Shown here: positions 1 to 64,000 of the stretch, piece by piece | How positions within the stretch are numbered: the first letter of the stretch is position 1 | How the letters are laid out: every line of letters starts with the position of its first letter | Source: Stenotrophomonas maltophilia | GTDB taxonomy: Bacteria; Pseudomonadota; Gammaproteobacteria; Xanthomonadales; Xanthomonadaceae | Length of the DNA stretch: 64,000 nt | Assembly: GCF_900186865.1 (NCBI RefSeq) | Contig: NZ_LT906480.1 | Coordinates: forward strand, 186,001 to 250,000 | Direction of reading: 5' to 3' | Notes under the pieces: model-generated | The model's input: only the letters and a program-made list of their open reading frames with translations | Told to the model about the DNA's origin: nothing | Databases searched by the model: none | Translations under genes and position numbers: made by a program

Positions 1-1014
1 CGCGAACCGCGCTTCGAGCAGGGCGAGATCGACCGGGTCAAGGCGAGCTGGATTGCCGGCATCCAGCAGGAGAAGGTCAACCCGGGTGCGGTGGCGATGC
101 GCGTGCTGCCGCCGCTGCTGTACGGCAAGGGCCACCCGTATGCCATTCCGTTCACCGGCAGCGGTGACGAAGCAGCGATCAACGGCCTGACCCGCGAAGA
201 CCTGGTCGACTTCCACCACGACTGGCTGCGGCCGCAGAACGGCACCCTGATCGTGGTCGGTGACACCACCCTGGCCGAGATCGTGCCGCTGCTGGACAAG
301 CAGCTGGGCGACTGGAAGGCTGCGGGCGACGCCCCGCAGGTGAAGGCCGCCACCGATGTGGCATTGCCGAAGGGCCCGCGCGTGTTCCTGATCGACCAGC
401 CGGGTGCGGTGCAGGCCAACCTGTTCGCAGGGCAGGTGGTGGCGCCGTCCAGCGCCACCAGCTCGACCCGCTTCGATATTGCCAACGGCGTGATCGGCGG
501 CGACTTCACCTCGCGCCTGAACATGAACCTGCGTGAGGACAAGCACTGGTCATACGGTGCGCGCAGCAGCGCGATCAACTCGGTGGGCCAGCGCCCGTGG
601 ATGGCCAGCGCGCCGGTGCAGATCGACAAGACCGGCCCGGCGCTGGCGGAAATGCGCAAGGAAATCGCCGCGTTCGCCGATGGCAGCAAGCCGGCCACCG
701 CCGCCGAGGTCAACCGCATCCGCAACATCCAGACCCTCAGCCTGCCCGGTGCCTACGAGACCGCCAGCGCGGTCGCCTCGACCATCGGTTCGATCGTGCA
801 GTTCAAGCGTCCGGACGACTACGTGCTGCGTCGCAAGGCCGAGATCGAGGCGATGACCCCGGCGCAGGTGCAGCAGGCCGCCGCCGAGATCAAGCCACAG
901 GCGCTGACCTGGGTGGTGGTGGGTGATCTCAAGCAGACCGAAGCGGCCGTGCGTGCGCTGAACCTGGGCGAGGTGACGGTGATCGACGCCGAAGGCAACC
1001 CGGTCAAGAAATAA
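1..1014 (+). CDS. M16 family zinc peptidase, C-terminal part
   Basis: The reading frame is open from base 1, so the gene begins outside the window; 337 codons are visible. The segment matches the second half of a periplasmic M16 (pitrilysin/insulinase-like) peptidase. It has a beta-rich block ending VVVGD near residue 75, then the conserved LRED...SYGA segment at about residues 176-185, whose Arg and Tyr normally hold substrate. A second VVVGDL block comes near the C-terminus. The catalytic HxxEH motif is not visible; it would lie in the missing N-terminal half, or the protein may be the non-catalytic partner of an M16 pair. A hairpin and a triple REP follow the stop codon. Confidence 0.85.
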   Translation, partial: REPRFEQGEIDRVKASWIAGIQQEKVNPGAVAMRVLPPLLYGKGHPYAIPFTGSGDEAAINGLTREDLVDFHHDWLRPQNGTLIVVGDTTLAEIVPLLDKQLGDWKAAGDAPQVKAATDVALPKGPRVFLIDQPGAVQANLFAGQVVAPSSATSSTRFDIANGVIGGDFTSRLNMNLREDKHWSYGARSSAINSVGQRPWMASAPVQIDKTGPALAEMRKEIAAFADGSKPATAAEVNRIRNIQTLSLPGAYETASAVASTIGSIVQFKRPDDYVLRRKAEIEAMTPAQVQQAAAEIKPQALTWVVVGDLKQTEAAVRALNLGEVTVIDAEGNPVKK

Positions 1015-1021
1015 GGGATGC

Positions 1022-1045
1022 GCCTGCCCGCCCCCGCGGGCAGGC
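1022..1045 (+). terminator. Hairpin after the M16 peptidase gene
   Basis: GCCTGCCCGC and GCGGGCAGGC form a perfect 10-bp stem eight bases after the peptidase stop codon. There is no T-run, so it may stabilise the mRNA 3' end rather than act as an intrinsic terminator. Confidence 0.4.
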
Positions 1046-1053
1046 CTCCCCAG

Positions 1054-1144
1054 GTAGTGCCGGCCGCTGGCCGGCAACCTTGCCGTGGTAGTGCCGGCCG
1101 CTGGCCGGCAACCTTGCTCTGGTAGTGCCGGCCGCTGGCCGGCA
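1054..1144 (+). repeat. Three tandem SMAG (GTAG) REP elements
   Basis: Three head-to-tail copies start at 1054, 1088 and 1122. Each is 23 bases, begins GTAG and folds as GCCGGCC-GCT-GGCCGGC. The spacers are about 11 bases of related sequence. This is the REP family reported for S. maltophilia. A further hairpin, GTGACCC/GGGTCAC, lies at 1150-1170. Confidence 0.9.
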
Positions 1145-1260
1145 ACGCCGTGACCCGAAGGCGGGGTCACAGCCCCCTGCGGGGGATCCGTTCCCCCACC
1201 GGCTACCCCCGATTCAGGCGGTTCAGGCAGAATCCCTCCATACCCTTCCAGGATCTGCCC

Positions 1261-1578
1261 ATGCGCGTTCTGCTGCTTTCCTCCCTGCTGCTCACCGTCA
1301 CCGCCTGTACCTGGGTGCCGATCGAACCGGCCGGCAAGGCGACCCGCGTGCTGCCGGCAGGCGCGGTTCCCGCTGGCTGCATCGCCAAGGGCGAGGTGGT
1401 GGTGACCGTGAAGAGCAAGGTCGGCTTCTACAACCGCAACCCGCTGCGCGTGCAGGAAGAGCTGGAAACCCTGGCCCGCAACGAGGCCCCGAGCGCCGGC
1501 GCCAATGCCGTGCAGGCCGCCGCGGCCCCGGCCGATGGCAGCCAGCGCTTCGCCGCATTCCAGTGCCCGCCGCGCTGA
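1261..1578 (+). CDS. Small lipoprotein, DUF4156-like
   Basis: This is a 105-residue protein. The first 16 residues form a lipoprotein signal ending in the lipobox LTVTAC, so Cys17 would be the lipidated residue. The mature part has a Cys in PAGCIAKGEVVV and another in FQCPPR, a spacing seen in DUF4156/RcsF-like outer-membrane lipoproteins, which may form a disulfide. The ATG at 1261 was chosen because it starts exactly at the signal peptide; the longer open frame upstream runs through repeat DNA. The function is unknown, and assignment to DUF4156 is from memory of the family pattern. Confidence 0.75.
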   Translation: MRVLLLSSLLLTVTACTWVPIEPAGKATRVLPAGAVPAGCIAKGEVVVTVKSKVGFYNRNPLRVQEELETLARNEAPSAGANAVQAAAAPADGSQRFAAFQCPPR

Positions 1579-1681
1579 ACGCTTCACCATACGGCCAAGG
1601 CTGAATTCGTAAAGATGCGGTGAAGGCCCCGGGGGTTATAGAATAGCGCCCCCTTTTGCCTGAGCCTTGGCGCTAACCTCG

Positions 1682-2698
1682 ATGCTCTTCAAGAATGTCT
1701 CGATCGCCGGCCTGGCACACGTCGACGCGCCGCATACGCTGACCACCAAGGAAATCAACGAACGCCTGCAGCCGACGTTGGATCGCCTGGGTATCCGCAC
1801 CGACGTGCTCGGCGACATCGCCGGCATCCACGCGCGCCGCCTGTGGGACAACGGCGTGCTGGCGTCCGACGCTGCCACCATGGCAGGCCGCAAGGCACTG
1901 GAAGACGCAGGCATCAATGCGACGCAGGTTGGCCTGCTGGTCAACACCTCGGTCAGCCGCGACTACCTGGAGCCGTCCACGGCTTCCATCGTCTCGGGCA
2001 ACCTCGGCGTCAGCGACGAGTGCATGACCTTCGACGTCGCCAATGCCTGCCTGGCCTTCATCAACGGCATGGATATCGCCGCGCGCATGATCGAGCGCGG
2101 CGACATCGACTACGCGCTGGTGGTGGACGGCGAGACCGCCAACCTGGTGTACGAGAAGACCCTGGAGCGCATGACCGCCCCGGACGTCACCGCTGACGAT
2201 TTCCGCAACGAGCTGGCCGCCCTGACCACCGGTTCGGGTGCCGCGGCGATGGTGATGGCGCGCTCGGAGCTGGTGCCGGACGCGCCGCGCTACAAGGGCG
2301 GCGTGACGCGCTCGGCCACCGAGTGGAACCAGCTGTGCCTGGGCAACCTGGACCGCATGGTCACCGACACCCGCCTGCTGCTGATCGAAGGCATCAAGCT
2401 GGCACAGAAGACCTTCACCGCTGCCAAGATCGCCTTGGGCTGGGCCGTGGAAGAGCTGGACCAGTTCGTGATCCACCAGGTCAGCCAGCCGCACACCGCC
2501 GCGTTCATCAAGAACTTCGGCATCGACCCGAAGAAGGTGATGACCATCTTCGGCGAGCACGGCAACATCGGCCCGGCCTCGGTGCCGATCGTGCTGAGCA
2601 AGCTCAAGCAGCTGGGCAAGCTGAAGAAGGGCGATCGCATCGCGCTTCTGGGTATCGGCTCGGGCCTGAACTGCTCGATGGCTGAAGTGGTCTGGTAA
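1682..2698 (+). CDS. oleA: OleA, acyl-CoA Claisen condensation enzyme
   Basis: This 338-residue thiolase-fold enzyme condenses two long-chain acyl-CoAs head-to-head to a 2-alkyl-3-ketoacid, the first step of long-chain olefin synthesis. It closely matches Xanthomonas campestris OleA throughout. The nucleophilic Cys is residue 123 in DVANACLAF and the general-base Glu is residue 97 in DYLEPS. His in VIHQVS and Asn in GEHGNIGPAS complete the thiolase-type site. The ATG at 1682 gives the family N-terminus; a TTG at 1667 would add only five residues. The gene is followed by a hairpin and then oleB. Confidence 0.97.
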   Translation: MLFKNVSIAGLAHVDAPHTLTTKEINERLQPTLDRLGIRTDVLGDIAGIHARRLWDNGVLASDAATMAGRKALEDAGINATQVGLLVNTSVSRDYLEPSTASIVSGNLGVSDECMTFDVANACLAFINGMDIAARMIERGDIDYALVVDGETANLVYEKTLERMTAPDVTADDFRNELAALTTGSGAAAMVMARSELVPDAPRYKGGVTRSATEWNQLCLGNLDRMVTDTRLLLIEGIKLAQKTFTAAKIALGWAVEELDQFVIHQVSQPHTAAFIKNFGIDPKKVMTIFGEHGNIGPASVPIVLSKLKQLGKLKKGDRIALLGIGSGLNCSMAEVVW

Positions 2699-2753
2699 AA
2701 GAGTCACCGCTGACCTGCTGCACGACGGGCAGCGATGATTTTTCCAAGTGTTC

Positions 2754-2775
2754 AAGGGCCGGTTTACCGGCCCTT
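2754..2775 (+). terminator. Intrinsic terminator or attenuator between oleA and oleB
   Basis: AAGGGCCGGT, a TT loop and ACCGGCCCTT form a perfect 10-bp stem followed by a short T stretch. It ends 17 bases before the oleB start. It would lower oleB transcription relative to oleA if both are read from one promoter. Confidence 0.6.
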
Positions 2776-2792
2776 TCTACAGGTGCGATCCG

Positions 2793-3683
2793 ATGTCCCA
2801 GCTTCCCGGTTACCCCGCCCACCCGCAGCGCTTCGAGGTACGCCCCGGCCTGTCGATGAACTATCTCGACGAAGGCCCGCGCGACGGCGAGGTGGTGGTG
2901 ATGGTGCACGGCAACCCGTCGTGGAGCTATTACTGGCGCACGCTGGTCGCCGGCCTGTCGGACACGTACCGCTGCATCGTGCCGGACCACATCGGCATGG
3001 GCCTGTCGGACAAGCCCGATGACAGCCGCTACGAGTACACGCTGCAGTCGCGCGTTGACGACCTCGATGCGCTGCTCAAGCACCTGGGCATCACCGGCCC
3101 GGTGACCCTGGCGGTGCACGACTGGGGCGGCATGATCGGTTTCGGCTGGGCGCTGTCGCACCACGACCAGGTCAAGCGCCTGGTGGTGCTCAATACCGCT
3201 GCATTCCCGATGCCGGCGGCGAAGAAGATGCCGTGGCAGATCGCGCTGGGCCGCCACTGGAAGATCGGCGAGTGGATCATCCGCACCTTCAACGCGTTCT
3301 CCTCCGGTGCCTCGTGGCTGGGCGTGGAGCGGAAGATGCCGGCCGACGTGCGCCGCGCCTACGTGTCGCCGTACAACAGTTGGGCCAACCGCATCAGCAC
3401 CATCCGCTTCATGCAGGACATCCCGCTGTCGCCGGCCGACAAGGCGTGGTCGCTGCTGGAGCGTGCCGGCAAGGCGCTGCCGTCGTTCGCCGACCGGCCG
3501 GCCTTCCTCGGCTGGGGCCTGCGCGACTTCGTGTTCGACCACCACTTCCTGAAGGGCTTCCAGGCCGCGCTGCCGCAGGCCCAGGTACATGCGTTCGAGG
3601 ACGCCGGCCACTACGTGCTGGAAGACAAGCACGAAGTGCTGGTGCCGGAGATCCGCGCGTTCCTGGACGCCAACCCGATCTGA
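2793..3683 (+). CDS. oleB: OleB, beta-lactone decarboxylase
   Basis: This is a 296-residue alpha/beta hydrolase of the haloalkane dehalogenase type. In olefin synthesis OleB splits the cis-beta-lactone made by OleC into the alkene and CO2. HGNPSW at residues 39-44 forms the oxyanion-hole motif and Asp110 in VHDWGG is the nucleophile. The late His is in DAGHYVLED. The ATG at 2793 matches the family N-terminus. An in-frame GTG at 2748 lies in front of the upstream hairpin and is unlikely. OleB is the only hydrolase in the cluster and normally assembles with OleC and OleD. Confidence 0.95.
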   Translation: MSQLPGYPAHPQRFEVRPGLSMNYLDEGPRDGEVVVMVHGNPSWSYYWRTLVAGLSDTYRCIVPDHIGMGLSDKPDDSRYEYTLQSRVDDLDALLKHLGITGPVTLAVHDWGGMIGFGWALSHHDQVKRLVVLNTAAFPMPAAKKMPWQIALGRHWKIGEWIIRTFNAFSSGASWLGVERKMPADVRRAYVSPYNSWANRISTIRFMQDIPLSPADKAWSLLERAGKALPSFADRPAFLGWGLRDFVFDHHFLKGFQAALPQAQVHAFEDAGHYVLEDKHEVLVPEIRAFLDANPI

Positions 3684-3688
3684 TCGGT

Positions 3689-3795
3689 GTGCCGACCAAC
3701 GGTCGGCACCCACCCCTTCCTCTTCCGGTGGGTGCCGACCGTGGGTCGGCACACCCGAAGGGTTGATGAGGTTGCCGGCCAGCGGCCGGCACTAC
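3689..3795. repeat. Facing hairpin repeats and a reversed REP between oleB and the YkgJ gene
   Basis: Two copies of the GTGCCGACC/GGTCGGCAC hairpin lie at 3689-3709 and 3732-3752. Their flanking CACCC and GGGTG bases are also complementary, so the pair can fold as one larger palindrome. A reversed SMAG REP follows at 3773-3795, ending three bases before the stop codon of the opposing gene. The cluster could terminate transcription from both sides. Confidence 0.8.
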
Positions 3796-3797
3796 CA

Positions 3798-4229
3798 TTA
3801 CGCGGCGACCGGCGCCTGCGGCGGCGAGGAAGGGCTGTTGCCGTTGTCGTCCGGATGGTCGTCGTCATTGTCGGCGTCATCGCGCCAGCGCCAGTCGGCC
3901 GGCGTCAACGGATCCAGGCCATAGGCGATGCGCGCCTTGTCGCACTGCGGGCTGGCCTTGCCGTACTCCCACGATGCATCCACCTCGCGGCACACGCTGG
4001 GCCGGTTGGGATGGATGGTGCAGCGTGAATACACGCCGATCTGCGCATCCAGCGCCACGCAGCGCACCGGCTTGGAATGGGTGCCGCGCATGCACAGGCG
4101 GTGCGGGTCCAGCACCTCGGTGAGCTGGTGCGGCACGCCGCCGGGGGTGACCTCGTCTGATTCCATCCAGTGGAAGGCCACGCGGTACTGGGTGCAGCAG
4201 GCGCCGCAGGTCATGCAGGGATGTTGCAT
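3798..4229 (-). CDS. YkgJ-family cysteine cluster protein
   Basis: This 143-residue protein has a CxxCxxCC motif near its start (PCMTCGACC), with further Cys in LCMRGT, VRCVAL, SRCTIHP and PSVCREVD. This is the pattern of the YkgJ/UPF0153 family, predicted to bind zinc or an iron-sulfur cluster. The C-terminal 25 residues are acidic and low complexity. The start at 4229 has a GAGG ribosome site upstream and begins the conserved domain; the longer frame to 4304 adds nothing recognisable. It sits inside the ole cluster on the opposite strand; I recall an intervening gene at the same place in X. campestris. The function is unknown. Confidence 0.85.
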   Translation of the reverse strand: MQHPCMTCGACCTQYRVAFHWMESDEVTPGGVPHQLTEVLDPHRLCMRGTHSKPVRCVALDAQIGVYSRCTIHPNRPSVCREVDASWEYGKASPQCDKARIAYGLDPLTPADWRWRDDADNDDDHPDDNGNSPSSPPQAPVAA

Positions 4230-4333
4230 GGGCAAGCCGCCTCGGGCGGCAGTCGGAATCAGGAACGAGGGTGCGGATTTTCCACGAAGTGGGCCGCCGC
4301 GCAAGAAATTCCGTAAGCGGCGACAATGAACGG

Positions 4334-5992
4334 ATGAACCGACCCTGCAATATTGCCGCCCGCTTGCCTGAACTGGCGCGTGAACGGCCTGATCAGATCG
4401 CCATCCGCTGCCCTGGCCGCCGTGGCGCCGGCAACGGCATGGCCGCCTACGACGTGACCCTGGATTACCGCCAGCTGGACGCCCGCAGCGACGCCATGGC
4501 GGCCGGCCTGGCCGGCTACGGGATCGGCCGTGGAGTGCGCACGGTGGTGATGGTGCGGCCGTCGCCGGAGTTCTTCCTGCTGATGTTTGCCCTGTTCAAG
4601 CTGGGCGCGGTGCCGGTGCTGGTCGACCCGGGCATCGACAGGCGCGCGCTGAAGCAGTGCTTGGACGAGGCGCAGCCGGAGGCCTTCATCGGCATTCCGC
4701 TGGCGCATGTGGCGCGGCTGGTGCTGCGCTGGGCACCCTCGGCGGCGCGCCTGGTGACCGTGGGCCGCCGCCTCGGCTGGGGCGGGACCACGCTGGCCGC
4801 GCTGGAGCGCGCCGGCGCCAAGGGTGGGCCGATGCTGGCCGCCACCGACGGCGAGGACATGGCCGCGATCCTGTTCACCAGCGGCTCCACCGGCGTGCCC
4901 AAGGGCGTGGTCTACCGCCACCGCCACTTCGTCGGCCAGATCCAGCTGCTGGGCAGCGCCTTCGGCATGGAAGCGGGCGGGGTGGACCTGCCGACCTTCC
5001 CGCCGTTTGCCCTGTTCGACCCGGCGCTGGGCCTGACCTCGGTCATCCCGGACATGGACCCGACCCGGCCGGCGCAGGCCGACCCGGCGCGCCTGCACGA
5101 CGCCATCCAGCGCTTCGGCGTGACCCAGCTGTTCGGCTCGCCGGCGCTGATGCGGGTGCTGGCGAAGCATGGCCGGCCGCTGCCGACGGTGACCCGGGTG
5201 ACCTCGGCGGGTGCGCCGGTGCCGCCGGACGTGGTCGCCACCATCCGCAGCCTGCTGCCGGCCGACGCGCAGTTCTGGACGCCGTATGGCGCCACCGAGT
5301 GCCTGCCGGTAGCGGTGGTCGAAGGCCGCGAGCTGGAACGCACGCGCGCCGCCACCGAGGCCGGCGCCGGCACCTGCGTGGGCAGCGTGGTGGCGCCGAA
5401 CGAAGTGCGCATCATCGCCATCGATGACGCGCCGCTGGCCGACTGGTCGCAGGCGCGCGTGCTGGCGGTTGGCGAAGTGGGAGAAATCACGGTGGCTGGC
5501 CCGACCGCCACCGACAGCTACTTCAACCGCCCGCAGGCCACGGCTGCAGCGAAGATCCGCGAGACGCTGGCCGATGGCAGCACCCGCGTGGTGCATCGCA
5601 TGGGTGACGTCGGTTACTTCGATGCGCAGGGTCGCCTGTGGTTCTGCGGGCGCAAGACGCAGCGCGTGGAAACCGCGCGCGGACCGCTGTACACCGAACA
5701 GGTCGAGCCAGTGTTCAACACCGTCGCAGGCGTGGCGCGCACCGCGCTGGTCGGTGTCGGCGCCGCCGGTGCGCAGGTGCCGGTGCTGTGCGTGGAACTG
5801 CTGCGCGGCCAGTCCGACAGCCCGGCGCTGCAGGAAGCGCTGCGTGCGCATGCCGCAGCGCGCACGCCTGAGGCCGGCCTGCAGCACTTCCTGGTGCATC
5901 CGGCGTTCCCCGTCGATATCCGTCACAACGCCAAGATCGGCCGCGAGAAGCTCGCCGTCTGGGCCAGCGCCGAACTGGAGAAGCGCGCATGA
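4334..5992 (+). CDS. oleC: OleC, beta-lactone synthetase
   Basis: This 552-residue member of the acyl-adenylating (ANL) superfamily uses ATP to close 2-alkyl-3-hydroxyacids to beta-lactones in the olefin pathway. The P-loop-like motif [11 protein letters not shown] lies near residues 180-190. The adenine-site motif YGATE is near residue 320, and GDVGYFD and [12 protein letters not shown] mark the hinge. A Lys in [10 protein letters not shown] near the C-terminus is the expected catalytic Lys. The ATG at 4334 matches the family; the open frame extends to 4271 without support. The stop overlaps the oleD start as ATGA, so the two are translationally coupled. Confidence 0.95.
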
Positions 5993-6981
5993 AGATCCTG
6001 GTCACCGGTGGTGGTGGGTTCCTTGGCCAGGCGCTGTGCCGCGGGCTGGTCGAACGTGGCCACCAGGTACTGGCGTTCAACCGCAGCCATTACCCGGAGC
6101 TGCAGGTGATGGGCGTGGGCCAGATCCGTGGCGACCTGGCCGACCCGCAGGCGGTCCTGCATGCGGTGGCCGGCGTCGATGCGGTATTCCACAACGGTGC
6201 CAAGGCCGGTGCGTGGGGCAGCTATGACAGCTACCACCAGGCCAATGTGGTCGGCACCGACAACGTCATCGCCGCCTGCCGTGCGCACGGTATCGGCCGG
6301 CTGGTCTACACCTCCACGCCCAGCGTGACGCACCGGGCCACGCACCCGGTGGAAGGCCTCGGCGCCGACGAAGTGCCGTACGGCGAAGATTTCCAGGCGC
6401 CCTATGCGGCCACCAAGGCGATTGCCGAACAGCGCGTGCTGGCGGCCAATGACGCGTCGCTGGCGACGGTGGCGCTGCGTCCGCGCCTGATCTGGGGCCC
6501 TGGCGACCAGCAGCTGGTACCGCGCCTGGCCGAACGTGCACGACAGGGCCGCCTGCGCCTGGTGGGCGATGGCAGCAACAAGGTCGATACCACCTACATC
6601 GACAACGCCGCGCTTGCCCACTTCCTCGCCTTCGAGGCACTGGCGCCCGGTGCCGCATGTGCAGGCAAGGCCTACTTCATTTCCAACGGCGAACCGCTGC
6701 CGATGCGCGAGCTGGTCAACAAGCTGCTGCAGGCGGTGGGTGCACCGACCGTGGACAAGGCGATCAGCTTCAAGACCGCGTACCGTATCGGCGCCATCTG
6801 CGAGCGGCTGTGGCCGCTGCTGCGCCTGCGCGGCGAACCGCCGTTGACCCGGTTCCTGGCCGAACAGCTGTGCACGCCGCACTGGTACAGCATGGAGCCG
6901 GCCCGCCGTGACTTCGGCTATGTGCCGCAGGTCAGCATCGAAGAAGGGCTGCGCAGGCTGAAGGCTTCATCTGCTGCATAG
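5989..6981 (+). CDS. oleD: OleD, 2-alkyl-3-ketoalkanoate reductase
   Basis: This is a 330-residue short-chain dehydrogenase of the extended type. It reduces the OleA product to the 2-alkyl-3-hydroxyacid used by OleC, with NADPH as cofactor. The N-terminal Rossmann motif [12 protein letters not shown] is at residues 5-16, and the catalytic YxxxK is in [10 protein letters not shown] near residue 140. The first four bases overlap the oleC stop codon. No related gene follows, so oleD ends the cluster. Confidence 0.95.
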
Positions 6982-7062
6982 ATCGCCATCACTGGTTGCA
7001 CACCGCAGGATCGGGAGGATGGACCCACGCCATTCAAGGCTCGACCACCCGCGAGGAGCGCC

Positions 7063-7218
7063 ATGCTGCATTACGCCATCATTTTCTTTGTCATCGCCAT
7101 CATCGCCGCCGTTCTGGGTTTCTCCGGTATCGCCGGCGCCGCAACGAACATCGCCTGGATCCTGTTCGTGGTGTTCCTGATCCTTGCGGTGATCTCGATG
7201 TTCCGCAAGCGAGGCTAG
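7063..7218 (+). CDS. DUF1328 (YtjA family) small membrane protein
   Basis: This is a 51-residue peptide with two hydrophobic helices: [15 protein letters not shown] near residues 6-20 and [17 protein letters not shown] near residues 31-47. A basic tail RKRG follows. This is the length and pattern of the YtjA/UPF0391 family (DUF1328), inner-membrane peptides of unknown function. A GAGGAG ribosome site lies about 5 bases before the ATG. It is monocistronic between oleD and a REP. Confidence 0.85.
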
Positions 7219-7221
7219 CCG

Positions 7222-7282
7222 GTAGTGCCGGCCGCTGGCCGGCATCGCTTTCCGCAGAGTCGAGCCATGCTCGACTCTGCGG
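7222..7282. repeat. SMAG REP followed by a perfect 14-bp hairpin
   Basis: A SMAG REP occupies 7222-7244. At 7252-7282, CCGCAGAGTCGAGC and its exact complement are separated by CAT. The pair lies between the convergent DUF1328 and ddl genes, ending 12 bases before the ddl stop, and could terminate both. Confidence 0.85.
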
Positions 7283-7294
7283 GCGATCACCACG

Positions 7295-8389
7295 TTACAC
7301 AGCGCTCTGCAGCCCGCGATCGGCCTCATGGCGTACCAGCGCCAGTTCGATCAGGCGCGTGATCAGCGTGGTGTAGTCAACACCGCTGGCGCCCCACAGC
7401 TTCGGGTACATGCTGATGCGGGTGAAGCCCGGCAGCGTGTTGACCTCGTTGATGACGATCTCGCCGTCTGCGGTGAGGAACACATCCACGCGCGCCATGC
7501 CCGCACACTCCAGCGCCTGGTAGGCCTGCAGCGCGATCTGCTGGATGCGCGCCTGGGTTGCAGCATCGATATCCGCCGGCACCACCACCTCGGCGCCATC
7601 GGCGTTGATGTACTTGGTGTCGTAGGCGTAGAACTCGTCGTGCACCACCACCTCGCCGCACAGGCTGGCCTGCGGATGTTCGTTGCCCAGCACCGCGCAC
7701 TCGATCTCACGACCGACCACCGCCGATTCCACCAGCACCTTGTGGTCGTAGCGCAGCGCCAAGGCCAGTGCCTCGGTGAAGCCCGCCGCATCCTTGACCT
7801 TGCTCACGCCCACCGACGAACCCTGGTTGGCCGGCTTCACGAACAACGGCAGGCCGAGCTGCGCGATCACCGCATCGGCATCCACCTCCGCCGCCTGATG
7901 GCGACGGATGCACAGCCACGGTGCCACCTGCAGCCCGGCGTCGCGCAGCAGGCGTTTGGTTACGTCCTTGTCCATCGCCACCGCCGAGCCCAGTACCGGC
8001 GAACCGACGAAGGGCAGGTTGATCATGCGCAGCAGCCCCTGCAGCGCACCGTCCTCGCCCAGTGGCCCGTGCACGATCGGCAACACGACATCGATCTGGC
8101 CCAGCGCGCTGGCCGCATCGCACGGCTGCAGCTGCGCCTGCTCGGCGCCCGGACGCACCGCCAGCGACTGGCCCGAGCGATGCAGCGCGATGCGCGACGG
8201 ATCATCGGCATTGATCAGGAAGGTATCCGGCTGGCTCAGATGCCACTGGCCCTGCTTGTCGATGCCGACCAGCACCGGCTCGAAGCGCTCGCGATCAAGC
8301 GCATCGAGGATGTTCTTCGCCGACTGCAGCGAAACTTCGTGCTCGGAAGACTTGCCCCCGAAAATGATGCCAACCCGGGTCCGTGCCAT
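7295..8389 (-). CDS. ddl: D-alanine--D-alanine ligase
   Basis: This 364-residue cytoplasmic ATP-grasp enzyme joins two D-Ala molecules for peptidoglycan synthesis. It follows E. coli DdlA almost block for block. The motifs are [20 protein letters not shown] at the N-terminus, [12 protein letters not shown] for substrate, [14 protein letters not shown] for ATP, and EVNTLPGFT near the C-terminus. The start at 8389 reproduces the DdlA N-terminus. A second in-frame ATG at 8440 has a better ribosome site (GGAGGG) and would add 17 residues, so the true start is uncertain. Confidence 0.95.
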
Positions 8390-8477
8390 GGGGAGTGCGA
8401 TGTCCTGTGCGTTGCGTGGCCCCATAGCATGAACCTTCATCGGCCCTCCGCGTGAGGCACAGATGAACCAGAAATCC

Positions 8478-8783
8478 ATCCACGCATGGCGTGGATCTAC
8501 CGTCCTCATGGCCCATCAGCAGGGGTCGGAGCCCGTTGCGCTACAACGGCATCCGACCCCACGGACGACAGGAAACTGTCGAAGGCGGGGTGGGTCCGGT
8601 TGTGGGGGCGTGAGCCGCATGGATGCGGCGACCGAGCTTACATGGACGTACTTGCAGCGTCCCCCGCAACCGGACCCACCCCGCCATCCCACGGATAGCC
8701 AGCTTTTGATGTTGATCTTGCCGGCCAGCGGCCGGCACTACCACGGGTGCCGGGCGGCAGCCCGGCAGCCCGGCAGCCCGGCC
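8478..8783. repeat. Composite repeat module A between ddl and ubiJ
   Basis: This fills the divergent gap in order. A hairpin ATCCACGC/GCGTGGAT is at 8478-8496 and a GGGGTC...GACCCC hairpin at 8522-8560. A long palindrome follows, with 25-base arms at 8584-8608 and 8661-8685. Inside it is a hairpin GCCGCAT/ATGCGGC at 8614-8629. A reversed SMAG REP is at 8719-8741, and tandem GCAGCCCG units lie around 8755-8783. The same kind of array occurs at three other places in the window. Promoters for ddl and ubiJ must also lie here, but I cannot place them. Confidence 0.85.
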
Positions 8784-8816
8784 CAAGCTCCCCACCCACG
8801 CAGGTAGAATGCGCAC

Positions 8817-9452
8817 ATGGCTCTCTCCCTGCTCAAGTCCCTCAAGCCGGTCGCTGGCCGCGCCCTGCAGATCGCCCTGAACCGCGCGCTGGCGCTGGAT
8901 CCGGATACCCGCCATGGATTGGCCAGCCTCGACGGCCGGCATATCGACCTGACCCTGGAAGCGCCGTCGCTGGCCATGCGCATCAGCGTCGACGGCGACC
9001 AGCTGCGGGTCGGCCCGGTGGATGCGCAGGAAGCCGACCTGGCCGTGCGCAGCAGCCTGGCCGGCGTGCTGGCGCAGCTGCCGCTGCTGGCCAACGCGCG
9101 GCGCGGCGACAACAACGGCAAGGGCCGTGTGCGCGTGGCCGGCGATGCCGAGCTGGCGCGCCGCCTGCAGCAACTGGCCAAGGGCTTCGATCCGGACTGG
9201 CAGCAGCCTTTCGTCAGCGTATTCGGCGAAGTACTGGGCGTGCAGGTCGCCAACACCCTGCGCAGCGCCCTGCAGCACGCGCGCCAGGGGGCGATCGACC
9301 TGGCCCACAGCGCCGCTGAGTTCATCACCGAGGAGTCGCGCGATGTGGTGCCGCGCGCCGAGCTGGATGCCTTCCACGACGACGTGGACGTGCTGCGCGA
9401 TGACGTGGAGCGCCTTGGTGCACGCGTGCAGCGCCTGCGGGGTGCCGCATGA
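8817..9452 (+). CDS. ubiJ: UbiJ, ubiquinone biosynthesis accessory factor
   Basis: This is a 211-residue protein with an SCP2-like lipid-binding domain (about residues 15-110, including [22 protein letters not shown]). A C-terminal helical segment (about 170-211) is rich in Asp, Glu, Leu and Val and likely forms a coiled coil. UbiJ binds ubiquinone intermediates and helps organise the soluble Ubi complex. Its stop overlaps the ubiB start as ATGA, the conserved ubiJ-ubiB arrangement of Gammaproteobacteria, and this context supports the assignment more than any single motif. Confidence 0.88.
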
Positions 9453-11104
9453 AGGCCGTGCTGCGGGCCAGCCGCATTGGCCGGGTGATCCTGCGTTACC
9501 GCCTCGACGACCTGCTGCAGGGCACGCCGGCCGAGCGCTGGCTGCGCCTGGCCAAGCCGTTCGTGCCGCGCGCCTCGGCCAGCATCGCCTCGCAGTCGCG
9601 CGGTGCGCGCCTGCGCCTGGCACTGCAGGACCTCGGCCCGATCTTCGTCAAGTTCGGCCAGATCCTGTCCACCCGCCGCGACCTGGTGCCGCCGGACGTG
9701 GCCAACGAGCTGACCCTGCTGCAGGACCGGGTCAAGCCGTTCGATGGCGAGACCGCGCGCCGCATCGTCGAGGACGCGCTCGGCCTGCCGGTCAGCGAGG
9801 CCTTCGCCAGCTTCGACACCGAACCGCTGGCTTCGGCCTCGATCGCGCAGGTGCACGCAGCCACGCTGGCCGATGGTCGCCAGGTGGTGGTCAAGGTACT
9901 TCGACCGGGCATCGAGAAGCAGATCGACGCGGATATTGCCCTGCTCAATTCGCTGGCCGCCCTGGTCGAGCGCACCCATCCGCGCGCCGACAAGATCCGG
10001 CCGCGCGAAGTGGTGGCCGAGGTCGAGAACACCCTGGCCGCCGAGCTGGACCTGCAGCGCGAAGGCGCCAATGCCAGCGTGCTGCGCCGCTTCTGGGAAA
10101 ACAGCGACGATCTGTACGTGCCGGAAGTGATCTGGAGCCACACCGCAGAGCGCGCGCTGACCCTGGAGCGTGTGTGGGGCATCCCGTCCGATGACATCGC
10201 CGCACTGGACAAGGCCGGCATCGACCGCAAGGCGCTGGCCGCCAAGGGCGTGCGGGTGTTCTACACCCAGGTGTTCCGCGACAACTTCTTCCACGCCGAT
10301 GCGCACGCCGGCAACATCTGGGTCGACACCGATCCGGCGCGCCGCGCCAATCCGCGCTTCATCGCGCTGGATTTCGGCATCATGGGCCAGCTCTCGCAGG
10401 AAGATCAGTACTACCTGGCCGAGAACTTCATGGCCATCTTCAACCGCGATTACCGCCGCATCGCCGAACTGCACGTGCAGGCGCGCTGGATGCCCGACAA
10501 CGTGCGCATCGATGACCTCGAGGCCGCCGTGCGTTCGGTGTGCGAACCGTACTTCACCCGTCCGCTGTCGCAGATATCGCTGGCCGAAGTGCTGATGAAG
10601 CTGTTCCGCGTGGCCCAGCGTTACCAGCTGACCCTGCAGCCGCAGCTGATCCTGCTGCAGAAGACCCTGCTGAACATCGAGGGCGTCGGCCGCCAGCTCG
10701 ACCCGCAGATCGACATCTGGGCGGTGGCCAAGCCGGTGCTGGCAAAGATCCTGCGCGAACGTTACAGCCCGCGCCGGGTGGTACGCGAGATCGGCAAGCG
10801 CCTGCCGGAAATCATGACCCATGCACCGGACATGCCGCGCCTGGTGCACGCCTGGCTGACCCAGCAGGTGGAAGGCCGCCACGAACTGTCGATGCGTTCG
10901 CGCGACCTGGCCGCACTGGATGCCAGCGTGCAGCGCCTGCAGAAGCATGCGGTCGGCGCGATCACCGGCGTCGGCCTGCTGGCCATCGCTGCACTGATGT
11001 ATGTGCTGCAGCCGCCGGGCTGGTACTGGGGCGACGTGCCGGCGTGGAGCTGGCTGTCCGGTGCGGTCGGCGCAGTGGCGCTGCTGCGCGCGTGGTGGAA
11101 GTAG
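9449..11104 (+). CDS. ubiB: UbiB, ABC1/ADCK-family atypical kinase
   Basis: This is a 551-residue UbiB-type protein, an atypical kinase-like ATPase needed for ubiquinone synthesis. The family KxGQ motif is in FVKFGQ near residue 68. The Ala-rich nucleotide loop is in [11 protein letters not shown] near 128-138, and the metal-binding Asp is in ALDFGIMG near 307. Two hydrophobic helices at the C-terminus (about 508-551) anchor it in the inner membrane. It is translationally coupled to ubiJ. Confidence 0.95.
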
Positions 11105-11109
11105 GCCCC

Positions 11110-11688
11110 ATGCTGCAGGCACTCAAGGACGAACTGGCCCGCTTCGGCGCCGACAACGACGCACGCGAAAGTGCGCGCGGCCGACGCATGCTCAACATCA
11201 CGCCGGAGACCGGTGAATTCCTGTCGGTGCTGGTGCGCTTCGGCACTGCGCGCCGGGTGCTGGAAATCGGTACGTCCAACGGCTATTCGACGCTGTGGCT
11301 GGCCGAGGCAGCCGCCGCCATCAACGGCCACGTGACCACGCTGGAATACGCCGAGGACAAGGCGGCGATGGCGCGTGACACCTTCGCGCGCAGTGGCCTG
11401 GCCGATCGCATCACGCTGGTCCACGGCGATGCCGGGCCGTGGCTGGCAGAGGCCGCCGATGCCAGCATTGACCTGCTGTTCCTCGATTCGGACCGCGGGC
11501 AATACGCCGGCTGGTGGCCGCAGCTGCGCCGCGTGCTGCGTCCGGGTGGCCTGCTGGTGGTGGACAACGCCACCTCGCATGCGGGAGAGATGGAACCGCT
11601 GCGGACGCTGCTGGACGCTGATCCGGACTTCAGCACCAGCCTGGTGCCGGTGGGCAACGGCGAGCTGCTGGCCGTACGCAACGCCTGA
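11110..11688 (+). CDS. O-methyltransferase family protein
   Basis: This is a 192-residue class I SAM-dependent methyltransferase of the caffeoyl-CoA/catechol O-methyltransferase type. Motif I, VLEIGTSNGYSTLW, lies near residues 50-63 and is followed by an acidic residue in TTLEYAED. The motif LLFLDSDRGQYAGW contains the metal-binding Asp pattern of this group, and PGGLLVVDNATSH follows. The start lies five bases after ubiB, so it probably belongs to the same transcript. The substrate is unknown. Confidence 0.85.
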   Translation: MLQALKDELARFGADNDARESARGRRMLNITPETGEFLSVLVRFGTARRVLEIGTSNGYSTLWLAEAAAAINGHVTTLEYAEDKAAMARDTFARSGLADRITLVHGDAGPWLAEAADASIDLLFLDSDRGQYAGWWPQLRRVLRPGGLLVVDNATSHAGEMEPLRTLLDADPDFSTSLVPVGNGELLAVRNA

Positions 11689-11713
11689 CCGCCGTGCTGC
11701 CCGCGCCTGATCC

Positions 11714-11812
11714 GGTAGTGCTGGCCGCGCCTGATCTGGTAGTGCCGGCCGCTGGCCGGCAAGCCCAGCAGCCAGACGATCCGCAGGCAGCCGGCCAGCG
11801 GCCGGCTCTACC
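11714..11812. repeat. Degenerate and intact SMAG REPs
   Basis: A truncated GTAGTGCTGG copy starts near 11715. An intact copy occupies 11739-11761 and a reversed copy about 11790-11812. The last two face each other and can form one long stem. They lie inside the apparent upstream extension of the next reading frame, which is why a downstream start was chosen for that gene. Confidence 0.85.
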
Positions 11813-11843
11813 GCATTCAGTGCCCAGCCTCGATAATCCCGCC

Positions 11844-12584
11844 GTGAGCACCGAACCTGACACCCTCGCCGCGGTCGAGACTGAAACCGCGCCCCTGCAG
11901 CTGCTGCACCTGGATGAGCGCCTGGCCGTGGTCAACAAGCCTGCCGGGCTGATGGTCCACGACAGCAAGCTGGCCCGTGGCGAAGACGACTTCCTGGCCG
12001 ACCGCCTGCGCGAGCAGCTGGGCCGCCCGATCTTGCTCGTGCATCGCCTGGACCGGGCCACCAGTGGCTGCCTGCTGCTGGCCTTTGACCGCGAGACCGC
12101 CAGTGCGCTGGGCAAGGCGCTGATGGGTGGCGAGGTGCTGAAGGACTACCTGACCGTCTGCCGGGGCCGGCCGGCCGAACTCGCCTGGCAGGTCGATCAT
12201 GATCTGGACGGCGGCCCGGGCAAACCGGTGAAAAAGCCGGCGGTCACCGACTTCCAGCGCCTGGCCACCGGAGAGTTGTCGGTGCCGGTCGGTGAATTCA
12301 CCAGCTCGCGTTATGCGTTGCTGCGCTGCCAGCCACAGACCGGGCGCTTCCGGCAGATCCGCCGGCACCTCAAGCACCTGTCGCATCACATGATCGGCGA
12401 CACCAGCCACGGTGATGGCCGCCACAACCGCATCTTCCGCATGCAGGGCGTGCACCGCATGCTGCTGCACGCCGAGCGCCTGCGCTTCCCGCATCCTGAG
12501 GGTGGCAACGTGGATGTCAGTGCGCCGCTGGATCGTGAGTTCCAGAAGGCGCTGGACCTGTTCGGCTGGCAGGTGGACCTATAG
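11844..12584 (+). CDS. truC: RluA-family pseudouridine synthase, TruC-like
   Basis: This 246-residue RluA-family synthase resembles TruC, which makes pseudouridine 65 in certain tRNAs. The catalytic Asp is in VHRLDRATSG near residue 67. VNKPAGLMVHDS, GRFRQIRRHLKHLSHHMIGD and HRMLLHAERL are the family signature blocks. The start is taken as GTG 11844 because the frame upstream reads through REP DNA; GTG 11820 is also possible. Substrate specificity (tRNA 65 versus another site) is inferred from similarity to TruC rather than RluA/RluC. Confidence 0.85.
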   Translation: MSTEPDTLAAVETETAPLQLLHLDERLAVVNKPAGLMVHDSKLARGEDDFLADRLREQLGRPILLVHRLDRATSGCLLLAFDRETASALGKALMGGEVLKDYLTVCRGRPAELAWQVDHDLDGGPGKPVKKPAVTDFQRLATGELSVPVGEFTSSRYALLRCQPQTGRFRQIRRHLKHLSHHMIGDTSHGDGRHNRIFRMQGVHRMLLHAERLRFPHPEGGNVDVSAPLDREFQKALDLFGWQVDL

Positions 12585-12587
12585 ACG

Positions 12588-12659
12588 GTAGTGCCGGCCG
12601 CTGGCCGGCATCTGCCTGATCCCAACCGTACGAGGTTGCCGGCCAGCGGCCGGCACGAC
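12588..12659. repeat. Pair of facing SMAG REPs
   Basis: A forward copy lies at 12588-12610 and a reversed copy at 12637-12659, between the convergent truC and DUF2059 genes. The two can pair to form a large bidirectional hairpin. Only one base separates the second copy from the next stop codon. Confidence 0.9.
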
Positions 12660-12660
12660 C

Positions 12661-13188
12661 TCACTTCTTTTCCGGCTCGTTGACGATCGCTTCCAGGTCC
12701 TTCTGCAGGTCCGCGAACAGCGGCTGCATGCGCGCCTGGATCGCCACCATCACGTTCTGCATCAGGGCCGGGGTCTTGTCCAGCAGGCTCTGGCCGGCCG
12801 CGCTCTCGTAGAACTCGGCCATCGCCAGCACGTCTTCCTTGCTGAAAGTCTTCTTGTACAGGTCCACGTACATCGGCCGCAGCTGCTGCCAGGACAGTGC
12901 CTGGCGCAGGGTCTGGCTGGTCCGTGCCTGGATCCGCTTCAGCTGCTCCTGCTGCTGGGCATTGAGCTGGCGCTGTGCGGCCACCTGCTGGAACTGCTGC
13001 TGCTGCATCGCCTCGATCTGCGGCAGCATGGTGTCGATCATGCTCTGCGCACGTGACGCGGACAGCAGACGGTTGATGTCGCCATCGGTCGGCGGCGCGG
13101 CCAGGGCGGGGACACTGGCCACGGCCAGCGCCAGCAGCAGGGCGGCGCGGCGCAGCAGGGACGGCAGGGCGGGTGCGGAGCGGGTCAT
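12661..13188 (-). CDS. DUF2059 secreted protein
   Basis: This is a 175-residue protein with a cleavable signal peptide (basic start, then ALLLALAVASVPALA, cleavage after ALA near residue 29). The mature part is helical, Gln-rich (QQQQFQQVAAQRQLNAQQQEQLKR) and carries the DUF2059 block YKKTFSKEDVLAMAEFYESAAGQSLL. The start at 13188 has an AGGAAG ribosome site at good spacing; upstream in-frame codons lie in the arfB promoter region. It is probably periplasmic, with unknown function. Confidence 0.85.
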   Translation of the reverse strand: MTRSAPALPSLLRRAALLLALAVASVPALAAPPTDGDINRLLSASRAQSMIDTMLPQIEAMQQQQFQQVAAQRQLNAQQQEQLKRIQARTSQTLRQALSWQQLRPMYVDLYKKTFSKEDVLAMAEFYESAAGQSLLDKTPALMQNVMVAIQARMQPLFADLQKDLEAIVNEPEKK

Positions 13189-13321
13189 GCGAAGCTTCCT
13201 GCGGTACATGGGACGGCCAGCATACCCGCAGCCAAGGCGAAGGCGGCGTGTTCGGTACCTGATCGGCGGCATACGGCGCGCGATGCGCACTCCGACACGT
13301 GGCTGCCGCTACAATGCGCGG

Positions 13322-13753
13322 ATGGGCAGTGGACCGGTCACCATCAACGCGCAGCTTGAAATCCCCGACGGCGAGATCGTCGAGCGGTTCGTGCGTGCCA
13401 GCGGTGCCGGTGGCCAGAACGTCAACAAGGTCTCCACTGCGGTGGAACTGCGTTTCGACGTGGCCAACTCGCCCTCGTTGCCCGAACCGTTGCGCACGCG
13501 CCTGCTGGCGCGGCGTGACCGGCGCATGACCGGCGAAGGCGTGCTGGTCATCGACGCGCAACGTTTCCGCACCCAGGATCGCAATCGCGAGGATGCGCGC
13601 GAGCGGCTGGCGGCCTTCATCCAGGCCGGGCTGAGCGTGCCCAAACCGCGCAAGGCCACCAAGCCGACCCTCGGGTCGAAACTGCGTCGTCTGGACGCCA
13701 AACGCGGGCGCGCGCAGATCAAGCGCGGGCGCTCATCACGTGACTGGGAGTGA
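13322..13753 (+). CDS. arfB: ArfB, alternative ribosome-rescue factor
   Basis: This 143-residue peptidyl-tRNA hydrolase frees ribosomes stalled on mRNAs without a stop codon. The GGQ motif in ASGAGGQNVNKVST near residues 28-30 is the catalytic loop. The basic C-terminal tail (RAQIKRGRSSRDWE) is the segment that enters the empty mRNA channel in E. coli ArfB. The length matches the family (about 140). The ATG at 13322 is the first codon of the domain; the frame further upstream is antisense to the DUF2059 gene. Confidence 0.93.
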   Translation: MGSGPVTINAQLEIPDGEIVERFVRASGAGGQNVNKVSTAVELRFDVANSPSLPEPLRTRLLARRDRRMTGEGVLVIDAQRFRTQDRNREDARERLAAFIQAGLSVPKPRKATKPTLGSKLRRLDAKRGRAQIKRGRSSRDWE

Positions 13754-13757
13754 TTGC

Positions 13758-14360
13758 TTGAACAACCCGACTCCGCTGCTGCCGGCCGTGCCGCCGCAGA
13801 TGCCACAGGTCAAACCCAACGCCTTCCTGCGCTGGCTGGCGCGCTGCACCCTGCGCATGGGCGGCTGGAAGGTGACCGGCACCCTGCCTGACATCCCGCG
13901 CCTGGTGTTCATCATCGCGCCGCATTCGTCCAACTGGGACGGCCTGTGGGGCATGGCGGCCAAGATCGCGCTGGGCATGAAGGTGAAGGTGCTGGGCAAG
14001 GCCTCGCTGTTCTGGTGGCCGCTGGGGCCGCTGCTGCACAAGCTGGGCGTGATCCCGCTGGACCGCAGCTCGCCGCAGGGCACGGTGGGCCAGGCGGTGG
14101 ACCTGCTGCGCAACAACGAGAAGATGTGGTTCGCCATCACCCCCGAGGGCACCCGAAAGGCGGTGAAGGAGTGGAAGGCCGGCTTCCTGAAGATCGCCCG
14201 GATGGCCGACGTGCCGATCCTGGCCGCCTATTTCCATTACCCGGAAAAGACCATCGGCATCGGCCCGCTGTTCCAGCCGACCGGCGACGATGCTGCCGAC
14301 ATGGCCGCCATCCGCGAGTTCTACCGGCCGTGGATCGGCAAGACCCGCGGCACGGTCTGA
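13758..14360 (+). CDS. PlsC-like acyltransferase
   Basis: This protein of about 200 residues belongs to the lysophospholipid acyltransferase (PlsC) superfamily. The HX4D motif is HSSNWD near residue 55, and the acyl-acceptor motif is PEGTRK near residue 129. No membrane helix is obvious beyond a hydrophobic stretch near SLFWWPLGPLLHKLGVIPL. The start is uncertain. TTG 13758 has GGGAG seven bases upstream, GTG 13740 lies inside arfB and ATG 13800 is also in frame. It probably shares a transcript with arfB. The substrate is not known. Confidence 0.8.
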   Translation: MNNPTPLLPAVPPQMPQVKPNAFLRWLARCTLRMGGWKVTGTLPDIPRLVFIIAPHSSNWDGLWGMAAKIALGMKVKVLGKASLFWWPLGPLLHKLGVIPLDRSSPQGTVGQAVDLLRNNEKMWFAITPEGTRKAVKEWKAGFLKIARMADVPILAAYFHYPEKTIGIGPLFQPTGDDAADMAAIREFYRPWIGKTRGTV

Positions 14361-14471
14361 GCCGGCCGCAGGCCGTCGCATAGACGCCACGTCCGGCACA
14401 TGCCGGGCGAGCGCGACAGGAGTAGGGTGGAGGGCTGGTATTCCATACCGTCTGCCCAAGGAGCGTTTTAC

Positions 14472-16628
14472 ATGTCGCGTACCGTAGTCCTGGCCGCCGC
14501 CATCAGCCTGGCGCTGGCGGCCTGTTCCGGCAAGGAGTCCACCCCCGTGTCCGATGCCCAGAAAGCCCCGGCCCAGCAGCCGGCCGAAGCCTCCACCAAT
14601 CCGCTGCTGAGCGCCAGCACGCTGCCGTTCCAGGCGCCGCAGTTCGACAAGATCAAGGACAGCGACTACCTGCCGGCCTTCGAAGAAGGCATGCGCCAGC
14701 ACCTGGCCGACGTTCGCAAGATCGCCGACAGCAGCGAGCCGGCCACCTTCGACAACACCATCGTGGCGATGGAGCGCAGCGGCGAGACCCTGACCCGCGT
14801 GTCGCGCATCTTCTTCGGCCTGGTCCAGGCCGATACCAACGATGCGCGCCAGAAGATCCAGGAAGAAGTGGCGCCGAAGCTGGCTGCGCACCAGGACGAG
14901 ATCAACCTCGACCCGAAGCTGTTCGCGCGCGTGAAGTCGATCTATGACCAGCGCGACACGCTTGAACTGGATCCGGTGCAGAAGCGCCTGGTCGAGCACT
15001 ACTACGATGGCCTGGTGCGCGCCGGCGCACAGCTGTCCGACGCCGACAAGGCATCGCTGCGCAAGCTCAACGTGGAAGAAACCACCCTTTCCACCCAGTT
15101 CCACACCCGCCTGGTGGCCGCTACCGCCGCTGCGGCCGTTGTCGTTGACGACAAGGCCAAGCTGGCCGGCCTGGACGAGGATGCGATCAACAACGCCGCC
15201 AACGCAGCGAAGGAGCGCAAGCTGGATGGCAAGTTCCTGCTGCCGCTGCAGAACACCACCCAGCAGCCGGTGCTCGGCTCGCTGAGTGACCGCGACCAGC
15301 GTGCCGCCGTGCTGAAGGCTTCGGAAACCCGCGCCGAGCGTGGCGATGCCAACGACACCCGGCAGACCGTGCAGCGCCTGGCCCAGCTGCGTGCGCAAAA
15401 GGCCAAGCTGCTTGGCTTCGGCACCTTCGCCGACTACCAGCTGGGCGACCAGATGGCCAAGACCCCGGCTGCCGCGCTGAAGCTGCTGACCGACACCGTG
15501 CCGGCCGCTACCGCCAAGGCGCGCGCCGAAGCCGGCGAGATCCAGAAGGTGATCGACGCGCAGAAGGGCGGCTTCCAGGTCGCCGCCTCGGACTGGGATT
15601 TCTACGCCGAGCAGGTGCGCAAGGCCAAGTACGATCTGGACGAGTCGCAGATCAAGCCGTACTTCGAACTGGACAACGTGCTGCAGAACGGCGTCTTCTA
15701 CGCCGCCACCCAGCTGTACGGCATCACCTTCAAGCCGCGTACCGACATTCCGACCTACAACCCGGACATGAAGGTGTACGAAGTGTTCGACAAGGACGGC
15801 ACCTCGCTGGCCCTGTTCTACACCGACTACTTCAAGCGTGACAGCAAGTCTGGCGGCGCCTGGATGGACGTGTTCGTCGAGCAGGACGGCCTGACCGGCG
15901 CCAAGCCGGTGGTCTACAACGTCTGCAACTTCACCAAGCCGGCCGCCGGCCAGCCTGCGCTGATCAGCTTCGACGACGTCACCACCATGTTCCATGAGTT
16001 CGGCCATGCACTGCATGGCATGTTCTCGAACGTGAAGTATCCGTCGATTGCCGGCACCGCCACCTCGCGCGACTTCGTCGAGTTCCCGTCGCAGTTCAAC
16101 GAGCACTGGGCGCTGGACCCGAAGGTGTTCGCCAACTACGCCAAGCACTACAAGACCGGCGAGGCGATGCCGCAGGAGCTGGTCGACAAGATCCTCAAGG
16201 CACGCAGCTTCAACCAGGGCTATGCGACCACCGAGTACCTGTCGGCCGCACTGCTGGACCTGGCCTGGCACACGCAGAAGGCTGACGCGCCGCTGCAGGA
16301 TGTCGGCGCCTTTGAAGCGAGCGCGCTGAAGAAGTTCAAGGTCGACCTGCCGCAGGTGCCGCCGCGTTACCGCACCACCTACTTCGACCACATCTGGGGT
16401 GGCGGTTACTCGGCCGGCTATTACGCCTACTTCTGGGCGGAAGTGCTGGACCATGACGCCTACCAGTGGTTCACCGAACACGGTGGCCTGACCGCCGCCA
16501 ATGGCCAGGAATTCCGCGACAAGATCCTCTCGCGCGGCAACAGCGTGGAGCTGTCGACCCTGTACCGCGATTTCCGCGGCAAGGACCCGTCGGTGGAACC
16601 GCTGCTGAAGTTCCGCGGGCTGAAATAA
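14472..16628 (+). CDS. dcp: Peptidyl-dipeptidase Dcp (M3 family), lipoprotein form
   Basis: This 718-residue M3 zinc metallopeptidase removes C-terminal dipeptides. The zinc motif HEFGH is in MFHEFGHALHGM near residue 508, with the third ligand Glu in the following EFPSQFNEHW block. Tyr residues in FNQGYATTEYL and RYRTTYFDHIWGGGYSAGYYAY belong to the substrate pocket. The N-terminus is a lipoprotein signal (LALAACSGKE), so unlike cytoplasmic E. coli Dcp it should be membrane-anchored and periplasmic. AAGGAG precedes the ATG at 14472. A strong terminator follows. Confidence 0.95.
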   Translation: MSRTVVLAAAISLALAACSGKESTPVSDAQKAPAQQPAEASTNPLLSASTLPFQAPQFDKIKDSDYLPAFEEGMRQHLADVRKIADSSEPATFDNTIVAMERSGETLTRVSRIFFGLVQADTNDARQKIQEEVAPKLAAHQDEINLDPKLFARVKSIYDQRDTLELDPVQKRLVEHYYDGLVRAGAQLSDADKASLRKLNVEETTLSTQFHTRLVAATAAAAVVVDDKAKLAGLDEDAINNAANAAKERKLDGKFLLPLQNTTQQPVLGSLSDRDQRAAVLKASETRAERGDANDTRQTVQRLAQLRAQKAKLLGFGTFADYQLGDQMAKTPAAALKLLTDTVPAATAKARAEAGEIQKVIDAQKGGFQVAASDWDFYAEQVRKAKYDLDESQIKPYFELDNVLQNGVFYAATQLYGITFKPRTDIPTYNPDMKVYEVFDKDGTSLALFYTDYFKRDSKSGGAWMDVFVEQDGLTGAKPVVYNVCNFTKPAAGQPALISFDDVTTMFHEFGHALHGMFSNVKYPSIAGTATSRDFVEFPSQFNEHWALDPKVFANYAKHYKTGEAMPQELVDKILKARSFNQGYATTEYLSAALLDLAWHTQKADAPLQDVGAFEASALKKFKVDLPQVPPRYRTTYFDHIWGGGYSAGYYAYFWAEVLDHDAYQWFTEHGGLTAANGQEFRDKILSRGNSVELSTLYRDFRGKDPSVEPLLKFRGLK

Positions 16629-16653
16629 GCGCGACCTGGAGTACGAAAGAAAT

Positions 16654-16682
16654 AACGGCGGGGGAAACCCCGCCGTTTTTCG
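16654..16682 (+). terminator. Rho-independent terminator of dcp
   Basis: ACGGCGGGG, a GAAA-type loop and CCCCGCCGT form a GC-rich stem followed directly by TTTTT, 25 bases after the dcp stop. Confidence 0.93.
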
Positions 16683-16724
16683 TTGAATCGATGCCATCGA
16701 CAGATTCCGCAGTTTGCCGCTCAT

Positions 16725-17009
16725 CCACGCATGGCGTGGATCCATGTATCGACCAAGGTCGACACCCACCAAAAGCAGGCCATGCTGTTCCGACAGTTCG
16801 CGGAGATCTGTCGAAGGCGGGGTGGGTCCGGTTGCGGGGGTGTCCGCGGCATGGATGCCGCGGCCAAGCTTACAGGGACGTACTTGCAGCGTCCCCCGCA
16901 ACCGGACCCACCCCGCCATCCCCCAGGAAACCGGCTTTGGCTGTTGCTGTTGCTGTTGAGGTTGCCGGCCAGCGGCCGGCACTACCGGGTGCCGGGCACA
17001 GCCCGGCCA
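16725..17009. repeat. Composite repeat module B between dcp and the AroQ-like gene
   Basis: In order there is an ATCCACGC/GCGTGGAT hairpin near 16725-16743 and a diverged GTATCGACC/GGTCGACAC hairpin near 16745-16767. The long palindrome has 25-base arms at 16816-16840 and 16893-16917, perfectly complementary. It encloses the hairpins CCGCGGCAT/ATGCCGCGG and GGGACG/CGTCCC. Then come three GCTGTT hexamers near 16940-16957, a reversed SMAG REP at 16963-16985 and a GCCGGGC/GCCCGG hairpin. No gene is seen in this 380-base gap. Confidence 0.85.
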
Positions 17010-17456
17010 TCACGTCCCCACGTGTACCCGGTTGGCTTGTTCGGCCAGCCCCAGGTGATCCAGCGCGATGTCCAGCGCCAGCACATAGCTCTGCGCACCG
17101 TACCCGGCGGCGATGCCCAGGCGCTGGCCGACACCGGCCGGCAGGCACGGCTCGGCCACCGCGCCGTCGTCATGTACTTCCACGTAGGCGTTGTGCAGGT
17201 AGGGCAGCAGGCGCTGAAGACGCAGGCTGTTTGCACACGCACCCGGGTCCAGCAGCGTCACCTCGCCGCGGCTGTGGTCGGCCACGCGCAGGGCGTCCAG
17301 CAGTTCCTGTTCCGAGCCGCAGGCGCGTATCGCCACGCTGGTGCCGGCGTCGATCGCCCGGTGCACCAACGACTTCAGTACCGGTGCCGGCAGCGGCATG
17401 GCGGTACGGATCAGCGCACCGGCGGCTTCCGGGCCACGGATGATGAAGATCGACAT
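17010..17456 (-). CDS. AroQ-like protein lacking catalytic residues
   Basis: This 148-residue protein aligns by pattern with type II 3-dehydroquinate dehydratase. The start SIFIIRGPE stands where AroQ has its INGPNLN motif, EQELLDALR where AroQ has EGELIDRI, and LLDPGACANS where AroQ has INPGAYTHTS. YVEVH matches the FIEVH strand, and GYGAQSYVLALDIAL matches the C-terminal helix. The LNLLG loop with the catalytic Tyr is gone, and the PGAYTH Tyr and His are replaced, so dehydratase activity is unlikely. It overlaps nothing and lies three bases downstream of a second, shorter relative. A role is not known. Confidence 0.6.
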   Translation of the reverse strand: MSIFIIRGPEAAGALIRTAMPLPAPVLKSLVHRAIDAGTSVAIRACGSEQELLDALRVADHSRGEVTLLDPGACANSLRLQRLLPYLHNAYVEVHDDGAVAEPCLPAGVGQRLGIAAGYGAQSYVLALDIALDHLGLAEQANRVHVGT

Positions 17457-17459
17457 GGC

Positions 17460-17861
17460 TCAGCCCTCCTGCGCCAGGCGGCGGCCGACGATGGCCAGCG
17501 ACAACGGATAACCGGCCTGCTGGCTGCGCTGGTCGATGACCACCGCCGCCGGGCCATGCTGCAGTCGCAGGCGCGCCTCCAGGCCGGGCTCGCTGGGTGC
17601 CTGCAACTCGATGTACTGCGCCGGCAGCCGTTCCAGCGCCGCCTGCAGCGCACCGCCCTCGGCCTGCCATTGCGCCTCGTCGGCCACGCCGACATCCAGC
17701 AGCACCCAGTCGGCCGAACGCGCCTGCGGCTGGCACAGGCACTGGCGCACTTCGGACAGGCTGGCGCAGTCGCTGCACAGCACGCGATGGCCGTTCAGCT
17801 GCGCCGGCAGCTGCGGGCGCGGCACGGACGAAGATGCGTGGCGGATCACCAGGAGGGTCAT
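17460..17861 (-). CDS. Second, more diverged AroQ-like protein
   Basis: This 133-residue protein is encoded three bases upstream of the AroQ-like gene at 17010-17456. It shares that gene's outline: an N-terminal strand LLVIRHASS, a central DWVLLDVG strand, YIELQ where its neighbour has YVEVH, and a last helix AGYPLSLAIVGRRLA. No dehydroquinase catalytic residue is recognisable. GGAGGGT sits just upstream of the ATG at 17861. The pair look like tandem duplicates that may form a heteromeric AroQ-fold complex. The relationship is inferred from residue pattern only. Confidence 0.5.
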   Translation of the reverse strand: MTLLVIRHASSSVPRPQLPAQLNGHRVLCSDCASLSEVRQCLCQPQARSADWVLLDVGVADEAQWQAEGGALQAALERLPAQYIELQAPSEPGLEARLRLQHGPAAVVIDQRSQQAGYPLSLAIVGRRLAQEG

Positions 17862-18036
17862 ACAACACCTTGCGGAATGCGCCCTGCGGCGCGGTGGGCA
17901 CACGATGCGCGTGCTGGCCGTAAAGGTGCGATGCCCGCGGCCGGTCCCGCGCGTAAAACCTGCGTAACCTGGCGCTACCGGGAACCTCTCCCCCCATGTG
18001 TGGTCTGATGCAGCTACCACCCACCCGGAGCCTGCC

Positions 18037-18663
18037 ATGGACGCCGTTGCCCGCCCTCCCTTTTCTGATCGCGCGCTGGCCTGGCTGAAAAAGGAGGCGC
18101 TGCCGTTGCTGGTGATGCTCGGCCTGCTCGCCGCCGCCCGCGATACCCTCGCCAACCACTACGTGGTGCCCAGCGGTTCGATGCAGCCGACCCTGCAGCC
18201 CGGCGACCGGGTGGTGGTGGACATGCGCGCCTACGGCCTGCGCCTGCCATTCACCAGCAGGGAACTGATGTCCACCGGCACGCCGCAGCGCGGCGAAGTG
18301 GCGGTATTCGATTCGCCAGCCGACGGCACCCGCCTGATCAAGCGCGTTGCCGCAGTGGCCGGTGACCATGTACAGCTGCACGAAGGGCACCTGACCATCA
18401 ACGGCCAGCCGCTGCAGACTGCGGACCTGCAGGATGTGGAAGCCTTCGGTGAACGCCGTGCCAGCCTCGATCTGGACATGGGGGGCGGCCCGGACATCGC
18501 CGACCTGGTGGTGCCGGACGGCAAGGTGCTGGTGCTGGGTGACCACCGTGGCAACAGCTTCGATGGCCGCTTCTTCGGCTTCGTAGATGCCGACAAGGTC
18601 TACGGCCGTGCGGTGGCGGTGTACTACCGCCGCGGCGACGGTTTCGAGTGGCAGCGCCTGTAA
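18037..18663 (+). CDS. lepB: Signal peptidase I (LepB family), short form
   Basis: This is a 208-residue S26 signal peptidase that cleaves signal peptides from exported proteins. One membrane helix (about residues 20-33, ALPLLVMLGLLAAA) is followed by a periplasmic catalytic domain. Ser48 in VPSGSMQPTL is the nucleophile and Lys102 in TRLIKRVAAVAGD the general base. Box E is VLGDHRGNSFDGRFFGFV. It has one fewer membrane helix than E. coli LepB and lies alone, away from lepA, so it may be a second signal peptidase. The ATG at 18037 has GGAG upstream. Confidence 0.92.
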   Translation: MDAVARPPFSDRALAWLKKEALPLLVMLGLLAAARDTLANHYVVPSGSMQPTLQPGDRVVVDMRAYGLRLPFTSRELMSTGTPQRGEVAVFDSPADGTRLIKRVAAVAGDHVQLHEGHLTINGQPLQTADLQDVEAFGERRASLDLDMGGGPDIADLVVPDGKVLVLGDHRGNSFDGRFFGFVDADKVYGRAVAVYYRRGDGFEWQRL

Positions 18664-18668
18664 GCTGA

Positions 18669-18705
18669 ATTGATACTTCTTGAGTATCAATCCTGACTTA
18701 TCAGG
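18669..18705. promoter_or_regulatory. Two inverted repeats upstream of the MFS gene
   Basis: ATTGATACT and AGTATCAAT (18669-18677, 18683-18691) form a perfect 9-bp inverted repeat around TCTTG, with the T-N11-A spacing of LysR-type operators. CCTGA-CTTA-TCAGG follows at 18692-18705. This AT-rich patch is the likely promoter/operator of the exporter. The LysR gene at 21203-22120 is the obvious candidate regulator. The first repeat could also end lepB transcription, though no T-run follows. Confidence 0.5.
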
Positions 18706-18787
18706 TTATGGATCGACTGGATGGACGGGCCTAGTCTGAGGCCCGTTCCCTCCCACGCCCGGCCGTCCCCACCGGCCCTTCGATTCC

Positions 18788-20044
18788 ATGACTGGCGAAA
18801 CTGCGGCGGCCGTTGAAGGCCGTCCCTCCACTCTCGATACCGGCACCGACACCCGCATCCAGCAGGGCACCCCGGCCTTCCGCCGCACCGCGCTGGCGCT
18901 GTTCCTGGCCGGCTTCTCCACCTTCGGCCTGCTGTACACCGTGCAGCCGCTGCTGCCCGAGTTCAGCCGTCACTTCGGCGTGTCCGCCGCCGGCAGCGCG
19001 ATGTCGCTGTCGTTGACCACTGGCACGCTGGCGGTGGCGATGCTGCTGGCCGGCCTGCTGTCCGACGCGGTCGGCCGTCGCCCGTTGATGATCGTTGCGC
19101 TGTTGGCGTCGGCCATGCTGTCGCTGTGCACCGCGCTGGTGGACGACTGGACCACGCTGCTGGTGCTGCGGACCCTGCTTGGCCTGGCGCTGAGCGGCGT
19201 GCCGGCGGTAGCGATGACCTACCTGGTCGAGGAAATGGACAGCCGCGCGCTGGGCCTGGCGATGGGCCTGTACATCGGCGGCAACGCCATCGGTGGCATG
19301 AGCGGGCGCCTGCTGGCCGGCATCATCGCCGACCATTGGGGCTGGCGCTGGGGCATCGGCGTGGTCTCGATCATCGCCGTGGCCAGCACCGTGCTGCTGT
19401 GGCTGCAGCTGCCGCCGTCGCGTCACTTCCATGCACGTCGCGGCGGCCTGCGCCAATTGCCGTCGCGCTGGCGCACGCTGTTCGCCGACCCGGGCCTGCC
19501 GTGGCTGTTCGCCACCTCGTTCGTACTGATGGGCGTGTTCGTCACCCTCTACAACTACCTGGGCTATCACCTGCTGGCGCCGCCCTACCATCTCAGCCAG
19601 ACCGTGGTCGGGCTGATCTTCAGCGTCTATCTGGTGGGTACCTTCAGTTCGGCGTGGATGGGCCAGCAGGCCACGCGCTACGGACGCGGCCGCATCCTGT
19701 CGATCTCGTTCGCGCTGATCGGCGCCGGCATCGCGCTGCTGGCGATGCCGTGGCTGAGCACGATGGCGCTGGGTATCGCACTGGTGACCTTCGGCTTCTT
19801 CGGTGGTCATTCCGTGGCCAGCAGCTGGGTTGGAAGCCGCGCCGGTGCGATGCGTGCGGAAGCCTCGGCGCTGTACCTGTTCGCCTACTACCTGGGGTCC
19901 AGCGTGCTGGGCGGTGTGGGTGGCCTGGCCTATGCAGCCTGGGACTGGCTTGGCGTGTGTGCGTTCGCCGCCGTGCTGACCCTGATCGGCGGTGGCATCG
20001 TCTGGGCGCTGCAGCAGCGCGCGCCGCAGCCGGTCACGGCGTGA
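18788..20044 (+). CDS. MFS transporter, YnfM-like
   Basis: This 418-residue major facilitator has twelve predicted membrane helices. The loop 2-3 signature is in GLLSDAVGRRPLMIVALLA. A charged cytoplasmic N-terminus of about 35 residues precedes helix 1 (ALALFLAGFSTFGLLYTVQPLLPEF), a start typical of the YnfM/arabinose-efflux-like exporters. E. coli ynfM is also next to a LysR gene, as here, although in this genome the LysR gene is convergent and now separated by an IS element. The substrate is not known. Confidence 0.85.
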   Translation: MTGETAAAVEGRPSTLDTGTDTRIQQGTPAFRRTALALFLAGFSTFGLLYTVQPLLPEFSRHFGVSAAGSAMSLSLTTGTLAVAMLLAGLLSDAVGRRPLMIVALLASAMLSLCTALVDDWTTLLVLRTLLGLALSGVPAVAMTYLVEEMDSRALGLAMGLYIGGNAIGGMSGRLLAGIIADHWGWRWGIGVVSIIAVASTVLLWLQLPPSRHFHARRGGLRQLPSRWRTLFADPGLPWLFATSFVLMGVFVTLYNYLGYHLLAPPYHLSQTVVGLIFSVYLVGTFSSAWMGQQATRYGRGRILSISFALIGAGIALLAMPWLSTMALGIALVTFGFFGGHSVASSWVGSRAGAMRAEASALYLFAYYLGSSVLGGVGGLAYAAWDWLGVCAFAAVLTLIGGGIVWALQQRAPQPVTA

Positions 20045-20055
20045 CCCAACGCACG

Positions 20056-20178
20056 GTAGTGCCGGCCGCTGGCCGGCAACCACGGTGTGGCGGGTCTGCC
20101 GAGGTAGAGTCGACTGTTAGTCGACTGCTCTTCCATCAGATCGCGAAAACCCCGCGCTGCGCGCGATAGTCGACTAAC
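20056..20178. repeat. SMAG REP and left part of an IS-interrupted GTAGAGTCGAC repeat
   Basis: A SMAG copy lies at 20056-20078. From 20104 begins an 88-base Xanthomonad repeat whose outer arms are GTAGAGTCGACTGTT and its complement. An intact relative lies at 38517-38604. The IS element interrupts this copy after base 20178; the remainder resumes at about 21208 and ends at 21219. Confidence 0.85.
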
Positions 20179-21118
20179 TGTGTAAACCCACCACGTTGTT
20201 CAGCGGGATTCTGGAAATAGGCGGCTGGCTGCCGATCCCCATGTGGGGTCGGTGCCAGTTGTAATGATGCAGCCATTCAGGTAGCACGGCGTTGCGTTGC
20301 TCTGACGAAGCGTACTCGCAGGCGTAGGCCCATTCACGCAAGCTGGTCTGGATGAAGCGCTCGGCCTTACCGTTGGTTCGCGGGGTGTAGGGCTTGGTCC
20401 GATAGTGCTTCATGCCCAACGAGGCGACGAGTCGAGCGAAGACGCCGGAGCGATAGCAGGCGCCGTTGTCAGTCAGAACACGCTGGAAGGTGACCCCCAG
20501 CGTCTTGTAGTACGCCAAAGCGGCCAGCAGCGCTTGGCAGGCCGTTGAGCCCTTCTCATCGGTGTGAACGCTACTGAAGGCGACTCGGGAGTGGTCATCA
20601 ATGGCCACATGGACATAGCCCCAGCCACCGCCGCCAGCATTGCCACGCCGATTCGGATCGACCCGGTGTCCGGGCCGGTGGAAGTTGCCGAGTTTCTTGA
20701 TATCCAAGTGCAGCAAGCCGCCCGGGCTGTCGTACTCATACCGGACCGCCTTCTTCGGTGGGTCCAGAAGGCACAGGCGATTGAGTCCTCGTCGGCGCAT
20801 CAGTCGTGAAATGGTGCTGTGAGCCACACCCAATGCCTTGGAAATGGTCAGGTAGGTTTGCCGTTGACGTCGACGCTGGACGATCTGCTCTACCAATGCC
20901 TCAGGGGTGCCATGGGGGCTGCGGCTGGGCCGAGAGCTGCGGTTCTGCAGCCCAATCAGGCCCTCGGCTCGATACCGGGCCGGCCACTTGTAAGCCGTGC
21001 GTACACTCACCCCGCAAGCCTGGGCGGCCTCTTCTGGCCGAAGGCCTTGCTCAGTGATGCGGCGGACAAGAAGTTCTCGACTAAACGGCGTCAAACGGGC
21101 ATTTTTATGGTGGTTCAT
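20174..21118 (-). CDS. IS481-family transposase
   Basis: This is a 314-residue DDE transposase. The N-terminal helix-turn-helix includes RPEEAAQACGVSVRTAYKW, and a second HTH-like region includes LTISKALGVAHSTISRLMRRRG. The catalytic core has LLHLDIKKLG for the first Asp, RVLTDNGACYRS for the second, and the Glu in RTNGKAERFIQTSLREWAY. The start at 21118 gives the usual family N-terminus. The TAG stop codon (20174-20176) lies outside the element, in the target duplication. The gene appears intact. Confidence 0.95.
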   Translation of the reverse strand: MNHHKNARLTPFSRELLVRRITEQGLRPEEAAQACGVSVRTAYKWPARYRAEGLIGLQNRSSRPSRSPHGTPEALVEQIVQRRRQRQTYLTISKALGVAHSTISRLMRRRGLNRLCLLDPPKKAVRYEYDSPGGLLHLDIKKLGNFHRPGHRVDPNRRGNAGGGGWGYVHVAIDDHSRVAFSSVHTDEKGSTACQALLAALAYYKTLGVTFQRVLTDNGACYRSGVFARLVASLGMKHYRTKPYTPRTNGKAERFIQTSLREWAYACEYASSEQRNAVLPEWLHHYNWHRPHMGIGSQPPISRIPLNNVVGLHS

Positions 21119-21201
21119 CCGGGCTCTTTGGGGTCTGGAGAGGTGTGGTAACCACCATTTTCCAAAGATGCCCCGGATGAACAACCTACCGAGAGATCAC
21201 A
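20179..21201 (-). mobile_element. IS481-family insertion sequence, complete
   Basis: The element is 1023 bases with ends TGTGTAAACC... and, read from the other side, TGTGATCTCT..., sharing only the terminal TGTG. It is flanked by a 6-base direct duplication ACTAAC (20173-20178 and 21202-21207). Removing the element and one ACTAAC restores a repeat that matches the intact copy at 38517-38604, which fixes both ends. One transposase gene fills almost the whole element. I see no passenger gene. Confidence 0.92.
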
Positions 21202-21202
21202 A

Positions 21203-22120
21203 CTAACAGTCGACTCTACCGGCGAATGCCCCGCGCAGCAGCGTGGCGAAATTGCGGATCAACGGGGTTACCCGTTCGCGATGCCACGCCAGCTGCACTT
21301 CCGAATGGGCACCGGCATCGGCCAGCGCCACGAAGCGCGATCCTTCCACCCGGATGTGATCGCACGAAGACGGCAGGATCGCGGCGCCCAGGCCCGCGGC
21401 GGCCAGGCTGATCAGCGTCGAGGCTTCACCCGCCTCCTGCACGATGCGCGGCGTGAATCCGGCAGCCGCGCACAACGCGATCATGTGGTCATGGATGCCG
21501 GCACCGGCACTGCGGCGGAACGCCACGAATGGCTCCTGCGCGAAGTCGCGCAGCGACAGCGTGCCCTGCTTCGACAGTCTGCGCAGGGCAGGATGGTCGG
21601 CATGCACGATCAACGCCAGCGGATCGACGAACAGGCTGTGCGCCACCAGTTCCGGCGGCAGCGCACGCTTGCGGATGATGCCCACGTCCAGTGAGCCGTC
21701 GAGCAGCGCGTCGATCTGCTGCAGGGTGTTCATCTCGCTCAGCTGCAGCCGCACCTGCGGATACTGCTGGCGGTAATGCAGGATCGAACGCGGAATCTGC
21801 GGCGACAGCGGCGTGGCGCGGGTCAGGCCGATGTGCAGTTCACCCTGCTCACCGCGCTGCGCGCGCTGTACCTCGTCCACCGCCGTCTCCACCTGCTGCA
21901 CGATGGCGCGTGCACGTTCCTGCAGCAGCTCGCCCGCAGGCGTCAGCTGCACACGACGATGGCTGCGCACGAACAGGCGCGCACCGATCAGGTCCTCCAG
22001 CTGGCGGATCTGCTGGCTGAGCGGCGGCTGCGACATGCCCAGCCGCTCCGCCGCCTGGCCGAAGTGCAGCGTATCGGCAACAGCGAGGAAGTAACGCAGG
22101 TGGCGGAGTTCGATGGACAT
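21203..22120 (-). CDS. LysR-family regulator next to the MFS gene
   Basis: This is a 305-residue LysR-type regulator. The N-terminal winged helix-turn-helix (residues 1-60, ELRHLRYFLAVADTLHFGQAAERLGMSQPPLSQQIRQLE) is followed by a periplasmic-binding-like effector domain (about 90-290). It is convergent with the MFS transporter, which it probably controls. Its TAG stop (21203-21205) lies inside the right copy of the IS target duplication and its last codons read through the residual GTAGAGTCGAC repeat. The stop and last residues were therefore shaped by repeat DNA, but the regulator looks complete. Confidence 0.88.
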   Translation of the reverse strand: MSIELRHLRYFLAVADTLHFGQAAERLGMSQPPLSQQIRQLEDLIGARLFVRSHRRVQLTPAGELLQERARAIVQQVETAVDEVQRAQRGEQGELHIGLTRATPLSPQIPRSILHYRQQYPQVRLQLSEMNTLQQIDALLDGSLDVGIIRKRALPPELVAHSLFVDPLALIVHADHPALRRLSKQGTLSLRDFAQEPFVAFRRSAGAGIHDHMIALCAAAGFTPRIVQEAGEASTLISLAAAGLGAAILPSSCDHIRVEGSRFVALADAGAHSEVQLAWHRERVTPLIRNFATLLRGAFAGRVDC

Positions 22121-22171
22121 GCGGCCAGTTTATTCATCGTCAGCCGGAAATGAATCAGAGATGGGATCCGA

Positions 22172-22439
22172 TCCCGTGCCGACCAACGGTCGGCACCCAC
22201 CAACAGCAGCTGGCACCAACAGCAGCAACCAACTGTCGAAGGCGGGGTGGGTCCGGTTGCGGGGGCGTGAGCCGCATGGATGCGGCGACCGAGCTTACAG
22301 GGACGTACTTGCAGCGTCCCCCGCAACCGGACCCACCCCGCCATCTCACGGAAGCCCGGCTTTTGACGTTGCAGTTGCAGTTGCAGTTGCCGTTGACGTT
22401 GATTCGGCAGGTGCAGGGCGCAGCCCTGCCGAACACCCC
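22172..22439. repeat. Composite repeat module C between two LysR genes
   Basis: A GTGCCGACC/GGTCGGCAC hairpin lies near 22178-22198, followed by CAACAGCAG-type short repeats to about 22230. The long palindrome has 25-base arms at 22241-22265 and 22318-22342, perfectly complementary, with inner hairpins GCCGCAT/ATGCGGC and GGGACG/CGTCCC. A GTTGCA/GTTGAC hexamer tract at about 22368-22401 and a GGGC/GCCC hairpin near 22410-22430 follow. Unlike the other three modules, it has no SMAG copy. Confidence 0.85.
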
Positions 22440-23408
22440 TCACCGCTCCGAATGCCCGCTCTGGTCGTAATCGCGCGGGCTGAACAACTCCGGCTGGATC
22501 AGCTCGATGAACGCCCGCGCCTGCGCCGACAGCGCCTTGCCCCGGCGCACGATCACCCCGTAACTGCGTTCCGGGAACCAGCGCTTCATCGACCGCGCCG
22601 CCAACCGCTCGCGGTCGGCCTCGTTCAGGCACAGCGCCGGCACGATCGAAATGCCCATGCCCATCGCCACGTACTGCTTGATCACCTCCCAGCCGCCGAC
22701 CTCCAGTGCCACGGTGTAGGCGATGCGGTGGCGCTGGAACACCTGGTCCACCAGGCGATAGGTGATCTGCCGCTTCGGCGGCAGTACCAGCGGATAGCGC
22801 GCGATGTCGGCCAGCTCCAGCTCGCCGCCACTGGCCAGCGGATGATCGTGCGGTGCGATCAGCACCTGCTCGAAGCGGTAGGCCGGGGCGTAGCTCAGGT
22901 CGGCCGGCACATCGGTCATCGAACCGATCGCCAGGTCGGCGGCATCCTCGCGCAGCAGGTCGGTGCCGTCGGCGCTGATCGCGTTGTGCAGGGTCAGACG
23001 CACGTCCGGGTGATGCAGGCGGAAGCGTTCGACGATCTTGGGCAGCAGGTAGAGGATGGTGGAACTGTTGGCGGCGATGTTCAGTTCGCCCGCATCCAGT
23101 CCGCGCACCTTGTCGCGGAAGCGCGCCTCCAGCCCGTCCAGGTTTTCCACCAGTGGCTGCGCCATTTCATACAGCAGCTGGCCCTCGCGGCTGGGCACCA
23201 GGCGCCGCCCGCTGCGCTCGAACAGCGGCACCCCCAGCTCCCGCTCCAGCGCCTGCAACTGAAGGCTGATCGCCGGCTGGCTGACGAAAAGTGCCTCAGC
23301 CGCCCGTGAGACCGAACCCAGGCGCACGGTCTGGCAGAACGCGCGCAGCGGCTTCAACCGGTCGGATTTGTAGGAAAAACGCGGACTTGGCGAGGGGCGC
23401 GTGGTCAT
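22440..23408 (-). CDS. LysR-family regulator divergent from aceB
   Basis: This 322-residue LysR-type regulator resembles the CysB/Cbl group by its long effector domain with LPPKRQITYRLVDQVF. The DNA-binding segment is LKPLRAFCQTVRLGSVSRAAEALFVSQPAISLQLQALE (about residues 17-54). The start at 23408 was chosen because the upstream frame enters the promoter. It is divergently transcribed from malate synthase across a 110-base gap that holds a palindromic LysR-type site, so it likely controls aceBA and itself. The effector is unknown. Confidence 0.88.
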   Translation of the reverse strand: MTTRPSPSPRFSYKSDRLKPLRAFCQTVRLGSVSRAAEALFVSQPAISLQLQALERELGVPLFERSGRRLVPSREGQLLYEMAQPLVENLDGLEARFRDKVRGLDAGELNIAANSSTILYLLPKIVERFRLHHPDVRLTLHNAISADGTDLLREDAADLAIGSMTDVPADLSYAPAYRFEQVLIAPHDHPLASGGELELADIARYPLVLPPKRQITYRLVDQVFQRHRIAYTVALEVGGWEVIKQYVAMGMGISIVPALCLNEADRERLAARSMKRWFPERSYGVIVRRGKALSAQARAFIELIQPELFSPRDYDQSGHSER

Positions 23409-23445
23409 GGCGTCACAAGTATTAGCACAATTTATGTAAAGCATT

Positions 23446-23461
23446 GCAAAAACTGTTTTGC
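23446..23461. promoter_or_regulatory. Candidate LysR operator upstream of aceB
   Basis: GCAAAA-ACTG-TTTTGC is a perfect 16-base palindrome in an AT-rich island between the divergent LysR gene and aceB. It is about 57 bases before the aceB start and 37 bases from the LysR start. Position and symmetry fit a LysR-type binding site; regulation is inferred. Confidence 0.5.
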
Positions 23462-23518
23462 CAAATACTCCGGCCCAGCGGCACCGTGGAGTCGTTCCCC
23501 CACCGCTGGAGTCGCCCC

Positions 23519-25141
23519 ATGTCCGCCGTCGCTTCCGCTGTTCCCACCCCTGCCAGCAAGGCTACCCCCGGCATCGCCCTGGCGACCCGCGTGGCCGGCC
23601 AGGACACCGTGCTGCCGGCGCCGCTGCTGGCCCTGCTGGTGTCGCTGCACCGTGCGGTGGAACCGGGCCGGCAGGCACGGCTGCAGGCCCGCCGCGAGCG
23701 CCAGGCGTTCTTCGATCAGGGCGGCCTGCCGGACTTCCGCGAAGACACCACCGCGATCCGCAACGGCGACTGGCGCGTTGCCCCGCTGCCGGCCGCGCTG
23801 CAGGACCGCCGCGTCGAGATCACCGGCCCGACCGACCCGAAGATGGTCATCAACGCGCTGAACTCCGGCGCCAAGGTGTTCATGGCCGACTTCGAGGATT
23901 CGACCTCGCCGACCTGGCGCAACCTCCTGGCCGGCCAGCAGTCGCTGGCGGCGGCGGTGCGCGGTGACCTGCAATTCACCGCTGCAAATGGCAAGCACTA
24001 CAGCCTGCGCCCGTACGACGAGCAGGCGGTGCTGATCGTGCGCCCGCGCGGCTGGCACCTGGACGAAAAGCACGTGGCCATCGACGGCCAGCCGCTGGCC
24101 GGTGGCCTGTTCGACGCGGCGGTGTTCGCCTTCCACAACGCCCGCACCCTGCAGGCGAAGGACCGCGGCCCGTACTTCTACCTGCCCAAGCTGCAGAGCA
24201 TGGAAGAGGCGGCGCTGTGGGAGACCGCGCTGTCGCACATCGAAGGCATGCTCGGCCTGCCGCATGGCCAGATCAAGGTGACGGTGCTGATCGAAACGCT
24301 GCCGGCGGTGTTCGAGATGGACGAGATCCTGCACGCGCTGCGTGACCGCATCGTCGGCCTGAACTGCGGGCGCTGGGACTACATCTTCTCGTACCTGAAG
24401 ACCTTCCGCCGCCACGCCGATCGCGTGCTGCCCGAGCGCGGCCAGGTGACCATGACCCAGCCGTTCCTGAAGGCCTATTCGGAACTGCTGATCCAGACCT
24501 GCCACCGCCGCGGTGCGCATGCGATGGGCGGCATGGCCGCGCAGATTCCGATCAATAACGATGCCGCCGCCAACGAACAGGCGATGGCCCGCGTGCGCGC
24601 CGACAAGCTGCGCGAAGTCACCGCCGGCCATGACGGCACCTGGGTTGCACACCCGGCGCTGATTCCGGTGGCGATGGCGATCTTCGACGAACACATGCCC
24701 GGTGCGAACCAGCACAGCGTGCTGCGCCAGGACGTGCGCGTCGGCCGCGACGAACTGATCGCACGGCCGCCGGGCACCATCACCCGCGCCAGTTTCGAAG
24801 GCAACGTGGAAGTCTGCGTGCGCTACCTGGCCGCTTGGCTGGATGGCAACGGCTGCGTGCCGATCCACCACCTGATGGAGGATGCGGCCACCGCCGAGAT
24901 CAGTCGCAGCCAGCTGTGGCAGTGGCTGCACACGCCGGGCCAGCAGCTGGACGACGGCACCGCGATCGACCTCGCGCTGCTGGATTCCACCCTCTCGCAG
25001 CTGCCGGCACGGCTGGGCGATACCGCCGCGCTGCCCGGTGGCGCACGCATCGGCGAGGCCATCGCCCTGCTCGGCGAACTGAGCCGCAGCGACGAACTGA
25101 CCGATTTCCTGACCCTGCCGGCTTACGCGCGCATCGACTGA
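23519..25141 (+). CDS. aceB: Malate synthase A
   Basis: This 540-residue enzyme joins glyoxylate and acetyl-CoA to form malate in the glyoxylate shunt. Family blocks are [65 protein letters not shown] and [33 protein letters not shown]. The ATG at 23519 matches the usual form-A N-terminus; the frame runs further upstream into the operator region. aceA follows after 64 bases on the same strand, with AGGAGAAA-type ribosome binding sequence ahead of it. Confidence 0.96.
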
Positions 25142-25205
25142 CCGACTGCCCGCAAACCCGCCGTTTCCCTCCCCGCTGCACGCACGAACCGAACTGGAGA
25201 AAGAC

Positions 25206-26507
25206 ATGAGCAAGCTGCCCACTGCCGAACAGATCCAGCACGACTGGGATACCAACCCGCGTTGGGAAGGCATCCAGCGCAACTACAGCGCCGCCGACGT
25301 GGTGCGCCTGCGCGGCACCGTCCACATCGAGCATTCGCTGGCCCGCCTGGGTGCGGAGAAGCTGTGGGCATCGCTGCATGAGCGCGAGTTCGTCAACGCG
25401 CTGGGCGCACTGACCGGTAACCAGGCCATGCAGCAGGTCAAGGCCGGGCTGAAGGCGATCTACCTGTCCGGCTGGCAGGTGGCGGCCGACGCCAACCTGG
25501 CCGGCCAGATGTATCCGGACCAGTCGCTGTACCCGGCCGATTCGGTGCCGGCGGTGGTCAAGCGCATCAACAACACGCTGCTGCGTGCCGATCAGCTGCA
25601 CCACGCCGAAGGCAAGGATGACATCGACTTCCTGCAGCCGATCGTGGCCGACGCCGAAGCCGGTTTCGGCGGCGTACTCAACGCCTTCGAACTGATGAAG
25701 GCGATGATCGAGGCCGGCGCCGCCGGCGTGCATTTCGAAGACCAGCTGGCGTCGGTGAAGAAGTGCGGCCACATGGGCGGCAAGGTGCTGGTGCCGACCC
25801 GCGAGGCCATCGAGAAGCTCAACGCCGCACGCCTGGCCGCCGACGTGCTGGGCGTGCCGACCCTGCTGGTCGCGCGCACCGATGCCGAGGCCGCGGATCT
25901 GCTGACCAGTGACATCGACGCCAACGACCGCCCGTTCACCACCGGCGAGCGCACCGTCGAGGGCTTCTACAAGACCCGCAATGGCCTGGACCAGGCGATC
26001 AGCCGTGGCCTGGCCTACGCGCCCTACGCCGACCTGGTGTGGTGCGAGACCGGCAAGCCAGACCTGGAATTCGCACGCAGGTTCGCCGAGGCGATCCATG
26101 CGAAGTTCCCGGGCAAGCTGCTGGCCTACAACTGCTCGCCCAGCTTCAACTGGAAGAAGAACCTGGACGACGCCACCATCGCCAAGTTCCAGCGTGAGCT
26201 GGGCAGCTATGGCTACAAGTTCCAATTCATCACCCTGGCCGGCTTCCACGCGCTGAACTACGGCATGTTCAATCTGGCCCACGGCTACGCACGCCGCCAG
26301 ATGAGCGCGTTCGTGGAACTGCAGGAAGCCGAGTTCGAAGCCGCCGAGCGGGGATTCACCGCGGTCAAGCACCAGCGCGAGGTTGGCACCGGCTACTTCG
26401 ATGCCGTGACCCAGGCGATCCAGCAGGGCCAGTCCTCGACCACCGCGTTGACCGGCTCGACCGAAGAGGAGCAGTTCCACGGCGGGCGCAGCGAACGCGC
26501 CGCGTGA
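25206..26507 (+). CDS. aceA: Isocitrate lyase
   Basis: This 433-residue enzyme splits isocitrate into glyoxylate and succinate. The catalytic loop KKCGHMGGK has its active Cys at residue 187. Other marks are DADTG-type substrate strands (here [10 protein letters not shown]), [10 protein letters not shown] and [21 protein letters not shown] precedes the ATG. It forms an operon with aceB. Confidence 0.97.
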
Positions 26508-26924
26508 TCCGATCGTGCCGGCCGCTGGCCGGCACCCACGTGCGCCTTCGTGCACTACGGAGAAGCCGGCCAGCGGCCAGCTCTACCGTGGGCGCGAATC
26601 CGATCAGGGTGGCCAGGGAAGGGCCAGGCAACGCCGGCCGGTCGGGGGACCTGCCGGCGTTGTTGTATCGATGGAAACGCGATGAACGCATGCAGCGTCA
26701 ATCCAGCGCACCCCACAGTCCGGCAACTTGGCCGAAACCCTGTGAAGGTGGCCATCAGATTGATCCGGAACGACTTTTCCCTGGACCGTGGCGGGCAGAA
26801 CGGCCACCGTGCGCCTTCACATCGGGAAAGCGGACCACACGGCTCAAAATGAGATAGGGCGCACATTTTAAAGCGGTGCTATGCTCCGCGGCTCACCAGG
26901 GGACGCTGGCGGCGGGTGCAGGGA
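26508..26924. repeat. REP remnants and a terminator hairpin after aceA; no gene
   Basis: An incomplete forward SMAG REP (no GTAG) lies about 26515-26536 and a partial reversed copy near 26567-26588. CAACGCCGGC and GCCGGCGTTG (about 26629-26662) form a stem after aceA that ends in TTGTTG. Near 26741 and 26815, GTGAAGG...GGCCA and GGCCACC...CTTCAC are complementary over a long distance. An AT-rich stretch ACATTTTAAAG near 26860 is the only promoter-like sequence ahead of the GGDEF gene. I see no coding region here. Confidence 0.6.
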
Positions 26925-27965
26925 ATGACCGGCAGGGGTGCGGCCGAGAACAGTGATGTGACGTCAGGTATCGCCCGGGTGGCGATGGCCGAGATCGTGC
27001 ATGCGCTGCTGTCCGATGCCGAGGTCGCATTGTTCGCCAGATTTGCCCGTCCACGCAAGCTTCATGCCGGGCAGTGGCTGTTCCAGCGTGGCCACCGTGG
27101 CGAGCGCATGTACGTGATCCTGGAAGGCCAGATCGAACTGGATTTCGGCGAGGACCTGGTGATCAAGACCCTCGGGCAGCAGGAGTTCTTCGGTGAGCTG
27201 GGCCTGCTGGTGGGTGATCACCCGCGCAGCGCCAGTGCGCGCGCCCTGGTGGACTGCGAGGTGCTTGAGCTGGGGCCCGCCGACTTCCATCGTCTGGTGG
27301 AATCCGATCCGGGCCTGGTCGCCTACTTCCTGCGCCGCACGATCATGCGCGTGCTGACCAACGAACAGGCGCTGATCAGCCAGCTGCGCCGGCGCAACCA
27401 TGATCTGGAAACCGCGCTGGACAACCTGTACATCACTACCCACCAGCTGACCCACACCCGTGAACTGGTGCGTACCGATGAACTGACCGGGCTGCACAAC
27501 CGCCGTGGCCTCACCCTGTACCTGCAGGAATGCCGCGCCGATGGCAGTGGGCTGCCGCAGGCGCTGCTGCTCATCGACTGCGACCGCTTCAAGCAGATCA
27601 ATGACCGCCATGGCCACCAGGCCGGCGATCGCGTGCTGCAGAGCATGGGCAACATCCTGCGCTCGATGGCCGGTGAGCAGGACCTGGCCTGCCGGCTCGG
27701 CGGTGACGAGTTCTGCCTGATCCTGCGTCGTGGCAACCACGAGATCGTGCAGCACGCGGCAGAGTTCATCCTCAGCGCGGTACACGGCCTGCTCGAGCGC
27801 AGCCACGGCACGCCGCACGTCAGCCTGGTCAGCATCGGCGCCAGCCTGCTGGACCCGGATGCGGGCTGGAGCGAGTGGTACGCCAGCGCGGATCGTGCGC
27901 TGTACCAGGCCAAGCGTGATGGTGGCAACTGCCTGCGTTGGGCAGACGCAGTGGACTCACCCTAG
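26925..27965 (+). CDS. Diguanylate cyclase with cyclic-nucleotide-binding domain
   Basis: This is a protein of about 346 residues. The cNMP-binding beta barrel spans about residues 30-145 (LHAGQWLFQRGHRGERMYVILEGQIELD... and FFGELGLLVGDHPRSASARA). A helical linker (150-185) and a GGDEF domain (185-340) follow. The active loop is an intact GGDEF in ACRLGGDEFCLIL. The usual inhibitory RxxD site just upstream is GEQD, so product inhibition is probably absent. It should make c-di-GMP in response to a ligand, perhaps cAMP. Starts at GTG 26916 or ATG 26985 are also possible. The next gene starts 17 bases after its stop, so the two are probably cotranscribed. Confidence 0.88.
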   Translation: MTGRGAAENSDVTSGIARVAMAEIVHALLSDAEVALFARFARPRKLHAGQWLFQRGHRGERMYVILEGQIELDFGEDLVIKTLGQQEFFGELGLLVGDHPRSASARALVDCEVLELGPADFHRLVESDPGLVAYFLRRTIMRVLTNEQALISQLRRRNHDLETALDNLYITTHQLTHTRELVRTDELTGLHNRRGLTLYLQECRADGSGLPQALLLIDCDRFKQINDRHGHQAGDRVLQSMGNILRSMAGEQDLACRLGGDEFCLILRRGNHEIVQHAAEFILSAVHGLLERSHGTPHVSLVSIGASLLDPDAGWSEWYASADRALYQAKRDGGNCLRWADAVDSP

Positions 27966-27982
27966 ATCGGGAGACAGAGGCG

Positions 27983-30520
27983 ATGAATGGCGACAACGGA
28001 ACGTCGGCGCCGCACAACCAGCAACTGCGCGCCCTGCTGTTCACCGACCTGTGTGACTCGCTGCTGCTGGTCGAACGCATCGGCGATGTCGCTGCCGCCG
28101 AACTGTTCCAGGAACACGATCGCCTGGTGCTGGCACTGCAGCAGCGCTGGAACGGCCAGCTGATCGATCGCTCCGACGGGCTGTTCATGCTGTTCGAGCG
28201 CCCGATCGACGCGCTTGGCTTCGCATTGGATTACCAGCGTGGGCTGCAGCCGCTGGGGCAGAGACACGAGATCCATCTGCAGGCGCGGGCCGGTCTGCAT
28301 GTGGGCGATGTGCTGACCTGGGAGAACAGCGCCGAGGCAGTGCGGGCTGGCGCCAAGGCGATTGAAGTCGAAGGCCTGGCCAAGCCGACGGCGGCGCGCC
28401 TGATGCAGTTGGCACGTCCGGGCCAGATCCTGCTTTCGGCGGTGGCCGAATCCATCGTGCGTCGCTCCAGTGGGTCGCTGGGCGCGATGGCTGAAGGCCT
28501 GCAATGGCGGTCGTTCGGGCGATGGCGCTTCAAGGGCGTGAGCCAGCCAGCCGAAGTCTACGGCGTGCAGGCGGCGGGCATGCCCACCCCGGGGCGGCTG
28601 CGGCACACGGCCAAGGCCCGGCGTGATCTTCCGTTGTGGCGCCGTCCGCTGGCGATGGCGGCGCAGGCCGCCGTACTGCTGGCCGCAGTGCTTGGCGTCT
28701 GGTTGCTGACCCGGCCACAGCCGGCCATCGCGTTCGCCGAACGCGACTGGGTGGTGCTCGGCGGGCTGCATAACCTCACCGGCAATCGACTGCTCGATGA
28801 CGCCCTGGACCAGGCGTTCCGGATCAGTCTCGAGCAGTCCCGCTACGTCAACGTCGTCAGTGACGACCGCGTCAGCCGCACCCTTGAGATGATGCGGAAA
28901 CCGCCGGATCGCGGTGTCCGCGAACGTGGCGATGCCGCCGCTGTGGCGGTGCGCACGGGCGCCCGCCTGGTGTTCGTGCCATCGGCGACCGATGTCGGCG
29001 GCCGAACCCGCTTCAGCGTGGAGGTGGTCGAGCCGTCGACGCTGCGCACCCTGGCCGTGGTATCCGCCGATGCGAAGGCGGGTGCGGTACTGGCGGCGGT
29101 GGACGAAGTTTCGCGCCAGCTGCGCGATCGCCTGGGCGAAGAGCCCGCATTGATCCAGCGCGACAGCCAATCCCTGCCGGAGGTGACCACGGGCAGCATG
29201 GATGCGTTGCGTGCGTTTGCCTTGGGCCAGAAGCGCTACAGCCGAGGAGATTTCAACGGCGCGATGGCGTTCTTCGGACAGGCGATCGAGGTCGATCCTG
29301 AGTTCGCCCTGGCATGGCTGGGCCAAGCCCGCTGTCGCTTCGCCATGATGAATTACCGCGATGCCCGGCGTCTGCTGGCAGAGGCCGACCGTCGATCAGG
29401 GCACCTTACACCACGCGAGCGCCTGTACGTGCAGAACTGGGCGCTGCAGATCAGTGATCCGGATCGTGCCACCGATGGCTGGGCGCGCATGGCGGAGCTG
29501 TATCCGGATTACATGCCTGCAAGCTACAACGCCGGTCTGAATCTTTTCCACGAGAACCGCCTTGCCGAGGCCCTGGCGCTTTCCAGGCGTGTTGCACAAA
29601 GCAGGGTCGAGCTGCCTGAGATCGCGCAGGACCAGTACGGCCGCGCCTTGCTGGCCAGCGAGCGCTATGCAGAGGCTGACATCGCGTTCAGCCGTGCCGC
29701 CGGCAATGGTTGGGAAGGTGCATTGATGCGCCAGGCGACGGTGGCGGCAGCGCGTTCCGAGTTCGAGAAGGCCAATGCGCTGCTTGCGCGGATCGATCCA
29801 GGCAACTTCCATGCTGGCAATTTCGCTACCACGATTGCGCTTGACCAAGGCGATGTCGAGGGCGCCATCAAGCTCGCCGAACAGGGAAGGATGCTTGCCG
29901 GACAGCGCCAGGGCATGGATCGGTACAACTTCGACATGCCCCTGGCCGTCGCCTACATGATGGCCGGCAGAAGGTCGAAGGCGCTGATGGTGGCGCGCGT
30001 GGCCGCGACCGCGCCGTTCGCAGAGCTGAGCGGCGAACCCGCGGTGGAGGTAGTGGATCGCCTGGTTGCAGCACACGCGGCAGCCTTGCTGGCACTGAGA
30101 CTGGGCGATGCCGCACCGGCCAAGGCGGTCCAGGCCCGGATGAACGCGCTTCAGGATCTCCCTGACAGCAGCGTGTTGCGCCAGTACGTCACCCTGTTGG
30201 CCGGGCGGATGATGCAGCATGAGGGCCGGCCCCAGGCCGGGCTGGACCTGCTCGTACCGCTGCTGAAGAAGCAGCCACGCCTGCAGGTGCGGCTGGCAGT
30301 GCGTGACCTGGCGCTGGAGGCGGGCCTGAAGGATGTTGCCCAGGAGCAGACGCGTTGGCTGCGTGATCGCCCCGGATTTGCATATGCAGAAGCGCAATGC
30401 AGCTTCTGCCTGCAGGCGCTTAACGTAGTGGATGTGCGGAGGCTCATGGCGGCGCCGGCAATCGAGGCTGCCGACACCATGGCCTCGATGCCTCAGCGCA
30501 GCGTGCGCGGCGAGCCGTAA
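27983..30520 (+). CDS. Putative peptide-modification-system cyclase (class III cyclase plus TPR)
   Basis: This is an 845-residue protein. Residues 15-185 form a class III nucleotide cyclase domain, with both metal-binding Asp residues present (FTDL, Asp22; RSDGLF, Asp65). The Asn normally four residues before Arg in the NxAAR motif appears replaced (AKPTAARL), so activity may be altered. A membrane helix lies near 223-243 (AAQAAVLLAAVLGVWLL). The outer part resembles a FlgO/TolB-like region and then TPR repeats from about 405 to the end. From memory it matches a Xanthomonad family called putative peptide modification system cyclase, found with a small modified-peptide gene and a SagB-like dehydrogenase; both neighbours are present. 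Its exact role is unknown. Confidence 0.82.
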   Translation: MNGDNGTSAPHNQQLRALLFTDLCDSLLLVERIGDVAAAELFQEHDRLVLALQQRWNGQLIDRSDGLFMLFERPIDALGFALDYQRGLQPLGQRHEIHLQARAGLHVGDVLTWENSAEAVRAGAKAIEVEGLAKPTAARLMQLARPGQILLSAVAESIVRRSSGSLGAMAEGLQWRSFGRWRFKGVSQPAEVYGVQAAGMPTPGRLRHTAKARRDLPLWRRPLAMAAQAAVLLAAVLGVWLLTRPQPAIAFAERDWVVLGGLHNLTGNRLLDDALDQAFRISLEQSRYVNVVSDDRVSRTLEMMRKPPDRGVRERGDAAAVAVRTGARLVFVPSATDVGGRTRFSVEVVEPSTLRTLAVVSADAKAGAVLAAVDEVSRQLRDRLGEEPALIQRDSQSLPEVTTGSMDALRAFALGQKRYSRGDFNGAMAFFGQAIEVDPEFALAWLGQARCRFAMMNYRDARRLLAEADRRSGHLTPRERLYVQNWALQISDPDRATDGWARMAELYPDYMPASYNAGLNLFHENRLAEALALSRRVAQSRVELPEIAQDQYGRALLASERYAEADIAFSRAAGNGWEGALMRQATVAAARSEFEKANALLARIDPGNFHAGNFATTIALDQGDVEGAIKLAEQGRMLAGQRQGMDRYNFDMPLAVAYMMAGRRSKALMVARVAATAPFAELSGEPAVEVVDRLVAAHAAALLALRLGDAAPAKAVQARMNALQDLPDSSVLRQYVTLLAGRMMQHEGRPQAGLDLLVPLLKKQPRLQVRLAVRDLALEAGLKDVAQEQTRWLRDRPGFAYAEAQCSFCLQALNVVDVRRLMAAPAIEAADTMASMPQRSVRGEP

Positions 30521-30798
30521 CCGTCCTCAAGCATCGGCACGGAGTAGCCGGTACCACTGGTCAGCATGGCGATGATCTGCTCTTCGGCCTGTGCGATGAC
30601 GTCTTTCTCCGCCAGGCAGATGTTCTTGCAGCAATCCTGGACGAACTGCTGAAGGTCAGCCGGGTTGGATGGAACGTGCCCAGCCAGCAGTATCGCGGCG
30701 GCCGTGTCGGTGGCGAAGAGCTGGCGGAACGTGTCATCGGTGGCGAGGCGCTGAACCAGCGTCCTTGCGACCGGCAGCGAGAGCGTCAACGTGGGCAT
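30493..30798 (-). CDS. Putative RiPP-like precursor peptide (NHLP-type leader)
   Basis: This 101-residue peptide has a first half resembling nitrile-hydratase-like leader peptides: LVQRLATDDTFRQLFATD near residues 14-31 with an AAAILL helix. A middle segment contains CCKNIC (Cys56, Cys57, Cys61). The last 22 residues are rich in Gly, Ser, Thr and Tyr (SGTGYSVP...GYGSP) and are the likely core. Start 30798 has AGGA just upstream; 30810 would add four residues. The gene is convergent with the cyclase gene, overlapping its last 28 bases, and divergent from the SagB-type dehydrogenase gene. It fits the putative modified peptide family of Xanthomonads; modification has not been shown. Confidence 0.75.
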   Translation of the reverse strand: MPTLTLSLPVARTLVQRLATDDTFRQLFATDTAAAILLAGHVPSNPADLQQFVQDCCKNICLAEKDVIAQAEEQIIAMLTSGTGYSVPMLEDGYGSPRTLR

Positions 30799-30941
30799 TG
30801 TGTCCTGCATCCATGGAGTGTCGAGGGGCAGTGGTGATGTCGGCTTGGCAAAGCGGTTCTTGAGAGGGTAGAGCGGGAGACGTAAAGGAATCGGGTCGCG
30901 GTTCGATAACGTGGATTCACGATGAAGGAAGGGCTGATCCG
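30799..30941. promoter_or_regulatory. Divergent promoter region between precursor and dehydrogenase genes
   Basis: These 143 bases separate two divergent genes and must hold both start sites. AAGGAAGGG at about 30924-30932 is the ribosome site for the dehydrogenase. TTGAGA near 30867 could be a -35 element, but no clear -10 is seen. A short GTG-GATT-CAC inverted repeat lies near 30911-30920. No other small peptide gene is visible here. Confidence 0.5.
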
Positions 30942-32111
30942 ATGGATGTCAGGCGCTGCGCGATCGTAGTGGTACAGCCCACCGAGCAGATCCGGTTTGA
31001 GTTTGAGGGCCTGCTGCGCGGTGGTGATGGGCTGGTGCGCACGCTTGCCTGGGAGGCACTCGCCCCCCACCTGGACGGACCGGTGGTGCTGGACGCTGCG
31101 GCACAGGCACTGCTGGGAAGCCTGAGCCCAAGTGCATGGACCACGCTTGAGGCAGGGGAGGCCTGTTCACCCGCGATGGACCTGCTGATCGCCAGTGGCC
31201 TGGTGTTGACCCGCGGGCAGGATGACGATGTTGCCGCTCGTGACGAGCGGTTGCGTGCAACGCATTGGCATCCCCTGGCTGCGGTCATGCATGCCTTCTC
31301 ACGCTGGGAGGATGTTGACGCCGTTCGCAACATGCGTGAATCACAGATCGAAACGGCCTCGCAGATGCGCAGGACGTTGGGACCGCCGCCACCGCACGCT
31401 GCCGCTGCCGACGCTGGGTTGGTACCACTGCCGCCTCAGCAGTCCAACGATTTCGACGCACTGCTGGCGCGGCGCGTCACCTGCCGGAACTTCGATGTCA
31501 CCCGATCACTGCCGCTGCCCCTGCTGAGCCAGATGCTGCAACGGGCATTCGGCAGCAGCAGCTGCCAGCGCGAAGGCGATGATCTGGTGTTCCTGAAGAA
31601 GAACGTCCCTTCGGGCGGTGGACTGCATCCTGTCGAAGCCTACGTGCTGGTGCGCAATGTCGATGGACTTGCCGCGGGCATGTACCTCTATCGAGCGCAG
31701 GGCCACGGACTGATGCCGGTTGATTGCCCCGTGGCCATCGATCGCGACTTCGTGATGTCCATGGTCGGGCAGCAGCACTGGTTCGCGGATGCGCACGTGC
31801 TGGTGGTCCTGGCCCCGCGTTTCAACAGGACGTACTGGAAGTATCGCCAGCATGGGAAAAGCTATCGGGTTGTCGCGATGGAAGCGGGACATCTATCCCA
31901 GACGCTGTACCTGGCGGCCACGGATGCCGGCCTGGGAGCATTCATTACTGCAGCGATCAACGAAAAGCCCATCGAACGTGCCCTGGGCCTGGACACGATC
32001 AACGAGGGGGTACTCGCGGTCTGCGGTTTCGGATGGCGTGCATCACGGATGACGACCAGCGAACTGGACCCGGCAGGCGTGATCTGGAACCTTGAAGACC
32101 GCGCGGGCTGA
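30942..32111 (+). CDS. Putative peptide maturation dehydrogenase (SagB-type)
   Basis: This 389-residue protein has a C-terminal nitroreductase-like FMN domain from about residue 170. RRVTCRNFD, then VPSGGGLHPVEAYVLV and GLGAFITAAINEKPIERALGL, are typical of SagB dehydrogenases, which oxidise azoline rings to azoles in thiazole/oxazole-modified peptides. The first 150 residues have no recognised domain and may bind the peptide, as the N-terminal part of other SagB-related enzymes does. No YcaO cyclodehydratase gene is visible, so azoline oxidation is not implied. From memory it fits the family named putative peptide maturation dehydrogenase, partner of the neighbouring cyclase and precursor. 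Confidence 0.8.
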   Translation: MDVRRCAIVVVQPTEQIRFEFEGLLRGGDGLVRTLAWEALAPHLDGPVVLDAAAQALLGSLSPSAWTTLEAGEACSPAMDLLIASGLVLTRGQDDDVAARDERLRATHWHPLAAVMHAFSRWEDVDAVRNMRESQIETASQMRRTLGPPPPHAAAADAGLVPLPPQQSNDFDALLARRVTCRNFDVTRSLPLPLLSQMLQRAFGSSSCQREGDDLVFLKKNVPSGGGLHPVEAYVLVRNVDGLAAGMYLYRAQGHGLMPVDCPVAIDRDFVMSMVGQQHWFADAHVLVVLAPRFNRTYWKYRQHGKSYRVVAMEAGHLSQTLYLAATDAGLGAFITAAINEKPIERALGLDTINEGVLAVCGFGWRASRMTTSELDPAGVIWNLEDRAG

Positions 32112-32132
32112 CCCCGCGCGGCCTCTGCTGCA

Positions 32133-34148
32133 TCACGCCGCGTCGAAGTCCACCAGCACCGCGCCATCACCCACCTGGTCGCCGGCCTTGGCGCGATAGC
32201 CCTTCACCGTGCCATCGGCCGGTGCCTGCAGGGTGTGCTCCATCTTCATCGCTTCCAGCACCACCAGCGGCGTGCCGCGCTTGACCTCGGTACCGGCGGC
32301 GACCAGCGTGGCGACGATCCTGCCCGGCATCGGCGCCAGCAGGCTGCCGGCATCGGCCACGGCGTGGTCTGATTCGCCCACGGGATCATGCAGGGTGAAA
32401 CGGTGCTGGCCATCGGCGCCGAACAGATACAGCTGGTCACCGTCGCGCAGCAGCTGCAGAGTCCAGCGGCGCTCGCCCAGCTGTACCGCCAGCCCCTGTG
32501 CATCGGCCGTGCCGGTCACCCGCATCGGTGCCGCGTCATCGCATTGCACGCGCCAGCCACCGGCCTGCGTCCAGACCTTCAGCGTGTGCCGGCGCTCGCC
32601 CTGCTGCAGCGGCAGCACGCGCGGCGCAGACGCGCCGAGGCGCCAGCCGTCCTGTGCCTGCCATGGCGAATGCGGGTCACGGGCATCGGTGGTGGCTGCT
32701 GCGGTGCTGGCCACGGCGGCCACCGCTGCCAGCAGCCACAGTGCATCGTTGCTGTCGCCGACTACGCTCAATGCCGCCTGTTCGCGTTCGATCAGCGCGG
32801 TATCCAGCCTGGCGTGCGCGAACGAATCGGTATTCACCAGCCGGCGCAGGAAGCCGGCATTGGTGGTCACGCCTACCACCTGGCAGTCGGCCAGCGCCTG
32901 GCTCATGCGGCGCAGCGCGGCATCACGGTCCACGTCCCAGACGATCAGCTTGGCAATCATCGGGTCGTAGTACGGGGTGATGCTGTCGCCTTCCTCCACG
33001 CCGGTATCCACGCGCACATGGGCCGACGGGGCCGGCAGGCGCAGGCGGCGCAGAGTGCCGGTGGAGGGCAGGAAGCCACGGTCGGCATCTTCGGCATACA
33101 GGCGCGCTTCGATCGCGTGGCCGTGGATGGCCAGCTGCTCCTGGCGCAGCGGCAGCGGCTGGCCCGAGGCCACGCGCAGCTGCCATTCCACCAGGTCGGT
33201 ACCGGTGATGTACTCGGTGACCGGGTGCTCGACCTGCAGGCGGGTGTTCATTTCCATGAAGTAGAAATCGCCGTCCGGGCCGGCGATGAACTCCACCGTG
33301 CCCGCACCTTCATAGCCCACCGCGCGCGCGGCATCGACCGCCGCCTTGCCCATCGCAGCACGACGTTCCGCGCTCATGCCCGGGGCCGGCGCTTCTTCCA
33401 GCACCTTCTGGTGGCGGCGCTGCACCGAGCAGTCGCGCTCGAACAGGTAGACCGCGTCACCGTGGCTGTCGCCAAAAACCTGGATCTCGATATGGCGCGG
33501 GCGCTCGACATACTTCTCGACCAGAACGTGGTCGTTGCCGAACGCCGAGGCCGCCTCGCGCTGGCAGCTGGCCAGCGCATCGACGAAGTCCTCGCTGCGC
33601 TCGACCTTGCGCATGCCCTTGCCACCGCCACCGGCGCTGGCCTTGATCAGTACCGGGTAGCCGATGGCGTCGGCCTGCGTGCGTAGGAAGTCCGGTGCCT
33701 GCTGGTCGCCGTGGTAGCCCGGGGTCAGCGGTACACCGGCCTTGGCCATCAGCGCCTTGGCCGCGCTCTTGTCGCCCATCGCGCGGATGGCGCTGGCCGG
33801 CGGCCCGATGAAGGTGATGCCGGCGGCGGCGCAGGCATCGGCGAAGTCGGCATTCTCGGACAGGAAGCCGTAGCCGGGGTGGATGGCCTGCGCGCCGGTC
33901 GCGCGTGCCGCGTCGAGCAGCGCATCGCCGCGCAGGTAGCTCTCACGCGCGGCGGCCGGACCAATGCGGATGGCTTCGTCGGCCAGGCGCACGTGGCGCG
34001 CGTTGCGGTCGGCATCGGAATACACCGCCACGGTGGCGATGCCGAGGCGGCGGCAGGTGGCGATGACGCGACAGGCGATTTCGCCACGGTTGGCGATCAG
34101 GACTTTGGTGAACATGGCAACGGGCTTCATGGGAGCGTGCTCGGTCAT
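32133..34148 (-). CDS. liuD: Methylcrotonyl-CoA carboxylase, biotin-containing alpha subunit
   Basis: This is a 671-residue acyl-CoA carboxylase alpha subunit. The biotin carboxylase ATP-grasp domain fills the first 450 residues (LIANRGEIACRV, KASAGGGGKGMRKV, EMNTRLQVEHPVTE). A linker and a biotinyl domain with EAMKMEH near residue 640 follow, where the Lys is biotinylated. With the beta subunit upstream it carboxylates 3-methylcrotonyl-CoA in leucine breakdown; assignment rests on the isovaleryl-CoA dehydrogenase in the same operon. Starts at 34148, 34130 and 34116 are all possible; 34148 leaves an 8-base gap to the upstream gene. Confidence 0.93.
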   Translation of the reverse strand: MTEHAPMKPVAMFTKVLIANRGEIACRVIATCRRLGIATVAVYSDADRNARHVRLADEAIRIGPAAARESYLRGDALLDAARATGAQAIHPGYGFLSENADFADACAAAGITFIGPPASAIRAMGDKSAAKALMAKAGVPLTPGYHGDQQAPDFLRTQADAIGYPVLIKASAGGGGKGMRKVERSEDFVDALASCQREAASAFGNDHVLVEKYVERPRHIEIQVFGDSHGDAVYLFERDCSVQRRHQKVLEEAPAPGMSAERRAAMGKAAVDAARAVGYEGAGTVEFIAGPDGDFYFMEMNTRLQVEHPVTEYITGTDLVEWQLRVASGQPLPLRQEQLAIHGHAIEARLYAEDADRGFLPSTGTLRRLRLPAPSAHVRVDTGVEEGDSITPYYDPMIAKLIVWDVDRDAALRRMSQALADCQVVGVTTNAGFLRRLVNTDSFAHARLDTALIEREQAALSVVGDSNDALWLLAAVAAVASTAAATTDARDPHSPWQAQDGWRLGASAPRVLPLQQGERRHTLKVWTQAGGWRVQCDDAAPMRVTGTADAQGLAVQLGERRWTLQLLRDGDQLYLFGADGQHRFTLHDPVGESDHAVADAGSLLAPMPGRIVATLVAAGTEVKRGTPLVVLEAMKMEHTLQAPADGTVKGYRAKAGDQVGDGAVLVDFDAA

Positions 34149-34156
34149 GGCATGGA

Positions 34157-35767
<1,611 letters not shown>

Positions 35768-35777
35768 CGCGGTGGCC

Positions 35778-36941
35778 TTACAGGGTGCGCTGGAACAGTT
35801 CGCGGCCGATCAGCATGCGGCGGATCTCCGAGGTGCCGGCGCCGATTTCATACAGCTTGGCGTCGCGCCACAAGCGGCCGGTCGGGTATTCGTTGATGTA
35901 GCCGTTGCCGCCCAGGATCTGGATCGCCTGGCCGGTCAGCCAGGTGGCCTTCTCGGCGGCGTACAGGATGGCACCGGCGGCGTCCTGGCGGGTGGTGCGG
36001 CCCTGGTCGCAGGCGCGCGCCACGGCATAGACGTAGGCGCGGCAGGCGCCCAGGCCGACGTACATGTCGGCGATCTTGGCCTGGATCAGCTGGAAGCTGC
36101 CGATCGCCTCACCGAACTGGTGGCGCTCGTGCACATACGGCATCACCACGTCCATCGCCGCGGCCATCAGGCCCAGCGGGCCGCCGGACAGCACCACGCG
36201 CTCGTAGTCCAGGCCGGACATCAGCACGCGCACGCCACCGCCAACCTGGCCCAGCACGTTTTCTTCCGGCACTTCGCAGTCCTGGAACACCAGCTCGCAG
36301 GTGGGCGAGGAGCGCATGCCCAGCTTGTCCAGCTTCTGCGCGGTGGAAAAGCCCTTCATGCCCTTCTCGACCAGGAACGCGGTGATGCCCTTGGCGCCGG
36401 CGTCCATGTCGGTCTTGGCATAGACCACCAGCACGTCGGCATCCGGGCCGTTGGTGATCCACATCTTGTTGCCGTTGAGCACGTAGCGGTCACCGCGCTT
36501 GTCGGCGCGCAGCTTCATCGACACCACGTCTGAGCCGGCACCCGGCTCGCTCATCGCCAGCGCGCCGATCAGGCTGCCGTTGCACAGGCCCGGCAGGAAG
36601 CGCTGCTTCTGTTCTTCGTTGCCGTTCTTGCGCAGCTGGTTCACGCACAGGTTGGAGTGCGCGCCATAGGACAGGCCGATGCCGCCGGAGGCACGCGAGA
36701 TTTCTTCCATCGCCACCACGTGGGCCAGGTAGCCCATGGCGGTGCCGCCGTATGCTTCTTCCACGGTGAGGCCGAGCAGGCCCTGTTCGCCCAGCTTCGG
36801 CCACAGGGCCAGCGGGAACTGGTTGCTGGCATCGGCCTCGGCGGCCAGCGGTGCGACCTCGGCGGCGGCAAAATGGGCCACGCTCTGGCGCAGCAGGTCG
36901 ATGTCTTCGCCAAGGTCGAAGTTCAGGGATGGCACGTGCAT
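35778..36941 (-). CDS. liuA: Isovaleryl-CoA dehydrogenase
   Basis: This is a 387-residue acyl-CoA dehydrogenase that oxidises isovaleryl-CoA to 3-methylcrotonyl-CoA with FAD. Family blocks are [46 protein letters not shown] and [35 protein letters not shown]. The catalytic Glu in [12 protein letters not shown] (about residue 248) sits at the position used by isovaleryl-CoA dehydrogenases. The start at 36941 gives the family length; the frame extends to 37079 over the operator. It is the first gene of the liuABD operon. Confidence 0.96.
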
Positions 36942-37064
36942 TGTGGTGGCTCCACGACGGGATGGCAGGAAATGGACGCACCCGGCGGGGGAGCGGGCGG
37001 CGGTCTGCAGGACCGCCGCCCGCACGGGCGATTGGACCCAGCGTAGCGGGGTTCGGATAAGAAG

Positions 37065-37087
37065 TGAATACAAATTCAAAAATTGAA
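37065..37087. promoter_or_regulatory. Candidate TetR operator between liuA and its regulator
   Basis: TGAAT-ACAA-ATTCA (37065-37078) and TTCAA-AAA-TTGAA (37075-37087) are overlapping inverted repeats in an AT-rich island of an otherwise GC-rich region. They lie 15 bases before the TetR start and about 125 bases upstream of the liuA start. This is the probable shared promoter/operator. Confidence 0.55.
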
Positions 37088-37101
37088 ACCAGAATCAAAA
37101 C

Positions 37102-37710
37102 ATGGCCTACAAACGCTCTGCACTGATGGAAGAACGCCTGGCCGGGGCCCGTGAACGGATCCTGCTGGCCACCCGCGAGCTGGTCGCCACCGGCGGCTGG
37201 CGCAACGCCCCGGTGACCGCCGTGGCAACCCAGGCGGGGGTATCCACCGGCCTGATCTATCGCCATTTCCCGTCCAAGGCCGAGCTGTTCGTGGAGGTGC
37301 TCAACGCCGCGGTGGCCCACGAGGTGGCGATCATGGAACGCATCGCCAGCGGTCCAGAGGCGGCCAGCGAGCGGCTGCGGCTGGCGATCACCGCCTTCGT
37401 ACGCCGCGCCCTGGCCGGGCCGGGGCTGGCCCATGCCTTCATCGTCGAGCCGGTCGATCCGGACGTGGAGGCCGAACGCATGCGTGGCCGTCGTGCCTTT
37501 GGGGATGTCTTCCTGCGGCTGGTGGAGGAGGGCGTGGCCGCCGGTGAGCTGCCGGCGCAGGACGCGCATGTGGCCGCCGCCTGCCTGGTCGGCGCCTTCA
37601 CCGAGGCGATGGTCGGCCCGACCGCACCCAGCCGCGAAGCGCACCGCGACGAAGACGCGCTGGTGGATGCGATCTGCAGCTTCTGCCTGCGCGCGATCGG
37701 CGCCCGGTAA
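37102..37710 (+). CDS. TetR-family regulator of the liu operon
   Basis: This 202-residue TetR-type repressor has an N-terminal helix-turn-helix at about residues 30-60 (PVTAVATQAGVSTGLIYRHFPSKAELFVEVL). A helical ligand domain ends in a C-terminal TetR_C-like segment. It is divergent from liuABD across a 160-base gap with inverted repeats. TetR-type regulators of this operon (LiuQ) are known in Betaproteobacteria, while many Gammaproteobacteria use the MerR-type LiuR. The ligand is presumably an isovalerate-pathway CoA ester, inferred from context. Confidence 0.85.
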   Translation: MAYKRSALMEERLAGARERILLATRELVATGGWRNAPVTAVATQAGVSTGLIYRHFPSKAELFVEVLNAAVAHEVAIMERIASGPEAASERLRLAITAFVRRALAGPGLAHAFIVEPVDPDVEAERMRGRRAFGDVFLRLVEEGVAAGELPAQDAHVAAACLVGAFTEAMVGPTAPSREAHRDEDALVDAICSFCLRAIGAR

Positions 37711-37714
37711 CGTG

Positions 37715-37790
37715 GTAGAGCCGGCCGCTGGCCGGCTTCTGTTGCTGGGGTCAGATCCCTTCTGCGCCGCAAAAGGGATCTGACCCCAGC
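37715..37790. repeat. REP variant and a perfect 18-bp hairpin
   Basis: A GTAGAGCCGG variant of the SMAG REP lies at 37715-37737. At 37744-37790, GCTGGGGTCAGATCCCTT and its exact complement surround 11 bases. The core GGGGTC...GACCCC is shared with repeats at 8522-8560 and 55263-55301. It may terminate the TetR transcript. Confidence 0.85.
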
Positions 37791-37914
37791 CCCTGGCATG
37801 TTGCGCCGCACCAGCAGTGACGCCTGTTGTCGCACGCAAAGCGCGTTCTATACTCGGTCCATCACGCAGTCGCTCAGCCGTGGTCCAACGACTATCAGCC
37901 AGGGGTAACGAAGA

Positions 37915-38433
37915 GTGCGGAATTACGATCTGGAGTTCCTGAAACGCTTCTCCATGGTGATCGCGCTGCTGGCGACCATCACCCTCGGCCTCATCCTCCT
38001 AGCCGCCTACATCCACACCCGGATTCCGCCCGAGGTGTCGCCGACGGCGGCCAAGCGCACCGAACAGCGCATTTCGCCCACCGGCGCGGTCTATGCCGGC
38101 AGCACCGGCGCCGCCGCGCAGGCAGCGGCCAAGGCCGCCGCGCTGGCCAAGGCCGCCTCGCAGGTGGCCTACGGTGGCACCAAGGACGGCAAGGTCATCT
38201 TCGACAATCTGTGCACCGCCTGCCACACCACCGGCGTGGGCATGGCGCCGACGCTGGACCATTCGCACTGGGACAAGCGCATCGCGCAGGGCAAGGACAC
38301 CCTCTACAAGCACGCCATCGAGGGCTACACCGGCCCGGATGGCGGCATCATGCCGCCCAAGGGTGGCAACCCGGCGCTGACCGAGGAACAGATCCACGCC
38401 ACCGTGGACTGGATGCTGGGCAACCTGAAGTAG
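37915..38433 (+). CDS. Cytochrome c5-like membrane-anchored protein
   Basis: This is a 172-residue protein. One N-terminal membrane anchor (residues 13-33, SMVIALLATITLGLILLAAYI) and an Ala/Lys-rich linker (about 64-84) are followed by a class I cytochrome c domain. Heme attaches at CTACH near residues 100-104, and the axial Met is in GIMPPKGG near residue 145. This is the cytochrome c5/CycB pattern, an electron carrier on the periplasmic face. The GTG start at 37915 has AGGGG nine bases upstream. The redox partner is unknown. Confidence 0.9.
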   Translation: MRNYDLEFLKRFSMVIALLATITLGLILLAAYIHTRIPPEVSPTAAKRTEQRISPTGAVYAGSTGAAAQAAAKAAALAKAASQVAYGGTKDGKVIFDNLCTACHTTGVGMAPTLDHSHWDKRIAQGKDTLYKHAIEGYTGPDGGIMPPKGGNPALTEEQIHATVDWMLGNLK

Positions 38434-38516
38434 GCGCCGGAACGGCCAAACCGCGAAACGGCGGAAACGTCGAAACATGGAACGGCCGAACGGGATGGCG
38501 GAACCGCGGGAAGGGA

Positions 38517-38604
38517 GTAGAGTCGACTGTTGGTCGACTGCTCTTCCCAACGCCACCGAAAAAGCCCGCGCTGCGCGCGATAGTCGATTAACAGTCGACT
38601 CTAC
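38517..38604. repeat. Intact 88-base GTAGAGTCGAC palindromic repeat
   Basis: The outer arms GTAGAGTCGACTGTT and AACAGTCGACTCTAC enclose inner GTCGAC sites and a GCGCTGCGCGC core. This is the uninterrupted relative of the copy hit by the IS element near 20.1-21.2 kb; a minimal version lies at 50079-50105. The rest of the 310-base gap between the cytochrome and nuclease genes has CGAAAC-type short repeats (about 38450-38480) and no gene. Confidence 0.85.
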
Positions 38605-38743
38605 CCGCCGGTCGCCCCAATCGCCGCGGTCGTTCTCCGTCTGCCGCCGGCGGCTTTGCCGGCCAAGGCCAAAACCGCGCGCGTCGCTGGGGTTTCGCAT
38701 TTCAGGGTTAGTCTGTGCGCCTCTTCCATGGAGTCGCCCGTTG

Positions 38744-40189
38744 ATGCGCCGCCGTTCCCTCGCCCTTGCCCTGTCCCTGCTGCTGCCGGCCGGCGCCTTT
38801 GCCCAGGCCCAGCCGCAGGCCGCACCGGTCGCGTCGCCCTCGGCCGCGCGCAGCAGCGCCACCGTGGTGCTGACCGCCGCGCCGGCCGACTGGCGTGTGC
38901 TGGATGGCCAGCGCGTGCGCATCGCCGCACCGCTCACCCTGGCCGGTACCGACGGCCTTGAGCGCTTTGGCCAGCTCACCGTGGCCTTCGATGGCCGTCT
39001 CTGGCAGCCCACCGAAGTGGCCGCGCCGGGTACTGCCGGCTACGAGCAGGTGATGGCCGACAACCAGCGCCGCCGGCTGGTGCTGGACGACGGCAGCGAT
39101 GCCCTCGACCCGGCCAGCGTGGCCTACCTGCCGGCCCACCCGGTGCTGCGCACCGGCATGCAGCTGCGCGATGTGCAGGGCATCGTGCGCGTGGACGCAC
39201 AGGGCCATCCGCGCCTGCAGGTCGAAGGCGTGCTGAAGCTGCCGGAGCTGAAGCGTCCGGCGGTGCCGACCGTGCCGGGCAGCCTGCACGTGGCGGCCTT
39301 CAACCTGGAGAACTTCTTCAATGGTGGTGGCCAGGGCGGTGGCTTCCCGACCCTGCGTGGTGCGCGCACGCTGGACGAGCACAAGGCGCAGGTGGCCAAG
39401 CTGGTCACCACGGTCAACGCGCTGGGCGCCGATGTCGCCGCGCTGATGGAACTGGAGAACGATGGCTATGGTCCGCAGTCGGCCATTGCCGAACTGGTCG
39501 ACGCACTCAACCGCGACCGTGGCGCGCAGGGCGACTGGCGCTTCGTCGATGCCGGCAACGGCCCCGGCGACAATCCGATCCGGGTTGGCATCATCTACCG
39601 CAGCAGCCGCCTGCAGCCGCTGGGCAAGCCGGCCACGCTGACCGGTGGCCCGTTCGTCGAGCACAGCCGCGTGCCGCTGGCGCAGGCCTTCCAGGGCAAG
39701 CAGGGCGCGCCGTTCGTGGTGGTGGCCAACCACTTCAAGTCAAAGGGCTGCCGCGACGCCGCCGGTGCCGACGCCGACCGCAACGACAACCAGGGCTGCT
39801 GGAACGCCACCCGCGTGATCTCGGCGCAGCAGCTGCACGCCTGGCTGCAGACCGACCCGACCGGTACCGGTGCAAAGGACGTGGTGCTGCTCGGCGATTT
39901 CAATGCCTACGCGATGGAAGACCCGATCCGCACCCTGCATGACCTGGGCTGGCAGGACGCGTTCAAGGTCGCCAAGGTCGAGCATCCCTACAGCTACGTC
40001 TACAACGGCCATACTGGCCGCCTCGACCACGCGCTGCTGAGCCCGGGCATGGCCAAGCGCCTGCGCGGTGCCGCCGAGTGGCACAGCAATGCCGACGAAC
40101 AGGACGCCAGCGGCTACCAGGGCCGCAACGTGCAGGGCCCGTGGCGCAGCTCCGACCACGACCCGCTGTTGTTGGGTTTCGACAGATAA
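38744..40189 (+). CDS. ExeM/NucH-type extracellular endonuclease
   Basis: This is a 481-residue secreted protein. A signal peptide of 20 residues ends GAFAQA. An OB-like region (about 35-165) is followed by an endonuclease/exonuclease/phosphatase domain from residue 180. Active-site blocks are HVAAFNLENFF, ALMELENDGYG, VVANHFKSKGC, VLLGDFNAYAMED and SSDHDPLLLGF. This layout is that of ExeM/NucH-like extracellular nucleases of Gram-negative bacteria, which degrade external DNA. Cys residues in the KGCRDAAG...NQGCWN loop probably form a disulfide. The ATG at 38744 starts the signal peptide. Confidence 0.9.
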   Translation: MRRRSLALALSLLLPAGAFAQAQPQAAPVASPSAARSSATVVLTAAPADWRVLDGQRVRIAAPLTLAGTDGLERFGQLTVAFDGRLWQPTEVAAPGTAGYEQVMADNQRRRLVLDDGSDALDPASVAYLPAHPVLRTGMQLRDVQGIVRVDAQGHPRLQVEGVLKLPELKRPAVPTVPGSLHVAAFNLENFFNGGGQGGGFPTLRGARTLDEHKAQVAKLVTTVNALGADVAALMELENDGYGPQSAIAELVDALNRDRGAQGDWRFVDAGNGPGDNPIRVGIIYRSSRLQPLGKPATLTGGPFVEHSRVPLAQAFQGKQGAPFVVVANHFKSKGCRDAAGADADRNDNQGCWNATRVISAQQLHAWLQTDPTGTGAKDVVLLGDFNAYAMEDPIRTLHDLGWQDAFKVAKVEHPYSYVYNGHTGRLDHALLSPGMAKRLRGAAEWHSNADEQDASGYQGRNVQGPWRSSDHDPLLLGFDR

Positions 40190-40490
40190 GGTTCGGCGGG
40201 GATCTGCTCTGGGAGGGACCTTGATCGGCACGGATCCTGCCGTTGCTTTTGATCTTCCAGTCCGTCTTCAAGCGAGCCGAGCATCGCAGGTGAATCAGGG
40301 GCGAAGAGGCGCCGATGTTTGAGCGCAGCGAGTTCGGCGCCGTCCCCTGGTTCATCGAGAAGCGCAGGGTACCGGTGCACAGCACCGGCTCGCGGCTGGC
40401 GGCGCGTTTCTTTTGGTTACTTTTCTTTTCGCGCGAAAAGAAAAGTGACATCCCACCGCGGGCGCGGAAATGGCCCGCCGCAACCAACGC
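40190..40490. repeat. Intergenic repeat with a 28-base perfect palindrome
   Basis: This gap holds no gene. At 40419-40446 the sequence ACTTTTCTTTTCGC and its exact complement meet without a loop, a perfect 28-base palindrome. It is preceded by TTTCTTTTGGTT and by AGCGCAG/GCACAGCACC-type conserved sequence from about 40320. I recall this TTTCTTTTGGTTACTTTTCT string as a widespread proteobacterial intergenic repeat that yields spurious FFWLLFFSREKK translations in databases. It may act as a bidirectional terminator between the convergent nuclease and transporter genes. Confidence 0.75.
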
Positions 40491-41348
40491 TCATCCCCAG
40501 GCGATCAACCCGATCGCCAGCACCGCCAGCGCCAGGCCGGCGCGGTTCCACCGGGTGGTCGCCTCGCCGAAGGCGAACACGCCCACCAGCGCGCCCAGCA
40601 CCACCACGCCGATGTTCATGCCGGCGAACACGGTGGCCGGGTTGTCCGGCATCGACTGGTGGGCGTGCACATAGAAGAGAATGTTGCCGCCATTGAGCAG
40701 GCCCAGCAGCGCCCCCGCGCCGAGGTTGCGCCTGGCCAACGGGCTGCGGCCACTGGCGTGCCGCCACAGCTGCAACGCCAGCATCAGCACGAAGGCCACG
40801 CTGAAGCTGGCCAGCACCGCCGCCATCGACGGCGTGCCGGACAGCGCCACCTGCTTGAGCAGCACGTCCACCACCGCGAAGCCGCCCCATACGCCCAGCA
40901 GCCAGCCCCAGCCACCGGGCAAGGACGCCACCGCCGGGCCGCGCGGGCGCAGGCTGATGGCCACCATCGCCAGCAGGCCCAGGCCGAGCCCGGCCAACTT
41001 CCACGGCGTGGCAGTCTGGCCGAAGAACAGGAAGGCGGCGGCCAATGACAGCAGCAGCGACAGCCGCTGCGCCACGTCGCTGCGGACGATGCCGGCCACC
41101 GCCACCGCGCGGCCCAGCACCAGGAAAATCGAGGGCAGCACCACCGCCAGCGCCAGCAATGACAGCCACGGCGCGTGCGGCGCGCGCAGCGCATCCAGTG
41201 GCGGCCGCAGCACCACGGCGGTGAGCGTTGCCGCCACCAGATAGTTCCAGGTGACCATCTGCGAAACATCCAGCTGGCGGCGTCCGGCCACCTTCAACAA
41301 CACCGAAACCAGCACGCTGCAGATCACGGCCAAAGACAGGTAGAGCAT
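40491..41348 (-). CDS. EamA/DMT-family transporter
   Basis: This 285-residue inner-membrane protein has ten predicted helices in two EamA-like halves (MLYLSLAVICSVLVSVLLKVAG at the start, and WGWLLGVWGGFAVVDVLLKQVAL at the midpoint). Each half carries the family Lys in its first helix (LLK). The second half ends WNRAGLALAVLAIGLIAWG. It is a drug/metabolite transporter of unknown substrate. It is divergent from the hydrolase gene 43 bases away. Confidence 0.85.
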   Translation of the reverse strand: MLYLSLAVICSVLVSVLLKVAGRRQLDVSQMVTWNYLVAATLTAVVLRPPLDALRAPHAPWLSLLALAVVLPSIFLVLGRAVAVAGIVRSDVAQRLSLLLSLAAAFLFFGQTATPWKLAGLGLGLLAMVAISLRPRGPAVASLPGGWGWLLGVWGGFAVVDVLLKQVALSGTPSMAAVLASFSVAFVLMLALQLWRHASGRSPLARRNLGAGALLGLLNGGNILFYVHAHQSMPDNPATVFAGMNIGVVVLGALVGVFAFGEATTRWNRAGLALAVLAIGLIAWG

Positions 41349-41391
41349 GGGACGGGCACAGGGCAGGGGCGGGGGACGGTATCATGGTGCC

Positions 41392-42063
41392 ATGCACAAG
41401 CACTCGTTCCCCGTCGCCCCCGGCGAAACCGCCTGCCTCGAACTGGACGGCCCGGCCGGCCCGCTGGAAGTGGTCGTCGACCTGCCCAAGGCCGATGCGC
41501 CGGTGCAGCCGATCGTGGCCATCATCTGCCACCCGTTGTCCACCGAAGGCGGTACCCTGCACAACAAGGTGGTCACCATGACCGCCACCACCCTGCGCGA
41601 GCTGGGCATCGCCACCGTGCGCTTCAACTTCCGCAGCGTGGGTGGTTCGGCCGGTGAGTTCGACCATGGCGTGGGCGAGCAGGACGACCTGAAGGCCGTC
41701 GCCGCCTGGGTGCGCAGCCAGCGTCCGGACGACCGCCTGTGGCTGGCCGGTTTCAGCTTCGGCGCGTTCGTTTCACTGAAGGCCGCGGCCGAGTTGCAGC
41801 CGGAAGCGCTGATCTCGATCGCGCCGCCGGCCGGCCGCTGGGACTTCGACGGCATCGCCCCGCCGGCCCGTTGGCTGGTGATCCAGGGCGAGCAGGACGA
41901 GATCGTCGACCCGCAGGCTGTCTACCAGTGGCTGGACTCGCTGGATTTCCCGCATGAGCTGGTGCGCATGCCCGAGACCAGCCACTTCTTCCACCGCAAG
42001 CTGATCGACCTGCGCGGCGCGCTGACCCACGGCGTGAAGCACTGGCTGGGCGCGGCGGCATGA
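41392..42063 (+). CDS. Alpha/beta hydrolase, CC/Dienelactone-like
   Basis: This 223-residue serine hydrolase has IICHPLSTEGGTLHNKVV as its oxyanion strand. The nucleophile Ser is in LAGFSFGAF near residue 122, the acid in EQDEIVDP and the His in ETSHFFHRKL. Proteins of this pattern are annotated as KANL3/Tex30-like or YghX-type hydrolases, with no proven substrate. The ATG at 41392 begins the domain; the stop overlaps the zapE start as ATGA, so the genes are coupled. Confidence 0.85.
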   Translation: MHKHSFPVAPGETACLELDGPAGPLEVVVDLPKADAPVQPIVAIICHPLSTEGGTLHNKVVTMTATTLRELGIATVRFNFRSVGGSAGEFDHGVGEQDDLKAVAAWVRSQRPDDRLWLAGFSFGAFVSLKAAAELQPEALISIAPPAGRWDFDGIAPPARWLVIQGEQDEIVDPQAVYQWLDSLDFPHELVRMPETSHFFHRKLIDLRGALTHGVKHWLGAAA

Positions 42064-43160
42064 GTGCAACCGAGCTGACCCCGTCGCAGCGGTACGCGGA
42101 AGGGGTTGCCCGTGGCGACTGGCAGAACGACCCGGCCCAGCATGCGGCGCTGGCCGAGCTGGACCGCATCCACCTGGGCCTGCTGGACAGTGCCGAGGAC
42201 GGTTGGCTGGACCGCCTGTCCTCGTTCTGGAGGAAGCCCGAGCCGGTCAAGGGCCTGTACTTCTGGGGCGGCGTCGGCCGCGGCAAGACCTTCCTGGTCG
42301 ACCTGTTCTACGACGGGCTGCCGATCAAGCAGAAGTACCGCACCCACTTCCATCGCTTCATGCGCAGCGTCCACGAGCGCCTGCGCGAGCACCAGGGCCA
42401 GAGCGACCCGCTGGCGAAGATAGCCCAGGAATGGCGCAGCAACCTGCGCGTGCTGGTGCTGGACGAGTTCTTCGTCACCGACATCGGCGATGCGATGCTG
42501 CTGGCGCGGCTGCTGGAGCGCCTGTTCGCCGAGGGCGTGACCCTGGTCACCACCTCCAATACCGCGGTCGAGAATCTGTATCTCAACGGCCTGCAGCGCG
42601 AGAGTTTCCTGCCGGCCATCGGCCTGCTGCAGCGCTTCTGCGTCGAGCTGTACGCCGAAGGTACCGAGGATTACCGCATGCGCGCGCTGACCCGCTCGCC
42701 GGTATACCGCGCACCGCTGGCGGCCGACAGCGATGAGTGGCTGGCCACGCGCTGGAACGAGCTGAGCGGCGGCCAGCCGGCCAAGCCCGGCAACATCGAG
42801 ATCGAGGGCCGCAAGATTCCGGTGCGCGGCCGTGGCAAGAGCATCGCCTGGTTTGATTTCGCCGCGCTGTGCGAAGGCCCGCGCGGGCCCTCGGATTACA
42901 TCGAGATCGCGCACGAGTTCAACACGGTGCTGCTGGGCGGCATTCCCGCCTTCGACCGCCTGAACGAAGATGCTGCGCGCCGCTTCGTCAACCTGATCGA
43001 CGAACTGTACGACCGCCACGTCAACCTGGTCTGCACCGCCAGCACCTCGCCGGTCGAGCTGTACACCGGCCAGCGCCTGCAGGGCGCTTTCGAACGCACC
43101 GCCTCGCGCCTGATCGAAATGCAGAGCGCCGAGTACCTGGGTACCCCGCACCGGGCGTGA
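42060..43160 (+). CDS. zapE: ZapE (AFG1-like) cell-division ATPase
   Basis: This is a 366-residue P-loop ATPase of the AFG1/ZapE family, which associates with the Z-ring in E. coli. Walker A is GGVGRGKTFLVD near residues 69-80. Walker B is VLVLDEFFVTD near residue 140, followed by TTSNTAVENLYLNGLQRESFLPAI. The C-terminal block LCTAS...ELYTG and AFERTASRLIEMQS is typical. It is translationally coupled to the upstream hydrolase. Confidence 0.93.
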   Translation: MSATELTPSQRYAEGVARGDWQNDPAQHAALAELDRIHLGLLDSAEDGWLDRLSSFWRKPEPVKGLYFWGGVGRGKTFLVDLFYDGLPIKQKYRTHFHRFMRSVHERLREHQGQSDPLAKIAQEWRSNLRVLVLDEFFVTDIGDAMLLARLLERLFAEGVTLVTTSNTAVENLYLNGLQRESFLPAIGLLQRFCVELYAEGTEDYRMRALTRSPVYRAPLAADSDEWLATRWNELSGGQPAKPGNIEIEGRKIPVRGRGKSIAWFDFAALCEGPRGPSDYIEIAHEFNTVLLGGIPAFDRLNEDAARRFVNLIDELYDRHVNLVCTASTSPVELYTGQRLQGAFERTASRLIEMQSAEYLGTPHRA

Positions 43161-43792
43161 GGGGCCTGCGGGCGTACGTTGCCGGCCAGCGGCCGGCACG
43201 ACCCCCCTGGAATTCCGGTAGTGCCGGCCGCTGGCCGGCAATGATCGGGGGAAGGGTGCAACGGCGTTTCCCTGCGGCCGCTGCTCCGGCCTGGCCGACA
43301 CATGCAGCCTCGCGTCGCTGCCCGGCGGGCGGTCCCGGCGTCCACCGGATTCCCACCGGCTGCCCACCACCTATCCACAGGGTTGTCCCTAGCCAGTTTC
43401 ATCACTGTCATGTGAAGCTGTCATTGTTCCGTTTTCGCGGTGCGTTGTACCACCGCAATGACGTCTTTCGGGCTTGACTGCGCAGCCCGTTCCGGCAGGT
43501 CTGAAGCGTCTGATCCGGACGCCGGTGGCACGATCCTTGCGGCGCAAGGGATTGCCGAATTTCACTACATTTGGCGTTGACGGGCCCCATCACCCCCACT
43601 ATCTTGTGGCCGTCGGTCGCAGCAACCCCAATTCCAGGGATGCCCGGGTACCCGTCCGCGATCGTCAACGGCAGTGGCAGGCGCAGGGTCTCATCCGCTG
43701 CGACGCCGTCCTGCCATCCTGGGCTGTCATGTCCCGGGCTGCGTCACCCGATGCATCGAGCACCCACCAATCACGCCAAGAGGACACACGCC
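43161..43792. promoter_or_regulatory. Long upstream region of nrdA with REPs and a DnaA-box-like site
   Basis: A facing SMAG pair lies at 43180-43202 (reversed) and 43218-43240 (forward). CTATCCACA at 43371-43379 differs by one base from the DnaA box consensus. CCAC-TATCTT-GTGG at 43597-43610 and ACTACATTTGGCG about 33 bases upstream are weak candidates for paired NrdR boxes, but the match is poor. The gap has no convincing gene although a reading frame extends upstream of nrdA to 43571. Confidence 0.5.
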
Positions 43793-46195
43793 GTGACCAC
43801 CGAATCCAGCGCCACCATCGAGAAGGAAAGCGAATTCCTGTTGACGTCGCCGCCGACGGCCAACGCGATGAGTGTGACCAAGCGCAATGGCACGACCGAA
43901 CTGGTGGACCTGAACAAGATCGTGCGCGCGGTGCAGCGTTCCTCCGAAGGCCTGCACGCCGTCGATCCGATGCGCGTGGCCACCCGCACCATTTCCGGCC
44001 TGTACAACGGCGCCACCACCCGCGAGCTGGACGAACTGTCCATCCGCACCGCCGCCCTGCTGATCGGTGAAGAGCCCGAGTACGGCCGCCTGGCTGCGCG
44101 CCTGCTGGCCAACTACATCGCCAAGGAAGTCTCGGGCCAGGAAATCTACGCCTTCTCGCAGTCGGTCAGCCGTGGCCATGAAGTCGGCCTGATCAACGAC
44201 CGCCTGCTGAACTTCGTGCAGACCAACGCGCGCAAGCTCAACGATGCCATCGACATCTCGCTGGACCTGAACTTCGATTACTTCGGCCTGCGTACCCTGT
44301 ACGACCGTTACCTGCTGCGCCACCCGCACACCCGCAAGGTGATCGAGACCCCGCAGCAGTTCTTCCTGCGCATCGCCAGCGCGCTGAGCGAGGACGTGTC
44401 CGAGACCCTGGCGCTGTACAAGCGCATGGGCAACCTGGACTACCTGCCGTCCAGCCCGACCCTGTTCAATTCCGGCACCACCCACGAGCAGCTGTCCTCG
44501 TGCTTCCTGCTGGACTCGCCGCAGGACTCGCTGGAGTCGATCTACTCCAAGTACGGCGACATCGCCCAGCTGTCGAAGTTCTCCGGCGGCATCGGCGTCA
44601 GCTACACCCGCGTGCGTTCGCGTGGTTCGCTCATCAAGTCGACCAACGGCCACTCCAACGGCATCGTGCCGTGGCTGAAGACCATGGATTCGTCCGTGGC
44701 CGCAGTGAACCAGGGTGGCAAGCGCAAGGGCGCGGCCTGCGTGTACCTGGAAACCTGGCACGCCGACATCGAGGACTTCCTCGAGCTGCGTGACAACACC
44801 GGTGACGAAGCCCGCCGCGCGCACAACCTGAACCTGGCCAACTGGGTGCCGGACCTGTTCATGAAGCGCGTCGAAGCCGACCAGGAATGGTCGCTGTTCG
44901 ATCCGCGCGTCGTGCCGGAGTTCACCGACCTGTTCGGCGAAGCCTTCGAGGCCGCCTACCTGCAGGCCGAAGCCCAGGGCAAGGCCAACCGCACCATCTC
45001 CGCCCGCAAGCTGTACGCCCGCATGATGCGTACGCTGGCCGAGACCGGCAACGGCTGGATGACCTTCAAGGACAAGTGCAACCGCGCCAGCAACCAGACC
45101 CTGCGTCCGGGCAACGTGATCCACCTGTCCAACCTGTGCACCGAAATCCTGGAAGTCACTTCCAACGATGAAACCGCGGTGTGCAACCTGGGTTCGATCA
45201 ACCTGGGCAACCACTTCGACGAGCACAACGAGTTCGATTTCGAGAAGCTGGCCGAGACCGTGCGCCTGGCCGTGCGTCAGCTCGACCGCGTCATCGACCT
45301 GAACTTCTACCCGATCGAAACCGCCCGCCGCGCCAACCTGCGCTGGCGTCCGGTCGGCCTGGGCTGCATGGGCCTGCAGGACGTGTTCTTCCGCAAGCGC
45401 CTGCCGTTCGACAGCGCCGAAGCCCGCGCCCTGTCGAAGAAGATTGCCGAAGCGATCTACTTCCACGCGCTGGAAACCTCCTGCGAGCTGGCCCAGGAAC
45501 GTGGCAAGCACCCGTCGTTCAACGACACCCGCGCTGCGAGCGGCGAACTGCAGTTCGACGCCTGGAACGTGGTGCCGGAAGACACCGCACGCTGGGACGC
45601 CCTGCGCAGCCGCATCAAGGAACACGGCCTGCGCAATTCGCTGATGATCGCGATTGCGCCGACCGCGACCATCGCCTCGATCGCCGGCTGCTACGAGTGC
45701 GTCGAGCCGCAGGTGTCCAACCTGTTCAAGCGCGAAACCCTGTCCGGTGACTTCCTGCAGGTCAACCGTTACCTGGTGAACGAGCTGAAGAAGCTGGGCC
45801 TGTGGACGCCGGAAATGCGCGATGCCATCAAGCTGGCCGAAGGTTCCATCGCCGGCGTGGCGCAGATTCCGGAAACGCTGCGCGAGGTCTACCGCACCGC
45901 GTGGGAACTGCCGATGCGTTCGCTGATCGACATGGCCGCCGAACGTGGCGCCTTCATCGACCAGTCGGCCTCGCTCAACCTGTTCATGGAAAGCCCGAAC
46001 ATCGGCGCGATGTCCTCCATGTACATGTACGCCTGGAAGCAGGGCATCAAGACCACCTACTACCTGCGTTCGCGCCCGGCCACCAAGATCGCCAAGACCA
46101 CGGTGAGCGCTGCGGCCCCGGCCAAGGTATTCAGCCCGGACGAAGCCATCGCCTGCTCGCTGGAAAACCCGGAAGCCTGCGAGGCCTGCCAGTAA
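43793..46195 (+). CDS. nrdA: Ribonucleotide reductase class Ia, alpha subunit
   Basis: This is an 800-residue catalytic subunit that reduces ribonucleoside diphosphates. An N-terminal ATP-cone (about residues 25-115, KRNGTTELVDLNKIVRAVQRS) provides allosteric control. The active-site radical Cys and flanking Asn and Glu are in SNLCTEILE near residue 449. The redox Cys pair is in SSCFLLD (about 237) and TAVCNLGSINL (about 464). The C-terminal tail CEACQ holds the shuttle cysteines. The GTG at 43793 has AGAGGA eight bases upstream. nrdB follows after 144 bases of hairpins. Confidence 0.95.
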   Translation: MTTESSATIEKESEFLLTSPPTANAMSVTKRNGTTELVDLNKIVRAVQRSSEGLHAVDPMRVATRTISGLYNGATTRELDELSIRTAALLIGEEPEYGRLAARLLANYIAKEVSGQEIYAFSQSVSRGHEVGLINDRLLNFVQTNARKLNDAIDISLDLNFDYFGLRTLYDRYLLRHPHTRKVIETPQQFFLRIASALSEDVSETLALYKRMGNLDYLPSSPTLFNSGTTHEQLSSCFLLDSPQDSLESIYSKYGDIAQLSKFSGGIGVSYTRVRSRGSLIKSTNGHSNGIVPWLKTMDSSVAAVNQGGKRKGAACVYLETWHADIEDFLELRDNTGDEARRAHNLNLANWVPDLFMKRVEADQEWSLFDPRVVPEFTDLFGEAFEAAYLQAEAQGKANRTISARKLYARMMRTLAETGNGWMTFKDKCNRASNQTLRPGNVIHLSNLCTEILEVTSNDETAVCNLGSINLGNHFDEHNEFDFEKLAETVRLAVRQLDRVIDLNFYPIETARRANLRWRPVGLGCMGLQDVFFRKRLPFDSAEARALSKKIAEAIYFHALETSCELAQERGKHPSFNDTRAASGELQFDAWNVVPEDTARWDALRSRIKEHGLRNSLMIAIAPTATIASIAGCYECVEPQVSNLFKRETLSGDFLQVNRYLVNELKKLGLWTPEMRDAIKLAEGSIAGVAQIPETLREVYRTAWELPMRSLIDMAAERGAFIDQSASLNLFMESPNIGAMSSMYMYAWKQGIKTTYYLRSRPATKIAKTTVSAAAPAKVFSPDEAIACSLENPEACEACQ

Positions 46196-46210
46196 CACAC
46201 CGCGCGGTGG

Positions 46211-46312
46211 GTGCCGACCGTTGGTCGGCACTCGAACACCTCGCACCTGTAGAGCCGAGCCATGCTCGGCTGCGGAAAAACACCCACGGTAGCGCCGGGC
46301 CACGCCCGGCGG
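46211..46312. repeat. Three different hairpin repeats between nrdA and nrdB
   Basis: GTGCCGACC/GGTCGGCAC lies at 46211-46231, AGCCGAGC/GCTCGGCT at 46253-46271 and CGCCGGGC/GCCCGGCG at 46293-46311 (with GTAGC in front). Each is a separate Xanthomonad repeat family seen elsewhere in the window. None has a T-run. They sit inside what should be a single nrdAB transcript. Confidence 0.85.
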
Positions 46313-46339
46313 CTCACCCAGGAATTCAAGGAAACACCC

Positions 46340-47359
46340 ATGGCCGACAAGCCCAAGCAGATGCTGCTCGATCCCGGTTTTGAACTGACCCTGCGCCCGA
46401 TGCGCTACCCGCAGTTCTATGACATGTACCGGAACGCGATCAAGAACACCTGGACGGTGGAAGAGATCAACTTCCAGATCGACATCACCGACCTGCACAG
46501 CAAGATGTCGCCGGGCGAGCGCCACCTGATCCACCGCCTGGTCGCGTTCTTCGCCACCGGCGACTCGATCGTGTCCAACAATCTGGTGCTGAACCTGTAC
46601 CAGCATCTCAATGCGCCGGAAGCGCGCATGTACCTGTCGCGCCAGCTGTATGAAGAAGCGCTGCACGTGCAGTTCTACCTGACCCTGCTCGACAACTACC
46701 TGCCGGATCCGGAAGAGCGCGCCAAGGCGTTCTCGGCGGTGGAGAACATCGACTCGATCAAGAAGAAGGCCGATTTCTGCTTCAAGTGGATCGACTCGAT
46801 CCAGAGCCTGACCCGCATCGAGACCCGCGAACAGCGCCGCCAGTTCCTGCTCAACCAGATCTGCTTCGCCGCCTGCATCGAAGGCCTGTTCTTCTTCGCG
46901 GCCTTTGCCTACGTCTACTACTTCCGTTCGCGCGGCCTGCTGCCGGGCCTGGCCTCGGGCACCAACTGGGTGTTCCGCGACGAGAGCGCACACATGGAGT
47001 TCGCGTTCGAGTCGGTGCGCGTGGTGCGTGAGGAAGAACCGGACCTGTTCGACGAAGAGATGAAGCAGCAGGTCTACGACATGCTGGCCGAAGCCATCGA
47101 ATGCGAAGTGCAGTTCGCCGAGGACGTGCTGTCCGGCGGCGTGGCCGGCATCTCCACCCGCGACATGCGCCAGTACCTGCAGCACTGTGCCGACCAGCAC
47201 TTCGCCAAGCTGGGCATGGAAAAGAAGTACAACGTGCGCAACCCGCTGCCGTTCATGGAACTGCAGGACGTGCAGGAACTGACCAACTTCTTCGAACGCC
47301 GCGTCTCGGCCTACCAGGTCGGCGTGCAGGGCGAAGTCGCCTTCGACATGAACTTCTGA
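46340..47359 (+). CDS. nrdB: Ribonucleotide reductase class Ia, beta subunit
   Basis: This is a 339-residue di-iron radical-generating subunit. Iron ligands include Asp in ATGDSIVSNN, Glu106 and His109 in EEALHVQFY, a Glu in FAACIEGLFFFA, and Glu and His in RDESAHMEFAF. Tyr113, seven residues after Glu106, is at the position of the stable tyrosyl radical, so this is a standard Tyr-radical enzyme. AAGGAAAC precedes the ATG. A strong terminator follows. Confidence 0.95.
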   Translation: MADKPKQMLLDPGFELTLRPMRYPQFYDMYRNAIKNTWTVEEINFQIDITDLHSKMSPGERHLIHRLVAFFATGDSIVSNNLVLNLYQHLNAPEARMYLSRQLYEEALHVQFYLTLLDNYLPDPEERAKAFSAVENIDSIKKKADFCFKWIDSIQSLTRIETREQRRQFLLNQICFAACIEGLFFFAAFAYVYYFRSRGLLPGLASGTNWVFRDESAHMEFAFESVRVVREEEPDLFDEEMKQQVYDMLAEAIECEVQFAEDVLSGGVAGISTRDMRQYLQHCADQHFAKLGMEKKYNVRNPLPFMELQDVQELTNFFERRVSAYQVGVQGEVAFDMNF

Positions 47360-47380
47360 TCGAACCGGCCCGGCCTGTCG

Positions 47381-47418
47381 CAACGAAGAACCCCGGCCAA
47401 TGCCGGGGTTTTTCGTTG
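47381..47418 (+). terminator. Rho-independent terminator of nrdAB
   Basis: An inner GCCCCGG-type stem (CCCCGGC-CAAT-GCCGGGG) is followed by TTTTT. The outer CAACGAA/TTCGTTG bases extend the pairing, so the hairpin could work in both directions. Confidence 0.92.
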
Positions 47419-47601
47419 CGCATCAGAAGGATGAGCTATTCTCGCTGGACGCCAGTGGTGGCGGTGCTTCGCATCCATGCCGGGCCTGGGGAGGAAGAGG
47501 GGATGCCACTGCAGGAATGACGCGTGGACAATCCCAGCGCCGGGTTCCCGTGCGCGTGGTCCTGCCATGGTGGCGCAACTGAATGGACCCTGGAGGTCGC
47601 A

Positions 47602-47982
47602 ATGGAGACTGCAGTGCCTGGAACAGCAACCCGCAGGACCGTGTTTCGTGGGTGGACGGGAGGATTGTTCGCCGTCCTGGTCGCCTGTCCGCCCCTCGCC
47701 CATGGCACGAACTGCGATTCCAAGGTGACCAACGTTTCCATCGATGCCAGCGGCAAGGTGTTCGTGGCGACCACCGTCTCGCCCATCCACGCGGTCTGCA
47801 ACATCGTCAGCAAAGGCGACTTCAGCATGCCGCCCGAGGTCTGCAAGGCAACCTACGCCATGCTGATGAGTGCGAAGGTCTCCGCCATACCCATCCGCCT
47901 GTACTACACCAGCGTGCCGCAATGTGGCGATATCAAGGCCTGGTCGGCACAACCGAGCTTCTACCACGCTGAACTGTTCTGA
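47602..47982 (+). CDS. Hypothetical secreted protein with four cysteines
   Basis: This is a 126-residue protein. An N-terminal signal-like segment (TRRTVFRGWTGGLFAVLVACPPLAHG) is probably cleaved after residues LAHG. The mature part has four Cys (TNCDS, HAVCNI, PEVCKA, PQCGD), suggesting two disulfides in the periplasm or outside. GGAGG precedes the ATG at 47602 by six bases; a GTG at 47524 in the same frame lacks such a site. I do not recognise a family. Confidence 0.6.
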   Translation: METAVPGTATRRTVFRGWTGGLFAVLVACPPLAHGTNCDSKVTNVSIDASGKVFVATTVSPIHAVCNIVSKGDFSMPPEVCKATYAMLMSAKVSAIPIRLYYTSVPQCGDIKAWSAQPSFYHAELF

Positions 47983-48021
47983 TTACGGGGCCGGGCGTAT
48001 CGCCTGGAGGGCACGCCGCGA

Positions 48022-48657
48022 TCAGCGCCGCCCTTCCACCGCCATGCGCACCGCCAGTCCGGCCAACACCGTGCCCATCAGCCAGCGCTGCACCATCTGC
48101 CAGGTCGGGCGTGCGGCCAGGAAGCCGGCGATGCTGCCGGCGGTCAGCGCGATCATGCCGTTCACGCTGACGCTGACCAGGATCTGGGTCGAGCCCAGCA
48201 CGATCGACTGCATCAGCACGCTGCCTTCGCTGTCCGGGTGCAGGAACTGCGGCAGCAGCGACAGGTACATCACCGCCACTTTCGGGTTCAGCAGATTGGT
48301 CAGGAATCCCATCGTGAACAGCTTGCGCGGGCTGTCCTGCGGCAGTTCGCGCACCGCGAACGGCGAACGGCCACCCGGCTTGAGCGCCTGCCAGGCCAGG
48401 TACAGCAGGTACAGCGCGCCACCGATGCGCAGCGCGTCGTAGGCGAACGGTACCGTCATCAGCAGGGCGGTGATGCCCAATGCCGCGCACAGCATGTAGA
48501 ACACGAAGCCCAGCGCCACCCCGCCCAGCGAGATCAGTCCCGCCATCGGCCCCTGGCAGATCGAGCGCGAGATGACGTAGATCATGTTCGGCCCGGGCGT
48601 GAGCACCATGGCCAGCGAAACCAGCGCAAAGGCCAGCAGGTCGGAAGTGGCGGGCAT
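48022..48657 (-). CDS. LysE/RhtB-family exporter
   Basis: This is a 211-residue membrane protein with about six helices. LVSLAMVLTPGPNMIYVISRSICQGPMAGLISLGGVALGF near the start is the LysE/RhtB family signature (TPGPN). Members export amino acids such as threonine, homoserine or leucine; the substrate here is not known. The start at 48657 begins the domain; the longer frame upstream is not supported. Confidence 0.88.
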   Translation of the reverse strand: MPATSDLLAFALVSLAMVLTPGPNMIYVISRSICQGPMAGLISLGGVALGFVFYMLCAALGITALLMTVPFAYDALRIGGALYLLYLAWQALKPGGRSPFAVRELPQDSPRKLFTMGFLTNLLNPKVAVMYLSLLPQFLHPDSEGSVLMQSIVLGSTQILVSVSVNGMIALTAGSIAGFLAARPTWQMVQRWLMGTVLAGLAVRMAVEGRR

Positions 48658-48809
48658 GGGAGGTCCTGGCAGTGGGCGTGGCGCAGTGTAACGCCTGCTG
48701 CAGGCGCGGCCTGCGCAGGCACCGCTGCCGGGTGACCGTTGCACGTGCATTCCGATGGCCGTCACGCCGGTCGCTTAGAATCCGCAGCACCCCACACCGA
48801 AGCTCCCCC

Positions 48810-49211
48810 ATGACCCCGATCCCCGAGACCGTGCCGCCCATCGAAGTGCGCATGGCCGAAATCGTCTTCCCCAACCACACCAACCACCTCGGCACCCTGT
48901 TCGGTGGCCAGGCACTGGCGTGGATGGACAAGGCCGCGTTCCTGGCCGCCGCCCGCTACTCGCGCCGTACCGTGGTGACCGCGCGCAGCGACCAGGTCGA
49001 CTTCAAGCTGCCGATCCGCATCGGCCAGATGGTGGAAACCATCGGCCGCATCGTCGAAGTCGGCCGCAGCTCGATGAAGGTGGAGGTGGAACTGGTCGCC
49101 GAAGACCTGCACAGCGGCGAGCGCAAGCTGTGCACCCGCGGCCACTTCGTGATGATCGCGCTGGACGAGGAAGGCCACCCGATCGCGGTGCCGCCGCTGC
49201 CGGCGGCCTGA
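48810..49211 (+). CDS. Acyl-CoA thioesterase, hot-dog fold (YciA-like)
   Basis: This 133-residue protein hydrolyses acyl-CoA esters in the cytoplasm. The active-site block HTNHLGTLFGGQALAWMDKAAFLAA near residues 23-47 contains the Asn and Asp of the acyl-CoA hydrolase subfamily. The following strand TARSDQVDFKLPIRIGQMVE is also typical. The length fits a single hot-dog domain that forms hexamers in YciA. The ATG at 48810 is the first codon of the domain. Confidence 0.9.
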   Translation: MTPIPETVPPIEVRMAEIVFPNHTNHLGTLFGGQALAWMDKAAFLAAARYSRRTVVTARSDQVDFKLPIRIGQMVETIGRIVEVGRSSMKVEVELVAEDLHSGERKLCTRGHFVMIALDEEGHPIAVPPLPAA

Positions 49212-49266
49212 CCCGGCCAACCGACCGGCGCTTGCAGGGGCGCCGCAGCGCCCCCATCTGGCAGCC

Positions 49267-50082
49267 ATGAGCCTGCCACTCACCGACTTCATCGACCGCG
49301 CCCAGCGCCTGTTCGTGCTGACCGGCGCCGGCTGCAGCACCGCCTCGGGCATTCCCGATTACCGCGACAGCGACGGCCAGTGGAAACGCACGCCACCGGT
49401 GACCTACCAGGCCTTCATGGGCGAGGCCGCTACCCGCCAGCGCTACTGGGCGCGCAGCCTGCTGGGCTGGCCGCGCTTCGGCCTGGCCCGGCCCAATGGT
49501 ACCCACCAGGCCCTGGCCGCACTGGAAAGCCGTGGCAAGCTGCAGGTGCTGCTGACCCAGAACGTGGACGGCCTGCACCAGCGCGCCGGCAGCCGTAACG
49601 TGATCGACCTGCATGGCCGCCTGGATCGGGTGCGCTGCATGGGCTGCGAGCGCCGTAGTGGCCGCGAGGACTTCCAGCAGCGCCTGCTGGACGCCAACCC
49701 CGGCTGGGATGCGCTGGAGGCCGGCGTCGCGCCTGATGGCGACGCCGACCTGGAGACCGATTTCTCCAGCTTCGTGGTACCCGGGTGCCCGCACTGCGGC
49801 GGGGTGTTGAAGCCGGACGTGGTGTTTTTCGGCGAAAACGTGCCCCGCGAGCGGGTGGAGGCGGTGCACGAGCACCTGCAGCAGGCCGACGCCGTGCTGG
49901 TGGTGGGCTCGTCGCTGATGGTCTATTCCGGCTTCCGCTTCGTGCAGGCGGCGGCCAAAGCAGGACTGCCGGTGGCGGCGTTGAACCGTGGCCGCACCCG
50001 TGCAGACGACCTGCTGCAGTTCAAGGATGAACGCGATTGTGCTGAGGCGCTGGCGTCGGTTATCGAACCATCGGCTGGGTAG
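49267..50082 (+). CDS. cobB: Sirtuin-type NAD-dependent protein deacylase
   Basis: This is a 271-residue sirtuin. The NAD-binding motif GAGCSTASGIPDYRD lies near residues 20-34. TQNVDGLHQRAGSRNVIDLHGR includes the catalytic His. The zinc ribbon is CMGC ... CPHC. VVGSSLMVYSGFRFVQAAA is the last Rossmann strand. It uses NAD to deacylate protein lysines, releasing nicotinamide, which fits the NAD salvage genes 3-8 kb away. The symbol cobB is by family; the enzyme is closer to class II (SIRT4-like) forms by its long zinc region. Confidence 0.9.
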   Translation: MSLPLTDFIDRAQRLFVLTGAGCSTASGIPDYRDSDGQWKRTPPVTYQAFMGEAATRQRYWARSLLGWPRFGLARPNGTHQALAALESRGKLQVLLTQNVDGLHQRAGSRNVIDLHGRLDRVRCMGCERRSGREDFQQRLLDANPGWDALEAGVAPDGDADLETDFSSFVVPGCPHCGGVLKPDVVFFGENVPRERVEAVHEHLQQADAVLVVGSSLMVYSGFRFVQAAAKAGLPVAALNRGRTRADDLLQFKDERDCAEALASVIEPSAG

Positions 50083-50105
50083 AGTCGACTGTCAGTCGAC
50101 TCTAC
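50079..50105. repeat. Short GTAGAGTCGAC palindrome after the sirtuin gene
   Basis: GTAGAGTCGACTG and its exact complement flank TCA, giving a 27-base palindrome overlapping the sirtuin stop region. It is the minimal form of the 88-base repeat at 38517-38604. Confidence 0.85.
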
Positions 50106-50167
50106 AGGCCACCCGCCGCCGCGAAACAGCGATCCATCCAGATGGTTGATCCCGGAGCCGTGCGGCG

Positions 50168-51304
50168 GTGCAATACGCATCCCCTACGTCGTCCATCACT
50201 GTCTTGAGCCAGCTGTTTTCGCCGATCTCGTTCGGCCCCCTGACCCTGTCCAACCGCATCGTCGTCGCGCCGATGTGCCAGTACTCCGCCGAAGACGGCC
50301 GCGCCAGCGACTGGCATGCCATGCACCTGGGCAACCTGGCGCAATCCGGCGCCGGCCTGCTGATCCTGGAAGCCACCGCAGTCGAGCCGCGTGGCCGCAT
50401 CAGCTGGGCCGACCTGGGCCTTTGGGACGACGGCACCGAGGCCGCGTTGGCACAGGTACTGGCCAGCGTCCGCCGCTGGTCGCCGATGCCGCTGGGCATC
50501 CAGCTCGGCCATGCCGGTCGCAAGGCCTCGGTGAACCGCCCTTGGGACGGCGGTGGCCAGCTGCCGGCCGACGATGCACGTGGCTGGGCCACCGTGGCGC
50601 CGTCGCCGCTGCCGTTCCATGCCGCCGACCCGGCGCCGCAGGAACTGGACGAGGCCGGCATCGCCGAGGTCGTCGCCGCCTTCGCCGCCAGTGCGGTGCG
50701 TGCCGAGCGCCTCGGCTTCGAGCTGATCGAGCTGCATGCCGCCCACGGCTACCTGCTGCACCAGTTCCTGTCGCCGCTGAGCAACCGTCGCACTGATGGC
50801 TACGGTGGCTCATTGCCGAACCGCCTGCGCCTGCTGGTGGAAGTGTTCGACGCCGTGCGTGCGGCGGTATCGGACAAGATCGCCGTGGGCGTGCGCATCT
50901 CCGCCAGCGACTGGGTCGATGGCGGCTGGGATCTGGTGCAGAGCGAAGCGCTGGCCCAGGTGCTGGACGCGCGCGGCTGCAATTTCCTACATGTCTCCAG
51001 CGGTGGCCTGGACGAACGCCAGAAGATCACCGTCGGTCCGGGCTACCAGGTGCCGTTCGCGGCAGCGATCAAGGCCAAGGTGCGCATGCCGGTCATCGCC
51101 GTGGGCATGATCACCGAGCCCGAGCAGGCCGAATCGATCCTGCGCCATCGCCACGCCGATGCCGTGGCCCTGGCGCGCGGCATCCTCTACGACCCGCGCT
51201 GGCCGTGGCATGCCGCTGCCGCATTGCGCGACAGCGTGGAACCGGCGCCACAGTACCTGCGCTGCGAGCCGCGCGATGCGCGCGGCGTGTTCAAGACGCG
51301 CTGA
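50168..51304 (+). CDS. Old-yellow-enzyme family NADPH/FMN oxidoreductase (YqjM-like)
   Basis: This is a 378-residue FMN-dependent TIM-barrel oxidoreductase that reduces activated C=C bonds. VVAPMCQYSAEDG, GIQLGHAGRKAS, IELHAAHGYLLHQFLSPLSNRRTDGYGGS and SIRVGVRISASDWVDGG-type blocks match the YqjM subgroup; the conserved Cys in PMCQYS sets the FMN potential in that subgroup. The GTG at 50168 has CGGAG upstream and keeps a 14-residue lead; a TTG at 50204 is possible. It converges with a LysR gene four bases beyond its stop. Confidence 0.9.
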   Translation: MQYASPTSSITVLSQLFSPISFGPLTLSNRIVVAPMCQYSAEDGRASDWHAMHLGNLAQSGAGLLILEATAVEPRGRISWADLGLWDDGTEAALAQVLASVRRWSPMPLGIQLGHAGRKASVNRPWDGGGQLPADDARGWATVAPSPLPFHAADPAPQELDEAGIAEVVAAFAASAVRAERLGFELIELHAAHGYLLHQFLSPLSNRRTDGYGGSLPNRLRLLVEVFDAVRAAVSDKIAVGVRISASDWVDGGWDLVQSEALAQVLDARGCNFLHVSSGGLDERQKITVGPGYQVPFAAAIKAKVRMPVIAVGMITEPEQAESILRHRHADAVALARGILYDPRWPWHAAAALRDSVEPAPQYLRCEPRDARGVFKTR

Positions 51305-51307
51305 GGC

Positions 51308-52219
51308 TCACACCCGCCAGGCCGGCGCGATGCCGGCCTGAAGGTGTTCGAACAGCGCGCGGATCTTGGCGGTGAAATCGCGGCGGTCGCTGACGCAGAA
51401 GTAGACCTCCATCGGTTCCGGGCGCCACGCGGTGTCGGCGCCGAACACCGCCTGCAGGCGGCCATCGCGCAGGTACGGCTCGGCCACGAATGCGGCCAGC
51501 CGGGTGATGCCGGCACCGGCCGCCGCCAGCGTCGCCAGCGCATCGATGTCATCGCAGACCATGCTCGGTGGCAGCGCGGCGTCCACGCGCTGGCCGTCCT
51601 TCAGCAGGCCCCAGCGCAATGGTCGGCCATCGGTGGGGAAGCGGTGCAGCAACCCGCGATGACCGCCCAGATCGGAAGGCTGTTGCGGGGTACCGCGCGC
51701 CTTCAGGTAGGCCGGCGAGGCACAGAACACGAACGGAACACGCGCCAGCTGCCGCGCGACCACGCCGTCCTCCAGCTGCGCCCCGATGCGGATGCTGGCA
51801 TCCACCGCTTCCGGCCCATGCTGCACGGCGCGGTCGGTCAGGCGCAGCTCCAGCTGCAGTTGTGGGTAGCGCTGCTGCAGTGAAGGCAACAAGGGGGCAA
51901 GCACGTGGCGACCGAAGGCGCTGCTGCTGGCGATGCGCAGCGGCCCGGCCGGTTCGATGTCACCGGCGGTGACCATCGCCTGCGCGCGCGCCAGGTCGGC
52001 TTCGATGTGGCGCACCTGCGCCAGGTACAGCGCGCCGGCCTCGCTGAGGGCCAGCTGCCGCGTACTCCGGTTCAGCAACCGTACGCCCAGATGGGCCTCC
52101 AGCCGGTTGATGTTCTGGCCGACCGCGGTGGCGCTGATGCCAAGGATGCGGGCCGCGGCGGCAATGCTGCCGGTCTCTGCGGTGCGGGTGAAGCTGCGGA
52201 TCAGTTGCAACAGGTTCAT
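51308..52219 (-). CDS. LysR-family regulator
   Basis: This is a 303-residue LysR-type regulator with the DNA-binding part MNLLQLIRSFTRTAETGSIAAAARILGISATAVGQNINRLEAHLG. The effector domain spans about residues 90-295 and belongs to the CrgA/AaeR-like group by pattern. The start at 52219 is the domain start; the frame runs on to 52750 antisense to purU. It is convergent with the oxidoreductase gene and divergent from purU. The target is unknown. Confidence 0.88.
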   Translation of the reverse strand: MNLLQLIRSFTRTAETGSIAAAARILGISATAVGQNINRLEAHLGVRLLNRSTRQLALSEAGALYLAQVRHIEADLARAQAMVTAGDIEPAGPLRIASSSAFGRHVLAPLLPSLQQRYPQLQLELRLTDRAVQHGPEAVDASIRIGAQLEDGVVARQLARVPFVFCASPAYLKARGTPQQPSDLGGHRGLLHRFPTDGRPLRWGLLKDGQRVDAALPPSMVCDDIDALATLAAAGAGITRLAAFVAEPYLRDGRLQAVFGADTAWRPEPMEVYFCVSDRRDFTAKIRALFEHLQAGIAPAWRV

Positions 52220-52333
52220 GACCGACCAGCTTGCCACGGGAAGGTCCAAGTATCGCTTGGTACTGAACCAAGCAGGCCGGTTGCACCCGTGATCATCCGG
52301 CCGCTGGGCAGGGCGCTGCCCTACACTGTGGCG

Positions 52334-53185
52334 ATGCGCCCCGATTCCATTCTTACCCTGTCCTGCCCCGACCGCACCGGCATCGTCTACCGCGTGTCCG
52401 GCCTGCTGTTCGACCACGGCTGCAACATCCTCGACGCCCAGCAGTTCGGCGATGAGGAGAGTGGCCGCTTCTTCCTGCGCGTGCACTTCGACCGCGATGC
52501 CGGCCTGCCGCTGGAGACCGTGCACGCGGCCATGGCCACGCTTGCCGAAGGCTTCGGCATGGACTGGCAGCTGCACGATGGCCGACGCCGCGCGCGGCTG
52601 CTGGTGCTGGTCAGCAAACAGGGGCATTGCCTCAACGACCTGCTGTTCCGCGCCCACAGCGGCCAGCTGAAGGTGGACATCGCAGCAGTGGCGTCCAACC
52701 ACGCCGACTTTGCGCCGCTGGCGGCGTCCTACCAGGTGCCGTTCCACCACCTGCCGGTGACCGCCGATACACGCGCGGTGCAGGAGCAGCAGATCATCGA
52801 CCTGGTCGAGCGCGAACGCATCGACCTGGTGGTGCTGGCGCGCTACATGCAGATCCTGTCACCCACGCTGTGCCGCGCGCTGGCCGGCCGTGCGATCAAC
52901 ATCCACCACAGCTTCCTGCCCAGCTTCAAGGGCGCGCAGCCGTACCACCAGGCACACGCGCGTGGGGTCAAGATCATCGGCGCCACCGCGCACTACGTCA
53001 CCGAGGACCTGGACGAAGGCCCGATCATCGAACAGGACGTGGCCCGCGTGGACCATGCGATGGCACCGCGTGAACTGGTGCGGCTGGGCAGCGATACCGA
53101 ATCGCTGGTGCTGGCACGCGCGGTTCGCCGCCATGTGGAGCACCGCATCCTGCTCAATGGGCATCGCACGGTGGTGTTCCGGTAA
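52334..53185 (+). CDS. purU: Formyltetrahydrofolate deformylase
   Basis: This 283-residue enzyme hydrolyses 10-formyl-THF to THF and formate. An N-terminal ACT domain (residues 1-80, TLSCPDRTGIVYRVSGLLFDHGCNILDAQQF) is followed by a formyltransferase-like domain. The catalytic set lies in INIHHSFLPSFKGAQPYHQA (His) and EDLDEGPIIEQDV (Asp). The ATG at 52334 is the first codon of the ACT domain. Confidence 0.95.
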   Translation: MRPDSILTLSCPDRTGIVYRVSGLLFDHGCNILDAQQFGDEESGRFFLRVHFDRDAGLPLETVHAAMATLAEGFGMDWQLHDGRRRARLLVLVSKQGHCLNDLLFRAHSGQLKVDIAAVASNHADFAPLAASYQVPFHHLPVTADTRAVQEQQIIDLVERERIDLVVLARYMQILSPTLCRALAGRAINIHHSFLPSFKGAQPYHQAHARGVKIIGATAHYVTEDLDEGPIIEQDVARVDHAMAPRELVRLGSDTESLVLARAVRRHVEHRILLNGHRTVVFR

Positions 53186-53201
53186 TCGCCCATCCCGCGT
53201 C

Positions 53202-53465
53202 CGCCGGGCATGGCCCGGCGCTACCACGGGTGCTATCCGGTAGTGCCGGCCGCTGGCCGGCAACTGCAGAGATCCCGAGGTTGCCGGCCAGCGGCCGGCA
53301 CTACCGAATCCTGATTTCATCCAATGAAAAGCCGCCGGTTCGGCCGTCCCGCGATCTGTAGGGGGGGCGTAGTTAGGGGGCTGGATGAATCGATTGTGTT
53401 GTTGTGGGCAGGAGCGCGCAGGCGGCATAAGCGACGTGCGCGGTAGCGCCGGGCCATGCCCGGCG
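53202..53465. repeat. Hairpin and REP cluster between purU and pncA
   Basis: CGCCGGGC/GCCCGGCG is at 53202-53220, a forward SMAG REP at 53240-53262, a reversed SMAG REP at 53282-53304, and a GTAGC-headed GCCGGGC/GCCCGGC hairpin at 53443-53465. The two REPs face each other. Between them and pncA lies a G-run (GGGGGGG near 53364) and no gene. Confidence 0.85.
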
Positions 53466-53473
53466 GTCACGCC

Positions 53474-54100
53474 TCAGACGATCGCAATCCCCGCCTTGCC
53501 CAGCGCCTCGCGCACCATCACGTCGTTGGCTTCGGTCACCGGCTTGGTCAGCTCCCACAGGAACTTCACCCGGAAGCCGGACTTTACCGCGTCCTGCGCG
53601 CTCCACAGCACGCAGTAGTCGCGGGCCAGGCCGCATACGTGCACTTCGCGGATGCGGCGTTCATGCAGCCAGCCGGCCAGGCCGGTGGCCGGGCGCTCGC
53701 CATCGGGGCCGTGGTTCTCGCGGAAGGCGCTGTACGAATCCACCTGTTGGCGCGTGCCCTTGCGCAGGATCAGGTCGGCCACGGTCCAGTCCACGCCCGG
53801 GTGCAGGGCGGCACCGGCGCTGCCCTGCACGCAGTGGTCCGGCCACAGGGTCTGCGGCTGCGCGTGCAGCAGGATGGTCTCGAACGGGCGTTGGCCGGGG
53901 TGCTGGCTGGCGAACGAGGCATGGTCGGCCGGGTGCCAGTCCTGGGTCGCCACCACGGTGCGGTAGCGGCGCTGCACCAGCAGATCGGCGATCGGTGCCA
54001 CCAGCGCATCGCCCTGGTCGCAGGCCAAGGCGCCACCGGGCATGAAGTCCGGCTGCAGGTCGATCACCAGCAGGGCGACATCGGCGGGCAGGGCGGTCAT
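53474..54100 (-). CDS. pncA: Nicotinamidase
   Basis: This is a 208-residue isochorismatase-fold amidase that converts nicotinamide to nicotinate in NAD salvage. The catalytic triad is Asp14 in LLVIDLQPDF, Lys in LILRKGT and Cys in GLARDYCVLW. The metal site is Asp and His in ATQDWHPADHASFAS. The start at 54100 begins the domain. queH is upstream on the same strand with a 55-base gap, so pncA may be read from the queH transcript. Confidence 0.95.
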   Translation of the reverse strand: MTALPADVALLVIDLQPDFMPGGALACDQGDALVAPIADLLVQRRYRTVVATQDWHPADHASFASQHPGQRPFETILLHAQPQTLWPDHCVQGSAGAALHPGVDWTVADLILRKGTRQQVDSYSAFRENHGPDGERPATGLAGWLHERRIREVHVCGLARDYCVLWSAQDAVKSGFRVKFLWELTKPVTEANDVMVREALGKAGIAIV

Positions 54101-54155
54101 GGCAGTTCCGGTACAACAGAAGGGGCGACCAGCGTGGCCGCCCCATGCCTGCACG

Positions 54156-54827
54156 TCAATCGTCCTGCGGCGTCCCAGCGTCCTGCCCGTAGTACAACAG
54201 GCCGATCTTGATCCGCTCGCGGCCATTCTCGCGGCGATGGCGGTTGGCATCGCGCAGCGAGTACACGCAGCCGCAGTATTCCTGCTGGTAGAACTGCTCG
54301 CGCTTGCTGATCTCGATCATGCGGCTGGCACCGCCGCCCTTGCGCCAGTTGTAGTCCCAGTACTGCAGGCCTTCATAGCGCGAGGCGGCGCGGATGCCGC
54401 AGTCGTTGATCTGCGCCATGTTCTTCCAGCGCGAGATGCCCAGCGAAGAACTGATGGTGTCGTAACCGTGCTCGTGCGCGTACAGCGCAGTGCGCTCGAA
54501 GCGCATGTCGAAGCACATCGTGCAGCGGATGCCGCGTTCGGGCTCGTTTTCCATGCCGCGTGCACGGCTGAACCAGTTGTCGGTGTCGTAGTCGCAGTCG
54601 ATGAAGGGAATGCCGTGCTGCTCGGCGAAGCGGATGTTCTCCTGCTTGCGCAGCTCATACTCCTTCACCGGGTGGATGTTGGGGTTGTAGAAGAAGATCG
54701 CGTAGTCGATCCCGGAGGCGGTGATCGCCTCCATCACTTCGCCGGAACAGGGCGCGCAGCACGAATGCAGCAGCAGGCGCTTGCCGCCGGCGGGCAGGGT
54801 CAGGGTGGGGCGTTGGAGCTCGGTCAT
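54156..54827 (-). CDS. queH: Epoxyqueuosine reductase QueH
   Basis: This 223-residue enzyme makes queuosine from epoxyqueuosine in tRNA, without cobalamin, and replaces the B12-dependent QueG. The four Cys needed by QueH-type enzymes are in HSCCAPC near residues 22-26 and in [14 protein letters not shown] adds two more. [15 protein letters not shown] and [19 protein letters not shown] are family blocks. It lies about 195 bases downstream of a cobalamin riboswitch on the same strand, with no other gene between. The start is ATG 54827; 54869 is possible but lacks a ribosome site. Confidence 0.93.
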
Positions 54828-55021
54828 CGTCAGGTACCGCATGGACCGCCGGCAACGGCGGTGGCCCATGCATCAGCGCGTGGGTGAACGGGTCTGGCCG
54901 GATACCGTGAACAGGACGCGCGCGGCCACACCGCCTGCACGCGCAGGACGACGACGGCCCCGGCAACCTCCCCGCGGAGATTCCAGGTCGAGTCAGGGGA
55001 CGGTCGTGTCCCCCGGCCGGG

Positions 55022-55218
55022 GCCGGTATTCGGGCTGATGGACTAGGGCCGCAGCCCACCTACTACCCGCCGCTTCCCAGGCGCGAGCCCAGTGCTGTTG
55101 GCAGGATTCGTTTCCATTCACCGCTGCGGGGCAGCTCCGGAATGGACGCGCGAGGCGCCTTCACCGGATTCCCGTTTAAACCCCTCCCCGCGCCGCAGCG
55201 ATGGGAGGGATACCTTCG
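55022..55218 (-). promoter_or_regulatory. Cobalamin (B12) riboswitch upstream of queH
   Basis: Read on the minus strand, the region has the conserved cobalamin aptamer parts in order: GGGAATCCGGTGAA, CCGGAGCTGCCCCGCAGCGG, GGAAACG, AGCACTGGG, CCTGGGAAGCGG and the B12-box AGTCCATCAGCCCGAATACC. The closing P1 stem pairs GGTAT (complement of 55210-55214) with ATACC at the 3' end. Downstream, GGGGAC...GTCCCC (54996-55013) could be part of the expression platform. The first gene downstream on this strand is queH. Confidence 0.92.
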
Positions 55219-55262
55219 GCGTGTGCAAGGTGGACCTGTTGGTGGCGCCGGTCAAGAGCGCA

Positions 55263-55301
55263 GGGGTCAGAACCCGCTGCGCTGCAACGGGATCCGACCC
55301 C
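55263..55301. repeat. GGGGTC...GACCCC hairpin after nadV
   Basis: GGGGTCAGAACCCG and CGGGATCCGACCCC pair around GCTGCGCTGCAA. It lies 16 bases beyond the nadV stop and may end the nadM-nadV transcript before the riboswitch. Relatives are at 8522-8560 and 37747-37787. Confidence 0.75.
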
Positions 55302-55316
55302 GGTCGGGATGCACCT

Positions 55317-56726
55317 TCAATGCCCCACGGCCGCCCGCGTGCGGATGTCGTCCAGCCGCTGGTCGTACAGAAGATGGCCGTTCTCCCACACGGTCACCAT
55401 TGCGTCCTCGAAGCCGTCCGGCAGGGTGTCGTCGCCGTTGGCCGGCAGTGGCACCGTATGCAGGCTGCCATCGTCCAGGTGGCGCAGCAGGCGCATGCGG
55501 CCGCGCTTGCTGGCCTTGCCGGCGTCGGTGACCGGATCCTTGTAGACGTCGATCCACTCACCCTCGACCCGTGCGGCCGAGCACTTCAGCGCGAACTTCT
55601 GCGTATCGCGGTCCAGCCGCTGCAGCAGCGCACCGCCCATGCCGAAGGCCACGTTGTCGGCGGCGTAGCCGTCGTCGGTGATGCGCTGCAGGATCGCGCG
55701 GATGGTGTCCGGATTGATGCCATCGCCCTGGATCACCCGCACGTGGTTGAGCACGCGATAGCCCTTGCCGTTGATCGCGTGGCCGAAGGCTTCATCCAGC
55801 CGGCGCAGGCTTTCGGCCACCACCTCCACCGGGTCACCCGAGTCGGGACGGATGACCAGGGTGGCGCCCGACGCGATCACGTCATCGCGCAGGGTGGTGC
55901 CCCAGTGTTCGCTGATCGCGCGGTAGATGTCATAGCTGTCCGACACCACCGCCACGATCGAACCGGGCTTGCCGAACTGGCGCAGCATGTTGCGATAGGC
56001 GTCCACCTCGCGTTCGCGGCCCCAACTGGTGATGGTGCTGTGCTCGGCGGCCGGAATCGAATAGCCGGCCATCGGCGCGTGGTAGTGCGCGCGTGCCAGG
56101 CACAGCGCCGACACGGTATCGGTGCCGAGGAAGTTGACCAGGTGCGCGGCACCGCCCAACGCGGCCGATTCCAGGCTCGATACACCGCGCGCGCCGAAGT
56201 CGTGCAGCTTGAACGGCAGCTGCCCCTGCGGGTCGTCGCTGGTCTGCTGCAGGAACGCGGCGATGGTCTGCCGTGCGTGCCAGCTGATGGTGGCCACGGT
56301 GACCGGATACCACACGCGCAGCAGCAGCGTTTCCAGGTACGACGGCACCCAGAACGCAGCCGGATCGGTCGACTCGATGGTCATCAGTGCCTGGTGGGTG
56401 GGCACCACGCTGCCCTCGGGAACGGCGCGGATGCGCACCGGCAGGTGGCCGCCAAGCCGGTTGACGATATCGCGCCAGCCGGCCTCGTTGAACGGTTCGC
56501 CATGCGCGGCGAATACCGCAGCAGCCTCGTCGATGTCGGCGTGGGTGACCGGTCGTGCCAGCGCGTCCTTGAGGATCGCCTGCAGGCCGAAGAACACCGT
56601 GCGATCGTGCAGGCCGCCACGTGATTCGACGTAGAAGAACGTGGCATCGGTACCCGGCGGGTACTGCAGCCAATGGCTGGCCTTGTAGCTGTCGGTGTTG
56701 AGGAGAAGATTATCGAGGTAGTGCAT
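55317..56726 (-). CDS. nadV: Nicotinamide phosphoribosyltransferase
   Basis: This 469-residue enzyme makes nicotinamide mononucleotide from nicotinamide and PRPP, a one-step NAD salvage route. TDSYKASHWLQYPPGTDATFFYVESRGG, LHDFGARGVSSLESAALGGAAHLVNFLGTDT, AAEHST, RPDSGDPVEVV and FGMGGALLQRLDRDTQKFALK are the blocks of the NAMPT/NadV family. AAGGAG lies eight bases before the ATG. It follows the nadM-Nudix gene with a 64-base gap, an operon-like pair in which one product feeds the next. Confidence 0.95.
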   Translation of the reverse strand: MHYLDNLLLNTDSYKASHWLQYPPGTDATFFYVESRGGLHDRTVFFGLQAILKDALARPVTHADIDEAAAVFAAHGEPFNEAGWRDIVNRLGGHLPVRIRAVPEGSVVPTHQALMTIESTDPAAFWVPSYLETLLLRVWYPVTVATISWHARQTIAAFLQQTSDDPQGQLPFKLHDFGARGVSSLESAALGGAAHLVNFLGTDTVSALCLARAHYHAPMAGYSIPAAEHSTITSWGREREVDAYRNMLRQFGKPGSIVAVVSDSYDIYRAISEHWGTTLRDDVIASGATLVIRPDSGDPVEVVAESLRRLDEAFGHAINGKGYRVLNHVRVIQGDGINPDTIRAILQRITDDGYAADNVAFGMGGALLQRLDRDTQKFALKCSAARVEGEWIDVYKDPVTDAGKASKRGRMRLLRHLDDGSLHTVPLPANGDDTLPDGFEDAMVTVWENGHLLYDQRLDDIRTRAAVGH

Positions 56727-56790
56727 GACGGAAGCTCCTTCGCGTCGAGTGACACCAGCGGTCTATCCGCCAGTGGGGAGGCCGGGCCTG

Positions 56791-57840
56791 TCAGCCGCGG
56801 CCGAGGAAATACTCCAGGATGTGCAGGTGGTCTTCGAACAGCTGCGGGCCCATGTCCAGGGCTTCACTCACCGGTATCCAGCGCGCCTTGTCAGCGTCAT
56901 CGCCGCCGCGCACCGGCGGCAGTTCACCGGCCGGGAATTCGAAGTGGAAACCGTGGGTGATGGTGCGGCCGCGCTGGCTGCGGTCGGGGTGGTCGAAGAC
57001 CTGCTGGCCCTTCAGCGACCCCTTCAGCACCGGCAGCGGAATCTTCAGCCGGGTTTCCTCGCGTAGTTCGCGCAGGCAGCTGTCGAGCAGGCTCTGTTCC
57101 TGGCCGACGAAGCCGCCGGGCAGCGCCCACAGCCCCTTGCCGGGTTCCGAGCGGCGACGCACCAGCAGCACGTGGCCCGAATGCACCACCACCGCATCGG
57201 TGGTGACGAAGGTGGGCGCGTAGGGCGCATCCTTCCAGGCGGCCTTGTACTGTTCGATGAAGCGGTACTCGGCCACCAGCTGGCCATAGGCAGGCGCGCT
57301 TTTGCGGAACGCTTCAAGCATGTCGTACACCGGCGCCGGCACATTGCCACGCAGCATCAGCAGCGCACCGTGGAAATCGACGTCGCCGGCTTCGAACAGG
57401 TAGCGCCGCAGCTCGGTGGCCGACAGGGTGGCGGTGTGCTGCACGTCCACCAGCGGCCACTGCGGGAACTCGCGCAGGTAGTAGCTGGACGCGTCCTTGT
57501 CCATGCCGATCAGGCCTACCTTCGCATCAGCGGCGGCGCCGTCGTTGCGCAGGGCGTCAGCCACCTGGCGCTGCACGTTGGCGATCCACTGCGCTTCGTT
57601 GTACAGGTGGTCACGCAGCGGGCGGATCAGCAGGCGGTCGGTGTGGCCATCGAGGGCGGCCTGGATCATCACGGCGCGTTCGGCCACGGTCCAGGGATTG
57701 CGCAGGCTGCGGGGGGTATCGGCAGAGCCGACCAGGAAGATCAGCTTGCGGGCCCGGCTCAGGGCCAGGCGGGCAACGGCGGCGTGGCCGTTGTGGAAGG
57801 GCTCGAATCGCCCGATGAAGACGAGATAGTCGAATTCCAT
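56791..57840 (-). CDS. nadM: Bifunctional NMN adenylyltransferase/Nudix hydrolase
   Basis: This is a 349-residue two-domain enzyme. The nucleotidyltransferase domain (about 1-190) has IGRFEPFHNGH near residues 9-19 and the SATELRRYLF block; it joins NMN and ATP to make NAD. The Nudix domain (about 205-340) has the motif GGFVGQEQSLLDSCLREL and REET, in the canonical order. NadM-Nudix proteins are often paired with NadV, as here, and the Nudix part may clean up ADP-ribose. The start at 57840 begins the domain; it is divergent from the patatin gene. Confidence 0.94.
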   Translation of the reverse strand: MEFDYLVFIGRFEPFHNGHAAVARLALSRARKLIFLVGSADTPRSLRNPWTVAERAVMIQAALDGHTDRLLIRPLRDHLYNEAQWIANVQRQVADALRNDGAAADAKVGLIGMDKDASSYYLREFPQWPLVDVQHTATLSATELRRYLFEAGDVDFHGALLMLRGNVPAPVYDMLEAFRKSAPAYGQLVAEYRFIEQYKAAWKDAPYAPTFVTTDAVVVHSGHVLLVRRRSEPGKGLWALPGGFVGQEQSLLDSCLRELREETRLKIPLPVLKGSLKGQQVFDHPDRSQRGRTITHGFHFEFPAGELPPVRGGDDADKARWIPVSEALDMGPQLFEDHLHILEYFLGRG

Positions 57841-58033
57841 GAGAATCCCTCATGTCGTTGTGGCAGCCGCGGGTCTGTCCCTTGGCTTGCTGCAGATGCT
57901 ACGCCGATGGCGGGGCGGGTCAAGCCTGCAGCCGTGCTTTCTGCTGAACGGTGCATCGCGTGCGCGGACTGCGCCGTTGTTCTCAGGCCCTGAGAAGCCC
58001 CTGCGCCATACTGGCACCCACGCGGCGGACGGC

Positions 58034-59926
58034 ATGCTCGGGGGCAAGACAGTGGCGGACAAGTACTGCGATCTGGTCATGAAAGGCGGCATCACCAGCG
58101 GTATCGTGTACCCCAATGCGGTACTGGCGCTGGCGCGCGAGTATCGCTTCAAGAGCATCGGCGGCACTTCGGCCGGCGCCATCGCCGCCGCCGTGGCGGC
58201 TGCGGCGGCCTGCGGTGATCGTCGTCAGCAGGCCGGCGAGCACCTGCCCGGCGATGCAGGCTATGGCGGGTTGTCGGCGGTGTCGGCGCAGCTGTCGCGG
58301 CGCGGCTTCATCTACAGCCTGTTCCAGCCCGCACGCGGGGCACGCGCGGCCTATCGCCTGCTGGTGGTGCTGACCGGCAATGCCAGCCTGCCGCACAAAC
58401 TGCTGTGCCTGGCCGTTGCCGTGTTCGAGATCGCGCCGCTGGAAGTGCTGGTGTCGCTGGCGCTGCTGCTCGGCCTGGGCTGGTGGGGCGGTGGTTGGAG
58501 CGGTGTGGCGGCCACGCTGCTGCCGTCGCTGCTGTGTGCGTACGGTGCAGGTGTGGCCGGTGCCGCGCTTCGTGTGGCACGCGTGGCGCGACGCAATCTG
58601 CTGGGCCTGTGCAGCGGCCTCGGCCGCGATGCACGCACACCGGCACTGACCGAGTGGCTGCACGAATGCCTGCAGCAGTTGTCCGGCAAGCCGCTGGATG
58701 CACCGCTCACCTTCGCCGACCTGCACGATGCGCCGCGCTATGCCGGCGAGCCGGACAGCCCGCATGCGATCAGCCTGCAGATGATCACCACCTGCGTGTC
58801 GCACAACGAGCCGCGCACGCTGCCGCTGGGCGGCGCGCAGTTCTGGTTCCTGCGCGAGGAATTCGAGCAGCTGTTCCCGGCCAGCGTGGTGCAGTGGCTG
58901 GTGACGCAGGCCGGCCCGCCGCTGGAGGTGGAAGGGCGGCAGTACTACCACCTGCCGCCGGGCCCGAAGCTGCCGGTGCTGGTGGCCACGCGCATGAGCC
59001 TGAGCTTCCCGCTGCTGATCAGCGCGGTGCCGCTGCATGAACCCTCACGCCGCGAACGACGCTGCGAGCCGACCGCGCCGGCGGCGGACCCCGAGCACAA
59101 CGTGGCCGACAGCATGGAAGGGCTGACCAGCGCCGGGCAGGCTTGCGGCCCGGTGATCACCGCCTTCCGCATCTGCTGGTTCTCCGATGGTGGCATCAGC
59201 AGCAATTTCCCGATCCATCTGTTCGATGCCGCGTTGCCGCGCTGGCCGACCTTCGCCATCAATCTGGTCTACCCGCAGCACGCCGAAGAGGTGAACCACG
59301 GCAGCAGTGGCCGCCAGTCGCTGGAGCACGCGGTGTTCCTGCCCACCGAGAACCGACACGGCTGGCAGCGCACCTACCAGTCGATCGCCACACCGCTGGC
59401 GGCCGCCGAGCTGGGCCGCTTCCTGTTCGCGGTGGTGGCGACCATGCAGAACTGGCGCGATCTGCTGCAGGCGCGCGCGCCGGGTTACCGCGACCGCATC
59501 GTGCACGTCAGCCTGCAGGGCGACGAAGGCGGCATGAACCTGGACATGCCGCAGGAGGTGCTGACCCGCATCGCCGACAAGGGCAGCCTCGCCGGCGCGC
59601 GCTTCTGTTCGTTCTCGTTCGAGAACCACTACTGGATCCGCTGGCGCAACCTGGCCTCGGCCTACCAGCGCTACACGCTGGAAGTGGCACGCACCGATGA
59701 TCCGGCGCAGCAGGTACTGGCCTACCGCGCGGCCTATTCGATGGTTGCCCGCGGGGAACCGGCACCGCCGTCGTACAAGCTGGGCTCGGAAGACAAGCGG
59801 CTGGCCTCGCAGCAGCTGTGGGGGTTGATGGTCGAGCAGGGACGTACCTGGGAAGACCTCGGCCCGGACCTTACTGACGGCGCACCGCGTCCGCTGCCGC
59901 AGATGAAGGTCACGCCGATCTACTGA
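58034..59926 (+). CDS. Patatin-like phospholipase
   Basis: This is a protein of about 630 residues with a patatin acyl-hydrolase domain. The Gly-rich loop KGGITSGIVYP is followed by the nucleophile Ser in GGTSAGAIAAA near residue 45. The Asp of the Ser-Asp dyad is in WFSDGGISSNFP near residue 385. Between them lies a 60-residue hydrophobic segment (about 125-190, LLCLAVAVFEIAPLEVLVSLALLLGLG...) that could cross or insert into a membrane. ATG 58034 or GTG 58052 is the likely start; the frame extends to 57839 without a conserved match. Substrate and localisation are unknown. Confidence 0.85.
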   Translation: MLGGKTVADKYCDLVMKGGITSGIVYPNAVLALAREYRFKSIGGTSAGAIAAAVAAAAACGDRRQQAGEHLPGDAGYGGLSAVSAQLSRRGFIYSLFQPARGARAAYRLLVVLTGNASLPHKLLCLAVAVFEIAPLEVLVSLALLLGLGWWGGGWSGVAATLLPSLLCAYGAGVAGAALRVARVARRNLLGLCSGLGRDARTPALTEWLHECLQQLSGKPLDAPLTFADLHDAPRYAGEPDSPHAISLQMITTCVSHNEPRTLPLGGAQFWFLREEFEQLFPASVVQWLVTQAGPPLEVEGRQYYHLPPGPKLPVLVATRMSLSFPLLISAVPLHEPSRRERRCEPTAPAADPEHNVADSMEGLTSAGQACGPVITAFRICWFSDGGISSNFPIHLFDAALPRWPTFAINLVYPQHAEEVNHGSSGRQSLEHAVFLPTENRHGWQRTYQSIATPLAAAELGRFLFAVVATMQNWRDLLQARAPGYRDRIVHVSLQGDEGGMNLDMPQEVLTRIADKGSLAGARFCSFSFENHYWIRWRNLASAYQRYTLEVARTDDPAQQVLAYRAAYSMVARGEPAPPSYKLGSEDKRLASQQLWGLMVEQGRTWEDLGPDLTDGAPRPLPQMKVTPIY

Positions 59927-59937
59927 GCCGGCAGTAG

Positions 59938-60267
59938 ATCCACGCCATGCGTGGATGCATTTCGCGCAGGGCGAGAGCGTGCCGACCAACGGTCGGCACC
60001 CACCATCAGCATCACCATCAGCATCAGCATCACCATCAGCATCAGCATCAGGTTCCAGCAGCAGGAGGAAACTGTCGAAGGCGGGGTGGTGTCGGATTGC
60101 GGGGTGTCCGCGGCATGGATGCCGGGGGTCACTTCAGGGACGGGTTCACGGCGTCCCCGCAATCCGACACCGCCCGGCCATCCCACGGAAAGCCCGCTGT
60201 TGCTTTTGAGGTTGCCGGCCAGCGGCCGGCACTACCGCAGGTGCAGGGCGCAGCCCTGCAGAACCCC
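59938..60267. repeat. Composite repeat module D between patatin and ScfR-like genes
   Basis: In order: a TCCACGC/GCGTGGA hairpin (about 59938-59954), GTGCCGACC/GGTCGGCAC (about 59979-59999), a CATCAG/CATCAC hexamer tract (60002-60051), and the long palindrome with 25-base arms at 60080-60104 and 60155-60179. The inner 17 base pairs are perfect with a sequence different from modules A-C. A reversed SMAG REP (60213-60235) and a GCAGGGC/GCCCTGC hairpin follow. No gene is seen in these 340 bases. Confidence 0.85.
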
Positions 60268-61635
60268 CTACCGCCCCGGCAACTGCGCGAACGCGCGCTG
60301 CATGCAGTCCTCGCGCGGGCACACCCGGCAACCCGGCCCGATCGACACCGAGTTCCCCGGGCTCTGTACATCCAACCCCAGCGAATACACCAGTCGTTCG
60401 GCATGCTGCAGGTCGCAGCCCAGCGCCACCGCGAACGTCTTGCGTGGCTGGCCATGGCCCACCGGCCCGCTGCTGACCTGCCGCGCCAGCCAGAAGTGGC
60501 GCCGCCCATCGGGCATGCGCGCGGTCTGGGTGAGGATGCGCCCGGGCTGGTTGAACGCCTCGTAGACGATCCACAGCGGGCACGACCCTCCCACCTGCGA
60601 GAAGTGGAAGTCGGTGGCCGAATGGCGCTTGGAGACGTTGCCGGCGCGATCCACGCGGATGAAGAAGAACGGCAGCCCGGGCGCGCTGCGCCGCGCCAGC
60701 GTGCTCAGCCGATGACAGACCGCTTCAAAGCCCACGCCGAACTGGTGCGCCAGCAGCTCGATGTCGTAACTGCTGGCCTCGGCCGCACGCAGGAAACGCA
60801 TGTACGGCATCACCAACGCACCGGCGAAATAGTTGGAGAGACCGATCCGCGCCTGCGCGATGCGTGCCTCATCGGTAAAGCCGGCGCGCGCCACTACCGC
60901 ATCGATCTGCGGCAGGTAGCCGTGAAGGGCCAGCTCGGCCGCCATCTGGAACGCCTGCTGGCCGGGCTCCAGATAATCGGGCAGCCACAGCCGCCGCGCA
61001 CCGGCATCGTATTGCCGTTTCTCGCGCCCGGCCTGCAGTGCAGCCACTTCCACCAGCACGCCATGTCGGTCGGCCAGCAGCTGGCGCAGCCGCGGTGCCA
61101 CATGCCCGGGCGACAGCCCCCATTCGGCGAACAGCTGCTCGGCCAGCTCGTCCAGTTCGGGGATGTGGTTGTGCATGCGATTGAAGAACTCGCGCACCTG
61201 GTCACCGGCGGGCAGGGTGCTGCCGGCGCCGGGCTCGCCCAGCTGGAACTCCAGCGCGGCGGCATGCTCGCGCAGCGCCAGGTGGCGGCGGTGCAGGTCC
61301 AGCAGTGCGCGGCTGACCTGCGGCAGGTTGCCGGCCAAGGCGCGCAGCTCGGTCGCGCTGACTTCGGCCAAGCCGAGGTCGCGCAGGGTCTCGCCCAGGG
61401 CTTCCTGCAGGGCAGCGGGCTCATCTTCGTCGAACAGTGAGGAAACATCGCCCAATACCTCGCCCAGCTTCTTCTGTACGGCCGGGGTCAGTGGGCGTTT
61501 GTTGCGCTCGATCTGGTTCAGGTAACTGGCCGACAGGCCCAATGCGCGGGCCAGGTCCACCTGGCTGTAGCCGCGCTGCTCGCGCAGCCGTAGCAAGCGC
61601 AGGCCAAGCTGCCGCTGGGTGGCTGAATAATTCAC
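60268..61635 (-). CDS. ScfR/RamB-type XRE-family regulator of acyl-CoA metabolism
   Basis: This is a 455-residue regulator. An N-terminal XRE helix-turn-helix (residues 8-62, LRLLRLREQRGYSQVDLARALGLSASYLNQIERNKRPLT) is followed by an IrrE-like domain (about 160-290) and a C-terminal DUF2083 domain with FFIRVDRAGNVSKRHSATDFHFSQVGG and a Cys cluster GCRVCPREDC. This is the short-chain acyl-CoA regulator group (ScfR, RamB, PrpR). The IrrE-like part has no HExxH, as in the rest of the group. It is divergent from mmsA across 115 bases and probably controls the valine/propionyl genes. Confidence 0.85.
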   Translation of the reverse strand: MNYSATQRQLGLRLLRLREQRGYSQVDLARALGLSASYLNQIERNKRPLTPAVQKKLGEVLGDVSSLFDEDEPAALQEALGETLRDLGLAEVSATELRALAGNLPQVSRALLDLHRRHLALREHAAALEFQLGEPGAGSTLPAGDQVREFFNRMHNHIPELDELAEQLFAEWGLSPGHVAPRLRQLLADRHGVLVEVAALQAGREKRQYDAGARRLWLPDYLEPGQQAFQMAAELALHGYLPQIDAVVARAGFTDEARIAQARIGLSNYFAGALVMPYMRFLRAAEASSYDIELLAHQFGVGFEAVCHRLSTLARRSAPGLPFFFIRVDRAGNVSKRHSATDFHFSQVGGSCPLWIVYEAFNQPGRILTQTARMPDGRRHFWLARQVSSGPVGHGQPRKTFAVALGCDLQHAERLVYSLGLDVQSPGNSVSIGPGCRVCPREDCMQRAFAQLPGR

Positions 61636-61653
61636 AAAATTAACATGAATCGT

Positions 61654-61669
61654 CTGGCGTGTTGGCCAG
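61654..61669. promoter_or_regulatory. Inverted repeat in the ScfR-mmsA divergent promoter
   Basis: CTGGC-GTGTTG-GCCAG is an exact 16-base inverted repeat 18 bases upstream of the ScfR-like start. An AT-rich TGAATAATTCACAAAATTAA stretch next to it (61624-61643, spanning the start) suggests promoter sequence. Operator function is inferred from position. Confidence 0.4.
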
Positions 61670-61750
61670 ATTAAGCGGATTCAGCCCGGAAATCGAGACG
61701 GGTGCTGTGAATAATGCCAAGCATCTTTCGCACCCCGTGGGATTGTCGTC

Positions 61751-63256
61751 ATGACTGTTGCAGCGCCCCGTATCCGCATGCTGATCGATGGCCAGTTCGT
61801 TGAATCGGCCACCTCCCACTGGCAGGACGTGATCAATCCGGCCACCCAGGACGTGCTGGCCAAGGTGCCGTTCGCCACCACCGGCGAAGTGGACGCCGCC
61901 GTCGCCGCCGCCAAGGAAGCCTTCAAGACCTGGCGCAAGACCCCGATCGGCACCCGCGCGCGCATCTTCCTGAAGTACCAGCAGCTGATCCGCGAGAACA
62001 TGAGCGAGCTGGCCCACATCCTCACCGCCGAACAGGGCAAGACCCTGCCGGATGCCGAAGGCGATGTGTTCCGTGGCCTGGAAGTGGTCGAGCACGCCGC
62101 CGCCATCGGCAACCTGCAGTTGGGAGAGCTGGCCAACAACGTGGCCAATGGCGTGGACACCTACACGATCATGCAGCCGCTGGGCGTGTGCGCTGGCATC
62201 ACCCCGTTCAACTTCCCGGCGATGATCCCGCTGTGGATGTTCCCGATGGCGATTGCAACGGGCAACACCTTCATCCTCAAGCCGTCCGAGCAGGACCCGA
62301 TGGTCACCATGCGCCTGGTCGAGCTTGCCCTGGAAGCCGGCATTCCGAAGGGCGTGCTGAACGTCGTCCACGGTGGCGAGGAAGTGGTCAACGCGATCTG
62401 CGACCACCCGGACATCAAGGCCGTGTCGTTCGTCGGTTCCACCCGCGTCGGCACCCACGTCTACAACCGCGCCTCGCTGGCCGGCAAGCGCGTGCAGTGC
62501 ATGATGGGCGCCAAGAACCACGCCGTGGTGCTGCCGGACGCCAACAAGGAACAGACCCTCAACGCGATGGTCGGTGCCGCCTTCGGCGCCGCTGGCCAGC
62601 GCTGCATGGCCGCCTCCACCCTGGTGCTGGTCGGTGAAGCACGCAACTGGGTGCAGGACCTGGTCGAAAAGGCCAAGACGTTGAAGGTCAGCGCCGGCAC
62701 CGTGTCCGGCACCGACGTCGGCCCGGTCATTTCCTGCAGCGCCCGCGAGCGCGTGGAAGGCCTGATCGCCTCGGGCGTGGAGCAGGGCGCCAAGCTGGTA
62801 CTCGACGGCCGCAAGCCGCAGGTCGATGGCTTCGAGAAGGGCAACTTCGTTGGCCCGACCATCTTTGCCGGTGTCACCACCGACATGCGCATCTACCAGG
62901 AAGAAATCTTCGGGCCGGTGCTGGTCATCCTTGAAGCGGAAACGCTGGAAGAGGCCATCGCGATGGTCAACAGCAACCCGAACGGCAACGGCACCGCACT
63001 GTTCACCCAGTCCGGCGCTGCCGCGCGCAAGTTCCAGGAAGACATCGACGTCGGCCAGGTCGGCATCAACGTGCCGATCCCGGTGCCGGTGCCGCTGTTC
63101 TCGTTCACCGGTTCGCGCGCCTCCAAGCTGGGCGACCTGGGCCCGTACGGCAAGCAGGTGGTGCTGTTCTACACCCAGACCAAGACGGTCACCGCGCGCT
63201 GGTTCGATGACGAGACGCTGAGCCACGGCGTCAACACCACGATCAGCCTGAAGTAA
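61751..63256 (+). CDS. mmsA: CoA-acylating methylmalonate-semialdehyde dehydrogenase
   Basis: This is a 501-residue aldehyde dehydrogenase family enzyme that converts methylmalonate semialdehyde to propionyl-CoA in valine breakdown. The catalytic Cys is in GQRCMAAST near residue 284. [64 protein letters not shown] and [23 protein letters not shown] are typical of MmsA rather than other ALDHs. An acyl-CoA dehydrogenase gene follows after 14 bases. Confidence 0.96.
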
Positions 63257-63270
63257 CGGCAGGAGCAGCC

Positions 63271-64000
63271 ATGAGCCACTCGATGACGACGGAACTGGAA
63301 GAAGCGCAGCAGGCGTACCGCGAGGCGGCGCGCGACTTCGCACAGGCCGAACTGGCGCCGCACGCCGCGCGATGGGATGCGGAGGGCATCTTTCCGCGCG
63401 AGGCGATCGCCAAGGCCGGTGAACTGGGCTTCTGCGGCCTGTACATGGACCCGGAAGTGGGCGGCAGCGGCTTGAGCCGACTGGACGCCGCCGTCGTCAT
63501 CGAGGAGCTCGCCAACGTCGATCCGTCGACCGCGGCTTACATCAGCATCCACAACATGGCCTCGTGGATGGTGTCCAAGTGGGGCCAGCCGGCCCTGCGC
63601 GATGCGTGGGGCACCGATCTGTCCTCGGGCCTCAAGCTGGCCTCGTACTGCCTGACCGAACCGGGTGCGGGTTCCGATGCGGCCTCGCTGAAGACCACCG
63701 CCGTGCGCGATGGCGACTTCTATGTGCTGAACGGTTCCAAGGCCTTCATCTCCGGCGCTGGTGCCACCGAATTGCTGGTGGTGATGGCACGTACCGGCGG
63801 TGCCGGTGCCGGCGGTGTCAGCGCGATTGCGGTGCCGTCGGACCTGCCGGGCATCAGCTTCGGCCGCAAGGAAGAGAAGATGGGCTGGAACAGCCAGCCC
63901 ACCCGCGGCATCACCTTCGAGAACGTCCGCGTGCCGGTCAGCCACCTTCTGGGAGAGGAAGGCGGCGGCTTCAAGCTGGCGATGAAGGGGCTCGATGGCG
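63271..64000 (+). CDS. Acyl-CoA dehydrogenase, probably isobutyryl-CoA dehydrogenase (cut by the window end)
   Basis: This open frame runs off the right end; 243 codons are seen. It begins at the ATG at 63271 with AGGAG upstream and shows acyl-CoA dehydrogenase blocks in order: GLYMDPEVGGSGLSRLDAAVVIEEL, YCLTEPGAGSDAASLKTTA, LNGSKAFISGAGATELLVVMARTG and the start of the C-terminal half at VSHLLGEEGGG. Position directly after mmsA suggests isobutyryl-CoA dehydrogenase of the valine pathway; the sequence visible cannot prove the substrate. Confidence 0.85.
   Translation, partial: MSHSMTTELEEAQQAYREAARDFAQAELAPHAARWDAEGIFPREAIAKAGELGFCGLYMDPEVGGSGLSRLDAAVVIEELANVDPSTAAYISIHNMASWMVSKWGQPALRDAWGTDLSSGLKLASYCLTEPGAGSDAASLKTTAVRDGDFYVLNGSKAFISGAGATELLVVMARTGGAGAGGVSAIAVPSDLPGISFGRKEEKMGWNSQPTRGITFENVRVPVSHLLGEEGGGFKLAMKGLDG

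What the first reader, a model, noticed from the sequence alone, without database searches (positions are those of the whole stretch)
27983..32111. Putative peptide-modification locus: cyclase/TPR protein, NHLP-like precursor, SagB-type dehydrogenase
A 101-residue peptide with an NHLP-like leader pattern and a Gly/Ser/Thr/Tyr-rich tail lies between an 845-residue class III cyclase-TPR protein and a SagB-related flavin dehydrogenase. From memory the three fit Xanthomonad families described only as putative modified peptide, peptide modification cyclase and peptide maturation dehydrogenase. No YcaO, radical SAM, lanthionine synthetase or transporter gene is visible, so the chemistry, if any, is unknown and may need an enzyme outside the window.
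Basis: partly seen in the sequence, partly recalled or inferred. Interest (0 to 1): 0.88.

Follow-up and report, generated by a model that had tools for sequence, protein, structure and literature searches.

The report
Swappable peptide-receptor cassette on cGMP cyclase
A small peptide, the enzyme thought to modify it and the outer half of a membrane-bound cGMP-making receptor are exchanged together between bacteria like a lock with its key, while the signalling half is largely kept, which points to a previously unrecognised peptide-sensing system that uses cGMP.

Summary
The proteins pass TIGR04510, TIGR04509 (peptide on the minus strand, 30493-30798) and TIGR04511 far above cut-off. Each family is over cut-off in the same 57 of 250 genomes of the order.

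It and the "cyclase" match the XC_0249/XC_0250 cGMP pathway of Xanthomonas campestris (PMC3770947), down to the residues mutated there. So the "peptide modification cyclase" is most likely a transmembrane guanylate cyclase whose TPR half has no assigned input.

The new finding is mosaicism. The TPR half, peptide and dehydrogenase swap as one cassette. In 34 same-genus pairs with cyclase-domain identity of at least 85%, TPR, peptide and dehydrogenase identities correlate at 0.92-0.94 and are unrelated to the cyclase domain. Gene trees agree.

Best reading: a polymorphic peptide-receptor system, analogous to agr or comQXP, with the peptide (modified by the dehydrogenase) as cognate ligand and cGMP/c-di-GMP as output. 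The cassette is shown by sequence. Ligand role, chemistry and export are inferred.

The parts
26916..27965 (+). cNMP-binding + GGDEF protein (349 aa): predicted cGMP-responsive diguanylate cyclase; output gene outside the cassette
   Evidence: Pfam cNMP_binding 73.7 bits and GGDEF 130.1 bits; PDB 5h5o 153 bits; F77, E94, H102, N149, E150 equal XC_0249 F73, E90, H98, N145, E146 at a constant +4 offset; directly upstream of the cyclase in 51 of 57 loci with a full cyclase
27983..30520 (+). TIGR04510 protein (845 aa): class III guanylate-cyclase domain (about 14-196), TM helix (222-243), alpha/beta domain (255-384), TPR superhelix (406-835)
28706..30520 (+). Putative sensor half of the cyclase (from residue about 242, predicted periplasmic): variable, part of the swapped cassette
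   Evidence: Positive flank KARRDLPLWRRP before the TM helix; tree shares more splits with peptide and dehydrogenase than with the cyclase domain of the same protein; helices 609-680 most variable, 15-22% mean pairwise identity
30493..30798 (-). NHLP-related precursor peptide, TIGR04509 (101 aa): conserved leader about 6-78, allele-specific tail about 79-101
   Evidence: 101 bits; in 16 swap pairs leader 6-45 is 45% identical and tail 4%, in 14 same-allele pairs tail 74% (medians)
30799..30941 (.). Divergent intergenic region between peptide and dehydrogenase genes; 56.6% G+C against 67.1% for the window
30942..32111 (+). SagB-type FMN dehydrogenase TIGR04511 (389 aa): N-terminal strand-helix domain (about 1-95) plus nitroreductase fold with invariant W299-K300-Y301-R302
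28865..31451 (.). Core of the hypervariable cassette: no blastn match (E<=1e-5, 60 bp or more) in 8 of 8 same-genus loci with another allele (L033, L034, L035, L055-L059); the other 4 of 12 loci compared (L089-L092) match wholly or in part. Shoulders of about 65-75% at about 28200-28800 and 31500-32100
   Evidence: 12 loci; 300-bp bins for 5 loci

Best explanation
The locus is a polymorphic peptide-receptor module feeding a cGMP to c-di-GMP relay. SHOWN BY SEQUENCE: an output part (cNMP-GGDEF gene plus the cytoplasmic guanylate-cyclase domain) is joined to an exchangeable cassette (TPR half of the cyclase, precursor peptide, SagB-type dehydrogenase), and the cassette is inherited, lost, moved and replaced as a unit. 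INFERRED: (1) the dehydrogenase docks on the conserved leader through its N-terminal domain and oxidises the allele-specific tail; (2) the mature tail reaches the periplasm and binds the cognate TPR superhelix; (3) binding alters dimerisation of the cyclase domains and so cGMP output; (4) cGMP binds the cNMP domain and raises c-di-GMP (shown in vitro for the X. campestris homologue XC_0249). The closest functional analogies are agr and comQXP, where ligand precursor, modifying enzyme and receptor sensor half vary together while the output half stays constant (recalled), and animal peptide-receptor guanylate cyclases such as GC-A.
For: Co-occurrence over cut-off in the identical 57 of 250 genomes. 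G106, G111 and G231 keep aceBA plus the cNMP-GGDEF gene but show no cyclase, peptide or dehydrogenase there. In G214 the trio lies about 80 kb from the aceBA-cNMP-GGDEF site, and in G014, G024, G073 (other contigs) and G235 (about 180 kb) it is also not beside the cNMP-GGDEF gene. Same-genus pairs with cyclase domain >=85% (34 with all values): TPR~peptide 0.94, TPR~dehydrogenase 0.92, peptide~dehydrogenase 0.92; cyclase domain against these three -0.12, -0.10, -0.05. Trees of 44 loci, shared splits of 41: TPR-DH 29, TPR-PEP 23, PEP-DH 20, DGC-CHD 18, aceA-DGC 17, but CHD-TPR 10, DGC-TPR 9, aceA-TPR 7. L064 against L083: 97.0% DNA identity into the cyclase gene, then no match, then 99.2% beyond the dehydrogenase. 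Among 121 proteins (the window's and the 120 listed of 1627 public relatives), 191 pairs have cyclase domains >=90% identical; 83 of them have TPR <50%, 56 have TPR >=80%. Orphan TM+TPR halves without a cyclase domain lie after the dehydrogenase in L049 and L050 and match other alleles' receptors at 47-50%. The cNMP domain is found in 56 of 57 trio genomes; the exception, G091, has a cyclase domain lacking most invariant residues. Partial rank correlations over 169 same-genus pairs: TPR-PEP|DH 0.63, PEP-DH|TPR 0.45, TPR-DH|PEP 0.10. Within the window's own allele dS is raised in the cassette while dN/dS is 0.07-0.12 for the whole genes (L089, L090). Published: XC_0250 makes cGMP, its TPR domain is uncharacterised, and the cyclase domain alone restores biofilm formation.
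Against: No transporter or secretion signal for the peptide was found at the locus; the only C39 peptidase found in the genome is a 267-aa ORF elsewhere, so how a cytoplasmic peptide meets a periplasmic TPR domain is unexplained. The transposon screen in X. campestris (about 5000 colonies) names two XC_0250 insertions lowering cGMP and mentions none in peptide or dehydrogenase genes. TPR, peptide and dehydrogenase genes are adjacent, so part of their congruence could be linkage, and peptide as hub is also what gene order predicts. The two blocks are not fully separate: over all 169 same-genus pairs CHD-DH is 0.41 and CHD-TPR 0.23, and partial Mantel values CHD-TPR 0.25 and DGC-TPR 0.30 exceed almost all of 499 permutations. 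For the window itself the border is gradual: against eight other-allele loci (L033-L035, L055-L059) the cNMP-GGDEF protein is 91-96% identical but the cyclase domain only 67-81%. Inside the cassette the parts can differ (L033-L034: TPR 73, peptide 77, dehydrogenase 95). Pairs are not phylogenetically independent. Canonical transition-state residues of class III cyclases are substituted in this family, and no activity has been measured for the Stenotrophomonas protein.
Confidence: 0.6

Rival explanations
1. A peptide natural product (bacteriocin-like RiPP) whose TPR receptor-cyclase is the producer's self-recognition or immunity sensor; cassettes diversify as in toxin-immunity arms races.
For: Allele-specific tails, orphan receptor halves and stacked cassettes (L071: 9 peptide matches, 10, and 5 dehydrogenase-like genes) resemble polymorphic toxin loci.
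Against: No transporter, protease or separate immunity gene stood out among conserved neighbours, though only ORFs of 90 aa or more were clustered; within the window's allele the tail is well conserved; the partner that co-varies is a receptor half fused to a nucleotide cyclase.
Confidence: 0.15
2. The TPR half is a scaffold or docking part of the peptide-maturation machinery, and the cyclase domain only reports or times maturation; the peptide is the product, not the input (the reading implied by the NCBIfam names).
For: The three co-vary and the family names imply it. G091 keeps TPR, dehydrogenase and five peptides although its cyclase domain is degenerate and no cNMP-GGDEF match was found at E<=1e-15.
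Against: A TM helix with N-in charge bias puts the TPR half on the other side of the membrane from the cyclase domain, and the dehydrogenase is presumably cytoplasmic (inference); TPR-DH correlation nearly vanishes once the peptide is controlled for (0.10 over 169 pairs; 0.37 in the 34 close pairs).
Confidence: 0.15
3. Only the cGMP pair matters; peptide and dehydrogenase are hitchhikers in a recombination hotspot.
For: The three are physically adjacent, and some residual correlation between cyclase domain and cassette remains.
Against: 57/57/57 identical presence; removal and relocation as a unit; the cassette border falls inside the cyclase gene, so half a gene goes with the peptide and half stays.
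Confidence: 0.06
4. A nucleotide-signalling anti-phage system whose sensor diversifies under phage pressure.
For: The cNMP domain has weak matches to Pycsar-type entries (best PycTIR, 35.8 bits).
Against: Cyclase, peptide and dehydrogenase have no PADLOC match at E<=0.01; the partner output is a diguanylate cyclase, not a toxic effector.
Confidence: 0.04

Closest known systems
XC_0250 / XC_0249 cGMP pathway of Xanthomonas campestris (PMC3770947)
   Same: Adjacent cyclase-TPR and cNMP-GGDEF genes; D35, D65, L67, A144, L151, A155 match XC_0250 D41, D71, L73, A150, L157, A161; F77, E94, H102, N149, E150 match XC_0249 F73, E90, H98, N145, E146. The paper itself says adjacent homologues occur in S. 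maltophilia.
   Different: The parts of the paper I read (three of four; not the figure legends or supplement) do not mention neighbouring peptide or dehydrogenase genes, assign an input to the TPR half, or note its polymorphism. The XC_0250 sequence itself was not in hand, so orthology rests on gene order and residue spacing.
NCBIfam TIGR04509 / TIGR04510 / TIGR04511 putative peptide modification system
   Same: All three models matched far above cut-off.
   Different: Names are putative; this report gives the cyclase a signalling role and shows that its TPR half, more than its cyclase domain, travels with the peptide and dehydrogenase.
agr (AgrB/AgrD/AgrC) and comQXP polymorphic quorum-sensing loci (logic recalled; comQXP pherotypes seen as passages in PMC4408185)
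   Same: Modifying enzyme, peptide precursor and receptor sensor half vary together; output half and effector are kept.
   Different: Different parts by family search: SagB-type dehydrogenase, NHLP-like leader, TPR sensor, guanylate cyclase and cNMP-GGDEF instead of (recalled) prenyl transferase or protease, histidine kinase and response regulator. Secretion and group-specific activation are not shown.
SagB / McbC / ThcOx azoline oxidases
   Different: No YcaO match in the genome and no tail position at which Cys, Ser or Thr exceeds 25 of 78 peptides, so azole formation is not expected.
Animal natriuretic-peptide receptor guanylate cyclases (GC-A)
   Different: An analogy only: unrelated sensor (TPR), different kingdom, ligand not shown.

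Membership tests
TIGR04509 NHLP-related RiPP peptide | Model score over curated cut-off | tested here: met
   101.1 bits against 34
TIGR04510 putative peptide modification system cyclase | Model score over curated cut-off | tested here: met
   1170.4 bits against 400
TIGR04511 putative peptide maturation dehydrogenase | Model score over curated cut-off | tested here: met
   576.8 bits against 240; all 50 members of A1 match at E<=0.01
SagB-type FMN dehydrogenase | SagB domain, nitroreductase fold, conserved WKY segment | tested here: met
   TIGR03605 121.2 against 78.4; W299-K300-Y301 invariant in 50; folds
Azole-forming RiPP (TOMM) cluster | YcaO cyclodehydratase in the genome | tested here: not met
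   0 matches in the 5.0-Mb single-contig genome; 5 of 14 control genomes ring
RiPP in general | Post-translationally modified, leader-cleaved peptide | not testable with these tools
   needs mass spectrometry
XC_0250/XC_0249-type cGMP pathway | Adjacent cyclase-TPR and cNMP-GGDEF genes | tested here: met
   17-base gap between the genes; 51 of 57 loci with a full cyclase
XC_0250/XC_0249-type cGMP pathway | Residues required for cGMP synthesis and cGMP binding | tested here: met
   11 of 11 residues identical in the window at constant offsets (residues); across the family some vary: N at position 149 in 34 of 54 rows and L at position 67 in 34 of 61 rows
XC_0250/XC_0249-type cGMP pathway | Guanylate cyclase activity and cGMP-stimulated diguanylate cyclase activity | not testable with these tools
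   shown only for X. campestris (PMC3770947)
Class III nucleotidyl cyclase domain | Fold and metal-site Asp residues | tested here: met
   [not shown]
Polymorphic peptide-receptor system (agr/comQXP-like logic) | Ligand precursor, modifying enzyme and sensor half co-vary; output half kept | tested here: met
   the border is gradual in the window's own comparisons
Polymorphic peptide-receptor system (agr/comQXP-like logic) | Peptide exported and sensed, with allele-specific activation | not testable with these tools
   no transporter seen among conserved neighbours
agr or comQXP proper | Histidine kinase receptor and AgrB/ComQ-type enzyme (recalled) | tested here: not met
   family searches show a guanylate cyclase-type receptor and a SagB-type dehydrogenase
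Known anti-phage nucleotide-signalling systems (PADLOC) | Cyclase model match | tested here: not met
   no match of the cyclase at E<=0.01

The most novel reading that the evidence does not exclude
A bacterial receptor guanylate cyclase with its own genetically encoded, enzymatically oxidised peptide ligand: strains carry incompatible ligand-receptor types ('pherotypes') exchanged as cassettes, and peptide recognition at the TPR superhelix sets cGMP and then c-di-GMP. This would be the first known peptide signal with cGMP output in bacteria and the first SagB-modified signalling peptide (to my knowledge).
Probability: 0.4. Interest if true: 0.93.

Novelty: new variant of a known kind. Interest (0 to 1): 0.82.

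Why it matters
[quoted passage not shown] likewise in a 2019 review, PMC8042644, passage). Here the genes next door and the exchange pattern supply a concrete, testable candidate input. It would also give three 'putative' NCBIfam families one joint function, add cGMP to the outputs of polymorphic peptide signalling, and explain what a SagB-type oxidase does in a genome without YcaO.

Tried and rejected
Azole or lanthionine chemistry: set aside for lack of YcaO, SPASM radical SAM and LanC matches in the genome and because no tail position has Cys, Ser or Thr in more than 25 of 78 peptides. A dedicated transporter or additional conserved enzyme: ORF clustering of 58 loci showed as strongest conserved neighbours aceB-aceA (46 of 58 loci) and a LysR-like gene (43; LysR recognised by eye) upstream, and lineage-specific genes downstream; small genes could be missed because only ORFs of 90 aa or more were clustered, and only the 25 largest groups were printed.

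First idea, that the cyclase domain is a dead pseudo-enzyme because canonical residues are replaced: dropped after PMC3770947 showed activity of the homologue with such substitutions. First idea, that the dehydrogenase is itself mosaic with a constant catalytic domain: not borne out; its C-terminal half is only moderately more conserved.

Rapid adaptive evolution as the sole cause of divergence: not supported, since dN/dS in the window's allele is 0.07-0.12 for whole genes with raised dS (L089 and L090); but the last 44 aligned codons of the cyclase reach 0.39-0.51, and a 66-68-codon piece of aceB in the flank also has high dS (0.31-0.41).

One genome-contig scan gave only four Stenotrophomonas loci and one Fischerella SagB-like protein, so no named Xanthomonas locus was obtained; 5h5o is about 94% identical to three loci of genus 'g5', and I did not settle which handle is X. 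campestris. Paper searches (listings only; 20 of 47, 25 of 1670 and 2 of 2 shown; 0 papers) gave nothing on the link. Foldseek against 'pdb' could not be started; only the pdb_via second look was used, which barely tests the dehydrogenase's N-terminal domain and the middle domain of the cyclase.


Full report
WHAT IS THERE. The finding's three genes are real and correctly placed. The cyclase-TPR protein is 27983-30520 (+), the dehydrogenase 30942-32111 (+), and the peptide 30493-30798 on the minus strand, convergent with the cyclase and divergent from the dehydrogenase. All three pass their NCBIfam models far above cut-off. Nearest named relatives are Stenotrophomonas: the dehydrogenase is 93% identical to that of S. 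maltophilia PC315. Seventeen bases upstream of the cyclase ends a cNMP-binding/GGDEF gene (26916-27965), and upstream of that lie isocitrate lyase and malate synthase.

THE THREE GENES ARE ONE UNIT. In 250 genomes of the order each family is over its cut-off in 57 genomes, the same 57; at E<=0.001 the counts are 58, 233 and 70 for TIGR04509, TIGR04510 and TIGR04511. In 398 genomes spread over the phylum the peptide family is over cut-off in 8, all within the order, with one further match below it. A search with the cNMP domain (E<=1e-15) finds 60 of 250 genomes: 56 of the 57 trio genomes and 4 others. Three of those four (G106, G111, G231) keep aceBA plus the cNMP-GGDEF gene but show no cyclase, peptide or dehydrogenase there; the fourth, G030, shows a cNMP-GGDEF relative and only an 18-bit cyclase-profile match. 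The single trio genome without a cNMP match, G091, has a cyclase domain that lost most invariant residues, and five tandem peptides. In G214, G014, G024, G073 and G235 the trio is not next to the cNMP-GGDEF gene. I fetched 58 stretches covering the other 56 trio genomes (two genomes are split over two contigs). With the window, 57 loci have a full cyclase: the peptide is convergent and adjacent in 55 (not L039, a contig end, and L051), the dehydrogenase is on the opposite strand to the cyclase in 6, on the same strand in 48 and not seen downstream in 3, and the cNMP-GGDEF gene is directly upstream in 51.

THE CASSETTE IS EXCHANGED. The clearest pair is L064 and L083, same genus: 97.0% DNA identity over 5.3 kb through the cNMP-GGDEF gene into the cyclase gene, then no blastn match, then 99.2% from beyond the dehydrogenase. 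Their cyclase domains are 100% identical, yet their TPR halves are 26%, peptides 17% and dehydrogenases 30% identical, and L083's cassette instead resembles that of two loci of another genus (TPR segments 19-67%, dehydrogenase 50-52%). Same-genus pairs were taken from 43 of the 58 stretches plus the window (the other 15 were not given a genus label). Over 34 pairs with cyclase domains at least 85% identical (a 35th, L060-L063, dropped for lack of a cNMP-GGDEF gene), rank correlations are TPR-peptide 0.94, TPR-dehydrogenase 0.92, peptide-dehydrogenase 0.92, and -0.12, -0.10 and -0.05 between the cyclase domain and TPR, peptide and dehydrogenase. Over all 169 pairs with all values they are 0.76, 0.56 and 0.67 inside the cassette, 0.68 for DGC-CHD, and 0.23, 0.23 and 0.41 between cyclase domain and TPR, peptide and dehydrogenase. 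In the 27 pairs at 90% or more, median identities are DGC 94, cyclase domain 95, TPR 40, peptide 38, dehydrogenase 55. Trees for the 44 loci with all six sequences (three multi-copy or degenerate loci, L051, L066 and L071, left out) share, of 41 possible splits, 29 (TPR-DH), 23 (TPR-PEP), 20 (PEP-DH), 18 (DGC-CHD) and 17 (aceA-DGC), but only 10 between the two halves of the same cyclase protein. Partial Mantel values controlling for aceA are 0.61, 0.51 and 0.57 inside the cassette and 0.65 for DGC-CHD; across blocks they are 0.09-0.30, of which CHD-TPR (0.25, 0 of 499 permutations as high) and DGC-TPR (0.30, 1 of 499) are small but not nil. In 31 swap pairs the upstream match ends at a median cyclase codon of 298 (range 160-530) and the downstream match begins a median 72 bp after the dehydrogenase (range -838 to 1161).

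THE WINDOW TAKES PART, WITH A SOFTER BORDER. Of 12 loci compared by blastn, eight same-genus loci with another allele (L033, L034, L035, L055-L059) have no match across 28865-31451, while flank matches are 88.2-90.5% in six and 79.7-91.8% in L055 and L057; identity recovers at about 32.1 kb. Against these eight the cNMP-GGDEF protein is 91-96% and the cyclase domain 67-81% identical, falling broadly from the N-terminus in the five of them profiled, so the border lies inside or is blurred over the cyclase domain here. Relatives L089 and L090 share the window's allele (90-92% DNA). There synonymous divergence is raised in the TPR segments (0.32-0.93) and dehydrogenase (0.58-0.60) over the cNMP-GGDEF gene (0.12-0.30), aceA (0.24) and a downstream gene (0.11-0.17), but it is already 0.37-0.51 in cyclase residues 121-290 and 0.31-0.41 in a 66-68-codon piece of aceB. 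dN/dS is 0.07-0.12 for whole genes, 0.39-0.51 at the cyclase C-terminus. That fits old alleles moved by recombination better than fast protein change. Among 121 proteins, 191 pairs have cyclase domains at least 90% identical; 83 of these have TPR halves below 50% and 56 at or above 80%. P0004 (named S. maltophilia) has a 100% identical cyclase domain but a TPR half only 62% identical.

FOOTPRINTS OF EXCHANGE. L049 and L050 carry, after the dehydrogenase, an orphan TM+TPR half without a cyclase domain; its four best matches are receptors of other alleles (47-50%), and its own main receptor is not among the eight best hits printed. L066 has two complete cassettes in tandem, and L071 a pile of 5 dehydrogenase-like and about ten peptide-like genes.

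LIGAND-LIKE PEPTIDE. In 16 pairs with different TPR types (TPR below 45%, cyclase domain 90% or more) the median leader block 6-45 is still 45% identical while the tail is 4%; in 122 further pairs with TPR below 45% these are 42% and 27%; in 14 pairs of the same type (TPR 70% or more) 82% and 74%. In the window's own allele, 14 of 22 tail positions (79-100 of the 100-aa query) are identical in at least 90% of 16 sequences, against 33 of 78 leader positions (counted). Over 169 same-genus pairs the peptide is the statistical hub: TPR-PEP|DH 0.63, PEP-DH|TPR 0.45, TPR-DH|PEP 0.10; in the 34 close pairs 0.62, 0.44 and 0.37. Gene order alone could also make the middle gene the hub. The most variable receptor helices are 609-680.

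PRIOR PRINT. A full-text search for the family names and model numbers returned one paper, on graspetides, that uses one phrase in passing (passage). Searches for XC_0249, XC_0250 and neighbouring tags (3 and 7 papers; one read in three of four parts, three more seen as passages, the others as listings) and for combinations of cGMP, RiPP, NHLP and Xanthomonas (20 of 47 listed, 0 papers) gave no paper that I recognised as linking the cGMP pathway to a peptide. The library holds only open-licence papers.

VERDICT. An ordinary-looking trio of 'putative' families is the variable part of a cGMP signalling system. The cassette structure is well supported; that the peptide is the ligand is the best explanation (0.6), with export and chemistry open.

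Noticed in passing
L071 (G235), 2552-19432: A pile of cassette pieces: one full receptor, a receptor fragment, 5 dehydrogenase-like (one a fragment) and about 10 peptide-like genes on both strands within 17 kb.
   Followed up: partly
L051 (G091), 6761-12958: Five tandem near-identical peptide genes, a dehydrogenase and a receptor whose cyclase domain has lost most invariant residues, in a genome without a cNMP-GGDEF match at E<=1e-15.
   Followed up: partly
window 23444-26507; 46 of 58 loci: The locus sits next to the glyoxylate-shunt genes (isocitrate lyase, malate synthase) and, in 43 loci, a LysR-like gene; whether the neighbourhood is functional or only an ancestral address is unknown.
   Followed up: no
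L083, L084, L085, L086, L087, L088: A second cassette subtype with the dehydrogenase and peptide on one strand and very short peptides (for example ending GWVVFCR), in three families of the order; dehydrogenases of four of them compared are 25-32% identical to the main type.
   Followed up: partly
P0127: A public peptide of the window's allele (91 aa) lacks ten residues of the leader but is otherwise 100% identical over the aligned part.
   Followed up: no
[not shown]
   Followed up: yes
PMC3770947 residue assignment against window 27983-28605: The first metal-site Asp named in the paper (D41) corresponds by spacing to D35 here, whereas the invariant FTD-type Asp is D22; the published motif register may be shifted.
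   Followed up: partly
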